Source: a virus
Length of the DNA: 39,920 bases
Reading direction: 5' to 3' (one strand)
Virus record (IMG/VR): IMGVR_UViG_3300044959_000080
Coordinates: 1 to 39,920 of that record
The translations under genes were made by a program, and so were the position numbers. The notes under the pieces were generated by a model, which was not told the origin of the DNA, did not search any database, and worked only from the letters and a program-made list of their open reading frames with translations. Shown piece by piece: positions 1 through 39,920 of the stretch (positions are counted from its first letter, which is position 1; every line of letters starts with the position of its first letter).

Positions 1-128
1 TCCGTCATCTCCCACCGCATTTGCTGTAGGAGTTCACATACGGCTTGGATACGACCCTGCTTGGTGAGGACATCCACCCCATCGTGAGGGGGATTCATCG
101 GAGGCTGACGATGACCGATGACCTTCAT
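1..128 (-). CDS. Hypothetical protein, 3' end cut by window start
   Basis: An open frame starts with ATG at 128 and runs off the left edge after 42 codons (begins MKVIGHRQPPMN), too short to be picked up by a length filter. It lies 33 bases downstream of the capsid gene on the same strand. Position after the major capsid gene would fit a head-completion or other virion gene, but the visible sequence (Pro-rich start, then a helical segment ending LLQQMRWEMT) is not recognised. The ribosome binding site is weak (AGGG about 10 bases upstream). Its presence shows the window does not begin at a gene boundary. Confidence 0.5.
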   Translation of the reverse strand, partial: MKVIGHRQPPMNPPHDGVDVLTKQGRIQAVCELLQQMRWEMT

Positions 129-161
129 GTTGCACCAACCCTGTACTGCCGTACTTGGTTC

Positions 162-1091
162 TTACGAACCCTGCACACCCAGCACACCCATCCAGTCCGT
201 ATACCCCACACTAAACGCACAAGTGATGGACTGAAGCATACCCTTCGTACGGAAATCGGTCTCCATGTCCGTACTGGGCTTCTCTCTCCAGAAGAAATTG
301 AGTTTATGCTGGGACGGCGAAGTCATCAGGAACCAGTTGTTTGCGTCAATCAGATACGGGTCAACGATGAGTGTATCAACGGCACTGCGCAACACATTAT
401 CGTAAGTAGCAAACCCCGAAGCAGCAGGCGCAATATTCGTACCGCCCTGAATGTTCGCATAGGTTGTGGACTGCAGCAGTGTCTTCGCTGTCCATTCAAG
501 TTCGGGTGGAACCAGTAGAATCTTCGGTTCCAACACGATGGGCTGTTCGCGATGGTTCACCCAACGACGGAACCGACGCAACGCCGATGTAAGCGTCGTT
601 GCCGACAGCGCACCCGACAATCGGTTGGTAAATGTACCCCCACTCAGGAGCGACTGCGTACCAAATAGTTGACGACCGTTTGCGTCCGCCGTGAACCCGT
701 TGTTAATCACTGAGTGCGCCACAACCTCAATCGTGGTCTTCATACTACGCACCGCTTCTTGGACGAGTTGCTTACCCACCTTCGCATAGAGGTCTTCACG
801 GAGCAGGCGTTTACTAATCGCCCACATCATACCATAGTCCTTATGCACATAGACCACACGGTCGCCCTGAATCACACGGTCAATCGGTAGTTCCTGACCG
901 TCCGCGTTCCATTCGGGAACCAACCCGAACCCGCTCAGAATCAGTTCCTCTTCGTACGCCTTGTTCGATGTTCCCACATTAAAGACTTTGGAGTAGAATT
1001 CAGGATACGACCCATACTCGTTTTGGAAAACCTTCCGTATCCCAACCCTTAGCAAATCAGGAAACTGCTGAGATGTCATCAAACCTGCCAT
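162..1091 (-). CDS. Major capsid protein, Mu gpT-like (HK97 fold)
   Basis: The 309-aa product matches the pattern of Mu gpT-type major head subunits: an N-terminal segment with FYSKVFNV, a central RQLFGTQSLLSGGTFTNRL block, then a helix and PKILLVPPELEWTAKTLL. It ends with a WFLMTSPSQHKLNFFWREKP block and FSVGYTDWMGVLG near the C-terminus. These proteins form the icosahedral shell. A GAGGGGTGA ribosome binding site lies 7 bases before the ATG and overlaps the stop region of the upstream decoration-like gene, so the genes are translationally close. No N-terminal protease-cleaved delta domain is evident, consistent with a separate scaffold gene upstream. The family call rests on motif resemblance, and the length is normal for the group. 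Confidence 0.88.
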   Translation of the reverse strand: MAGLMTSQQFPDLLRVGIRKVFQNEYGSYPEFYSKVFNVGTSNKAYEEELILSGFGLVPEWNADGQELPIDRVIQGDRVVYVHKDYGMMWAISKRLLREDLYAKVGKQLVQEAVRSMKTTIEVVAHSVINNGFTADANGRQLFGTQSLLSGGTFTNRLSGALSATTLTSALRRFRRWVNHREQPIVLEPKILLVPPELEWTAKTLLQSTTYANIQGGTNIAPAASGFATYDNVLRSAVDTLIVDPYLIDANNWFLMTSPSQHKLNFFWREKPSTDMETDFRTKGMLQSITCAFSVGYTDWMGVLGVQGS

Positions 1092-1108
1092 GCTTTATTC
1101 ACCCCTCA

Positions 1109-1786
1109 TTATGTTGCTGTAAACGGTTGCACCAGCCGAATGTGCAGACCTTTCACCTGCTCCACAAAACTACTGTCAGGTTCGTTATGACGGAAAACGG
1201 GTTCATCTACAATACGAAGCACTACACCATGCACCGCTTCACCCGACGCCGACCGTCGCACACCCCAACGACCCCTACTGCGGTGGTAAATCAACCGCAC
1301 AGGGTCGCCAACACGGATATTCTCAGCAGCAGGCGGTGCTTCGGGGTTGACATAATCGCCCCCTGTATTCGTTAGCCCATCACCCGTAATGCGATACGCA
1401 AACAACTCCGAACCGACCCCAAGCGTCGCTACTGCGATACGGTTGTTGTATTCACCGCCAAACGCAGGGTACACCAACGGATTGAGGGCTACCCCCAAGA
1501 TGATACCAAACGGAAGTTGAGGCTGTGTCGTATGCAAAAAAAACCGCTGCGCTCTTCCTGCAGCGTCAATACTTACCAAGTCCCCAACCACAGGATAAGC
1601 CTGTGCGTCATTTATAGCACTACTCGTCGGTGTTCCACTTACATATCGACTCCAAACAGGGTCAGACGCATGACGACCATCTGGGTTCGGCTCCACCAAC
1701 ACCATGTCGTAGTTGACCGCATTACACCCATCCCATAGGAAAAGCATATTCCCTGTCCGACGATACGGTTCTACTCGTGTATTCAT
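1109..1786 (-). CDS. Capsid decoration-like protein, paralog 1
   Basis: The 225-aa protein is the promoter-distal member of three tandem paralogs next to the capsid gene. Shared blocks are YRRTGNMLFLWD near the N-terminus, a VGDLVSID block, PFGIILGVALNP, a VATLGVGSELFAYR strand, RVGDPVRLIYHRSRGRWGV and a C-terminal GLHIRLVQPFTAT. The many short beta-strand-like GD-x-V and G-V segments resemble DUF2190/head-decoration proteins that stud HK97-type shells; that role is inferred from position and style only. A GGGGTGA ribosome binding site lies 5 bases before the ATG. Length is identical to paralog 2, which suggests recent duplication. Confidence 0.6.
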   Translation of the reverse strand: MNTRVEPYRRTGNMLFLWDGCNAVNYDMVLVEPNPDGRHASDPVWSRYVSGTPTSSAINDAQAYPVVGDLVSIDAAGRAQRFFLHTTQPQLPFGIILGVALNPLVYPAFGGEYNNRIAVATLGVGSELFAYRITGDGLTNTGGDYVNPEAPPAAENIRVGDPVRLIYHRSRGRWGVRRSASGEAVHGVVLRIVDEPVFRHNEPDSSFVEQVKGLHIRLVQPFTAT

Positions 1787-1869
1787 CTACTTTCACCCCA
1801 CCACATAGATACGATGTGGGGCACAAAGACCCCACCGCTTCTTAGACGAAGTTATCATCAAAAAGTTCC
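1787..1869. other. Short gap with GC-rich hairpin between paralogs
   Basis: An inverted repeat GTGGGG / CCCCAC with an 8-base loop sits at about 1815-1834. No T tract follows it on the transcribed (minus) strand, so it is a poor intrinsic terminator and could instead modulate RNA stability or translation. The paralog-2 side of the gap carries the string GACGAA...AAAAAGTTCC, which recurs in the next gap (2577-2603). The duplication therefore seems to have included intergenic DNA. Confidence 0.4.
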
Positions 1870-2547
1870 TTAGCCTGTAATTGTGTACGGCTGCACCAAC
1901 CGAATATGGAGACCCACAAGATTGTCATTCAGTGTTAAACCATCCGTCTGGGTTCTTGGAGGACGAGACACATAATTCAACACCACCCCGTGTACATGCA
2001 CCGAACCATTCACTGGGGGGACGGCTTTGATAACACCCCACCGACCCGTTGCAATATGATACAATAAACGAACAGGGTCGCCTATTCGAATCGGGTTTTC
2101 ATTAATAATGTTTTCGTCTGGATTCGTATAATGACCTGCTAAAAAAGTCGTCCGAATACGATACATAAACAGTTCACTTCCTACACCCAAAGTCGCCACC
2201 AAAACACGGGGGCGTTGGGTGGCAGGATTCATGTACTGCCCAGCAAACGCAGAATAACCCGCAGGACTGATACCTGCCCCAATTACAATACCAAAAGGAA
2301 GCAGCAAACTATCCGTTCCACCTGTAGTTCCAAAAAGATAATAACGCCGTACTTCACCCGCCGAATTCATGATGACCAAATCGCCCAATAACGGAACCCG
2401 ATTTTCTGGGTTGTCCCCTGCATGACCACTATAACCGCTGGTATTCGCAAACGGAAGCAGTTCCGTCTGATAGTTTGCAGGATTCTCGTCATCCCACAAC
2501 ATCACCACATTCCCTGTCCGACGAAAGGGAGACAACACGGTCGTCAT
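1870..2547 (-). CDS. Capsid decoration-like protein, paralog 2
   Basis: The 225-aa product is paralogous to its neighbours at 1109-1786 and 2605-3126. It begins MTTVLSPFRRTGNVVMLWDD and shares LLGDLVIMNSAGEVRRYYLF, PFGIVIGAGISPAGYSAF, VLVATLGVGSELFMYR, IRIGDPVRLLYHIATGRWGV and GLHIRLVQPYTITG. Predicted structure is mostly beta. The role as a head decoration or head-fibre protein is inferred from its place between scaffold-like and capsid genes. A GGGTGAG ribosome binding site precedes the ATG. Divergence among copies is high in loops but low in the GVGSEL and GDPVRL blocks, so the fold rather than the surface is conserved. Confidence 0.6.
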   Translation of the reverse strand: MTTVLSPFRRTGNVVMLWDDENPANYQTELLPFANTSGYSGHAGDNPENRVPLLGDLVIMNSAGEVRRYYLFGTTGGTDSLLLPFGIVIGAGISPAGYSAFAGQYMNPATQRPRVLVATLGVGSELFMYRIRTTFLAGHYTNPDENIINENPIRIGDPVRLLYHIATGRWGVIKAVPPVNGSVHVHGVVLNYVSRPPRTQTDGLTLNDNLVGLHIRLVQPYTITG

Positions 2548-2604
2548 CTAACTCACCCACCCACTTTCTTTCATTTGACGAAACCAATCCAAAAAAGTTC
2601 CACC

Positions 2605-3126
2605 TCATGTACGACTGAACCGCACCACATAACCCGTTATATCCTTCGGTTTCTGAACCAGACGCACTATACGGAACGGGGGGGGAAGAGAAGGTTCAAT
2701 CACAAGAAACACAGGCTGTATCCCCCACCGTTGCAAAACCGTTTCATGAACGAAATCAACTCTTGAACCAACAACAAGACCGCCGTCATCGTAGTAAGAA
2801 CCAGTATTCTTATTTAATTGATACGCCAACAACTCCGAACCTTCACCTAACACCGCCACCGTTGCTCTACGATGATACTCACCCCCAAACGGGGACTCTC
2901 GAACAGGCTCACCGATAACTATCCCGTAAGGATACACCTGCCAACCCGATGATTCGGTTTTGGGTTCATATCGCTTAAGCGTTCCGTTTTCTTTGTCAAT
3001 CTCCACCAAATCACCCAGTATCGGGTCAGTATAATTAGGATGAAGCGGTAGCACCGCCGTATCATACGCTTCACCCCACAAGGCTAATCGGTTCCCCGTA
3101 TGACGAATCAGCGAACCACGAGTCAT
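2605..3126 (-). CDS. Capsid decoration-like protein, paralog 3 (short)
   Basis: At 173 aa this is the shortest and most divergent of the three tandem paralogs. It keeps the RHTGNRLALWG start, PILGDLVEIDKENGTLKRYE, YPYGIVIGEPVRESPFGGEY, VAVLGEGSELLAYQL and a terminal PPFRIVRLVQ block, but lacks about 50 residues of insertions found in the 225-aa copies. It may represent the ancestral minimal form or a trimmed copy. It is the first of the three to be transcribed. A GAGGCGGTG ribosome binding site overlaps the 14-base space after the upstream stop. Function as a shell-binding protein is inferred. Confidence 0.55.
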   Translation of the reverse strand: MTRGSLIRHTGNRLALWGEAYDTAVLPLHPNYTDPILGDLVEIDKENGTLKRYEPKTESSGWQVYPYGIVIGEPVRESPFGGEYHRRATVAVLGEGSELLAYQLNKNTGSYYDDGGLVVGSRVDFVHETVLQRWGIQPVFLVIEPSLPPPFRIVRLVQKPKDITGYVVRFSRT

Positions 3127-3140
3127 TCAACACCGCCTCA

Positions 3141-3596
3141 CTAAACGATAATCGTTTTGTTCTTGTCCGCGTCGTCTAACATCTTCTGACCGTATTCCTT
3201 CAAGTCCTCCCACGAACGCTCCGCTCTGCGTATGGCTGCCTCCACCTTCCGCTTCCGCATTTGGTTGACCTCTTCCGTCAACTTCGCCTTCCGTCTCATC
3301 AACACCAACTCGTTGAATTCCTGTTGACCGTACGCATTACGCTCCCGACCCCCCACTTTCGAGACCAACCGCCACCCGTATCGCTCCATCGCTCTGTAGT
3401 TCTGCGGGTGGCTCAAGTCCTTCGCTGCCCAGAAGTAGTCATAACCCGCTTCGCAGTGGAACACATCCAACGGGTCAGGCTCATAAAGGATGTCGACGGT
3501 TCCTTTGTCCTGAAACAGTTCGCTAACCGATTCGGGTTCATGACTCTGGGCGGGTTCTGCTTCGATGGGTTCTTCAACCTCAGGTTTCCGTTTCAT
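3141..3596 (-). CDS. Hypothetical head-region protein
   Basis: The 151-aa protein has an acidic Glu/Pro-rich N-terminus and a central DYFWAAKDLSHPQNYRAMER-type segment followed by GWRLVSK. A run ending NELVLMRRKAKLTEEV leads into a long basic/acidic helix (residues about 105-145). Proteins with this layout (a short globular FWA..D...N...GW core plus LVLM-R and a coiled coil) recur beside capsid genes of phages but have no assigned function that I know. It overlaps the upstream scaffold-like gene by ATGA, implying coupled translation. A scaffold accessory or minor head role is the position-based guess. Confidence 0.6.
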   Translation of the reverse strand: MKRKPEVEEPIEAEPAQSHEPESVSELFQDKGTVDILYEPDPLDVFHCEAGYDYFWAAKDLSHPQNYRAMERYGWRLVSKVGGRERNAYGQQEFNELVLMRRKAKLTEEVNQMRKRKVEAAIRRAERSWEDLKEYGQKMLDDADKNKTIIV

Positions 3597-4198
3597 TTCT
3601 TCTGTGCCTCCTTCAGGTAATCACCTAAGATGTCCTCTGCAGGGATACCCCACAACTCAGACCAACGATTGACTGTCTGCCATATGTTATCAGGTACACT
3701 CCGCAGAGGGTTCTTCTTTTGGGCGTAGTCCTGTTTGAACTCGGAGAACAAATCCTCTTTGGCTTTGTACATTCCATAGAGGGTGAACACCGACGCTTTG
3801 ATAACCTCAGGCGTAATCGACTCAGGTGGCTGAGACGCTAACCACTTCTGTACGGCTTCCGTCAAATACGGCACACGACCTAAAGTGGGATACTGCGATA
3901 CGACATCATGTACCGCCGTCCGTATCACCGACTCGACCGCCATCCGCTGTATCGGTGGCGGTTCAGGAGCCGACTCTTCTTCGCCTTCCCCTTCCGTTTC
4001 TTTGGTTTGACGGGGCGGGGCATAGGAAGCGTTGCGGTACTCCACCCCATCAGGGCTGATGTCGAAACCCATCGCCTTCAGGTCTTCTAACCAGACCTCA
4101 TCAAACGACGGAATCTGTTCTGAATCATCAACCTCTACCGTCGTCGCAACTGTACCCTGTGCTGACGCACCCGCTATGCTTTTCGTATCTTCCATCAT
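3593..4198 (-). CDS. Scaffold-like protein
   Basis: The 201-aa product has a low-complexity, strongly acidic N-terminal half (GEGEEESAPEPPP at about residues 72-84) and a predicted all-helical C-terminal half ending in KKAQ-type basic residues (YLKEAQKK). That composition and the position between portal and capsid genes are typical of podoviral scaffolding proteins, which bind capsid protein by a basic C-terminal helix. This is inference; no scaffold motif is diagnostic. Two consecutive ATGs (4198 and 4195) lie after GAGGAGTGA, and the second has the better spacing. It is separated by one base from the preceding small gene. Confidence 0.5.
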   Translation of the reverse strand: MMEDTKSIAGASAQGTVATTVEVDDSEQIPSFDEVWLEDLKAMGFDISPDGVEYRNASYAPPRQTKETEGEGEEESAPEPPPIQRMAVESVIRTAVHDVVSQYPTLGRVPYLTEAVQKWLASQPPESITPEVIKASVFTLYGMYKAKEDLFSEFKQDYAQKKNPLRSVPDNIWQTVNRWSELWGIPAEDILGDYLKEAQKK

Positions 4199-4199
4199 T

Positions 4200-4418
4200 T
4201 CACTCCTCAGTCTGTGTCAGGATTGAATCAATCGCTAACAACAAGTCGTTGCATAACTTCGCAACGGCTTGTAATTCAGCCACATCTTCCTTACTCAACC
4301 GCTCCCCGTACAGGATTTCACCCACCGCTTTGTCCCGACGGTTCACTAACATCTCTTTGATTTCGTTGACCGCATTCGCACACCGAACCATGAAGTCCAT
4401 CGAATACGGAGCCGTCAT
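4200..4418 (-). CDS. Small hypothetical helical protein
   Basis: The 72-aa protein is predicted to be entirely alpha-helical (MVRCANAVNEIKEMLVNRRD, then ERLSKEDVAELQAVAKLCND) with no recognised domain. Its ATG overlaps the portal stop by four bases (ATGA), so it is probably translated by coupling after the portal. Small helical genes between portal and scaffold are common in podoviruses and may be minor head or chaperone-like factors; nothing in the sequence decides this. Confidence 0.6.
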   Translation of the reverse strand: MTAPYSMDFMVRCANAVNEIKEMLVNRRDKAVGEILYGERLSKEDVAELQAVAKLCNDLLLAIDSILTQTEE

Positions 4419-6082
4419 ACGGGTTCACCCCCCATCGACGGGGGCACACCACCCGATGGCACACCCTGCGCCAACGACGCTAATTGCTGCATAGCCACCA
4501 TCTGCGACGCCGTATCCATCACCTGCTGCTGCGCTAAGGCTTCCTCTTCTTCGGTCGGCTTCTCACCCAGTATCTCTTCAGGCTTCGCGACACCCATCAA
4601 CTTCAGGATTCGGGAGTCGATTTCCCATCTGCCTTTAGGACTCAAAGTCTGGTAGAACAGTTCCCGTATCATCAGCCAACGCTGACGGTCGGTTTCGCGG
4701 TTTACTTGTGCCGTGTTCGGTTCGATACTGAACTCCGTCTCGTGGTAGAGTTCGTCTTCCGTAAACATATCACTGGGAGCCACCCCGCCCACCAACGACG
4801 CCTCTATGAGCGGATTGCCGTACTGCTTAATGAGGAGCAAATCCATCAAAGCGTCCCGACGCAGGCATTCCTTCCCCATATTGTAGTATTGCTTAAACCG
4901 TACACTGCCTTCCAACAACGCCGATTCAACGGAGTACGCCGTCGTATAACGGTCAGGCTGACCCAACATAATCTCCGATATACCGCTCACCATCTTGGCT
5001 AATTCCAAGAGTTGCTGCTCTTCCTGAAGCAGACCCGTAAACTGCTGAGGCATAACCAGCACATCAATATCCGCAGGGGTCTCAATCGGAACCTTCAACC
5101 CTGCCGAGAACTCTTGGATTTGCTGGGCAGGGGAGTTCTTCCGCACTTTGAAAACGGGGAGGTTGGTGAGTAGTAAGTTATCCAATCTCAGATTATGCAA
5201 CTCGTTGATTTCCGCTTCAATATCGAACAGCAACCGACCGACACCTTCACCAAACAGACCCAACCGTCGATTGATGGTGTACACCACATACGGGGGGGTA
5301 GGGAGGGTGTACTCTTTGAAATGGAGGATGTAGCCATACAAAGGTAAGTAAATGACCTCAATCCACTTGTCCTCCCACCAGAAGTACATGCGGTTGACCC
5401 AGACCACACCCCACCCCGTTTCGGGTGTCAACTCAGGGTCAGGACGCAAATCCTTCGCCACGATACCGACGCCAATCCGACTCAGGATTTCGTCAGGGAC
5501 ATCGAACTCTTCCATGAACCGTTTGATACTATACGCTTCGCGATGACCAATCGCCAAGACATCCTCAAACCGCCGTACGGCAGGGTAAACAAAGAAGTTC
5601 TCCAACGGCACATACTCAGTCGCAGGGTACTCCTTTCCATGCTCCTTCTTCCACGACTTGAACCCCACCCCCGTCCCTAACAACACCGCGTCAAGGATGA
5701 TAGGGTAAAACGACTCGGAACGCTTCGATTGGCGTTGGTAATGGAACAGCACCTCTTCCAACTTCCCAATCTCCGCCATACGGTCGGTTCTGATGGGGGT
5801 GAGGTTGATGTACGGTTGCGTATGGAAATGCGCTACATATAACCGCAACACCAACGCCTCCACCATCCACCGTAAAACAGGCAGATGGATGTTCGACCCG
5901 CCTTTGAAGTGGGGCTGACGCTGAACCTCCATCCGCCACGACCGACGCAACCGCTCAATATCAGCATGCGACGGCGTTGAGGTGTCCAAGATGTAGCGGT
6001 TGCGTTTCCACCAATCTAAGGCTTCCTGCAACCGCTTCGGGATTTGAATGAGTTCCTGATACCCGACCGCCGTCGATTCCAT
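4415..6082 (-). CDS. Portal protein
   Basis: The product (555 aa from ATG 6082) has the phage portal layout. The N-terminal part contains HFKGGSNIHLPVLRWMVEAL (the SN-x-H-x-P motif followed by a helix). The middle has VLLGTGVGFKSWKK and YPATEYVPLENFFVYPA, the wing/stem region contains GLFGEGVGRLLFDIEAEINE, and the C-terminal clip/crown is helical and Gln-rich. Portals form the dodecameric DNA-packaging vertex and docking site for the tail. An alternative TTG start at 6112 would add ten residues but overlap the upstream gene. ATG 6082 lies one base after the upstream stop (TGATATG), which fits the tight spacing used throughout this arm. Confidence 0.85.
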   Translation of the reverse strand: MESTAVGYQELIQIPKRLQEALDWWKRNRYILDTSTPSHADIERLRRSWRMEVQRQPHFKGGSNIHLPVLRWMVEALVLRLYVAHFHTQPYINLTPIRTDRMAEIGKLEEVLFHYQRQSKRSESFYPIILDAVLLGTGVGFKSWKKEHGKEYPATEYVPLENFFVYPAVRRFEDVLAIGHREAYSIKRFMEEFDVPDEILSRIGVGIVAKDLRPDPELTPETGWGVVWVNRMYFWWEDKWIEVIYLPLYGYILHFKEYTLPTPPYVVYTINRRLGLFGEGVGRLLFDIEAEINELHNLRLDNLLLTNLPVFKVRKNSPAQQIQEFSAGLKVPIETPADIDVLVMPQQFTGLLQEEQQLLELAKMVSGISEIMLGQPDRYTTAYSVESALLEGSVRFKQYYNMGKECLRRDALMDLLLIKQYGNPLIEASLVGGVAPSDMFTEDELYHETEFSIEPNTAQVNRETDRQRWLMIRELFYQTLSPKGRWEIDSRILKLMGVAKPEEILGEKPTEEEEALAQQQVMDTASQMVAMQQLASLAQGVPSGGVPPSMGGEPV

Positions 6083-6083
6083 A

Positions 6084-6299
6084 TCAGACCTTCGCTTTCT
6101 CAATCGACTCAATCAGAGCGTCCGCAAAGGAACGAATCACCGAATCGACCACCTCATCGGACACACCGAACCGTTGTGCCAAGTTCCGACTGAAGTCGCC
6201 TTGAATCAGACGGTTCGCCTCTTCAGAGACCAGCGTAATCAGGAACGGCTTCAGATACCGAAACACCACCTTCGTCATCATGTATATCCACCCCGTCAT
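6084..6299 (-). CDS. Small hypothetical protein
   Basis: The 71-aa protein starts with an amphipathic/hydrophobic stretch (WIYMMTKVVFRYLKPFLITL) and continues as soluble helices (SDEVVDSVIRSFADALIESI). Its ATG overlaps the amidase stop by four bases. An alternative in-frame ATG pair at residues 7-8 follows GGGGTGGA, so the start is uncertain. The location next to the amidase invites a lysis role such as a holin-like or amidase-regulating factor, but only one weakly hydrophobic segment is present and no clear transmembrane helix, so I leave it unassigned. Confidence 0.55.
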   Translation of the reverse strand: MTGWIYMMTKVVFRYLKPFLITLVSEEANRLIQGDFSRNLAQRFGVSDEVVDSVIRSFADALIESIEKAKV

Positions 6300-6796
6300 T
6301 TGAGTTCACCACCGAATATCTTCAGCAGTTTACTGAGTTCCTCTTTATCAATCGACGGACACGCCGTCGACTTGAAATCCCAGTGGAAGCGTATCACCCA
6401 CCCAAACTTCTTCTGCAACAACGCCAAAAACTCCGCCAACTTCAGCAGTTGCGGACGGGTCTTGTTGTGGTTGCCCCACACCACGATACCCACCGTCCCT
6501 GTGTTATGGTTCTCACAGTGCGCTCCAATTAGACTAATGGGACGCAACGCCCACACGATACCCTCAGGGGTAATCCCAAAGTGATACCCAACCCCTAACC
6601 AGCCCCGCCGTTTATGCCAAGCGTCAATTTTGAACCACGAATCAATCCCCACAAACCGCGTATCGTCCCCCGTATGGTGAACGACCACCGTATGAATCTT
6701 ACGGGTGGGCTGAAGTTCACCCACATACGCCTTCACATCATGGATGGGACGGAACGCCCATGTAGCCTTCCTGCTCCTCCCCTTCTTCAGAACCAT
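6296..6796 (-). CDS. N-acetylmuramoyl-L-alanine amidase (T7 lysozyme/PGRP type)
   Basis: The 166-aa enzyme belongs to the Amidase_2/PGRP family that cuts the amide bond between MurNAc and the stem peptide at lysis. Visible features are TVVVHHTGD (zinc His about 40), WHKRRGWLGVGYHF (catalytic-type Tyr71), ITPEGIVWALRP, GAHCENHNTGTVGI and FHWDFKSTACPS with His138 and Cys146 as the other zinc ligands. The residue two before the Cys, Lys128 in T7 lysozyme, is Thr here, as in many PGRP amidases. The AAGGAG ribosome binding site five bases before ATG 6796 supports this start, even though it gives a 59-base overlap with TerL. No signal peptide is seen, so export would need a holin. Confidence 0.88.
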   Translation of the reverse strand: MVLKKGRSRKATWAFRPIHDVKAYVGELQPTRKIHTVVVHHTGDDTRFVGIDSWFKIDAWHKRRGWLGVGYHFGITPEGIVWALRPISLIGAHCENHNTGTVGIVVWGNHNKTRPQLLKLAEFLALLQKKFGWVIRFHWDFKSTACPSIDKEELSKLLKIFGGELK

Positions 6797-8282
6797 ACCG
6801 ACTCCTTAGACGACTGAAGGTCTCAGGTTGTTCCGTCTCCCATACGGCTCTGGGTGTCCGTATCACATCCGACACCGTATCCAACCGCTCCTGACGACGG
6901 TGGATAAGGTTCACCACCGCGTTATAGGTCATGTCTTCTACTTCGACCTCTTCTTCCTGAGGCGCATATTGAAACGACCACTGCAGATAACCCGCCTCAC
7001 ACAACCAATAGACCACATATCTGAAGGCGTCTATCGAATCGTCATTTTCCTTTGGAACTTCTTTACCCTCTACAAAGCAGTACCGCTGCAACCGATAAAA
7101 GAAATCGACAACGGCGGGGGTGTTAAGGTCGAACTTGATGAGGTTCCTACGCAGGAGTTCGTTGACGACACTCAACGAATGCTGCTGCTTCTTGGTCGCA
7201 GGCAACGCACTGAACCGCTCAATCACCTTCGTCGCAGGCACAAACTCGTTGGTGTCCTTCTGGTTCAACTGCGAATCGTAGACCATCAACTCAGGATACT
7301 GACCCCGTACCTTACAACGCTCTTCGACCATCGCCACGAACTCACCTAACGACTTATAACGCTCCTCAAAGACATCGACCACATAGACGACACCCTCACT
7401 GACCTTCACCCCCACATACGCCGACATGTGATTATAGCCCCAGTCCAACCCACCGTAATAAACACCATCCTCAGGAACGGTGCTAAGGTGGTGTTCGCCC
7501 AACGCAGGGAATATCCGCTGGTCAGTGAAATCGCCATATAACCGACTCATCGCTTTGTCGCCACCCATCAACTTCGCCGTACGCTGTACCTCACCTGTAT
7601 CGATGAATCGGTTCTCTTCCAAACGCAAAAAGTCGCAGTATATATCGGGGTTGCCCTGCTTCCCCTTCAGCAAAACCTCTGTGTACATCCAAGTCAATCC
7701 CTTCAACGGCGTCGCCGTAATCAACACCAACCCACCCGTATCTAAGGTACGCATGAGCAGCGTCTGATACGCCTCATACGGTGGCTCCTCATCGATGATG
7801 ACCAAGTTCAGACTGACACCCTCTAAGTTCAATAACCCGACCCGATGGCTCTTGAACTCTAATATGCTCCCGTTTTTGAAATGCAACCGATGATACCGCT
7901 TGTCATACGCCCTTTCCCAATCTTCACCCACCAACCGCTTCGGTGAACAGTACCTGAGTATCTTCGGACGAATCGTCATCTCAATCAGCGAATAATCAGG
8001 CATAAGCCAACGCACATAAACGGGGGGCTTGATGTCCCTGAAGGGGTGTTCAGCCAAACACCACCATATCGCCTCAATCACCGCCGATTCCGTTTTGCCA
8101 CTACGGTTCGCACCAAACAACGCTTTGACCTTGATGTCCTGACGCTTCCAAAAGTCAATCACCTTCGGGTTCGGTACAGTCAGGATACGGTGGCGGAGTA
8201 GGTCAGGCACACCACCCCGCTCACCCTCCAAAACAAACACGAAGTCCAACCCACTCGGCGATACGACTTTTTCATACTTCAT
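6738..8282 (-). CDS. terL: Terminase large subunit
   Basis: The 514-aa protein is the packaging motor ATPase-nuclease. Walker A is GANRSGKT (57-64), Walker B is LVIIDEEPP (Asp164, catalytic Glu165/166) and the coupling motif is LITATP (187-192). The RNase H-like nuclease shows GGLDWGYN (Asp280), VYDSQ (Asp336) and NDDSIDAFRY (Asp415/418). Length and motif order are normal for TerL of short-tailed phages. The ATG overlaps the upstream stop by four bases. The last 59 bases also encode the start of the amidase in another frame. The Arg-rich, variable C-terminus (SRLRSRYGSEEGEEQEGY) would contact portal or be dispensable. Confidence 0.95.
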   Translation of the reverse strand: MKYEKVVSPSGLDFVFVLEGERGGVPDLLRHRILTVPNPKVIDFWKRQDIKVKALFGANRSGKTESAVIEAIWWCLAEHPFRDIKPPVYVRWLMPDYSLIEMTIRPKILRYCSPKRLVGEDWERAYDKRYHRLHFKNGSILEFKSHRVGLLNLEGVSLNLVIIDEEPPYEAYQTLLMRTLDTGGLVLITATPLKGLTWMYTEVLLKGKQGNPDIYCDFLRLEENRFIDTGEVQRTAKLMGGDKAMSRLYGDFTDQRIFPALGEHHLSTVPEDGVYYGGLDWGYNHMSAYVGVKVSEGVVYVVDVFEERYKSLGEFVAMVEERCKVRGQYPELMVYDSQLNQKDTNEFVPATKVIERFSALPATKKQQHSLSVVNELLRRNLIKFDLNTPAVVDFFYRLQRYCFVEGKEVPKENDDSIDAFRYVVYWLCEAGYLQWSFQYAPQEEEVEVEDMTYNAVVNLIHRRQERLDTVSDVIRTPRAVWETEQPETFSRLRSRYGSEEGEEQEGYMGVPSHP

Positions 8283-9016
8283 TCATCGTTCACCTTATGT
8301 CGGTATGTAGCCCCACCGTATTCGGTGAAGTGGGGCACTGCCTCTGCGTCAGGTAAGCCCAACATCCGTAAGTTGCCCCCCGTACCTTTAGTTTCGCTTC
8401 CCTCAGGCATAGCCTCTTCGGCTATGGATTGAGCCGTGTACCAACTCACTTCTCCGTTTGTTTCCGTCGGCTGACCCTGCTGAACAACCTCTAACAACGA
8501 CTTCCAAAACTCAATCTCTTGGAAGACATCTTCGTCCGTCAAATGGAACTTGAGTTGGTGCTGCTGATATAGGTTGTTAAGTTCGTCCGTGTTTACCGTA
8601 AGGTGTTCGTCCGTCATCGGGTTCCGTAAACGGTCAAGCAACGCCAAGAAGGTGGCTTTGTCTACCTCATTCAATACTTCACCCAAATTCCCAAAACGAC
8701 GGGAGTTCTCATAGAACCACCGTATACCCGCCATCATCGCAAAGGTATTCCACTCCAACGCCGACATATTGTCATACGGCACATCCTCGTCCTTTTCGCG
8801 TCGAACAGGCAAATGCGCCGACCAACCAAACTCCGCTGCCTTCTTGAATATCATCAAACGGGGGGGGTCAATCTCAAATGCACTAAACGCCATCGGATGG
8901 GTCTCAGGTATCATGTGCAGATACCAACCATCACCCAACGATACAACAGGATAGTTCTCTATCTCCGCCTTAATCGTCGGGTCTTCAAAATAACTACTCG
9001 TTGGATTCTTCGTCAT
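8279..9016 (-). CDS. Hypothetical protein in terminase small-subunit position
   Basis: The 245-aa protein sits directly upstream of TerL with an ATGA overlap, where TerS often lies, but no helix-turn-helix or coiled-coil oligomerisation segment is obvious. A compact N-terminal part (GDGWYLHMIPETHPMAFSAF, FKKAAEFGWSAHLP) is followed by helical segments and a polar, flexible C-terminus. GAGGTGG lies nine bases before the ATG, and the start overlaps the giant upstream gene by 23 bases. TerS or a minor virion protein are both possible. Structural prediction would decide between them better than sequence. Confidence 0.5.
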   Translation of the reverse strand: MTKNPTSSYFEDPTIKAEIENYPVVSLGDGWYLHMIPETHPMAFSAFEIDPPRLMIFKKAAEFGWSAHLPVRREKDEDVPYDNMSALEWNTFAMMAGIRWFYENSRRFGNLGEVLNEVDKATFLALLDRLRNPMTDEHLTVNTDELNNLYQQHQLKFHLTDEDVFQEIEFWKSLLEVVQQGQPTETNGEVSWYTAQSIAEEAMPEGSETKGTGGNLRMLGLPDAEAVPHFTEYGGATYRHKVNDE

Positions 9017-12000
9017 CTAAGTCCACCTCACCACCACTGAACATCAACAACCGACCTTTCAAACGCTCATACGGCGTTAGGTCAGGGTCGAATTTCTCTG
9101 CAGGTATACGCTCAGCAAAAGGCATAACATACGGCACTAATACCTTCGCCATCTTTTCATACTCCTGCTCCAAACGCTCAATCTCCGCTAAATACTGCTG
9201 TATCAACTGCGCCACCTCATGGTCAGGCTTCGATACATCGTTCTCCACCTTCGTTATCGAAGACTCTAAATAACGAATCCGCTTCTCATACTCATCAAAC
9301 CGCTTCAACGCAGCATACGGTATCTTGAACTGACGCATACCAAAGATACGACCCACAAAGTCCAAATCCTCGATGTTATACTCCACCATCGACTTCTGCA
9401 TATCACCCAAATCAACACCAAAATCCACACCAAACACTTTCGCTGCGTTCAAACCGACACGCAACATAGGTATCATATTCACCAAATACTCACGAACCGA
9501 CTTTGCCTTCACTTCCTCAGGGTCATACTCGTTGTATATTTGATTGCCTGTCAAAATGCTACGGTTGGCTGCTGCCTCCAACAAAGGACGCAATATACTA
9601 CCTACCTGCTGCTTCACTACTTCCCACGAACTGCCCTTTAATGCCGATATAAACTCACCCGAATTCTTCGCCTCAACCACATCATAGAACGCCTCGAAAA
9701 TCCCTACGGGAACCATATAACTCAGGTCAATAAACTTCAGTTTATCACCCTCACCCACCGAAACAACAAACGGGTTGTTGCGCATGTATTCAGGCAGCAG
9801 TTGACGGTTCTGCTCCTCCGTCGTCGTAGAAGTCGTCGAACCCATCGCCTTCGCAAACAAATCCCGCCACTTCGCTGCCTCAACCATCGCCTCTAAACCC
9901 GCTGCAGGATGACGAACCAACGCCGACGCAATCGTGTACCAGAAGGTAATAAACGGGAATAGACCTAACCCCTTCCGTAAGAAGTGAATCGACGGTGGAA
10001 CCACACGATAGTCTACCAGCCACTCCTCCACTCTTGGAATGTAGTGTATCAAATCCCTCAAGGTATAGGTCTCCGCCTTACCCGCCTTGTCTAACAACAT
10101 CCGCAACGCCGTAAACTTACCTAACGCTTCTGCATAAGCACCCGCCTTCGCTAACCCACGAGTAAACCTAAAGAATCGCTCCACGCCTTTGTGGAAACGG
10201 AACAGCCCCGATGTGATATACTCCAATTCCTTCGCACCCTCAGGGAAGTCCGTCGCAATCTTCGGGTTAAACGACGGAGAAATCATCGACGCCTCAAACC
10301 ATAGCCGACTATTGCCCATCATCTTGGCACTCTTCCTCATCTCAGCCAAAACGCGATACCAACCCTCACCCGTTAGAGTACGAACCAACAAGGTGTTCGT
10401 AAAGAAGTTTCTCATCTGCGTAATCGGCGACCACGCCACCAACGCCGATTTGAAGAAGTCGTTAACGATGTCCCAAACCGTCTTACGGTTAATCAACGGC
10501 TCTTGGAAAAGGTCAAGAAACGCCTTGTGTAGGTAGATGTCGAACTTGTTCATCGTGTTCGATAAGATATGCAAACTCACTCTGTCCCTGTATTCGTCAG
10601 GCATATACTGCATTAAACGAACCAGAAAGTCCTCTACATACTCATCAGGCACATGAGGCAACTCAGCCTTCAACGCCGTACGCAACGAGAAGAACTGAGG
10701 ATGTAAACCATCATAACGAATCACACTATAAGACAACTTGTCCGCCATCTTGGCGAACACAGGCAACATAATCTCCAACGGGTTTTGCCGTATTATCTCA
10801 TTAAACCCACCATACAACACCATCCCCAACGAAATCACATGCTTCCACGACTCCTCAAACACCTCCTTTAACTGACCCTCACCCGTTGTTAGCGTTGTGT
10901 AAATGTCCTTCCCCACCATGTTCTTGGAGGTATCCAACAGCGTATCAATCTGATTCGCCAAACTCACCTCTTCCTTACCACCACGAACCATCAACACATC
11001 CCTCAGGAACTTCAAGTACCCACGAATCGGGTCAGCGTCAAACCCAATCGGAGATACCGCCATCATCTCCTTAAAGAACTTCGGATTATGACGATATAAA
11101 GCATACAAATCAGCAAAGTATTCATACAACCAACGACCCAACACCGCAACGCGGTTCATATTCAACACGCCGTAATCTTCAGCAAACTTAATCAACTCCG
11201 CCGTAATAAGGGGATTCGATACATACACATACAACTCGTTCGGGTCGTTCCAACCCTCACTTACAACACGATGTAGATAATTCAGAAGACCCTCTTCCTC
11301 AGGATATTGAATCATCGTCCGATATTGACTCAATACCTGCTTCGTCCGCTCAGGACTATTCAGTATCTCAGCAGCAATATCCAACTTCTCACCAATACCC
11401 AACTGATACCAATCACCCTCCAAAACGATGACCTGTTTCCCTTCTTCGTCCCACAAATACAGCATTTTGCTCTGTTTGATGGTGTTCTCCAAGAACTTAA
11501 CCACAAACATATACTTCGTCATCTCAGTCATCAGATTCGCCCACTCATCAAACACCTCAGGCTTAATCACATCCAACATCCCACGAATCGCCTGCTCCTG
11601 ACCATGAAAGCCTATCAACCAAGTCATCGCCTGCGCCCAATTATAACTGGGATAATACGCAATCCGCAGATTTAGGATGTGGTCAATCAAACGCTCCATC
11701 GCCCCCGTTTGACCCACATCATACATCGCCGACAGTAAATCTCTCCACAACAAATGGTTAATCAGAAAATACGGGTGGAGCAGATGATGAAACGGCTTCT
11801 CTGAATGTTCTTGGGCTGCATGTTGTCGCAAAACCTCATATAGTCGCCTACCCGTATGACGCAATCCTAAATAAATCCGACCCCCCTCCCGTTTCACCTC
11901 GAAGTACAACGAACGCTTAGCAATACGCTTCAAAATCTCTGGGGGAATAATATGCCCACTGCTCTGCGTCGAAATCTCATTCAGGAACTCAAATATTTCC

Positions 12001-14894
12001 CGATACGGCTCATCCAAATTGACATCATCCATCACCATCCGCAACAGCCCACGATGAAGTATCTCAGGCAAATCGCCCATATCCTTCCGCATGGCTTGAT
12101 GAATCAACGGAGCCATGTTCTGTACGATGGGCGTCATCCGACTCATAAACTCCTCATCGGGTCTAAACTGAGGCAGGTTCTCAAACGGGTTCTCAAACTC
12201 CATCCTTGTCTGACCACCACCAGATGGCGGTTCACCACCCATAATAGGTGGCAACCCACCACTCGGTGGAGGTTCAGATACACCCCCACCCGATGGGACA
12301 TCAACACCTGATGGAGGTTCCTCACCCAAATACAACCGCCGTTCCTCAGGCGTCAAATCCTCAAACGCCCTTATGGTCTCCTCAGGAATCTCTATGTCGT
12401 CCTCAAATGACGGGGGCGGGGGGGTTCCTGTATCCGATGGTGCGGTCGTAGCCACCGCCGACTGAGCCTCCTCATCAGGTGCGGTCAACGCCATCCCCGT
12501 ATCGGCTTGGGACGCTGCCGTATCCGCTGCCCCACCCGCTTGGGCTGAATGAGATACCGCTGTACCTGCTTGGGTTGAAGTCGTCGTTTGGGCTGCTGAT
12601 TGAGTAGTCGCTGTTTGAGTAGCACCCGACGCCGTTTGGGCTGCCGATGTCGTAGGTTGAATCGTCGCCGTTTGGGTAGCCGTCGTTGCCGTCGTTGATG
12701 TTTGGGTCGTTTGAGCAAACTGACTCCTCTGCGTTCTAAGCAGTGCGTTTATATCTGGATGTTGCTCCAAATAATGTATCCATGTGTTAAGTTCTCTCCC
12801 TCCAAATCTCCTCTCAAAAGCATTTGCTAAACCAAACACCGTATGCTTACGCCCCGCACCAGCCAACGCACCACTGAAGTCGATGTCAAAATTAGGAATC
12901 ATCTGTCGAAGGAAAACAATCACTTCTGCTAACTCGGTGTTAATCAAAGAGGAATCTATTTTTTGTCCCCTCTGTTGCCCCTGTTGTTGTGCTTCTAAAG
13001 CGGGTTTGTATTCGTTATGATACTTCTTCACTAAAGCAGCCATCCGCTTAAATTGGGGCAACTGTACATTCTGGTACTTCTGCTTGACCAAACGAAACAG
13101 TTCAGCAATATCCGCCTCAATCAAATCGTTCGGTATGTCATCGTCCGACCAATTCAACTTGGTCTTCGCATACTCAATCAAACCCTTAGGTCGATACCCC
13201 GCGTTCCCCTCCAAGAACTTGGCAATCATTTCGGGTTGACCCGACTCCTTTTGACCCAAAGCCGACAAATCCTTCAAGCCATACAAACGGTGCTGCAACT
13301 CTGCCGTATCCCCAGCGTCAATCTTACGCCTTAGATACTCAAATAACCGCTTGTAATACTCAACCGCAAACGCTTCGCGAAGTTGCTCCAACTTCTGACG
13401 CTGCTCAGCCGTTGCCCCCCGAACCGTTATATTATCCAAAGCCTTTCGTAAAAAGCGACGATACCCGATGATGTACATCCTCAGCAGGTTTTTGTGGGTT
13501 GCCTGAAAAACCTTATCAAAAAATTCGTCATCATCAGAAAGTTTAACATCTTTAACCATTTTTCTCAAAACCCCAGCCACCGCGTCTTCTGCATAGTCGT
13601 AATTCACCACAGGAAGCGTCTGCAGTTGTTGAGGCGGTGTTGCTGACGGGGGGGGCTGCGGTTGCTGCTGTATCTGAGTTTGAGGCTGCTGCTGCTGTTG
13701 CTGCTTCTTAGACCCACGACCACGACGACCACCAGCGGGGACGGGGGGGGGTTGGGGCTGCTGAAGTGAAGTCTGAGGTTGAGCCTGAACCTGAACCTGA
13801 GGCTGTGGCTGTGATGGAGACTGAAACCCAAAGGGCTTTACATCACCCGAACCCCGTATGTTCAAACGAAATTCATCTTCAACAAAACGATAAAAGTCCC
13901 CGTACGGAAAGTTTCCGATGTCTTCCTCAATTTTCGTACCATATAAGAACTTATAGTAAAGGTTTCTAAGAAGGTTCATTTTGTCAAACGAAGTCAGGCT
14001 GAAGTTTAAGTCGACCGTTTTTCTTTGACCAACAAAAGGCGTAAGGAGATAATCATCCAAATAGCGCACAAACGCAGCCGATAACGCACTGTTCGGGTCA
14101 TAACTACGAACCGCCTTAAGATAATCCACCGCTGCTAAAAGAGCAGCAGGTCTTCTTAGTTGATTCATTTCTTGTTGTTTTAGATTAGAACCAAAATAAT
14201 ACCTAACTATGTTGCCTAACGCTTCCTTTTCTTTTTCCTTTAAACCGCCCTTAATTGTCTTTTTCATTAATTCATCTAACTCAACCAAACGACCAAACAC
14301 CACCGCCGTACTGGGAGCCAAAAACCCATCCGTCCATCCATGAACCTCCGTCAAAAACTTCCCAACCGCTGCCTGCGCCTCCGCGTCTATAAACCCCTGC
14401 AAACGACCCGACTCAACCTGCAAACCCTCCACCACACGCGACAACAACACATCACGCAACGGTTGGGGGAGATTCAACAACACCTCCTTCAGTTGAACAA
14501 AATGCTCATCCCTTACCTGATTGATGTCTTCAAATATGCTTTTCAAAACAGCAAAATCGCGTTCGCTAATCATCAATAACTGCTCAGTTAAAACTTGGTC
14601 ATAAATGTTTGCTTCACTAACTTTTGAAACAGATTTGAGTGCCTTTTTGTATGTTTCGTACTCACTCACTACTTTTTCCGCGAAATCATCATAGTCTCCC
14701 AACACCACACGACCATCTTCTATACTCAACAACCTATTCAAACTACGCCTCAAAATACCACTATACTGCCTCTTCGCTGAGTTCCAAGAGTTCTCCACAA
14801 CCTGAGAAAACTCATCAGGACTCGACGATTTATAACCTCTATCCTTCAGCGTTTCGTACACATGTTGCTGAAATCGACCACAATCGAAATTCAT
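8994..14894 (-). CDS. Giant internal virion (ejection) protein, polyvalent type
   Basis: At 1966 aa this is the largest gene. It is modular: helical N-terminus; a Pro/Gln-rich linker (about residues 355-430) with a basic GGRRGRGSKK patch; a second helical part; a Thr/Gln/Ala-rich linker (about 725-820); and a Pro/Gly/Ser-rich linker (about 860-900). A roughly 1000-residue helical C-terminus carries LVAWSPITQMRNFFTN and KGLGLFPFITFWYTIASALV segments like those of T7 gp16-type ejection proteins and phage polyvalent proteins. Such proteins sit in the capsid and enter the cell with the DNA. The start is ATG 14894 (TGATG with the upstream stop; GGGGGTG six bases before). No lysozyme, transglycosylase or protease motif was found by eye. 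Confidence 0.7.
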   Translation of the reverse strand: MNFDCGRFQQHVYETLKDRGYKSSSPDEFSQVVENSWNSAKRQYSGILRRSLNRLLSIEDGRVVLGDYDDFAEKVVSEYETYKKALKSVSKVSEANIYDQVLTEQLLMISERDFAVLKSIFEDINQVRDEHFVQLKEVLLNLPQPLRDVLLSRVVEGLQVESGRLQGFIDAEAQAAVGKFLTEVHGWTDGFLAPSTAVVFGRLVELDELMKKTIKGGLKEKEKEALGNIVRYYFGSNLKQQEMNQLRRPAALLAAVDYLKAVRSYDPNSALSAAFVRYLDDYLLTPFVGQRKTVDLNFSLTSFDKMNLLRNLYYKFLYGTKIEEDIGNFPYGDFYRFVEDEFRLNIRGSGDVKPFGFQSPSQPQPQVQVQAQPQTSLQQPQPPPVPAGGRRGRGSKKQQQQQQPQTQIQQQPQPPPSATPPQQLQTLPVVNYDYAEDAVAGVLRKMVKDVKLSDDDEFFDKVFQATHKNLLRMYIIGYRRFLRKALDNITVRGATAEQRQKLEQLREAFAVEYYKRLFEYLRRKIDAGDTAELQHRLYGLKDLSALGQKESGQPEMIAKFLEGNAGYRPKGLIEYAKTKLNWSDDDIPNDLIEADIAELFRLVKQKYQNVQLPQFKRMAALVKKYHNEYKPALEAQQQGQQRGQKIDSSLINTELAEVIVFLRQMIPNFDIDFSGALAGAGRKHTVFGLANAFERRFGGRELNTWIHYLEQHPDINALLRTQRSQFAQTTQTSTTATTATQTATIQPTTSAAQTASGATQTATTQSAAQTTTSTQAGTAVSHSAQAGGAADTAASQADTGMALTAPDEEAQSAVATTAPSDTGTPPPPSFEDDIEIPEETIRAFEDLTPEERRLYLGEEPPSGVDVPSGGGVSEPPPSGGLPPIMGGEPPSGGGQTRMEFENPFENLPQFRPDEEFMSRMTPIVQNMAPLIHQAMRKDMGDLPEILHRGLLRMVMDDVNLDEPYREIFEFLNEISTQSSGHIIPPEILKRIAKRSLYFEVKREGGRIYLGLRHTGRRLYEVLRQHAAQEHSEKPFHHLLHPYFLINHLLWRDLLSAMYDVGQTGAMERLIDHILNLRIAYYPSYNWAQAMTWLIGFHGQEQAIRGMLDVIKPEVFDEWANLMTEMTKYMFVVKFLENTIKQSKMLYLWDEEGKQVIVLEGDWYQLGIGEKLDIAAEILNSPERTKQVLSQYRTMIQYPEEEGLLNYLHRVVSEGWNDPNELYVYVSNPLITAELIKFAEDYGVLNMNRVAVLGRWLYEYFADLYALYRHNPKFFKEMMAVSPIGFDADPIRGYLKFLRDVLMVRGGKEEVSLANQIDTLLDTSKNMVGKDIYTTLTTGEGQLKEVFEESWKHVISLGMVLYGGFNEIIRQNPLEIMLPVFAKMADKLSYSVIRYDGLHPQFFSLRTALKAELPHVPDEYVEDFLVRLMQYMPDEYRDRVSLHILSNTMNKFDIYLHKAFLDLFQEPLINRKTVWDIVNDFFKSALVAWSPITQMRNFFTNTLLVRTLTGEGWYRVLAEMRKSAKMMGNSRLWFEASMISPSFNPKIATDFPEGAKELEYITSGLFRFHKGVERFFRFTRGLAKAGAYAEALGKFTALRMLLDKAGKAETYTLRDLIHYIPRVEEWLVDYRVVPPSIHFLRKGLGLFPFITFWYTIASALVRHPAAGLEAMVEAAKWRDLFAKAMGSTTSTTTEEQNRQLLPEYMRNNPFVVSVGEGDKLKFIDLSYMVPVGIFEAFYDVVEAKNSGEFISALKGSSWEVVKQQVGSILRPLLEAAANRSILTGNQIYNEYDPEEVKAKSVREYLVNMIPMLRVGLNAAKVFGVDFGVDLGDMQKSMVEYNIEDLDFVGRIFGMRQFKIPYAALKRFDEYEKRIRYLESSITKVENDVSKPDHEVAQLIQQYLAEIERLEQEYEKMAKVLVPYVMPFAERIPAEKFDPDLTPYERLKGRLLMFSGGEVDLDDEESNE

Positions 14895-17854
14895 CACATG
14901 CACCCCCGCTGCTGAAGAACACGCTGTATCTCCGCTTCACGGGACGACTTATAAAACCCCAACTCGTCCTTCATTTGCCTACTCAACGCAATAAACCGAC
15001 TCTCCGCTTCTAACATCGGTATCTCGACACGATTCATCGTACCTACACCAAACGCCGTTTTGAGTAGACTGTCTTCATAAAACCGAATCTTCTTTTCAGG
15101 AACACCACGCTCCGCCAAGATTTGACGGAACACCTTCATCTCCTGTTCCTCAAACGGAGTGTTGGATAAAACACGCAATATCATCTGCCTCATCGTCTGC
15201 AGGAACTCATCGCCCTTACCACTACCAAACAACTGGTCAAAACGCTGCGCCTCTTCCTTCAAATGCCTGTGCATTTCCATCAAGTTCCGTATATTACTCG
15301 GCGTCAAACCCAAACGACGAACAACCCACAAGAACAGGTGATAATCCTGCGGAATATCCTCCAACCCCGTCAACCCCTTTATCGTATTCTTCGACGCCTC
15401 TAAATCCGCAACTGCCTCATACAAATCCTCGAAAAACTGCTTGGGCATGCGCTCTTCCTTTACTACACGACCACCAAACAACAACGACCACTCAGGAATA
15501 CGGGTTTCGCTATCAATCGGACTCTTCCAACGACTAATAAAAGCCCTCATCTGAGCAACATCCCCATCCCCCAAACGCCTCGTTCTCCTAAACTCATCTT
15601 CCAAATGACCAAACTCCCTCATAAAACTTCGCGAAAACTCTTCCATAAACACAAACCATGTCTTATCCTGTGGCGAACGACCCACAACCCGCGATAAACG
15701 AACCATCGTACTTTCATACTTCCTCAAAGCAGCGTCTAATGTTTGTAAAGCGTCCTGCATTTGTTGTGGGTCGGTATAACTACGACTCATCACACGGTCA
15801 TAAAATACACTCAACCGCTGATTTAACTCCCCATTCAGTTTGTAAACCAAAGACTGCTCAAACTGAGGCGTCCCTATAGAATTCAGGGAGTCCACTAACT
15901 CCATGTTCTTCTCCCACAACGCACCCTCAATATTACGACTCATACGCCCAACATCTTCCGCAATCGCTGACCGCGAATCGAACCACTTCCACAAAAACGG
16001 ATACCGCTTCCCAAAACGGTCGGTGGTTTCATTCAACCCCACCACACCACGATACAACCCACGCAGTATCGAACCGCCCCAGTTCAGTTTCGTCAACAGC
16101 AACCGCTCCGCTACCTCAGGTATCGTCGTATAATCCGACACAAGACGACTCACCAACAACGCATGACGCTGCTTTATCTCCTCAAAACCCTGACGAACCC
16201 CCTGCTGAATCGCGTCCACCAACTCCTTAGGAACCTCCAACCGCTGCAACTGCGCTAATTCCCCCACCGTAAAACGAACCTCACGCTCACCCGCATAAAC
16301 CTGACGCAACTTCTCCACCGCATTCATCGTGTCCCTAATGATGTCTTTCGATTTCTCTACCGCCCCCTCCGTACGCCAAAACGAAGACCAGAACCCACCC
16401 GTCTGACGCTCCACATGACGCAACCAGTTTCCTACCCGCTCCGTAGGAAAGCCATAATACACCGCTTCCTCAGGAAAATAATACGACGGAAACGCCTTTG
16501 TAAAACGCTCCATAAAGTTCCCTAACCGCAACGCACCAACTTCAAGACGGGGGGCTAAATGACCCAAAACACGATTCAAAGACGAACCCGTACGCAACAT
16601 CATCGGCTCTACAACAGGCATACGACCCATCCAACGAAAGGTCTTGGACAACAAAACATACGGGGCAACCACAGGGAACGCATTCGTCATCGCTGCCATC
16701 TGCGAAGCAGCCACATACTTACCACCTAAGGTTGTCGCTGATTTGAATGTCTGATAAGCCCTCTCCATGTTCTTTGCATACTTAAACGACCCCACAACAC
16801 CAAACCCACCATACATCGTCGGGTCAAGAAGTAAACCCAGTATCTCCGAAACCGTATAAATAGGATTCCAACCATAAGAACGATAAACCAGCGACGACAT
16901 ACGGTTGGCTTCACGATAAGTGTCTAAATCCATCCCCTGAGGCAACACGATTTCTAAGTTTCCATATCGAACTTGGTCTTTGTAAGCGTCTAACAAATGA
17001 GCAGGAACGATTTCATAACGCACCTCACCCCACTTCCCAGAAGCGTCCTTCTCCCGAATCGGTAAACTCACATAATCCACCGCCGTACGGTCGCCCCACA
17101 CGACATCGACCAACTCCGACATCACCGCCCCCAAACCAACATACCGCGAATGCATGGGACGACTCAACTCAACCAATCGATTCGACCACTCCTCAATACC
17201 CCGCCCACCCTTTGCAATAAATGCAGGAAGATACAACAATCCACCAATTGCATACCGACTAAACGCACTGTACAATTTCGCTACATGCTCCACCAACGGC
17301 TCCAAGATACCTGCATGATAAGCCAAATAGTACGACCGCCGTAAGTCTTTTTGTAAAGTGTTCAACACCGCACCCGAAGCAGCGTAAATATCAAAACCGT
17401 TTTGTCTCAATTGATACAAATATTCAGGTAAATATTCCGTCCAAGTACCCACCGTAAACTTCCAAAGGAGGTCGCCTGCAAACCACAAACTCCCCAAAAC
17501 CTTCCGAAGCAAACCCACCTTCCCCAAATCTTTGTTTAGGTCGTCTTCTAAAACATAGGCGGATTCAGAAAGACCTATAGCAGACGAAACATCCGTACCC
17601 TCCGTAGCCTCTGAAGTGGACGGAACCGAAGACCGAGAAGTCCGTATCTCAATCGGACGCAAAAACGGAATCTGGTTCCGCTTTGCTTCGTCTGCCATGA
17701 AATCCCGCAACGCCGAACGCTGTGGCTCAGGTATCTTATCCCATTCGCCCCACTTCGCATACTGAGCAAAACGAATGAAGTCCTCCGCCTGTAAACGCGA
17801 CCAAGTTTTCGCAAATCGGTCAATCCGCCGAATCTGCTCTAATTCGCTACTCAT
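14894..17854 (-). CDS. Large internal virion/ejection protein
   Basis: The 986-aa product is mainly helical with several hydrophobic stretches that could cross a membrane after ejection. Examples are YAIGGLLYLPAFIAKGG, an ILGLLLDPTMYGGFGVVGSF block and NAFPVVAPYVLLSKTF (between about residues 195 and 400). The C-terminal two thirds are polar coiled helices. With the genes on both sides it forms a three-gene set like T7 gp14/gp15/gp16, which build the trans-envelope channel for DNA entry. The assignment is by size, composition and order, not by a diagnostic motif. GAGG seven bases before the ATG supports the start. It overlaps the upstream gene by 8 bases and the downstream one by one base. 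Confidence 0.65.
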   Translation of the reverse strand: MSSELEQIRRIDRFAKTWSRLQAEDFIRFAQYAKWGEWDKIPEPQRSALRDFMADEAKRNQIPFLRPIEIRTSRSSVPSTSEATEGTDVSSAIGLSESAYVLEDDLNKDLGKVGLLRKVLGSLWFAGDLLWKFTVGTWTEYLPEYLYQLRQNGFDIYAASGAVLNTLQKDLRRSYYLAYHAGILEPLVEHVAKLYSAFSRYAIGGLLYLPAFIAKGGRGIEEWSNRLVELSRPMHSRYVGLGAVMSELVDVVWGDRTAVDYVSLPIREKDASGKWGEVRYEIVPAHLLDAYKDQVRYGNLEIVLPQGMDLDTYREANRMSSLVYRSYGWNPIYTVSEILGLLLDPTMYGGFGVVGSFKYAKNMERAYQTFKSATTLGGKYVAASQMAAMTNAFPVVAPYVLLSKTFRWMGRMPVVEPMMLRTGSSLNRVLGHLAPRLEVGALRLGNFMERFTKAFPSYYFPEEAVYYGFPTERVGNWLRHVERQTGGFWSSFWRTEGAVEKSKDIIRDTMNAVEKLRQVYAGEREVRFTVGELAQLQRLEVPKELVDAIQQGVRQGFEEIKQRHALLVSRLVSDYTTIPEVAERLLLTKLNWGGSILRGLYRGVVGLNETTDRFGKRYPFLWKWFDSRSAIAEDVGRMSRNIEGALWEKNMELVDSLNSIGTPQFEQSLVYKLNGELNQRLSVFYDRVMSRSYTDPQQMQDALQTLDAALRKYESTMVRLSRVVGRSPQDKTWFVFMEEFSRSFMREFGHLEDEFRRTRRLGDGDVAQMRAFISRWKSPIDSETRIPEWSLLFGGRVVKEERMPKQFFEDLYEAVADLEASKNTIKGLTGLEDIPQDYHLFLWVVRRLGLTPSNIRNLMEMHRHLKEEAQRFDQLFGSGKGDEFLQTMRQMILRVLSNTPFEEQEMKVFRQILAERGVPEKKIRFYEDSLLKTAFGVGTMNRVEIPMLEAESRFIALSRQMKDELGFYKSSREAEIQRVLQQRGCM

Positions 17855-19607
17855 GATACCGCCTCTCCCTTAAAGGGTTCGTTGACGGTGGAGGGGTAGA
17901 CCGATTTCGTTGAGGTGAAGACGGCTGACGCTGATTGCGCTGCAACCGCTGCTGTTGACCCTGCTCCACACTACGACGCTGGGCTTCGTTCGACACCTCA
18001 TTCGGCACACCTAACGGTTGCCTACCCACAACACCCAACGACGAAGAAACACGACCCTCCCATGCATTCCGAATATCTTCAGGCACTGCAAAGTGCCTCA
18101 ACACCTCCTTAACTAAAGCCACACTATCGTACAACACCCTGTCCCTCACCACAGGAATCGCTCTTACGGCGTTGGGGTGTGTACTAAGTACCGAATCCAC
18201 CACCGCAATATTTCTTCCTGAAACGAAAGCATATATCTTATCCGCTGCATCTATAAGTCTTTGCTTTTCTTCAGGAGTTAACGGACGCCTATTTGTTCTA
18301 TACTGCGCCCAAAAATTGCCTAAAGTATTCAAAGCATTTTTCGCTTCCTCAGACCACATCTGAAGCGTCTTCGGCTGACCATCCACATTCACAACCACAT
18401 TCGCCAACTGAGGATTCGACAACAGCCAAAAATCAGCAATAGGCTCACTGTTTAAATATTCTGACAGTCTACGGGTACTACGAACAGCGTCTTTCATAAT
18501 GTTGGTTATTCCGTCCGACAACTCCTTAATCGTAAGTACTCCCAACGAAGGTATACCCACACCAAACCTCCGCAACAGCGTACGATTCTTCTGCAAAAAC
18601 TCCTCCGCGTCTGCAATCGGGTCAGCACTTTGCGCCAACGCCTTCTGTAAACCATAATTAAACAGAGCCATATCTTTATTATAATAGTGCTGTAAACCCA
18701 TCAACCGTGAGTCGTGTCTATACTTCAAGTTCATAGCCTGAGACTCCAACCACCACTTCTTCACAATCACAGGCGGAATCGACAAACCAAACTCAATCGT
18801 GTTCCTTAGTCTTGTATAACCCTCTTCCTCACCAAAAACTTTCAAGAAGTTTACACCTACGGGACTGTTCCATATGTTCTGAATAAATGCGTTCAACGCA
18901 TTTCGGTCTTTCTTGAGTTTGTTATACTCTTGTTCGCCCAACTCCGCCATAATACCCAACACCTGCTGCGTCGCTTCATTACCTAAAACCGCCTGCATTT
19001 GTTGAAGTTGCTGCTCCGCCAACTGAAGTTCTATATCGCCCTTCTGCACCGCCTGCTCCTGTAAACGCACTGCATATCGGTTCAACTGGGCAGACTTACG
19101 CAGTATCAAACGCAGTTTCTCATCTGTTATATCCGCAGGTATCTCCGACTCGTCCGTAATAAACTTCATCAACGCCAACGCCTTATCATACTGCGCACCC
19201 GCCACCGTAAAATTCACCAAATCGTCCGAAACTTCATGACCCAAACGCTCAAATACCCCCTTCGCCACATTCGGGTCGCTTACACCCGACTTCCTCATCG
19301 CCTCCGACACATTCAACACCGTTTCTAATAGATTGCGGTTTTTATCTAAGTTCAACTGCTCCAAAACCATTTGCTTGTTGAATTCAAACTGCTGCTGCTC
19401 TAAACCGAACTGCTGCTGTGCCATCTGCTGCTGGAACTGCTGCGCCTGCTGCTGCAACGCGAACTGCTGCTCCGCCATCTGCTTCTGCCATTCAATATCT
19501 TGACGGCGTTGCAGTTCCTGCTGCGCTGCGATTTCCATCTGCGCTTCTTCCGCAGCCCCCGCTGTTGCTGCACTTCCCAACCCAAACAGTATATCTGCCC
19601 AGTTCAT
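17847..19607 (-). CDS. Coiled-coil internal virion protein
   Basis: The 586-aa protein opens with a short Gly/Ala hydrophobic segment (NWADILFGLGSAATAGAA). It continues into a long Gln-rich coiled coil (about residues 20-95, repeating QQ-x-x-FxxQ patterns) and then a mostly helical body. Gln-rich helical proteins of this kind are typical podoviral internal core or ejection proteins (T7 gp15/gp14 analogues). The GTG at 19622 would extend it by five residues, but GGAG nine bases before ATG 19607 makes the latter better. The C-terminus is Arg/Gln/Ser/Pro-rich and probably disordered. Confidence 0.6.
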   Translation of the reverse strand: MNWADILFGLGSAATAGAAEEAQMEIAAQQELQRRQDIEWQKQMAEQQFALQQQAQQFQQQMAQQQFGLEQQQFEFNKQMVLEQLNLDKNRNLLETVLNVSEAMRKSGVSDPNVAKGVFERLGHEVSDDLVNFTVAGAQYDKALALMKFITDESEIPADITDEKLRLILRKSAQLNRYAVRLQEQAVQKGDIELQLAEQQLQQMQAVLGNEATQQVLGIMAELGEQEYNKLKKDRNALNAFIQNIWNSPVGVNFLKVFGEEEGYTRLRNTIEFGLSIPPVIVKKWWLESQAMNLKYRHDSRLMGLQHYYNKDMALFNYGLQKALAQSADPIADAEEFLQKNRTLLRRFGVGIPSLGVLTIKELSDGITNIMKDAVRSTRRLSEYLNSEPIADFWLLSNPQLANVVVNVDGQPKTLQMWSEEAKNALNTLGNFWAQYRTNRRPLTPEEKQRLIDAADKIYAFVSGRNIAVVDSVLSTHPNAVRAIPVVRDRVLYDSVALVKEVLRHFAVPEDIRNAWEGRVSSSLGVVGRQPLGVPNEVSNEAQRRSVEQGQQQRLQRNQRQPSSPQRNRSTPPPSTNPLRERRYHE

Positions 19608-19609
19608 GT

Positions 19610-19816
19610 CTACCAACTCCACAAACGAAACAGTGTCTTTGGTTTCTTCGTCGACTTCGGCGATGGTTGTACAGGTTGTTGCACAGACTGGGGTTCAGAT
19701 GGAGCCATCAATCGTTCGATTCTCTCCATATCTACATCCAAACCCAAATCCTCATCCACCGTATTCAATATGCCCCAAATCAACGCCTCTTCTGGATTCG
19801 TCTGACTCATTCCCAT
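19610..19816 (-). CDS. Small hypothetical protein
   Basis: The 68-aa protein has an acidic helical front (NPEEALIWGILNTVDEDLGL) and a Pro/Lys/Ser-rich tail ending KTLFRLWSW. Its ATG shares a base with the upstream stop (TGATG) and follows AAGG, so it is a genuine cistron in the virion operon. A second ATG six bases downstream is also possible. No family is recognised. Small acidic genes inside ejection-protein clusters may act as assembly chaperones, but that is only conjecture. Confidence 0.55.
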   Translation of the reverse strand: MGMSQTNPEEALIWGILNTVDEDLGLDVDMERIERLMAPSEPQSVQQPVQPSPKSTKKPKTLFRLWSW

Positions 19817-20625
19817 CACCGCCTTAGTCTAAAGATACTGACATCAATCGGCTGCGTAAACGGGTTCGGCAACGGAGCCGTTGACGGAGGCGGGGTCGGA
19901 CGGTTCAGCGTCCGCATATACTGCTGCGCACCAAACAACCGACCCAAACCCGCACCCAACTGCGCCATATTACCGAACTGCTGCTGACGCCATGCGTCCT
20001 TCGCTAACGCCCACTGGTACTGCTGCGCCCTATTCGCAAATTGCTGCTGCGCCAACTGGGACGCCATCTGATACGAAGGTACAGAAGACTGGGACAAATT
20101 GAGCAGGTTGCCTAACATCTCCGCCATCGCTAACCCCGACTGCTGTTTGTGCTGCGCTGCCGTCTGCGCTAACGCCATCTGACGCCGTAAACCTAAATTA
20201 GCAGCCAATCCCGTCGTGTCCGCACCCATCCGACGCAACTGCTCTATTTGGTCGCTCATCTGACGGTTCAACGCTGCACCCAACTGCGACTGCTCCAAAA
20301 TCTGCGCCTCAGGAGCGGAATATTCCAACTGACCCGTCGCAGGGTTCTGACGCCAACCCAACGCACCCATCGCCGTCAAGATACCCTGCTTGGCTAACGG
20401 TAGGTGCTGACGCAACCAATCGGTTTGAAGGTTCAGAAGTTCGTTTTGCTGCTGAAGCGCAGCCTGCTCCTGAGAAGACGGGGCGGGGGCTGAAGGTGGT
20501 CTACGAAACATGCTCCCCACCAACCCCACCGCACCTAATACAGGGCTGACTTTACCTAAAACGCCTCCCACACCGCCTTTGAGCAAACCACCTACCGCTT
20601 TACCGATTCCTTTGAGAAATCTCAT
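19816..20625 (-). CDS. Internal virion protein, T7 gp14-like composition
   Basis: The 269-aa product starts with a Gly-rich amphipathic hydrophobic segment (MRFLKGIGKAVGGLLKGGVG, continuing to about residue 38 as GLVGSMF). It continues as Gln/Ala-rich helices (QLAQQQFANRAQQYQWALAK) and has a Pro-rich C-terminus. Hydrophobic N-terminus plus Gln/Ala-rich helices is the signature of small ejection proteins that insert in the outer membrane or cap the internal core. It is encoded immediately before the larger ejection genes. The start overlaps the previous stop by ATGA. Confidence 0.6.
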   Translation of the reverse strand: MRFLKGIGKAVGGLLKGGVGGVLGKVSPVLGAVGLVGSMFRRPPSAPAPSSQEQAALQQQNELLNLQTDWLRQHLPLAKQGILTAMGALGWRQNPATGQLEYSAPEAQILEQSQLGAALNRQMSDQIEQLRRMGADTTGLAANLGLRRQMALAQTAAQHKQQSGLAMAEMLGNLLNLSQSSVPSYQMASQLAQQQFANRAQQYQWALAKDAWRQQQFGNMAQLGAGLGRLFGAQQYMRTLNRPTPPPSTAPLPNPFTQPIDVSIFRLRR

Positions 20626-20834
20626 CCACGACCACCCATCCCCTTCAACGAAGTCAACTGCTTCATCTGCATAAGTTCCTTCAGCGACGGTTTAAACTTA
20701 GACGCCATCCGCTTCGGATTGGGCAACCCGACAGGAAGAACCCGCGTCGGCTTCGGAAGCGGTAAACCCACCACCATCTTCCGATTCGGTTTTATCTTCA
20801 GCAACGACCTACGCTTTGGTAAACCCAACACCAT
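20622..20834 (-). CDS. Small basic protein with GLP repeats
   Basis: The 70-aa protein is very basic and built from three imperfect repeats around GLPKRRSLLKIKP, GLPLPKPTRVLP and GLPNPKRMASKFKP, followed by a Met/Lys/Leu-rich helix. It has no recognised family. The positive charge suggests nucleic-acid or capsid-interior binding, possibly as a virion component. ATG 20834 lies two bases after the upstream stop; a GTG nine bases earlier is possible. It overlaps the next gene by ATGA. The other strand is also open here because of the repeats, but it lacks a ribosome binding site and context. Confidence 0.5.
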   Translation of the reverse strand: MVLGLPKRRSLLKIKPNRKMVVGLPLPKPTRVLPVGLPNPKRMASKFKPSLKELMQMKQLTSLKGMGGRG

Positions 20835-20836
20835 CC

Positions 20837-21184
20837 TCACCACCGCTCAGGAAGCGTACCCTCAGCCAACCACTTGGAACCCTGCTGACGCCGATACACA
20901 TCCCATGCTGACTGCCAACCGCTTACCTGTGGCTGTACCTGAATCTGCTGCACCGCCGTACGGGTGGGTTGGGGCTGCTGAGGCTTCATATACTCGTTCC
21001 AAAGTTGGTCATACCACTCAAACGCCTTATTGCGGTTCGCTAAAGGATTTGAACGGTTGGTGGGGAAACGATACCCCTCAGCGATATTCAAATGCTGACC
21101 GTACTTGTCCTGATACCATTTCAGGAAGTCGTTCTGTTTATCCAACGCATTCTTCTGACTCAAATACTGCTTCCAATAGAACAC
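20837..21184 (-). CDS. Hypothetical protein (virion operon)
   Basis: The 115-aa protein has a Trp/Tyr-rich helical core (FLKWYQDKYGQHLNIAEGYR, AFEWYDQLWNEYMKP) and a Gln-rich linker followed by GWQSAWDVYRRQQ. The frame is open to 21253, but that would overlap the resolvase-like gene by 67 bases. GTG 21184, nine bases after GAGGGG and three after the upstream stop, is a better start. The family is unknown. Its place ahead of the ejection genes suggests a structural or assembly role. Confidence 0.5.
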   Translation of the reverse strand: MFYWKQYLSQKNALDKQNDFLKWYQDKYGQHLNIAEGYRFPTNRSNPLANRNKAFEWYDQLWNEYMKPQQPQPTRTAVQQIQVQPQVSGWQSAWDVYRRQQGSKWLAEGTLPERW

Positions 21185-21186
21185 CC

Positions 21187-21750
21187 CTAACCACCCCTCA
21201 ACTGCTCCGCAACGGTCAACGCCACACCCACCGCACTGACTGCATGACGCCACTTACTGAACGGCACTAAGTCGCCCTCTTCAATCTGATACCACTGCCC
21301 TAAATAACGCTCTGTTTCGCGGCACATCTGCTCCGTTTTGCCTTTGGTAAAGGAAGGCTTACGGTGCGGGGGCACAAGGTAGATGGGACGACCGTCATGG
21401 ATGAACCCCAACGCCCCGACACAAACACCCGCTGCCATCACCGCGTCATAACTTGGACAGTACCCCGACTCCACACCGAACACCTCTGTCTTCCAAAACC
21501 GACGACACGCCCACCGTATGAACTTCACCGTCTTGAGATAGTCATCACCCAACTTCGCCCAGCCTAACACCAACTTGTACGGGGTGGCAAAGCAATAACC
21601 CCAAGTACCCCCCACATCGAACGCCAATATCGGGACGGTGAATGGGAAATCCTTACGGGGTCTGCCCTGATTCCTCAAATACACCCGCTCCTCGTAGTCC
21701 CATTCCACCTGACCACTTAGACGAATATCCATCCCCTCATGTTCCGTCAT
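21187..21750 (-). CDS. RuvC-like Holliday-junction resolvase (altered active site)
   Basis: The 187-aa protein shows the RuvC/RNase H fold order. Strand 1 is PILAFDVGGTWGYCFA with Asp45, strand 4 is EVFGVESGY with Glu94, and VPPHRKPSFTKGKTE resembles the VxP..xK..xG-T segment of RuvC. The terminal helix is WRHAVSAVGVALTVAEQL. His169 matches the His used by Thermus RuvC, but the final acidic residue (Asp in HAADAL-type helices) is Ser172. Resolvases trim branched DNA before packaging. The missing last acid means it may be weak, differently organised or inactive. The start is ATG 21750, four bases after the upstream stop. Confidence 0.55.
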   Translation of the reverse strand: MTEHEGMDIRLSGQVEWDYEERVYLRNQGRPRKDFPFTVPILAFDVGGTWGYCFATPYKLVLGWAKLGDDYLKTVKFIRWACRRFWKTEVFGVESGYCPSYDAVMAAGVCVGALGFIHDGRPIYLVPPHRKPSFTKGKTEQMCRETERYLGQWYQIEEGDLVPFSKWRHAVSAVGVALTVAEQLRGG

Positions 21751-21754
21751 CGTA

Positions 21755-22471
21755 TCACCACACCATCGGAGGCGGTTCCTCATTCAAACAGGACACCTGC
21801 TCAAAGTAGATGTACTGATGAACCCGCTGCGTAAAGTCGTCATAGGGAAATTGGTACAACTTCCAACCCTCACCCGTTGTGATGTACACGGCGTCCTTTT
21901 CAAACACCAAGTACAGGTCGGTATTCCACACTTTGTGTTGTATCGAATCGTAGCCCCACAGTGGAACCCCTGTGTCCTGAACATACTCAGGTTTGTACGG
22001 GAAGAGAAACTCAAACCACCAATTGACATACAGATTCAAAAACCCGTCCCCTAATTGGTGAATGAAGCAGGTGAACATCTCATCCCACAACGGGGAAAAG
22101 GGCAGGATTTTGAGCATATAGGTCTCTTCGTCGACCCATACTTCCGAATCCTCTACCTTGTTCACCACCCCATGAAACGAGAACGCAATCGGCACAACCG
22201 CCCAACGGGTACGGTACAGCGGATACTGACGCCGATTGCCCACCCATTCCTGAATGAGTCCCGTCTGGGTATAGTTGCCCTTTGACGACGCCATCAAAAC
22301 TCTCCCGTCATCTAAGCCCTCCACCCATCCTTTGTAGTAGGGCACAATTGCAGGAGATAACGGGTCGTCCGATACAGGCAAACCGATTTTGTCTATCCCG
22401 CCACAGAAGTAGGCTTTGAGCGTTTTGTAGTCCTCATACGGTTGCGGTGTCCATATTCGTCTCATCGTCAT
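21755..22471 (-). CDS. Hypothetical protein
   Basis: The 238-aa protein is rich in aromatic residues and beta-strand-like segments (RWAVVPIAFSFHGVVNKVED, NLYVNWWFEFLFPYKPEYV, DLYLVFEKDAVYITTGEGWK). It contains a DDGRVLMASSKGNYTQTGL stretch but no motif I can assign. Three near-adjacent ATGs (22474, 22471, 22465) follow AAGGGGGT; 22471 gives the best spacing. It lies in a run of overlapping small genes between the early promoter and the virion genes, so an early host-takeover or metabolic role is as likely as a structural one. Confidence 0.55.
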   Translation of the reverse strand: MTMRRIWTPQPYEDYKTLKAYFCGGIDKIGLPVSDDPLSPAIVPYYKGWVEGLDDGRVLMASSKGNYTQTGLIQEWVGNRRQYPLYRTRWAVVPIAFSFHGVVNKVEDSEVWVDEETYMLKILPFSPLWDEMFTCFIHQLGDGFLNLYVNWWFEFLFPYKPEYVQDTGVPLWGYDSIQHKVWNTDLYLVFEKDAVYITTGEGWKLYQFPYDDFTQRVHQYIYFEQVSCLNEEPPPMVW

Positions 22472-22769
22472 CATACCCCCTTAGGTCGGCAACCGCTAAC
22501 GGTACATAGTCGCAGCGTCTATAAACCCCGACGGTCAGTTCACCGTTGCGCCACTGGGCATATAACTCGGACGGTATCAATTCGTTTTTGACCCGTCCGT
22601 AAGTGTTCGTTAGCCATACCCGTACAGGCACTTCGATTTTGCGGAGTTGGCTCAAGGAATACGGCAGGAAACAGACCTGACCGAACATCTGCCACATCAC
22701 CCCGCGTCCCGTACGCACCATATCCGCTGCTTCCGAAACAGGTGTCCCTTCGCATGGATTGTCCCTCAT
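22434..22769 (-). CDS. Hypothetical protein
   Basis: The 111-aa protein has a central beta-rich part (RKIEVPVRVWLTNTYGRVKN) and an acidic C-terminus (DLRGYDDDETNMD). No family is recognised. ATG 22769 shares a base with the upstream stop (TGATG) and follows AAGGGGGG seven bases earlier. The 3' end overlaps the next gene by about 38 bases, an unusually long overlap even for this compact arm. Confidence 0.55.
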   Translation of the reverse strand: MRDNPCEGTPVSEAADMVRTGRGVMWQMFGQVCFLPYSLSQLRKIEVPVRVWLTNTYGRVKNELIPSELYAQWRNGELTVGVYRRCDYVPLAVADLRGYDDDETNMDTATV

Positions 22770-23407
22770 CACGAAGCCCCCCTTAGATAGTCGATGATTT
22801 TGAACGCATACGCCAACGACGGAGACGGGTGGTCTTGGGCATGCTGTAAGCCCAGTATCGGCACACCCATCTCCGCGTTCGGCAAATAGAAGACCCGATT
22901 ACAGAACTGACCGTATATTGTCTCTTCGGGGTTCACCGTTTCGTCCCCGATGAGCAAAAAGAGAATCGGCTGAGGGTCGGTTTGAGGATGGTATTTGCGT
23001 AGCAGGCTCAGCGTTGCGTCCCACAAACCCACCGCCGTTTTGAAATGACGGGTGTCAGGTGTCCATTCGCTCAGCACACTTCCCGAAACGATGACGGTGG
23101 TCTTGGACTGATAAAGTTGGTACACCGTATGCCACAGGTTCGTTCGATGGATGTGCCACCATAACCGACGCAGTTTCGGGTCAGATGGAAACAACTCAGA
23201 ACCTGCCCCGTCATCCAACACCACACTGGGCGTAATCAGCCGATTCAACAACTGCGCCGTTTTGCGGACATACTTGGACACCCCATCCAAGAGGATGACA
23301 TACGGGGGTTGGAAGGTCAGATGTCCCTGCCACCCCACCGTAAAGGGCGGGTTCGCATTCCATAGGTCATACATCAGTTGCACATCGTTCTGTTTTATGA
23401 GTGTCAT
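22769..23407 (-). CDS. Hypothetical protein with uracil-DNA-glycosylase-like motifs
   Basis: The 212-aa protein contains QDHPSPSLAYAF (residues 191-202), matching the HPSP active-site loop of family-1 uracil-DNA glycosylases. It is preceded by QPILFLLIGDE (146-156), resembling the strand before it (VVFxLWG). An upstream YVILLDGVSKY (36-46) occupies the place of the VxxGQDPYH water-activating loop but lacks its Asp and His. If homologous it would be a degenerate, probably non-catalytic member, comparable in idea to processivity-type UDG relatives. The evidence is local, so chance similarity is possible. A near-perfect GGAGGTGAT seven bases before ATG 23407 fixes the start. Confidence 0.4.
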   Translation of the reverse strand: MTLIKQNDVQLMYDLWNANPPFTVGWQGHLTFQPPYVILLDGVSKYVRKTAQLLNRLITPSVVLDDGAGSELFPSDPKLRRLWWHIHRTNLWHTVYQLYQSKTTVIVSGSVLSEWTPDTRHFKTAVGLWDATLSLLRKYHPQTDPQPILFLLIGDETVNPEETIYGQFCNRVFYLPNAEMGVPILGLQHAQDHPSPSLAYAFKIIDYLRGAS

Positions 23408-23678
23408 AGTATATCACCTCCAACGGTGGTGTTTGTAAGATGTGGTGGACAACCTGAATCTCTTCGTGGCTGGGTTCGCCTTTGAATTCGCCCTGTTTGC
23501 TTACGGGGTCGTAAATATACAGGATGTTGCCGTTGGTGCGGTTTTTGAGTACCGCATAGCCCCCGTTGCGGTATTCGACCACGAGGCTGTGCCACCGTAG
23601 TTCAAAGTTATTACGGTAGATTTTGACAAAGAAGTCAAACAGGTCATCGTAGTCCCATATCATGATTTTGTTGTTCAT
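23367..23678 (-). CDS. Hypothetical small protein
   Basis: The 103-aa protein (starts MNNKIMIWDYDDLFDFFVKI) combines an acidic/aromatic N-terminus with a compact beta meander (SLVVEYRNGGYAVLKNRTNG, NILYIYDPVSKQGEF). It is not recognised. The start at 23678 overlaps the last paralog stop by ATGA and follows GGGAG eight bases upstream; a longer frame to 23735 would run into the neighbour. Its 3' end overlaps the next gene by 41 bases, and it contains that gene's ribosome binding site. Confidence 0.55.
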   Translation of the reverse strand: MNNKIMIWDYDDLFDFFVKIYRNNFELRWHSLVVEYRNGGYAVLKNRTNGNILYIYDPVSKQGEFKGEPSHEEIQVVHHILQTPPLEVIYYDTHKTERCATDV

Positions 23679-24157
23679 TCGTCTGTCTCCCTGACGCTCC
23701 ACCATATCACCTTCCCTGCCTTTTCTTCGCTCCACTTATCTGGTTCCAAACCGATAAGTACCTCGTTCGTCGGTTGGTTCAGATTCCACCGAAAGACAAC
23801 TTCGATGTAGAGAAACACATCAAAATCGGAGAGGTAGGTCTCAACGACAAATCTGAAGAACACATCGTCGCCGTCAACGACCACATCCACATACTCATCG
23901 TGGTCAAACCATTTGAGTAGTTCAGGATTCTCATAAATCTCTTTGAACTGCGTCTTAGAAAAGACCAACTTCTTGTCGTTGGTCATCAACACCTGAACGG
24001 TGGTGTTGGCTTTTGCAACGGATACGGGGACGGTAAATAACACCCCGTCATCGGTACGACGGTAGGTAATACCGCCCAAACACTCCTTCGGCTCCGTGTT
24101 GTGGACGCTCTTTGCCCACTTCCAAATATCCCGCCACTCTTCAGTTCGGATTTTCAT
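23675..24157 (-). CDS. Tandem paralog family protein, copy 4
   Basis: The 160-aa protein is the last of four consecutive related genes. The shared plan is: an N-terminal helix W-x-x-x-W (TEEWRDIWKWAKSVHNTEP), GGITYRR, a hydrophobic strand (GVLFTVPVSV), and a polar strand with ND-K-V-F. Then come a helix (FKEIYENPELLKWF), DVVVDGDDVFFRF, a long strand (VFLYIEVVFRWNL) and a C-terminal helix AGKVIWWSV. The overall style is an alpha/beta fold of small early-gene type. Function is unknown. ATG 24157 is eight bases after GGAGG in GGAGGTGATACCG; the start overlaps the previous copy by 17 bases. Confidence 0.6.
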   Translation of the reverse strand: MKIRTEEWRDIWKWAKSVHNTEPKECLGGITYRRTDDGVLFTVPVSVAKANTTVQVLMTNDKKLVFSKTQFKEIYENPELLKWFDHDEYVDVVVDGDDVFFRFVVETYLSDFDVFLYIEVVFRWNLNQPTNEVLIGLEPDKWSEEKAGKVIWWSVRETDE

Positions 24158-24662
24158 CGGTATCACCTCCATCCAGCGATTTGATGGTCTCCCATAGCAA
24201 CTTCCCAATCATCTTGTGGTTCGGCTCGTCTTCCAAAAAACCAACCCATACCTGACTGTGTTTATCAAACAGGTTCAGTTCAAACACCACGATAACATAC
24301 GGATAGGCGTCCCAATCAGGCTGATACCCTTCCCAGTGGAACTGAAGTTGTATGATACTGCTGCCCACAACCTCTGTACGGTCAATCGGCGTATCGTAGA
24401 AGATGTGAACTAACTTCGGGTCTTGGTAAAGTTGACGGTACGGTGTCCACATAAACACCACCCGTTTGTTGTCCGTCAACAACACCGAAACGGTGGTTAG
24501 GGAGTCTTCGCGGTATAAGTCTAACCAGACAGGGATGTCGAAACAAACACCCCCATCACAACGGTAGTAGGTGATGTCCCCGTCCAACCGCTGTGGTTCG
24601 GTGTTCTGCACCTTCTGTGCCCAGTTCCATACTTTGCGCCACTGGTCTGTACCGAGTTTCAT
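24141..24662 (-). CDS. Tandem paralog family protein, copy 3
   Basis: The 173-aa protein shares with its neighbours DQWRKVWNWAQKVQNTEP, GDITYYR, GVCFDIPVWL, the TDNKRVVF strand, YRQLYQDPKLVHIFYD and the C-terminal GKLLWETI helix. The start follows GGAGGTGATACGC, a ribosome-binding segment nearly identical to that of copy 4 and of the small plus-strand gene at 27809. It shows no known motif, signal peptide or membrane segment. Being near the promoter, it is likely expressed early. Possible roles such as host inhibition or anti-defence are speculation based on position and duplication. Confidence 0.6.
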   Translation of the reverse strand: MKLGTDQWRKVWNWAQKVQNTEPQRLDGDITYYRCDGGVCFDIPVWLDLYREDSLTTVSVLLTDNKRVVFMWTPYRQLYQDPKLVHIFYDTPIDRTEVVGSSIIQLQFHWEGYQPDWDAYPYVIVVFELNLFDKHSQVWVGFLEDEPNHKMIGKLLWETIKSLDGGDTDENPN

Positions 24663-24683
24663 GCGTATCACCTCCATTAGTCA

Positions 24684-25205
24684 TTACGGATGGGGGGGGA
24701 GGGTAAGTTCCCGTTCCTGAAGAACCTTCCACAACCGCGTTCCAAACATCTCAAAATGCCACTCGTTGTCTTCTAATAACAAATCAACGACAAATCTGTT
24801 GTCAAGAAAATTGAGGTCAACATGAATCCAAACCATGATATAAAATCGAAGGTCTGGGCTATAAAAATCCCGCACAAACCGAATCGAAACAACAGGACGG
24901 TCTACGACTACCTCATCAATATACACATGTTCAAGGATGAATTTGAGCATCTCCAAATTACGATGGAGTTCAGTACACCTATTTACTGGATAATAAACCG
25001 TCCCGTTATCCGAAAGAACAAGGTATGCTTTGAGTTCAAAGTCAGCGTTCGTAATGGGACGGAGCGGAATTTCAAACCCCACCCAATCGTTTTGACGGTA
25101 ATAGGTAATACCGCCCACCAACTGTTGGGGTTCAGTATGCTTCACTTCCCGTGTCCACTGATTCAGTTTCTCCCACATCTCATGTACCTGCGGACTAATT
25201 CTCAT
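24684..25205 (-). CDS. Tandem paralog family protein, copy 2
   Basis: The 173-aa protein has HEMWEKLNQWTREVKHTEP, GGITYYR, WVGFEIPLRP, a SDNGTVYYPVNRCTELHR segment, DEVVVDRPVVSIRFV and a terminal GTRLWKVL helix, matching the pattern of copies 3 and 4. The central part is more divergent. The gene end and downstream bases (CCCCCCATCCGTAATGA before the next ribosome binding site) repeat the arrangement after copy 1, showing that the duplication unit included the gene junction. GAGGTGATAGCG precedes ATG 25205. Function is unknown. Confidence 0.6.
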   Translation of the reverse strand: MRISPQVHEMWEKLNQWTREVKHTEPQQLVGGITYYRQNDWVGFEIPLRPITNADFELKAYLVLSDNGTVYYPVNRCTELHRNLEMLKFILEHVYIDEVVVDRPVVSIRFVRDFYSPDLRFYIMVWIHVDLNFLDNRFVVDLLLEDNEWHFEMFGTRLWKVLQERELTLPPHP

Positions 25206-25215
25206 CGCTATCACC

Positions 25216-25713
25216 TCACTTCTCATTACGGGTGGGGGGCTGAATGAGTTCCCAGAGATACCGACCTAACTGCTCTACACCGTCGTCGTCTAAGTGAAAC
25301 ACCATCTGAATCACAACCAAAGACGCCACTTTGCAGAGCGTCATCTTAAAGAAGACACGAACGGTGGGGGGGTAATCCAGACCCGTAGCCATATCATACC
25401 CGAAAACAATAATTGGGTCGTCAACGCGAAATAGTTCCATTTTGTTGTTGACTAATTGAGCCACCAGTTCATGGTCGTTGTAGACCTCCATCAGGTCAAA
25501 GGGCTTGAAGTCCACGATACCCTCGTCGTAAACATCAAACGACACACATATCGGTCGGTCTAAATCGGGTGGTTGGAAGTCAAAGATGAACTTAACGCAA
25601 TCGTTGATTTGCCTACGGTAGGACACCACATCCGTAAGCCGACCTTCACCCGAAACGGTTTTTGTCCATTCATAGATACGCTGCCATACTTCGCTGGTCG
25701 GTTCAACAACCAT
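25216..25713 (-). CDS. Tandem paralog family protein, copy 1 (most divergent)
   Basis: The 165-aa protein is the first and most divergent copy. It keeps SEVWQRIYEWTKTVSGEG, VVSYRRQ, VKFIFDFQPP, YNDHELVAQLVNNK, DPIIVFGYD, a long amphipathic strand and the terminal GRYLWELIQPP helix, but lacks the TEP motif of copies 2-4. It lies 65 bases downstream of a strong promoter-like element (25779-25808), so it and the three following copies should be transcribed strongly and early. GGAGGTGAGGCAG precedes ATG 25713. The role is unknown. Confidence 0.55.
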   Translation of the reverse strand: MVVEPTSEVWQRIYEWTKTVSGEGRLTDVVSYRRQINDCVKFIFDFQPPDLDRPICVSFDVYDEGIVDFKPFDLMEVYNDHELVAQLVNNKMELFRVDDPIIVFGYDMATGLDYPPTVRVFFKMTLCKVASLVVIQMVFHLDDDGVEQLGRYLWELIQPPTRNEK

Positions 25714-25778
25714 CTGCCTCACCTCCATCTCCTATTACGGAAGTCGGTTGATTTTAGTTCCCACATACGCTGCGCTTT

Positions 25779-25808
25779 AGTATACCCCACCGTTGTCAAA
25801 AAAGTCAA
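25779..25808 (-). promoter_or_regulatory. Sigma70-like promoter P3 (leftward)
   Basis: Reading the minus strand, TTGACT and TATACT are separated by exactly 18 bases whose 3' part is GACAACGGTGGGG. The -35 box overlaps the stop codon of the upstream gene. The element faces the four-paralog cluster, with its predicted start about 60 bases before ATG 25713. The same arrangement recurs at 26168-26197, 28147-28176 and 39648-39677. Confidence 0.8.
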
Positions 25809-26161
25809 GTCCTCATACGGTTGTGGTCTTCGCGGATACATCGGCGGATGATACGCATGGCTTTTTTCAGCAGCACCTCAACGCTATACGGGTTGGCAGG
25901 TATCAGCGATATGCGCTCTTGGGTATCCACCAACAGAACGGGGTGGTTAGGGTGGGTGGTGATATGCAACGAGTACCGACGACTCGGACATCGACCCACC
26001 GATACCACAACAGTCGGCGGAGATTCAAAGCCATATAACGGCTCCTTCCCCACGATGACCCGTCCATGACCAAACGACCGATGTACCCATCTTACATCGG
26101 GTAGTTCGGCGATGTCCAACACCTCATCGATGAACCGCTGCACCAAGTCCATGACGGTCAT
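25805..26161 (-). CDS. Hypothetical early protein, possibly leaderless
   Basis: The 118-aa protein (MTVMDLVQRFIDEV start) has a helix, a beta-rich centre (GRVIVGKEPLYGFESPPTVV, YSLHITTHPNHPVLLVDTQE) and a C-terminal basic helix (LLKKAMRIIRRCI). No family is recognised. The frame is open to an ATG at 26179, but that codon overlaps the promoter spacer; the -10 box (26168-26173) places the transcript start at about 26161, the A of the next ATG. The mRNA may therefore be leaderless, or start at the third ATG (26152). It is the first gene of the leftward arm. Confidence 0.55.
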   Translation of the reverse strand: MTVMDLVQRFIDEVLDIAELPDVRWVHRSFGHGRVIVGKEPLYGFESPPTVVVSVGRCPSRRYSLHITTHPNHPVLLVDTQERISLIPANPYSVEVLLKKAMRIIRRCIREDHNRMRT

Positions 26162-26167
26162 AGCCCT

Positions 26168-26197
26168 ATGATACCCCATCTACATCATCAAAATCAA
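26168..26197 (-). promoter_or_regulatory. Sigma70-like promoter P4 (leftward, outermost)
   Basis: On the minus strand TTGATT and TATCAT are separated by 18 bases ending GTAGATGGGG. This is the weakest match of the four related elements, but it keeps the TGGGG just before the -10 box. It would drive the 118-aa gene with little or no 5' leader. Confidence 0.65.
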
Positions 26198-26286
26198 GGG
26201 GTCATGTCTTTCCCCCCTAAGAACCCCCCTATATTAATATATACACATCCCCATATTATTATATATTATTTTATATTATTCTATGG

Positions 26287-26319
26287 AATATATTATAAAA
26301 TATAATATTATAATATATT
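26287..26319. repeat. AT-only inverted repeat
   Basis: AATATATTATAA and TTATAATATATT are perfect 12-base arms around a 9-base A/T loop, inside a tract with almost no G or C (about 26225-26345). Such DNA melts readily and would suit an unwinding element. Confidence 0.75.
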
Positions 26320-26348
26320 AGTTTATTATATAGTATAGTTTTTAGGTT

Positions 26349-26374
26349 AAGCGAATCGCGTTAGCGATTCGCTT
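26349..26374. repeat. Perfect hairpin, 11-base arms
   Basis: AAGCGAATCGC and GCGATTCGCTT pair perfectly around a GTTA loop. The right arm runs into TTTCG, so a weak rightward terminator is possible, but an origin or operator structure fits the surroundings better. The GCGAATCG core is echoed in the repeats that follow. Confidence 0.75.
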
Positions 26375-26401
26375 TCGTAAATCGAAATCGAATCGGTAAT
26401 C

Positions 26402-26462
26402 GAATCGTATTCGAAATGGGTTTCGGTTAACGGAATCGTATTCGTAATAGGGTTTAGGTTAA
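26402..26462 (+). repeat. Two tandem repeats of about 30 bases
   Basis: Unit 1 (26402-26430) and unit 2 (26433-26462) share GAATCGTATTCG, then AAT, GGGTTT and GGTTAA, differing at few positions. A partial unit (TTTAGGTTAAGCGAATCG) lies at 26341-26358 and extra AATCGAATCG cores at about 26387-26408. They look like iterons or multi-operator sites. Confidence 0.7.
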
Positions 26463-26481
26463 GTATTAGTATACTCATAAA

Positions 26482-26503
26482 GGGTTCGTCTTAAGACGAA
26501 CCC
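26482..26503. repeat. 22-bp perfect palindrome
   Basis: GGGTTCGTC-TTAA-GACGAACCC is fully self-complementary. A half site (AACGAACCCTA) recurs at about 26545-26555. A dimeric regulator or initiator site is the simplest reading; a T-rich tail for a terminator is absent on both sides. Confidence 0.75.
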
Positions 26504-26555
26504 ATTAAGAGTTAATATATATATTACGGGGGCTGAAAAAAAAAAACGAACCCTA

Positions 26556-26638
26556 CCCCCACCGTATCGTACATCATACCCCCACCGTAAACCCAAACCA
26601 TGCCCCCCCCACCGTAAAAGCCTATGACCCCCGCCGAT
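26556..26638 (+). repeat. Four C-rich repeats, CCCCCACCGTA type
   Basis: Copies begin at 26556, 26579, 26606 and a variant (CCCCCGCCGAT) at 26628, spaced 22-27 bases. On the opposite strand they read TACGGTGGGGG, which resembles the CGGTGGGG part of the promoter spacers. At 26579 it is even followed by TATGAT, but without a -35 box. Confidence 0.7.
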
Positions 26639-26657
26639 TTTTGAAGCGTTTCAATAG

Positions 26658-26677
26658 ACTCGTTTGGTCAAACGAGT
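26658..26677. repeat. 20-bp palindrome upstream of first rightward gene
   Basis: ACTCGTTTG and CAAACGAGT pair perfectly around GT, 44 bases before the ATG at 26721. Its size and location fit an operator for the first rightward gene; no good -10/-35 pair was found around it. Confidence 0.65.
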
Positions 26678-26720
26678 TAAGTGGAACCTTTTTGCAAAAA
26701 CGGTTGTCTAAAGAGGTGTT

Positions 26721-27773
26721 ATGGCAACCCCCGTATGGATGGCAGTTCATCGCCACGATGTGGCGGACAACCAGTGTGCGTTTTGGTCGTCGTTTGGTTC
26801 ACTGTTGCATGGCGGCTTCCGAATCGCCACCCGTATCCTCACCGCATGTCCAACCGCCCAAACAAAGGTTTGGACTTACACTTTTCCCGCTGCGCTTTAT
26901 GATTTGCAAAACCAACCCCGTACTTGGGTCGACTACGGCAACCCGTTTGAAGACTACGCACTCAACGACCTCCCCCGTTTGAATTCCACAACAGGACAAC
27001 CCATCATCGATTACCCGTCTACGGGTCGAAGGTACTGGGTCGATATGCTTCAAATCGACCCTGCAGAGGTTGCGAAACAACTCATACCGAAACTGAACCA
27101 ACTACTCCACCGCCGTATCGCCGACGACTCGGTGTTGTTGCAACTGCTCCGCGATTTCGGCACATCCTCGTCTCCGTCCGATTTAGACCGCAACGGTGTG
27201 GTGGATGACGCTGATTTGCTGCGGTTGCTGATGTGTTTCGGTCAGCCGTTTATTACTCAGCCACCGAATTTCGATGGGTTGTTTGAGGGCTACTTCATCG
27301 ATAACGCCCCTGAGTATCATCGATACTGGACGCAGTATGCAGGACGAACACCACAACAGGCGTTGGAAGGCTATGAGCGGTTTGTGCAGTTGCTCAAAAT
27401 CGTCAGCCCCACCGCGAAAATCTGTGCGAATGTGTACGAAGGAGCCGTTTTGGATACATGGAACGGCTTCTTGGATGTGGTCGATGTGGTCTTCTTTGAG
27501 AATTGGCGATGGCACTGGGCGACAGGAACCCCGTTATCGGACTCCGCCATTCAGACCATCGAACGCCGAATACGGAGATGTCTTTCGGCAGGGAAATCGG
27601 TGGTGTTGGGTGTCCCTCATGCGTTGGATTCAGCGGACGGCAACCAGAAAAAAGAGGCAGTGCGTACCGCGTTGCAGCGGTGGGGCGATGGAGTCGTCTT
27701 TGCTGAGTACCGAAAATCCTTTTACAGAGGCAGAGAAGTTGGCTACCCCCGTCCCGTTCGGGAACTTTTCTGA
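26721..27773 (+). CDS. TIM-barrel glycoside-hydrolase-like protein with embedded dockerin motif
   Basis: The 350-aa protein has segments typical of uncharacterised (alpha/beta)8 glycosidase-like families. RYWVDMLQIDPAEVAKQLIP is followed by GLFEGYFIDNAPE (acid candidate Asp194), then AKICANVYE, a DVVFFENWRW segment (candidate Glu260), KSVVLGVPHALDS and a terminal VFAEYR. Inserted at about residues 130-175 is a dockerin-like pair: a degenerate ADDSVLLQLLRDFG half and a good EF-hand half, DLDRNGVVDDADLLRLLMCF (Asp154, Asp156, Asn158, Asp165). Possible roles are a capsule/S-layer-degrading or host-surface enzyme. GAGG four bases before the ATG supports the start, and the frame has a stop just upstream. 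There is no signal peptide. It may be a captured host gene. Confidence 0.6.
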   Translation: MATPVWMAVHRHDVADNQCAFWSSFGSLLHGGFRIATRILTACPTAQTKVWTYTFPAALYDLQNQPRTWVDYGNPFEDYALNDLPRLNSTTGQPIIDYPSTGRRYWVDMLQIDPAEVAKQLIPKLNQLLHRRIADDSVLLQLLRDFGTSSSPSDLDRNGVVDDADLLRLLMCFGQPFITQPPNFDGLFEGYFIDNAPEYHRYWTQYAGRTPQQALEGYERFVQLLKIVSPTAKICANVYEGAVLDTWNGFLDVVDVVFFENWRWHWATGTPLSDSAIQTIERRIRRCLSAGKSVVLGVPHALDSADGNQKKEAVRTALQRWGDGVVFAEYRKSFYRGREVGYPRPVRELF

Positions 27774-27808
27774 AGCCCATTCCGTAATGGAGTTTGGAGG
27801 TGATACGA

Positions 27809-28135
27809 ATGTTCAATCAGGAACCGACGAAGGATGATATTCGGCAACTGCTACAGGAAGCGTCCGAGTTTCCACTCGGTGTTTTAGTCAACGGCGTCGT
27901 GGTTCATCAAGGTCTATGGGACAACGCACACAACCAAGACGCATTTGGCTTCGATGAACCCAACGAGGATTCGGCGGTGATGACCATCGACGAGGCGGTG
28001 GAGCGTATTACACCAGAGGGCTACACCTTCCTTTTTGCGCTTTACCGTAGTTTTGTACGAGGGGTGATTTTCGCCAACCAGCGGGAACTTTTGCACCCTA
28101 CATCCTCGTATAAAGTCGTGTATCCCCCCAATTGA
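27809..28135 (+). CDS. Hypothetical protein
   Basis: The 108-aa protein (MFNQEPTKDDIRQLLQEASE start) has a helix, a short hairpin (PLGVLVNGVVVHQGL), an acidic middle (FGFDEPNEDSAVMTIDEAVE) and a hydrophobic segment (GYTFLFALYRSFVRGVIF). It is not recognised. ATG 27809 follows GGAGGTGATACGA, the same initiation segment (with an upstream CCGTAATG) used in the leftward paralog cluster, although the proteins are not similar. Confidence 0.6.
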   Translation: MFNQEPTKDDIRQLLQEASEFPLGVLVNGVVVHQGLWDNAHNQDAFGFDEPNEDSAVMTIDEAVERITPEGYTFLFALYRSFVRGVIFANQRELLHPTSSYKVVYPPN

Positions 28136-28146
28136 CGGGGGGGGGG

Positions 28147-28176
28147 TTGACATTTGTGTCATCGATGGGGTATACT
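28147..28176 (+). promoter_or_regulatory. Sigma70-like promoter P1 (rightward, replication genes)
   Basis: A consensus TTGACA and TATACT are separated by 18 bases ending CATCGATGGGG. It follows a run of ten G at 28137-28146 and lies 43 bases before the annealing-protein ATG. It is the best match of the four related elements and probably drives the replication and tail genes. Confidence 0.85.
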
Positions 28177-28218
28177 ACTCACCGATGAATCAAACCAAAC
28201 ACAAGGAGGCTGAGACCT

Positions 28219-29040
28219 ATGGCTAAAACGAAGGTAGTGGAAGAGCAGGTGGTGCAGACGAACGGTCTGCTGAAGCGGATGATGGAGCAACTAACGGCTC
28301 CCATCGAGGGTACGCAGATGACCATCGGTCAGTCGCGGACAGGTGAACCCATCACCCGACCGTATGTGCCTTTGAAGAATGTGCTGCGTCGGCTGTGGAC
28401 GGTGCTTGAGTCGCCGTTTGACGCTTCGATTGAGACCATCATGAACTGGGACTATGACGACTTCCGCCAAATCGTGGTGGTGGCTTCGATTACCCTGCAG
28501 ACCGAACAGGGCGAAATCATCGTGGACGGTGTGGGGTCGACCGTTGTTCGACGCGACGCAAACCAACAACTCCACGAGAACGCCGTTTCGGCTGCGTACT
28601 CCAAAGCCATCAAGAACGCAGCGAAGTTCTTGGGTATCGGACTCGACATCGAAACCGATGAGGAAGTCCCTGAGGTGGTTCGCCCCCGACCGTCTAATGA
28701 TGAGGTGTACGCCCAGTTAGCCCAAAACGAAAACGCGGACGAGGTGCTTCGTGTGGCGAAGTGGTTCGTGGAGCGGGTTTGGGGTATCGAACCCGAAGGC
28801 GACGGTCTACAGGATGTTTTTGAGTCGATGATACAGCAACTCGGTAAAACCTCTGACGGTAAGGCGATTTCGCCCAAGCAACTCTTCCACTGGTTCCGTC
28901 GTCGTGGCTACGAGAACTACCTCAGCGAACAGGACGACCTACTGACCGACCCACCAACGGCGGACGACATCAAACGAGACCTTGACCGTTTGTTTGACAA
29001 ACGGGAACAAAACGGGAACCAACCCCGTAATAGAAGGTAG
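28219..29040 (+). CDS. Rad52-like single-strand annealing protein
   Basis: The 273-aa protein carries the Rad52/Rad22-type core. Beta strands WDYDDFRQIVVVASITLQTE and EIIVDGVGST (about 77-107) lead to a conserved helix HENAVSAAYSKAIKNAAKFL and GIGLDI (119-143), the DNA-binding turn of this family. The C-terminal part is acidic and flexible, ending in a polar tail. Such proteins pair complementary strands in phage recombination and replication restart. It is transcribed from promoter P1 with AAGGAGG nine bases before the ATG, at the head of the replication cassette, and would act with the Cas4-like nuclease encoded downstream. Confidence 0.72.
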   Translation: MAKTKVVEEQVVQTNGLLKRMMEQLTAPIEGTQMTIGQSRTGEPITRPYVPLKNVLRRLWTVLESPFDASIETIMNWDYDDFRQIVVVASITLQTEQGEIIVDGVGSTVVRRDANQQLHENAVSAAYSKAIKNAAKFLGIGLDIETDEEVPEVVRPRPSNDEVYAQLAQNENADEVLRVAKWFVERVWGIEPEGDGLQDVFESMIQQLGKTSDGKAISPKQLFHWFRRRGYENYLSEQDDLLTDPPTADDIKRDLDRLFDKREQNGNQPRNRR

Positions 29041-29051
29041 CATGGTCGCAG

Positions 29052-29076
29052 CGGGGTGAGGTCAAACCTCACCCCG
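29052..29076. terminator. Strong hairpin between annealing and primase-helicase genes
   Basis: CGGGGTGAGGT and ACCTCACCCCG are perfect 11-base arms around a CAA loop. No T run follows on either strand, so it is not a classic intrinsic terminator. Attenuation, RNA protection or processing of the cassette transcript are alternatives. Confidence 0.5.
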
Positions 29077-29103
29077 ACACCCAAACCCTAAACAGGAGGT
29101 GTA

Positions 29104-32100
29104 ATGATGACAACGAAGACACAGCAGACGATTGAGCGGTTGGTAGAGACGCTGAAGGCGCAGTATCCGTTTCGGTACATCACCCTGCGCTCTGCGGAAC
29201 GAAGTGAGGACGGTGCGCACAAGCAACCCCTGCACCGTTGGGGCGATTCTCAATATCAGTACGACACTTATGAGAAAGCGACACAGGGTGGTCGTCGTGG
29301 GGTTGGGTTGGTGATACCGAAAGGAATCTTGGTGGTGGATGTGGACGCCAAGACGAACACCCCAGAGGTATTGAATCGTTGGAAGGACTACGCGGTGCAG
29401 CACCGTGTCCCGATTGGTCGTACCGCAACGGGGGGTTGGCATTTGATGTTTCGGTGCGACCCGTCCCAGTTTCGGGGTGTAGTACAGCAGGACTTGGGTG
29501 ATTGGGGTATCGTCGATTTGCGCACAGAGGGCAACTACATCGCCATCACCCACCCGTTATACAAGTGGTATCTGCCCCCAGAGTGGAGTGGTGGGCTTCC
29601 TCAGGTTCCTGACATCATTCAACAGATTCAGTGGACGGAATCGACCACCAAAGCCGTTGTTCACAAGTTCCTGAGTGGCGAAGTGGTGGAAGATGGTGGT
29701 CGCAACCAAGCACTGACGCTGATGGCGTTATTTAGCATGGGTCTGTATGAAGCCCTTACGGGTGAGGTCATGGATGATGAGATGTTCGATGAGGTTCGGG
29801 ATTGGCTGAATGACCACTTCGTGGATGAGCCTGAAGAGAAGTTCGCTCAAGACCGAAGCCTTTACGACCGCCTGCTGAGGTATAATAAGGATGGTGTGAA
29901 GCACTATGCGCTGTCGATGTTGCGGAAAAACGCCACCAATCCGCGACTGAAGACGCTGCTGAGTGTGATGGGATTGCAGTCCGAAGCCGAACAAAAATTC
30001 GGCGCAGTGGCGACTACGAACGGTAAGTCGCACCACCCGATTACGGAGAAGGATACGGTCTATGAAGTGCAGTGGTGGAAGGGCGACCTGTATGAGCGGA
30101 CACCCCGACTACGGTGGGTCGTGGACGGTTTGATGGCGTTGGGCGATTTGGTCTTGGTGGCTGCTCCCCCGAAGGCGGGGAAGACCACCCTCATCCACGA
30201 GTTGGGGTTTAGTATCGCCACAGGCAATCCGTTCTATGGCATGCCGACGAACAAGTGTCAGGTGGCGTACTGGTTCAACGACGAAACGCCTGAGGGTGAA
30301 GGCGAACGGGTGCGGTTGTATGCAGAGCGGTTTGGGATTGACTTCCGCACCTACCCGTATTTGCTCTATGCGTTCCATCCCGTATTCCCGTTCGGGAAAT
30401 TCCTTGAGTTTGTGCGGAAGACGCTGCACCACTCCGTACTGTTTATTGATGTGGTGGGTCGTTTCATGGAAGAGGTGAACGACTACGGCTATGTGCAGCG
30501 GTTCCTGTCCGAGTTGAAGCAGGTGGCGGTGGAGAACCAGTTGTGTATCATCTGCGTCCATCATGCGTCGAAGAATGAGCCTCGTAATCCCATCGGTTCG
30601 ACGGCGTTTACGGGTGGGTTCGACCAGATGATATTTTTGCAGAAGGACGACGAGGGCTATGTGCATGTGAGTATGGATGGTCGCCGTCCGAAGCGGGGTC
30701 GGTTCACCCTGCGGTTCAACGAACAGGGCTTCTTGGTAATGGACGATATGCGTCCGAACTTGGGTCGATATATGACGACCCTGAAGCGTATCTTCAGCCA
30801 CAGCAACTACATCTTTGCGGACAAGTTGGACAAAGACGAAGCGGATGTGCTGCTGAAGTTGCACCGTAAAGGGCTGGTGCAGATGAAGACCAACAAGGAA
30901 GGCGACATCTACTTCCGCATTCCGTCGGATGTCCATCACCTACTGCAGCGTTTGAAGGCGGAGGTTGAGGAGATGGAACGATTTGCTGAGCGTATCGGCG
31001 ACGCAACGGACTGGACGGTGTATCAGACGGTTTCTTCCCTACCATCCGACACCATCTCTGACCCATCAACCACCCAACCCACACAGCCAACGCCCATAGA
31101 CGGTGGGGGTGCTGTAAGCGAAGCGGGTGCGTCAGAACATGATGACGACCCCGACCCCACGACGCCCCCACCGTCATCTTTTGACGCTTATGAATATGAC
31201 TGGTTAGACGAATTGGACGACGGGGTTTTGCACACCTCCTACCCGTCGTCTGACGAGGGCAGCGGGGTTTTGCACACTTCCTACCCGCTGACCCCTGAAG
31301 GGGACGAGGGGCTGCTCACCTTCACCTCGTCCCCCCTCCCTGATGACACGGACATCGACGAGTTTGCTGCGCTTTTGGAGCAGTGGGCGGAAGAGGATTT
31401 AGCACAAAACACAGAACAAGGGGGTGATACGATGGTCGCAGCACCAGCACCACCGAAGACGCCGACGAAGCCACCGAAGAAGCCGAAGTACGGTGGTGGT
31501 GAGGGCGATGAGGACGAGGAGTCTGCACAGGGCGGGGACGACTACTTCACTCTACAGGGTAAGGGCGCAGACCCCATCGTCCCAGAAGAGGACAGCCTCG
31601 ACGAACAGCAGCGACTCATGAATGAGTTGGTCGCCTTGTATGACCGAATCCGCCAACTTCAGGAGCAGCCCACGAAGGTACAACCCGTCAGGACGGACTT
31701 ATCATCGGCTCCTTCGTTTCCGTATCCTGATTCCCCGCCTGACGGGTTGCCTTTGTGGGAAGACCTGTTTGAGCAGGTGGCAAAGACGGGTCAGCCGTTG
31801 GGCTATGGCTGGTCGAAGTGTCCACCTGAGTTGTACAAGTGGTTTGTGATGAACTACCCCGTCATCTTCTTGTACAACGCCCACTACGACGGCTGTTTTC
31901 GGATGGCGGAAGCCATCATTCGCAAACGGCAGGTACATCTCCCACCGAAGACGATTGAGATGGCGAAGAAGTGGGCGGACGCAAAACGGGTGGTCATACG
32001 GTCGCCGATGTGGCGGAAGGTGCAGAATAAGAAGACCGAGTTTGACCTCACCAACCTACCGTATCAGCAACGCTTGGCTGCGATACTCCTCAGTCTGCTC

Positions 32101-32208
32101 AGCGCACAAGAGGCGTATCAGCGGTTGATGGAGAAGTACGGTTCGGCTCCGAAACTCCAAGACCTCTACAAAGGTTGGTTCGCGTATGTTCAGGAGGTGG
32201 AAGAGTGA
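29104..32208 (+). CDS. Prim-pol / RecA-like helicase fusion
   Basis: The 1034-aa protein joins an archaeo-eukaryotic primase-polymerase domain to a RepA/DnaB-like ATPase. The prim-pol has VVDVDAK with Asp79/Asp81, TATGGWHLMF at 107-116 and DLRTEGNYI at 138-146. The ATPase has Walker A APPKAGKTT at 354-362, Walker B VLFIDV at 445-450, VHHASK at 485-490 and GSTAFTGGFDQM at 498-509. A winged-helix-like segment follows (about 560-620). Then comes an acidic linker with two GVLHTSYP repeats (about 705 and 721) and a C-terminal part after Met777 of unknown fold (GYGWSKCPPELYKWFVMNYP). It would prime and unwind at the fork. AGGAGG precedes two adjacent ATGs (29104, 29107). Confidence 0.85.
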   Translation: MMTTKTQQTIERLVETLKAQYPFRYITLRSAERSEDGAHKQPLHRWGDSQYQYDTYEKATQGGRRGVGLVIPKGILVVDVDAKTNTPEVLNRWKDYAVQHRVPIGRTATGGWHLMFRCDPSQFRGVVQQDLGDWGIVDLRTEGNYIAITHPLYKWYLPPEWSGGLPQVPDIIQQIQWTESTTKAVVHKFLSGEVVEDGGRNQALTLMALFSMGLYEALTGEVMDDEMFDEVRDWLNDHFVDEPEEKFAQDRSLYDRLLRYNKDGVKHYALSMLRKNATNPRLKTLLSVMGLQSEAEQKFGAVATTNGKSHHPITEKDTVYEVQWWKGDLYERTPRLRWVVDGLMALGDLVLVAAPPKAGKTTLIHELGFSIATGNPFYGMPTNKCQVAYWFNDETPEGEGERVRLYAERFGIDFRTYPYLLYAFHPVFPFGKFLEFVRKTLHHSVLFIDVVGRFMEEVNDYGYVQRFLSELKQVAVENQLCIICVHHASKNEPRNPIGSTAFTGGFDQMIFLQKDDEGYVHVSMDGRRPKRGRFTLRFNEQGFLVMDDMRPNLGRYMTTLKRIFSHSNYIFADKLDKDEADVLLKLHRKGLVQMKTNKEGDIYFRIPSDVHHLLQRLKAEVEEMERFAERIGDATDWTVYQTVSSLPSDTISDPSTTQPTQPTPIDGGGAVSEAGASEHDDDPDPTTPPPSSFDAYEYDWLDELDDGVLHTSYPSSDEGSGVLHTSYPLTPEGDEGLLTFTSSPLPDDTDIDEFAALLEQWAEEDLAQNTEQGGDTMVAAPAPPKTPTKPPKKPKYGGGEGDEDEESAQGGDDYFTLQGKGADPIVPEEDSLDEQQRLMNELVALYDRIRQLQEQPTKVQPVRTDLSSAPSFPYPDSPPDGLPLWEDLFEQVAKTGQPLGYGWSKCPPELYKWFVMNYPVIFLYNAHYDGCFRMAEAIIRKRQVHLPPKTIEMAKKWADAKRVVIRSPMWRKVQNKKTEFDLTNLPYQQRLAAILLSLLSAQEAYQRLMEKYGSAPKLQDLYKGWFAYVQEVEE
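31432..32208 (+). CDS. Possible internal in-frame product of the primase-helicase gene
   Basis: Inside the 1034-aa frame, GGGGGTGATACG directly precedes ATG 31432 and matches the GGAGGTGATACG initiation segment used elsewhere in this genome. Initiation here would make a separate 258-aa protein. It would have a Pro/Lys-rich start (PKTPTKPPKKPKY), an acidic stretch, a helix (LMNELVALYDRIRQL) and the C-terminal globular part. The boundary coincides with a disordered linker, as expected for a real internal start. It could act as an accessory subunit of the helicase. Confidence 0.35.
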   Translation: MVAAPAPPKTPTKPPKKPKYGGGEGDEDEESAQGGDDYFTLQGKGADPIVPEEDSLDEQQRLMNELVALYDRIRQLQEQPTKVQPVRTDLSSAPSFPYPDSPPDGLPLWEDLFEQVAKTGQPLGYGWSKCPPELYKWFVMNYPVIFLYNAHYDGCFRMAEAIIRKRQVHLPPKTIEMAKKWADAKRVVIRSPMWRKVQNKKTEFDLTNLPYQQRLAAILLSLLSAQEAYQRLMEKYGSAPKLQDLYKGWFAYVQEVEE

Positions 32209-33053
32209 AGTGGGGCACAGATGTTGGCTCCTACACCTTATACATCAATTGGCAGCAGTGCCCATATCGGGTCTATTTGATGGGTCAGGACGAGGTACAG
32301 TCGTTGCTTTTCCCCCCGTTATTGAAGGGGCTGGTACTCCATAAGGCGTTGGAGTGGTTAGCCAACGGGGAGGTGGATGTCCATCATCGGTTCGATGAGT
32401 TATATGAGGCGATACTGACTCCCCGTTCTGACCTACTGCCCCATCAGTCTAAACGGCATGTAGTTTGGTATCCGCCTTATGACGAGGCGGACTTCCTGAA
32501 ACAACTCAGGAGCGAACTGGTGTGGTTTTGCAAAACGGCGCAGCCGTTGCTTCATGGTAGAGAGATGAAGGCGGAGTTGGAGTTAGAACGCGACTTTCGG
32601 CAGTGGGTTTTCAGGGGGCACATCGATTTGGTCTTAGACGGTGTGCCGATTGACCTCAAAACGGGGCGTACCTTTGGGTTGAACCAGTTCCTGTTATATA
32701 GTTGGCTGTTGCATGGGTTCACAGACGAAGACCATCCGTTTGAGGTCTGGTTATGGGATGGTTGGCAACTGACCCAGAAGCCGTATCGGTTTTGGATGTC
32801 GGAGAATAACCCGACGCTGATGAAGTTGCTGTGGTCGATGGTGGAGACGGTGGAACAAACCCGCGACGGCTACCGTATCTTAGAAGAGGGTGCGCCTGTA
32901 TGGAAGGCGTTCCTGCCCAAGACGCGGAACTACACCTGTGCCCCCAACCGTTGTTCGTATTTCAACATCTGTGAATACGGTCAGAGGAAACTCAAACGAA
33001 CAAACGAATTACAGGAGGTGGCAGAAGATGAAACTACGCAGATGGAGGGATGA
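32205..33053 (+). CDS. Cas4/RecB-like PD-(D/E)XK nuclease with Fe-S cysteines
   Basis: The 282-aa nuclease has an N-terminal Cys19 (QQCPYR), LHKALE (His46), ELELERDF, GHIDLVLDG (Asp141) and VPIDLKTG (Asp150, Lys152), then a QFLLYSW helix, and C-terminal CAPNRCSYFNIC (Cys245, Cys250, Cys256). One N-terminal and three C-terminal cysteines are the Fe-S staple arrangement of Cas4/AddB-type nucleases. It likely resects ends for the annealing protein. The start is GTG 32205, seven bases after AGGAGG and overlapping the previous stop (GTGA). No CRISPR array or cas1/cas2 is present, so a recombination role is favoured. Confidence 0.82.
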   Translation: MKWGTDVGSYTLYINWQQCPYRVYLMGQDEVQSLLFPPLLKGLVLHKALEWLANGEVDVHHRFDELYEAILTPRSDLLPHQSKRHVVWYPPYDEADFLKQLRSELVWFCKTAQPLLHGREMKAELELERDFRQWVFRGHIDLVLDGVPIDLKTGRTFGLNQFLLYSWLLHGFTDEDHPFEVWLWDGWQLTQKPYRFWMSENNPTLMKLLWSMVETVEQTRDGYRILEEGAPVWKAFLPKTRNYTCAPNRCSYFNICEYGQRKLKRTNELQEVAEDETTQMEG

Positions 33054-34932
33054 TGGCTATGAAGACCGTTCGTATGCTCAGCCGTCTACGGTCTATGACC
33101 ATATTGGTCATTCGGTCTACTCAGTCTTCGCTGAAGGCTATTCGGCGGTGGCTCCGCGACCGAACAGTAAAGACTCGTATCGGTTGAACCCGTATGCGGT
33201 GCTGCACTTAGTCGACCCGCAACCGATACCGAAAATGGTGGTTGCGGTCGATGTCGAGGTCGACCCCCAGACCGAAGAGGTAATGATGGTGGGGTTAGGC
33301 ATGACCCCGATGGGTCTGGGGGAAGAATTTCTTTTCCTGATGGGGATATTTTCTCCCCATGATACGGTGGAAATCCTCAACGAACAGTGGTTCGATTTGC
33401 TGGTGGGTTATAACCTGTACGGTTATGACATGGACTACTTGGTCAAATATGGGTTGCAGGGCACATGGTTGGAGACGGTCAAGTTCCGCTATGGCGACCG
33501 TATTGAGGATTTGGAGGTTCCCTTTGCGTCGTACCCCATCGTGGACTTGTATAGGGTGGTGCAGCGGTGGGATGTAGAGAACGGTGGGGTCTTGGAGTCG
33601 TTCACCCTGAAGGATGTCGGTCGATTCTTTGGGTGGGGTCGATATGCGACGGACGACTTTTTAGAGGCGTATCGGTTAGGTACGGTAGAGGATTACCTAT
33701 TGGACGACCTATGGCAGACTTTGGGGTTAGCGTTGGCGCATATCCCTGCGTTGAGCGTCAAGTCGCGGATGTTGTGTTTTGATATTCAGCGGATGACGGT
33801 GTTGGGGACGGGTACGCTGATTGATACCCTGCTGATGTTGCCGTATTGGTTGTTCGGGTTGAACATCCCGAAGCGTCCGAAGGGTAGAGAAGACTACGAA
33901 GGGGCGTATGTATATGCCCAGCCCACCGTACGGAAGGGGCATATCTTCACCGTCGACTTCACATCGCTGTACCCGTCGATTGTGGAGCATGAACGCCTGC
34001 GCCCCCGTCATGACTTCTTGGGCATGTTCTGGGAAGGGGTCGCGTTCCTGAAGCGTTTGCGGGTTCAGTACAAACGGCAGAATACGCCGTTGAGTCAGAA
34101 CCTGCAGGCGTCTTTGAAAATCGTCATCAACTCAGCGTATGGCTATCACGGCAGCCGTTTCGCCTTTTCGGATATTGAGGTCGCAAAGGCGATTACCTCA
34201 ACGGGTCGTTGGAAGGTGCAGGAATTAGTGCGGTTAGCGGATTCTTTTGGGGAGGTCGTTCTGGTCGATACGGACGGGATTGTGGTGGATGGCGACGCCG
34301 TATCACCCAGAGACCTACAGGATTGGCTCAACATGCGTCTACACCCGTATCAGGTAGAAGTGGACAAGTATGACGGGGTAGTTGTCATAGCGCAGAAGAA
34401 CTATGTGCTTTTCAGGAACGACCGTATCGTCAAGGTGAAGGGGAACTCGTTGCGTAATCGGAGCGACGAAAAGTACATCAAAGACCTCTTACGCAATTTG
34501 ATTTACCACCTCTACGAATCGGGTTCGATTGAGTATGGCGATGTGGTGGCAGAGGTAGCGAAACGGTTCAAAGACCTCATGAAAAACCCTGAGCGGTTAG
34601 TGAAGACGCAGCGGGTGGGTAAGTTTATGCGGATGTATCGGTCGGAAGTCGTAGAGGACTTAGCGGACGGTGAGCGGGTATCGATGGTGAAGTACAAAGA
34701 CGGTTGGGTAAGACTAAACGACCCTTCCGAACTTGACCCCACCCGTATCGATTGGGAGTACTATCTGCAGAAGACTTTCAGTGCGGTGGGTCGGTTGGGT
34801 GGCGTCTTTGAGCAGGTAGCGAACGACCATTTGAAGAAGAAGGCTATGCAGCGGTTCAGTGATGATTACGGGTTAGGCTTAGCCATCCTGAAGAGCCGTC
34901 AGCGGAACAGGGAGCAGATGAGTCTCGTCTAA
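33028..34932 (+). CDS. Family B DNA polymerase with 3'-5' exonuclease
   Basis: The 634-aa polymerase contains exo I VAVDVEVD (Asp75, Glu77), exo II GYNLYGYD (Asn129, Asp134) and exo III YLLDD (Tyr223, Asp227). Motif A is DFTSLYPSI (310-318), motif B is KIVINSAYG (Lys364-Gly372) and motif C is VDTDG (Asp414, Asp416). KVKGNSLRN follows in the thumb-side region. It is shorter than the roughly 770-aa archaeal enzymes, and I see no protein-priming TPR insert, fitting priming by the prim-pol. ATG 33028 lies nine bases after AGGAGG and overlaps the nuclease gene by 26 bases. The frame is open further upstream, but the overlap argues against a longer protein. Confidence 0.92.
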   Translation: MKLRRWRDDGYEDRSYAQPSTVYDHIGHSVYSVFAEGYSAVAPRPNSKDSYRLNPYAVLHLVDPQPIPKMVVAVDVEVDPQTEEVMMVGLGMTPMGLGEEFLFLMGIFSPHDTVEILNEQWFDLLVGYNLYGYDMDYLVKYGLQGTWLETVKFRYGDRIEDLEVPFASYPIVDLYRVVQRWDVENGGVLESFTLKDVGRFFGWGRYATDDFLEAYRLGTVEDYLLDDLWQTLGLALAHIPALSVKSRMLCFDIQRMTVLGTGTLIDTLLMLPYWLFGLNIPKRPKGREDYEGAYVYAQPTVRKGHIFTVDFTSLYPSIVEHERLRPRHDFLGMFWEGVAFLKRLRVQYKRQNTPLSQNLQASLKIVINSAYGYHGSRFAFSDIEVAKAITSTGRWKVQELVRLADSFGEVVLVDTDGIVVDGDAVSPRDLQDWLNMRLHPYQVEVDKYDGVVVIAQKNYVLFRNDRIVKVKGNSLRNRSDEKYIKDLLRNLIYHLYESGSIEYGDVVAEVAKRFKDLMKNPERLVKTQRVGKFMRMYRSEVVEDLADGERVSMVKYKDGWVRLNDPSELDPTRIDWEYYLQKTFSAVGRLGGVFEQVANDHLKKKAMQRFSDDYGLGLAILKSRQRNREQMSLV

Positions 34933-34950
34933 TCGTGGGGTGGCTATGGG

Positions 34951-35136
34951 ATGAAGAAGAAGGCTTCGAAGTCTGGTTCTGCTGCGAAGGCGAAGATACG
35001 GAAGGTGATGAGGGAGTTTGAGCAGGGTGAGTTGAACATCGGCAAATCGGACAAGAAGGTCAAAGACCGTAAGCAGGCGGTTGCGATTGCGTTGCGTCAG
35101 GCTGCTGAACTTGTGAAAAGGAAAAGAAGTCGGTAA
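34951..35136 (+). CDS. DUF6496-like small basic protein
   Basis: The 61-aa Lys-rich protein has KIRKVMREFEQGELNIGK followed by KKVKDRKQAVAIALRQAAEL. This matches the VMxEFxxGxLxxG...VKxRKQAIAIAL pattern of DUF6496-type proteins, which are widespread in phages and bacteria and have unknown function. The charge suggests nucleic-acid contact. It sits in the short space between the polymerase and the tail genes, with only a loose GTGGGG ribosome binding site ahead of the ATG. Confidence 0.7.
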   Translation: MKKKASKSGSAAKAKIRKVMREFEQGELNIGKSDKKVKDRKQAVAIALRQAAELVKRKRSR

Positions 35137-35159
35137 TCTTTCCTGCGTAGGAGGAAACC

Positions 35160-36167
35160 ATGCTGACCCATGCGGAACTTCGGGATTTGGTGAAGTTGGA
35201 ACTCCGTGTCCATGAGTTGCCGTTGAACGATACCGATTTGAGCAATTTGATTGTTGTTTCGGTATCGGAGTTGACGGGTCTCTTTGATTTGGTGGGTGAG
35301 GTTCGTTCTTTTAGTACGGTCGTTAATACGACTCAAATAAACTTGGGGAGCGACATCAAAAGGGTGTGGGGCGTCTGGTATCGTCCGTCTGGGTCAGTGG
35401 TGTTTGATTCGTATAATGAAGTCAACGAAGTGGTGAACGGTCAAACGGTGAAGGTCGCGTATTTGAATCGGAACACTTCGGTTGGTCGTGGGTTTGTTCG
35501 TGGGAACTGGTCAAAGACGGGGGTGGTGCAGTGGGAGCGTGGTGGTTGGTGGTATGAGTTCCCGTATGAGGTGGTCAACGACGATACGATTCGGTTGACA
35601 GTCTATGCCCCACCGTCCCAGTCGGTCGTTCCGTCGGGTCAGCGTCCTGTTTTGGGGGCATATCTTTTTGAGAAGGCGGATTGGGTGGAGTTGCGTCCGA
35701 TTGGGTGGCAGAGCAGTTTCCAAACTTCGCCGTATCAACCCTTCAATTTATCGACCAACCCGCCCTCTTCTTTTCAGCCTCTTGTGGAGCATGAGATGGG
35801 TTATGGTTTGAGTTGGGTTGATGGTCGGATGGTGTTGACTTTGCGTTTACCGAATGGGTGGCTGAGGGAAGGACGGGACAACCTACGGGTCTATGCGGTG
35901 TTGTATTACGAAGGGGGCGACCCGATTCCGTTGCCGAAGTCGTTTAGTCGGCTGATTACGGTGATGGTCTGTCGTCGGATACTGCAGTCGTTTATGGGTG
36001 AGGAAGTCGCGAACTACTTGGCGTTGTACAAACGCGAAGAGGACGAGTTGAAGTCGATGTTGTATCGTCAGATGGAGTCGTGGGGTACATATCCTGTTCA
36101 GATTCGGTCGGCGTATGCGTTAGAGGAAGGTGGTATTCGTGGAGCGACCACTGACCGTTCCTCTTAG
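35160..36167 (+). CDS. Tail adaptor-like (head-to-tail connector) protein
   Basis: The 335-aa protein has an N-terminal helical part (AELRDLVKLELRVHELPLND) and a large beta-rich insert with many Trp/Tyr/Val strands. Its C-terminal helical hairpin is LPKSFSRLITVMVCRRILQS, then FMGEEVANYLALYKREEDEL. Helix-insert-helix with a Y/K/E-rich C-terminal helix is the layout of podoviral adaptor proteins (T7 gp11/P22 gp4 class). The call rests on this layout and on the following nozzle-like gene. AGGAGG six bases before the ATG supports the start. The 3' end overlaps the next gene by 29 bases. Confidence 0.55.
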   Translation: MLTHAELRDLVKLELRVHELPLNDTDLSNLIVVSVSELTGLFDLVGEVRSFSTVVNTTQINLGSDIKRVWGVWYRPSGSVVFDSYNEVNEVVNGQTVKVAYLNRNTSVGRGFVRGNWSKTGVVQWERGGWWYEFPYEVVNDDTIRLTVYAPPSQSVVPSGQRPVLGAYLFEKADWVELRPIGWQSSFQTSPYQPFNLSTNPPSSFQPLVEHEMGYGLSWVDGRMVLTLRLPNGWLREGRDNLRVYAVLYYEGGDPIPLPKSFSRLITVMVCRRILQSFMGEEVANYLALYKREEDELKSMLYRQMESWGTYPVQIRSAYALEEGGIRGATTDRSS

Positions 36168-38064
36168 TTGTCGGTATCATCCGCAGAGGCAGGTCTATAA
36201 CGACGCTTCGGCGTACATGCAGGGTCTGATGGGCAATCGTACCATGCCGTCGGTGGAGGATTACCAGACCATTACCATCACTTCGGGTTCGTCGCCGACC
36301 TTAGTATGGGCGGGGTTATACCATACTGACCCCACACAAGATACCCCGACGCCGTGTGCGGTGGTGAACTATGTGGTGGGTTCTACGCAAAGGAGAGCGT
36401 TGGTGGTTGGAAACAACAGCCTGCTTCCTACAGATACGGCGCAGTATGTTCGATTCGCGTATAGCAGAGCCATCGATTATGCAACTACACCGAATACAGC
36501 CCCGAACCGTTATACGATGTTTTTGGCGTTGCGGAACGATGGCAAATTGGACGGGATGGTCTTGGAGCCGACGGTACGCACCTTTACGAACTATATACCT
36601 TTGCCCCGTCCTGATTTAGAAGCAGCAAACTATGTTGGTTCTCCACCGACGGGGAGCGATTTAGAGGAGTACAAGTTTTTCGTGGTGGTGTATCAAACCA
36701 GCAACCCATACCGTTATTCGGGTTGGTCGTTGCCTGTCAGTATCAAACTCCGTCCAACGGAAGGATGGGGTATCAGGTTGCGGTTCACTGCGTCGTTTCT
36801 GACTTCTCTGGGGACACTGGGCAACTTCACCTGTCGGGTGTTCTGTATCAAGAACGGGGCGGTGTATTGGATAGGTGATACGGACATGACGAATGTGAAC
36901 ACCACCACCAGAGAATTGGGTGTCGTGGTTCCGCCTGCGGAGGTATTGCCTGCAGGAGCAGTCGATTTCGTCTTCTACCGCAACCCTGAGAAGGTGTTCA
37001 ATAAGACAATCAGAGGGCTGACTGCTACCCCCGACCGTTTCATCTATTGGACGGAGACCCAAATCTTCATCAGCAATCTCTATTCGCCGTTTGAGATTGG
37101 TGTTGAGGAAGGGTTCGATGTTTCTGACGGGGTAGGGGGTGTTGTGGATGTACCGAATGTGGTCGATGTCGTTCCGATGTCGAACTACTTCTTGGTCTTT
37201 ACGCCCTATAAAGTGTATCGGTTAGCGGAGTTCGGAACGGGTGTTTGGGGTGTTCAGCCGACGGAACTACCGCCACCTGCGAAGCCACCCAATAATACAT
37301 CCACCCGTTTCGTGATACGGAGCAACCTGTACTACAGCGTTGCAGGTTGGGTCTATATCGGAGAGAACGAGGAAGTCCAAATCTTGGGCGACCAGTTCGA
37401 TTTGCTGAGGGTGAAGACCATCGATGGGACGCCTGCGTATGCGGTGATGGTTGGTGAAACAGCAGAGAACGACAGCAACCTCTGGGTTTGGGTGGGTGGT
37501 GAGAATGCGGGGGTCTACCAGTTCCCCAGTGGTCAGTCGTACGATTGGGTACAGCATGTGGCGCAGCAGATGTATCTGTTTAGGGCACAGGTTTCCAGTG
37601 GGAATGTTCAGTTGAGGGTCTTCCGATGGAACCCAAACAAATGGGTTTCGGACACCAGCCAACCCCTCAAACCAATTCGGTGGGTGTATCGAACCGCGTT
37701 TCCGTATGAGGTTTACATCCATCGGGTGGGCGTTTTCGTCGGTGAGATAAATACGCTGACTACCACAAAGCAGCCCAAGTTGATACTAACGATTACGAAC
37801 TTGGACAAGAACAGCCAAACAAAGTACCTAAAGAACTTAGAGGTGGGTTGGAATACGGTGTGGTTGCCCTGTAAACTGAGGGGCAGCACCTTCGAGTTTG
37901 ACTTCCTCATCGGTGAGTTTACTGCAGATTCCACACCGAGTGGTCGCTGTTCGGAGAATGTGTCCAACCCGTCGTTTCCATCGAATCCCCAAGTGGACTA
38001 CCGTGTCGGAGCCTTCATCGACTTCCAAGTGAAGGAGTTGACGAAAGGCGGTGTCGGTCGATGA
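36139..38064 (+). CDS. Tail nozzle-like beta-propeller protein
   Basis: The 641-aa protein is almost wholly beta-sheet, with repeated four-strand patterns such as PDRFIYWTETQIFISNLYSP and VVPMSNYFLVFTPYKVYRLA, then YSVAGWVYIGENEEVQI. This is the style of T7 gp12/P22 gp10-type tail nozzles, which form the tube below the adaptor. The start VERPLTVPLSCRYHP resembles the short Pro-rich N-terminus that contacts the adaptor. GTG 36139 follows AGGAAGG by eight bases; a GTG at 36130 would overlap that site. The stop overlaps the fibre ATG (ATGA). Confidence 0.6.
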   Translation: MERPLTVPLSCRYHPQRQVYNDASAYMQGLMGNRTMPSVEDYQTITITSGSSPTLVWAGLYHTDPTQDTPTPCAVVNYVVGSTQRRALVVGNNSLLPTDTAQYVRFAYSRAIDYATTPNTAPNRYTMFLALRNDGKLDGMVLEPTVRTFTNYIPLPRPDLEAANYVGSPPTGSDLEEYKFFVVVYQTSNPYRYSGWSLPVSIKLRPTEGWGIRLRFTASFLTSLGTLGNFTCRVFCIKNGAVYWIGDTDMTNVNTTTRELGVVVPPAEVLPAGAVDFVFYRNPEKVFNKTIRGLTATPDRFIYWTETQIFISNLYSPFEIGVEEGFDVSDGVGGVVDVPNVVDVVPMSNYFLVFTPYKVYRLAEFGTGVWGVQPTELPPPAKPPNNTSTRFVIRSNLYYSVAGWVYIGENEEVQILGDQFDLLRVKTIDGTPAYAVMVGETAENDSNLWVWVGGENAGVYQFPSGQSYDWVQHVAQQMYLFRAQVSSGNVQLRVFRWNPNKWVSDTSQPLKPIRWVYRTAFPYEVYIHRVGVFVGEINTLTTTKQPKLILTITNLDKNSQTKYLKNLEVGWNTVWLPCKLRGSTFEFDFLIGEFTADSTPSGRCSENVSNPSFPSNPQVDYRVGAFIDFQVKELTKGGVGR

Positions 38065-39635
38065 AGAAAAGGAAACTGAAACGCCAAACCCAACCGTTCA
38101 TTCAGAAAGCGAATCTGGTCGAATCGATAAGTTCCATCAAAGGGTTCGTGGTGGAAGATAAAGACCCTTCAGCCGAGAAGCGGGTCTTACGGACGGAAGG
38201 GGCACTGAATCGGGTACGACCAACAGGTGAATGGATGGTGGGGGTGTCAGAAGAGTATGCACCGATTGACCATAGCCATCCGATTGCGTTGTTGGTTCGT
38301 ACCCACCCCCAACCCCCCGTCAACGATGAATTACGGTATGAGGGGACTCAGTTATATCGGTGGGACGGAACGCAGTGGATACAGGTGAGCGGTGGTAGTG
38401 GTGGCGGAACGCCCCCCAGCCGACTCCATCCACTGAGCCATCCCGATACGCCCCAACCGAACGAGTTGCGGTTCGATAACGACCGCCTTTTCGTACGGGT
38501 GGGTAGTAGTTGGCAGCGTATCGATGGCACACCCCCCACCGTTTTGTTTGTTCGGACGGATACCACACCCCCAAAGGTCAACGAACTGAGGTTTGAGAAC
38601 AACCTTCTGTACCGATGGGACGGTTCGCAGTGGGTTGATATGTCAGGAACGGGTGGGAGTGGTGCGTTGACCATACGATACGACAGTCGTGTTCAGGAAG
38701 ACGATACGGAAGCGTTGGGCTATGCGGAGATTGCCCATAACGATTTGTTCTATGTGGCGCATGAGGACTTCGCCAATAACACCCTGCTGTACCCCGTATC
38801 GCATGGGCGGTACATCCCTGCAAACCAGTGGGCAATCAATACGACGACGGAAACTTTTGAATCGTCTTATCCTGCCCATATTGTTGGTGTTTGGGATAGT
38901 TCGTTTGGGAATGTGTTTGGAAACATTACCACGATTCGTTCGGTTGCTGAACAGGAAGGGTTTCCTATACCAAATCCCAACTCTAACTCAAAGATGTTCA
39001 TCCCCGTTGGAGTGTTCTATGTTCCCAAACGGTGTCGTTTTAAAGTCTTTGTGGATTTGCTCTATACGAAGTTTACGGTAGACGAAACCCAAGCCCCAGC
39101 CCCTGCCATCTTTTCTGCGTATCTTATTTTTCGGCATATCGGATTCACTTCACTAACGGACGCCAATACTTGGATTGGGGCGCAGTCATCTACTGTATCC
39201 TATTTGAGTCCCGAACCGACCCGAATTTACCCCATCATCGATGACCCCTATAACCGAACCCTGCGCCGTAAACGGTTTTATGCCACTATCGACCTCAGCG
39301 AAGAGTTTCCCCGATATGATGACCCGCTGCTTACCGATTTGCTTCCTGTGCCGAATCTTTATTTTGTGAGCATACTCCTCGAACGCCATCGGGATATAGA
39401 ACGCGAACGCAGCAGTACGGGTGGCGGTGGTGGTACAGGAGGCGGTGGTACAGGTACGGGTGGTACGGGTGGTGTGGGTGGTGTTGGTAATCTAAGCATA
39501 CCTCGTTTTCCACCTGATGTGGGTGATGAAGAAACCCAAACAGCAGCCGTCGGTATCATCGACATCTTAGGCGCATTTGTGCATATCCACGCTCCCACCA
39601 ATCGCTATCCGCTGAGTGAGGTGTATAACCCCTAA
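38061..39635 (+). CDS. Tail fibre/appendage-like protein with three repeats
   Basis: The 524-aa protein has a basic N-terminus (KKRKLKRQTQPF) suited to docking. Three repeats of about 35 residues follow (about 77-111, 121-156, 161-196) with the pattern LFVRT..PP..NELRFENNLLYRW and DGSQW. Then there is a globular beta domain and a Gly/Thr-rich linker (about 452-477) before a final domain ending HAPTNRYPLSEVYNP. Repeated short beta modules and Gly linkers are typical of phage fibres and their variable tips. No catalytic motif is seen. It is the last gene of the tail module, overlapping the nozzle stop by ATGA. Confidence 0.6.
   Translation: MKKRKLKRQTQPFIQKANLVESISSIKGFVVEDKDPSAEKRVLRTEGALNRVRPTGEWMVGVSEEYAPIDHSHPIALLVRTHPQPPVNDELRYEGTQLYRWDGTQWIQVSGGSGGGTPPSRLHPLSHPDTPQPNELRFDNDRLFVRVGSSWQRIDGTPPTVLFVRTDTTPPKVNELRFENNLLYRWDGSQWVDMSGTGGSGALTIRYDSRVQEDDTEALGYAEIAHNDLFYVAHEDFANNTLLYPVSHGRYIPANQWAINTTTETFESSYPAHIVGVWDSSFGNVFGNITTIRSVAEQEGFPIPNPNSNSKMFIPVGVFYVPKRCRFKVFVDLLYTKFTVDETQAPAPAIFSAYLIFRHIGFTSLTDANTWIGAQSSTVSYLSPEPTRIYPIIDDPYNRTLRRKRFYATIDLSEEFPRYDDPLLTDLLPVPNLYFVSILLERHRDIERERSSTGGGGGTGGGGTGTGGTGGVGGVGNLSIPRFPPDVGDEETQTAAVGIIDILGAFVHIHAPTNRYPLSEVYNP
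38289..38648 (+). repeat. Three tandem coding repeats in the fibre gene
   Basis: The DNA units encode the NELRF/YRWDGSQW-type repeats. The first and third are most alike; the second has lost the WDG and begins RLHPLSHP. Units may vary in number between related phages. Confidence 0.65.
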
Positions 39636-39647
39636 CCCCCCCCCCCG

Positions 39648-39677
39648 TTGACTTTTATGTCTTCGGTGGGGTATGAT
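39648..39677 (+). promoter_or_regulatory. Sigma70-like promoter P2 (rightward)
   Basis: TTGACT and TATGAT are separated by 18 bases ending CTTCGGTGGGG, preceded by a C run ending at 39646. It is near-identical to promoter P1 across the spacer. It serves the short gene at 39702 and whatever lies beyond the window. Confidence 0.8.
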
Positions 39678-39701
39678 ATGGGGTATAGGAGGTGGTCAAA
39701 G

Positions 39702-39905
39702 ATGAGGTATCCGCTGAGGGACTACATAACGGTCGTGGTTTTGGCGTTGCTGATGGGTTATACGGAGTCCAAGACACACTGGGCGTCCTTTCCGCTGCCT
39801 TTGCCTCTGAGAATCGTCTATAGAGCAGAGGGGGGTATCAGAAGACGGCTTCCCACAAAACCTGCCCTTAGAAGCGAAATATGGGGCAAATACGGGGCAT
39901 TTTGA
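39702..39905 (+). CDS. Small protein with N-terminal membrane segment
   Basis: The 67-aa product starts at ATG 39702, nine bases after AGGAGG. A frame open from 39648 would place the start inside the promoter, so the shorter form is preferred. It has a basic-then-hydrophobic N-terminus (MRYPLRDYITVVVLALLMGY) that could be a membrane anchor or export signal, and a basic C-terminal part (GGIRRRLPTKPALRSE). Its own promoter sets it apart from the tail genes. A lysis-accessory (spanin- or holin-like) or early membrane protein are possible; nothing decides between them. Confidence 0.5.
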   Translation: MRYPLRDYITVVVLALLMGYTESKTHWASFPLPLPLRIVYRAEGGIRRRLPTKPALRSEIWGKYGAF

Positions 39906-39920
39906 CGGTGGGTTAGGTTC

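Follow-up and report, generated by a model that had tools for sequence, protein, structure and literature searches.

Four tandem paralogs in the leftward operon

Four tandem genes, here called A-D, lie near the head of a leftward (minus-strand) operon at 23675-25713 of the IMG/VR record IMGVR_UViG_3300044959_000080, whose 39,920 bases are referred to below as the window. Gene A (25216-25713, 165 aa; 25713 is the first base of its ATG) is followed on the minus strand by B (24684-25205, 173 aa), C (24141-24662, 173 aa) and D (23675-24157, 160 aa; 23675 is the last base of its stop codon). By their coordinates the genes are tightly spaced, with gaps of 10 bases between A and B and 21 bases between B and C, and with D overlapping the end of C by 17 bases. 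An earlier note on this DNA had described four tandem paralogs of 160-173 aa at this position; the coordinates proved exact, and the paralogy was confirmed by BLASTP as well as by profile searches.

The BLASTP comparison linked C to D (35% identity, 8e-32), B to C (27%, 1e-16), B to D (29%, 6e-13) and A to B (22%, 5e-5), and the matches of A, the most divergent paralog, to C and D were weak (0.02-0.09). Local-alignment z scores (200 shuffles) ranged from 5.3 for A-C to 46.6 for C-D. When one copy at a time was left out of the profile, the omitted copy was recovered from among 1,169 ORFs from six phage records (C at 1.8e-33, D at 2.1e-31, B at 1.6e-27 and A at 7e-10), with the best non-family match at 0.026 or worse. 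Similarity is mostly highest between adjacent copies (C-D above B-C above A-B), with B-D at 29% slightly above B-C at 27% as the exception, a pattern that roughly fits serial tandem duplication. A fifth paralog among genes E, F, G, H, I, J and U was rejected (z at most 2.2 against A-D; probability under 1% in a profile comparison of E, F, G, H, I and U), as was an internal duplication within the A-D proteins (profile comparison probability 0.4%).

The motifs read from the sequence in the earlier note, W-x5-W, SYRR/TYYR/TYRR and a terminal LW/IW, were found in the alignment of the copies, and TEP is indeed confined to three of them (B, C and D). Twelve columns are invariant (M1, W8, W14, V18, Y32, R34, V39, F41, V99, V138, G153 and W157 in C numbering). 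They are mostly aromatic or hydrophobic, R34 is the sole charged residue, and D, E, H, K, C, S and T are all absent; the lack of a candidate catalytic set argues against a conserved catalytic site and suggests that A-D are binding proteins or scaffolds, not enzymes. All four proteins, 160-173 aa long, are acidic, with a pI of 4.5-5.3 and a net charge of -8 to -12.

The strong divergence outside the shared motifs that had been claimed for the copies is real, with nucleotide identities in the codon alignment of only 0.39-0.53. Synonymous sites are saturated for five of the six pairs, and the sixth has a dS of 2.4; pN (0.40-0.55) lies below pS (0.72-0.83) throughout. The copies are thus old and constrained, and the rapid divergence that had also been claimed did not hold up. 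Since the divergence is old and the synonymous sites are saturated, an arms-race rate cannot be claimed for A-D, and a recent or positively selected duplication is likewise unsupported.

The gene junctions had been read as duplicated too, and this was borne out in part. CCGTAAT precedes A, B and C and is absent before D, and as it occurs 17 times in the window (4.8 expected) it is a weak sign of duplication on its own. Longer junction repeats (23 nt at 78%, 17 nt at 94% and 20 nt at 85-90% identity) support duplication of gene and junction together. The other junction element, GGAGGTGAT, is uninformative on duplication, because it is also found before gene F and matches the bacterial Shine-Dalgarno consensus. 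A separate 20-base repeat with one difference occurs at 25808-25827, just upstream of the -35 of the A-D promoter, and at 22429-22448, in the junction of genes G and H.

Promoter class and neighbouring genes

A promoter-like site reading TTGACT-18-TATACT, with TGGGG before the -10 and 10 of 12 matches in the promoter scan, lies at 25779-25808 on the minus strand ahead of A. The simple scan of the region returned 10 promoter-like sites where 5.8 were expected, and taken alone it gives weak support for this promoter. In a stricter scan of the whole record, the site (25808-25779, minus strand) resembled those at 28147 (plus strand) and at 39648 (plus strand, near the right end), all three having TTGAC[AT] and TAT[AG][CA]T separated by an 18-base spacer with TGGGG at its end. 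The second of these, TTGACA-18-TATACT at 28147-28176, stands before the replication operon; promoter and motif scans placed a further site of the same class, TTGATT-18-TATCAT at 26168-26197 on the minus strand, before gene U.

The motif TGKGGTATNNT was matched five times in the window against 0.63 expected (30 first-order Markov sequences, largest count 3), although these counts overstate the significance because the motif was defined after the sites had been seen. Four of the five matches come with a -35 that agrees at 4 or more of 6 positions; the fifth, at 29503, lies inside the helicase gene and is without a -35. The related phage record G002 contains six matches against 0.2 expected (largest count 1) and serves as an only partly independent check: one (8134) precedes its rightward replication operon, and five (7552, 4812, 3221, 2560 and 1921) are on the minus strand ahead of leftward accessory genes, several of them tandem duplicates unrelated to A-D; the last four sites lie about 20 bases before an ATG, 3221 without a good -35. 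Among the other related records there were two matches in G299, one in G005 and none in G001 or G007. Taken together, the promoter sequences support early-type expression of A-D from the promoter class of the replication operon.

The genes had been described as standing right after a strong early promoter. The promoter and its class, which is that of the replication operon, were recovered, and A is the first gene after its own promoter; it is not the first leftward gene, as it is preceded by gene U (25805-26161, minus strand), which encodes an orphan basic protein. The ORF listed for U starts at 26179, but this longest frame begins inside the -10 of its own promoter, and the real start is probably the ATG at 26161, which fits the promoter better. 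Downstream of A-D, gene E (23367-23678, minus strand), an orphan, overlaps the stop of D and is not a paralog of A-D by z score and profile comparison, and gene F (22769-23407, minus strand) was also an orphan in family searches and in comparison with A-D. Gene I (21187-21783, minus strand) is RuvC-like, with 31% identity to the RuvC-like protein of the leftward operon of G002. The stretch HACDAVG of that homologue, whose aspartate we presume from the motif to be catalytic, reads HAVSAVG in gene I, which may thus have lost one presumed catalytic aspartate.

Genome layout and probable host

The window belongs to a tailed phage and has two divergent arms. Structural genes lie downstream of A-D on the same strand. 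By PHROG and Pfam matches the minus strand encodes the capsid protein (165-1091), portal (4418-6112), endolysin-like amidase (6299-6796) and terminase (6741-8282), and the plus strand a PrimPol/AAA helicase (29104-32205), an exonuclease (32175-33050) and a DNA polymerase (32890-34929). Between the arms, near the point at which the cumulative GC skew turns, is an AT-rich, palindrome-bearing stretch of about 26.2-26.65 kb. Overlapping palindromes and TCGAATCGTATTCG-like repeats occupy 26220-26640 between the divergent operons, making this stretch a candidate replication origin or control region. The sequence CCCACCGTA occurs 11 times in the genome against 0.36 expected, with three intergenic copies in a row at 26558-26616. 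These three copies suggested a regulatory role, but ACGGTGG is itself enriched genome-wide (40 against 8.3 expected; not enriched in the five related records counted), possibly through codon use.

The plus-strand arm starts with a gene (26721-27773) whose product shows dockerin-like repeats by eye. Relatives of this protein were found at eight genome loci, all labelled Armatimonadota or hot-spring bins (five Fimbriimonadales, one 'Bacterium HR15' and two 'Armatimonadetes bacterium DC'), the best with 39% identity over residues 2-334. Because all the relatives come from such bins, the host is probably a thermophilic bacterium of the Fimbriimonadales (Armatimonadota), and the dockerin-like gene was possibly captured from it. 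Incomplete prophage regions are listed for Fimbriimonadales bins in a published paper (PMC8597652). In our own search of the host phylum, the terminase search matched none of 291 genomes at E <= 1e-10. The phage capsid profile matched 119 of the 291, mostly once each and in a frame of about 300-330 aa. One match (L050, 5642-6535) is preceded by genes that read as terminase and portal by eye, and another (L049, 6267-7196) is without terminase- or portal-like neighbours; these capsid-like proteins could represent a widespread domesticated phage cluster, a gene transfer agent or an encapsulin-like protein.

Related phages

The capsid alignment had matches in only seven IMG/VR loci; four of these are close (62-65% identity) and three distant (28-30%), and a portal search added one more related record, G299. 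G002 (42,021 bases) has the capsid, portal, terminase, endolysin, polymerase, exonuclease and RuvC-like genes in common with the window. Its leftward operon (120-7640) lies apart from the oppositely oriented structural genes and encodes the RuvC-like protein, a weak match to a Holliday junction resolvase family (phrog_1770, E 0.0036), as well as a Rad52-family protein (E 1.2e-6). Self-comparison revealed four tandem or cassette paralog pairs in this operon, with 41-47% identity (2751-3212/120-734, 3212-3541/1535-1939, 3555-4256/1973-2875 and 6842-7234/7203-7640, all leftward); the first three seem to stem from duplication of a single cassette of three genes. Dropped from the count were an antisense shadow (2174-2386/3717-3956) and rows of overlapping frames with 2286-2735, apparently due to promoter leaders that are repeated. 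None of the G002 pairs is related to A-D.

The equivalent operon of G002 thus has other content and tandem paralogs of its own, as expected of a fast-turnover accessory locus, an argument drawn from two phages, the leftward operon being readable in G002 alone of the related phages. Three tandem genes in G005 were not counted as an analogue, as by eye they resemble helix-turn-helix repressors.

Differences were also seen elsewhere in these genomes. A second tandem paralog set adjoins the major capsid gene of the window (1109-1786, 1870-2547 and 2605-3126, minus strand; 33-41% identity). At the corresponding position G002 and G001 each have a single homologous gene, and G299 has two tandem paralogs whose relation to the set in the window is not significant; the copy number of this capsid-adjacent gene seems to vary between phages. 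Furthermore, four genes that lie behind the polymerase on the other arm of the window (34951-39635, plus strand) are found between terminase and endolysin in G002 (27892-35172), which indicates rearrangement between related phages.

Homology searches and predicted structure

No homologues of A-D were found in Pfam, PHROGs, NCBIfam, PADLOC, PDB sequences or phage and plasmid records; within PHROGs no match was better than E 0.15. C gave a weak Pfam tail-tube match (E 0.078, 13.2 bits against a cut-off of 28.2) that A, B and D did not. No known anti-defence family was matched in Pfam, PHROGs or NCBIfam, PADLOC being a collection that covers defence proteins. Searches of the viral contigs of IMG/VR with C, C plus D, and B found no relatives, at a reach limited to close relatives since these searches need short exact peptide matches and may miss distant ones. 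The A-D profile matched none of the eight related records (G001-G007 and G299, with G003 and G004 being short fragments), and in the same search it found the window's own four copies as a positive control. In the probable host phylum it had no match in 291 genomes at E <= 0.1; an E 0.33 match in one of 5 host-phylum genomes covered 35 residues with an internal stop and was dropped as chance. The literature on Armatimonadota phages was sparse in the searches made, and a literature search on tandem paralog arrays of phages returned nothing on the A-D family. The earlier note had named clear homology to a known structural or metabolic family as evidence against its proposal, and none emerged from the family, viral or host-phylum searches. 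The protein family thus appears to be undescribed in the collections searched, albeit tandem arrays of small early phage genes are already known as a kind.

An AlphaFold2 model of C from the four-sequence alignment reached a pLDDT of 75.4 and a pTM of 0.72, the five models spanning pLDDT 75.4 to 46.6. It is predicted to run from a helix through four strands, helices and further strands between residues 98 and 142 to a final helix. The model of D has the same order without the middle helix but is too poor (pLDDT 54.5) for fold searches, and this agreement in order covers two of the four copies. With the C model, Foldseek gave no match at E <= 0.001 in the PDB (none of 1,350 rows up to E 10) or in a viral library (none of 986), and the best Z from VIA-align 2 was 4.7, with none of 999 chains at 5 or more. 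No known fold was therefore recognised with confidence for the predicted structure. Type III secretion chaperone or YbjN-like folds, considered because of the helix-strands-helix-strands-helix order, were not among the rows of the fold searches and may still apply. Superposition of the model's second sheet with Pur-alpha repeats gave Z 3.0-3.7 and rmsd 2.0-2.6 for 43-49 residues, the Z values lying within the chance range for a four-strand meander. The order of strands and helices in the C model suits the two beta-beta-beta-beta-alpha units of Pur-alpha/Whirly-like nucleic-acid binders. The fold of Pur-alpha repeats I-II resembles the model in having two units, each with antiparallel strands and then a helix, in the same order, but the match covers only about 45 residues, and A-D differ in their acidity and in an additional helix at the N terminus.

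Possible functions of A-D

Our preferred reading, to which we give slightly less than an even chance, is that A-D form a diversified set of early proteins, encoded in an accessory operon, that bind host or defence targets. The genes, an ancient tandem expansion of a single family of small, acidic and presumably soluble alpha/beta proteins, would be transcribed from the early-type promoter and, judging by the promoter class, produced alongside the replication proteins. Each paralog would bind and block a host target, either a defence protein or a host factor that needs to be shut off, and the copies would have been retained because their specificities diverged, with a different target for each. 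By analogy, host- or defence-targeting inhibitors fit best for genes that are accessory, early-type, tandemly diversified and without recognisable catalysis. A different kind of inhibition, DNA mimicry, seems doubtful: Ocr-like mimics carry extreme negative charge along the chain, whereas A-D are acidic but only mildly charged (net -8 to -12, pI 4.5-5.3). A wider proposal, which we regard as rather doubtful, is that this phage group uses its leftward operon as a locus dedicated to diversifying anti-defence genes, with A-D as a new inhibitor fold class directed against Armatimonadota defences. The recurring strong promoter and the RuvC-like and Rad52-like genes would then accompany repeated tandem duplication of unrelated small genes, and each phage would carry its own home-grown, diversified inhibitor family.

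The proteins might instead be subunits of one hetero-oligomer with a phage-internal job, for example in DNA binding or in replication and recombination, each paralog having a fixed place. The RuvC-like gene in the same operon and the promoter class common with the replication genes would suit such a complex, as would the two strand groups with helices in the C model, the second sheet of which superposes on Pur-alpha repeats. We nevertheless consider it unlikely, since A-D are acidic, the Pur-alpha Z values are in the chance range, no internal repeat was detected (probability 0.4%), and the family is absent from G002 even though that phage keeps the replication genes. It is more improbable that A-D are virion proteins, or are packaged inside the particle and injected with the DNA, as the internal proteins of T4 are reported to be (PMC9391042). 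In the window the downstream structural genes do lie on the A-D strand, which would be compatible with a late or virion role, and another tandem paralog set adjoins the major capsid gene; against this, the leftward operon of G002 stands apart from oppositely oriented structural genes, and the promoter class of A-D is that of the replication operon.

An accessory role that serves phage or host in some way other than blocking a defence system, such as superinfection exclusion or an antitoxin-like activity, would agree with small, variable proteins in an accessory position for which homologues were not detected, yet nothing specific points there, and we rate it as low as a place in the virion. 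A neutral or dosage duplication with redundant copies would be in keeping with the recurrence of tandem duplicates in this phage group. This seems very improbable, however, as redundant copies are expected to decay in a compact genome and all four genes are intact and constrained (pN 0.40-0.55 against pS 0.72-0.83).

Comparison with known systems

Our reading of A-D as host- or defence-binding proteins has its closest parallels in anti-defence loci of other viruses. Rudiviruses with AcrID1 are hot-spring viruses, a likeness to this phage. They are reported to carry clusters of duplicated AcrID1 genes, and anti-defence genes of archaeal viruses have been predicted via a conserved strong early promoter (PMC11065993). 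The AcrID1 clusters are like A-D in that several diverged copies lie close together as early genes behind a conserved strong promoter (PMC11065993). They are unlike A-D in belonging to archaeal viruses; the general family searches brought up no sequence relation between the two, and the activity of A-D is putative. If our reading is true, related phages could likewise be searched for further genes of this sort by means of the promoter class, and if A-D block defences they would offer four ready-made variants for specificity mapping (cf. PMC11065993).

In phage T6, SegB is reported to drive amplification of anti-defence loci, the likeness being the segmental duplication of anti-defence genes (PMC13096335). 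The present locus differs from what is described there in that no homing endonuclease was identified beside A-D, and the recombination gene in their operon is RuvC-like.

Phage T4 gains copies of tifA, an inhibitor of toxin-antitoxin defence, by recombination to overcome toxIN, and the authors suggest that the dmd-tifA region may be an anti-TA island (PMC9391042). As in A-D, the genes of that region encode small accessory proteins in an operon, whose copy number in T4 is raised by recombination. The extra tifA copies arose recently, under laboratory conditions (PMC9391042), whereas A-D are old and strongly diverged.

Follow-up and report, generated by a model that had tools for sequence, protein, structure and literature searches.

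Dockerins are known as modules at protein ends that attach enzymes to cellulosomes via cohesins. What is a dockerin-like segment doing in the middle of a phage protein? The window, by which we mean the whole 39,920-base stretch of viral DNA analyzed here (record IMGVR_UViG_3300044959_000080), raises this question at 26721..27773 on the plus strand, where an open reading frame (ORF) encodes a protein of 350 aa. An earlier note, made from the sequence alone, had read this protein as a glycosidase-like phage protein with a dockerin-type EF-hand inside its fold, which may be either a calcium-stabilized insert or an anchor to host cohesin-like proteins.

The gene and its place in the window

The window carries genes for a portal, a major capsid-like protein, a terminase, an amidase, a primase-helicase, and a family-B-like DNA polymerase, together with long structural genes. 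The capsid and terminase names were assigned by reading the sequence. The ORF at 26721..27773 opens a plus-strand run that also contains replication genes. A purine-rich AGAGGTG, read from the sequence directly 5' of the ATG (26712..26718, plus strand), resembles a ribosome-binding site. The ORF is preceded by a divergent, AT-rich intergenic stretch of 540 bases (26181 to 26720) with long imperfect inverted repeats and CGAATCG-type repeats, which is a candidate origin or control region. Upstream of the gene at 28219 there is a near-consensus sigma-70-like sequence, TTGACA-18-TATACT (28147 to 28176), that matches at 11 of 12 positions.

Searches of the 350-aa protein against Pfam, NCBIfam, PHROGs, PDB sequences, and INPHARED phages gave nothing useful. 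The ORF is nevertheless a genuine gene, and we found two full-length relatives. One (L002) is on the viral contig IMGVR_UViG_3300014796_000057, and the other (L003) is in the genome of the Fimbriimonadales bacterium KatS3mg018 (Armatimonadota). We call the latter locus a prophage because genes for a portal, a minor tail protein, and a CHAP protein lie nearby. In that prophage, a same-strand run (L003 1562 to 6125) encodes a CHAP endolysin-like protein, a 178-aa protein, a family-less 718-aa protein, and then the glycosidase-like protein. Pairwise identity within the three-member family is 36 to 52%; in the alignment, the window protein is 38% identical to L002 and 40% to L003, and these two are 52% identical to each other. 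Viral contigs searched by alignment and with two DNA motifs, 113 genomes of the order, and 291 genomes of the phylum yielded no further full-length relative. This family, which is without current annotation, adds to the glycosidase-like barrels of phages.

When all frames were compared, the glycosidase-like protein was the sole protein common to the window and the L003 prophage at an E value of 1e-4. The window and the L002 contig had in common, besides this protein, only a capsid-like protein (25% identical). Since the three phages have almost no other proteins in common, the gene looks like a mobile accessory gene. We also considered acquisition of a whole host enzyme and rejected it: a profile of the C-terminal barrel matched nothing in the order or phylum except the L003 prophage and one 16-residue fragment at a contig edge (E value of 0.008), and the order lacks GH114.

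A two-half dockerin within the protein

We built a dockerin profile from 19 Fimbriimonadales dockerins, leaving the phage proteins out. It matched the window protein with 46.9 bits, without gaps, over residues 133 to 174, covering both halves of the module, and it matched L002 and L003 with 52.9 and 38.8 bits. The top score among 2,000 shuffles of the window protein was 7.9 bits, and the profile search reported none of the window's other frames. Single host modules are 48 to 60% identical to the window module over 42 residues. These sequence comparisons show that residues 133 to 174 form a dockerin with two halves, of the type found in Fimbriimonadales.

The two tandem F-hand halves are each about 22 residues long. 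Alignments to the relatives and to Fimbriimonadales dockerins place the first half, IADDSVLLQLLRDFG, at residues 133 to 147 (27117..27161, plus strand). It is degenerate: the helix and the F/Y-G pair are retained, and the calcium loop is gone in all three proteins. The second half begins with an intact EF-hand calcium loop, DLDRNGVVDDAD, at residues 154 to 165 (27180..27215, plus strand; D154-x-D156-x-N158-G-x-x-D162-x-x-D165). Every position of a dockerin F-hand loop is present here (D1, D/N3, D/N5, G6, D9, and D12), and the loop D-x-[DN]-x-[DN]-G-x-x-D-x-x-D is intact in all three proteins. It is followed by the exit helix and FG pair, LLRLLMCFG, at residues 166 to 174 (27216..27242, plus strand), which are covered by the profile match and by a modeled helix at residues 163 to 171. 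Across all six frames of the window there is a single EF motif. Calcium ligands 1, 3, 5, 9, and 12 are thus present in the second half only, and this half probably binds calcium. The Phe of the LFxFG motif, conserved in the host dockerins, is gone from both halves in two of the three phage copies.

The module spans 42 to 46 residues and lies at the identical place in all three proteins. It is internal, not C-terminal, with 176 residues downstream of it in the window protein. Neither Pfam nor NCBIfam calls a dockerin in the window protein, which falls below the curated cut-offs of PF00404 and NF041540; L003 matches PF00404 with an E value of 0.088, also under the cut-off. Because these standard searches are silent, the dockerin call rests on the lineage-specific profile.

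Could the EF-like loop instead be an ordinary calcium loop of the barrel family, or a chance match? Such loops do exist. Some GHL15 barrels have a D-x-N-x-D-G loop elsewhere in the fold; in the GHL15 barrel protein L067 of the phylum, it is DTNRDGKPDD and follows beta4, unlike the position of the phage insert. A single DDADLF loop is also found in one family of large phage proteins. However, these GHL15 and phage loops come without a second half or an FG pair, and host dockerins match both halves of our module gaplessly. The close homologs do not have an ordinary loop at this place; both carry the module. The shuffle control and this conservation rule out chance or an ordinary loop, a reading to which we give almost no credence.

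The earlier note had called dockerin-like repeats unusual in phages, and searches of viral contigs and INPHARED bear this out, as does a DNA motif scan of 2.9 million viral contigs (DDADL[LF] and [IV][IV]DDADLL). The scan returned 52 stretches. Where the motif was in an open frame, it was nearly always the single loop of one large, unrelated phage protein; none of the 52 showed another dockerin pair. This large protein, of about 1170 aa, is found on some 48 viral contigs (L072 to L123) and has a single conserved EF loop, D[DAN]DEDG[VI]VDDADLF, near residue 830.

The predicted barrel and the insertion site

We made two AlphaFold2 models. The first used the three sequences (pLDDT of 46.6); the second had six host dockerin rows added (pLDDT of 65.9, with about 50 in the insert itself, and pTM of 0.70). 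GH191 was the top match to solved structures for both models, with E values of 2.7e-6 and 8.5e-6 and, for models of low-to-moderate pLDDT, TM-scores of 0.37 to 0.51 by query length. GH168 endo-fucanases came next, with GH66, PgaB, and PelA lower. These matches agree with the earlier assignment of a glycosidase-like protein. We do not claim GH191 membership, because sequence profiles give no link to GH114 or GHL15: HMMER and hhalign profile comparisons found none with the GH114 and GHL15 proteins of the phylum, and similarity to GH191/PF03537 did not appear as a Pfam hit, a PDB sequence hit, or a profile match.

Two invariant acidic residues are candidates for catalysis. Asp194 of FIDN (27300..27302, plus strand), at the end of beta4, is the candidate nucleophile, and Glu260 of FFENW (27498..27500, plus strand), at the end of beta6, is the candidate acid/base. 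They were placed by motif and by their spacing of 66 residues, not by residue-level superposition. The Asp/Glu pairs of GH191, GH114, and GH166, putative or verified, are 58 to 69 residues apart, and that of GH135 Sph3 is 26 apart (PMC12054363). The FENWRWHW and YEG motifs are also invariant in the three proteins. These features would fit a glycosidase activity of the barrel.

The earlier note had put a good and a degenerate dockerin half in mid-protein, between the first barrel strands and the FIDNAPE strand. The profile match, the alignment, and the model all support this placement: the EF-hand comes after an early helix and before the FIDN strand. In the second model (insert pLDDT of about 50), helices at residues 114 to 129, 136 to 146, and 163 to 171 are followed by a strand at residues 190 to 193. 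The first of these, in the region of residues 114 to 132 (27060..27116, plus strand), is modeled at the position of barrel helix alpha3, and FIDNAPE (residues 192 to 198) comes after the module. In the solved TM1410 and Env-GH191 structures, the helix before beta4 leads directly into the FxGxxLD strand. Therefore, about 55 residues appear to be inserted before beta4 in the phage protein. In a TIM barrel, the connections from helix to strand lie across the barrel from the active site. Since the insert is sited at such a connection, it is likely to lie on that far side as well.

Dockerins of the presumed hosts

In the five dockerin-bearing Fimbriimonadales genomes first searched, we found 45 to 117 module matches each. 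Across the order, 25 of 113 genomes match the module at an E value of 1e-6, and about 20 have more than 10 modules. In the ORFs that we read closely, the host modules end 2 to 8 residues before the stop, with few exceptions, and the proteins often end in Gly-Cys. By a crude test, 15 of 24 host dockerin ORFs have a signal-like N terminus, and some of the proteins have domains of secreted or surface proteins. A simple heuristic found no signal peptide in the phage proteins. In the proteins scanned, the host modules are themselves under the PF00404 and NF041540 cut-offs. We found no paper on GC-type dockerins. Modules of the phage type thus serve as C-terminal tags in the presumed hosts, a point absent from the earlier note.

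Prophage and terminase searches found no host for the window phage. The module and the prophage relative point to Fimbriimonadales as its presumed host. Only inside the module does the DNA of the window resemble that of Fimbriimonadales genomes (27175..27241, plus strand; 78 to 89% identity over 35 to 64 bases, in 8 genomes). We do not claim a recent DNA transfer from the host, because this identity is no higher than the level expected from protein similarity.

With the Pfam model, cohesin was found in none of the 113 genomes of the order, although about 20 are rich in dockerins, and in none of the five dockerin-rich genomes searched alone; the control, Methanosarcina acetivorans, was positive. 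The suggested anchoring to host cohesins finds no support here. An intact calcium loop in a dockerin-type sequence is what classical cohesin-dockerin anchoring would call for, but with no cohesin found in these genomes we consider that reading very improbable.

What the module may do

We propose that the protein is a mobile phage glycosidase in which a domesticated host-type dockerin serves as a calcium clamp, possibly with docking to the partner of the host tag as well. We put the chance that this is right at about even. In this scenario, the body of the protein, a TIM barrel like those of GH191, GH114, and GH166, would use Asp194 and Glu260 to cleave a polysaccharide in the envelope or matrix of the host. 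The two-half dockerin would be seated between beta4 and the helix before it, and, loaded with calcium, would most likely stabilize the far side of the enzyme as a clamp, in a domesticated state. The module may retain some docking to the partner of host dockerin tags. It could hardly contact the substrate from its likely position on the far side of the barrel. We favor a structural role over strict docking because the phage copies have lost the first calcium loop and several host-conserved Phe residues. A calcium-stabilized insert, as the earlier note suggested, is possible. The pLDDT values of the two models, the lack of a profile match to the GH114 and GHL15 proteins of the phylum, a family of only three members, and a host that is presumed count against the proposal.

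A close second in our ranking, ahead of cohesin anchoring, which we disfavor, is that the module docks to the partner that holds host dockerin-tagged proteins at the cell surface, which would keep the enzyme on the envelope or sheath near its substrate. We regard this as plausible, though doubtful. The module type is present in tens to more than 100 copies per Fimbriimonadales genome, close to the stop (at most 8 residues away in nearly all of the sample read), and the host modules are related to the GC-type dockerin domain-anchored proteins of NCBIfam NF041540. The likely position of the module away from the active site and the movement of the gene between otherwise dissimilar phages are also consistent with docking. 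On the other hand, no cohesin was found in the 113 genomes, the losses from the phage copies weigh here as well, and an internal copy cannot provide the C-terminal, often Gly-Cys-ended, form of the host tag. It is also rather unlikely that the barrel is non-catalytic and belongs to the virion structure, for example in the tail or in receptor binding. The viral fold matches did include a TIM barrel protein of a phage non-contractile tail sheath (E value of 1.2e-4), and the lack of a detected signal peptide fits such a role. However, glycosidases are the best matches in the PDB, all three proteins keep the acidic pair as well as the FENWRWHW and YEG motifs unchanged, and the prophage copy comes after a CHAP endolysin-like gene in the same-strand run.

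Compared with the calcium clamp, a broader idea is more speculative, and we think it somewhat unlikely: Fimbriimonadales phages may exploit a cohesin-independent dockerin display of the host, with an internal copy of the tag targeting the glycosidase to the host surface via a receptor common to dozens of host proteins. What we observe is one lineage with tens to more than 100 dockerins per genome and no recognizable cohesin, and unrelated phages in which an enzyme-like protein has this module built in. It seems from this that phages have co-opted part of a system by which hosts tag their proteins. The phage protein could be a bait for finding what these dockerins bind.

Comparison with known systems

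Like the GC-type dockerin NF041540 and the C-terminal dockerins of Fimbriimonadales, the phage module has two DDxxLL...L..(F/Y)G halves and one matching calcium loop. Unlike them, it is internal, has lost the first calcium loop, is without the terminal Gly-Cys, and is in a phage protein; the NF041540 model itself does not hit it. It resembles the type I dockerin PF00404 in its two halves and in its F-hand calcium loop and helix, but it scores below the curated cut-off, lacks one loop, and is internal, and no cohesin was found in the presumed host order. The modeled barrel is similar to GH191 (TM1410-like) and to the alpha-galactosaminidase-type barrels of GH114 and GH166 in its top fold match and in the candidate beta4 Asp and beta6 Glu, but it is without sequence-profile similarity to them and has the insert of about 55 residues before beta4. 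The phage lysin LysGH15 has an EF-hand-like calcium site within its CHAP domain (PMC4022735), and in both cases a phage hydrolase, putative here, contains such a site. In LysGH15, however, the site belongs to the CHAP domain and is beside the active site, whereas here a dockerin appears to be inserted into a TIM barrel, on the side remote from the active site.
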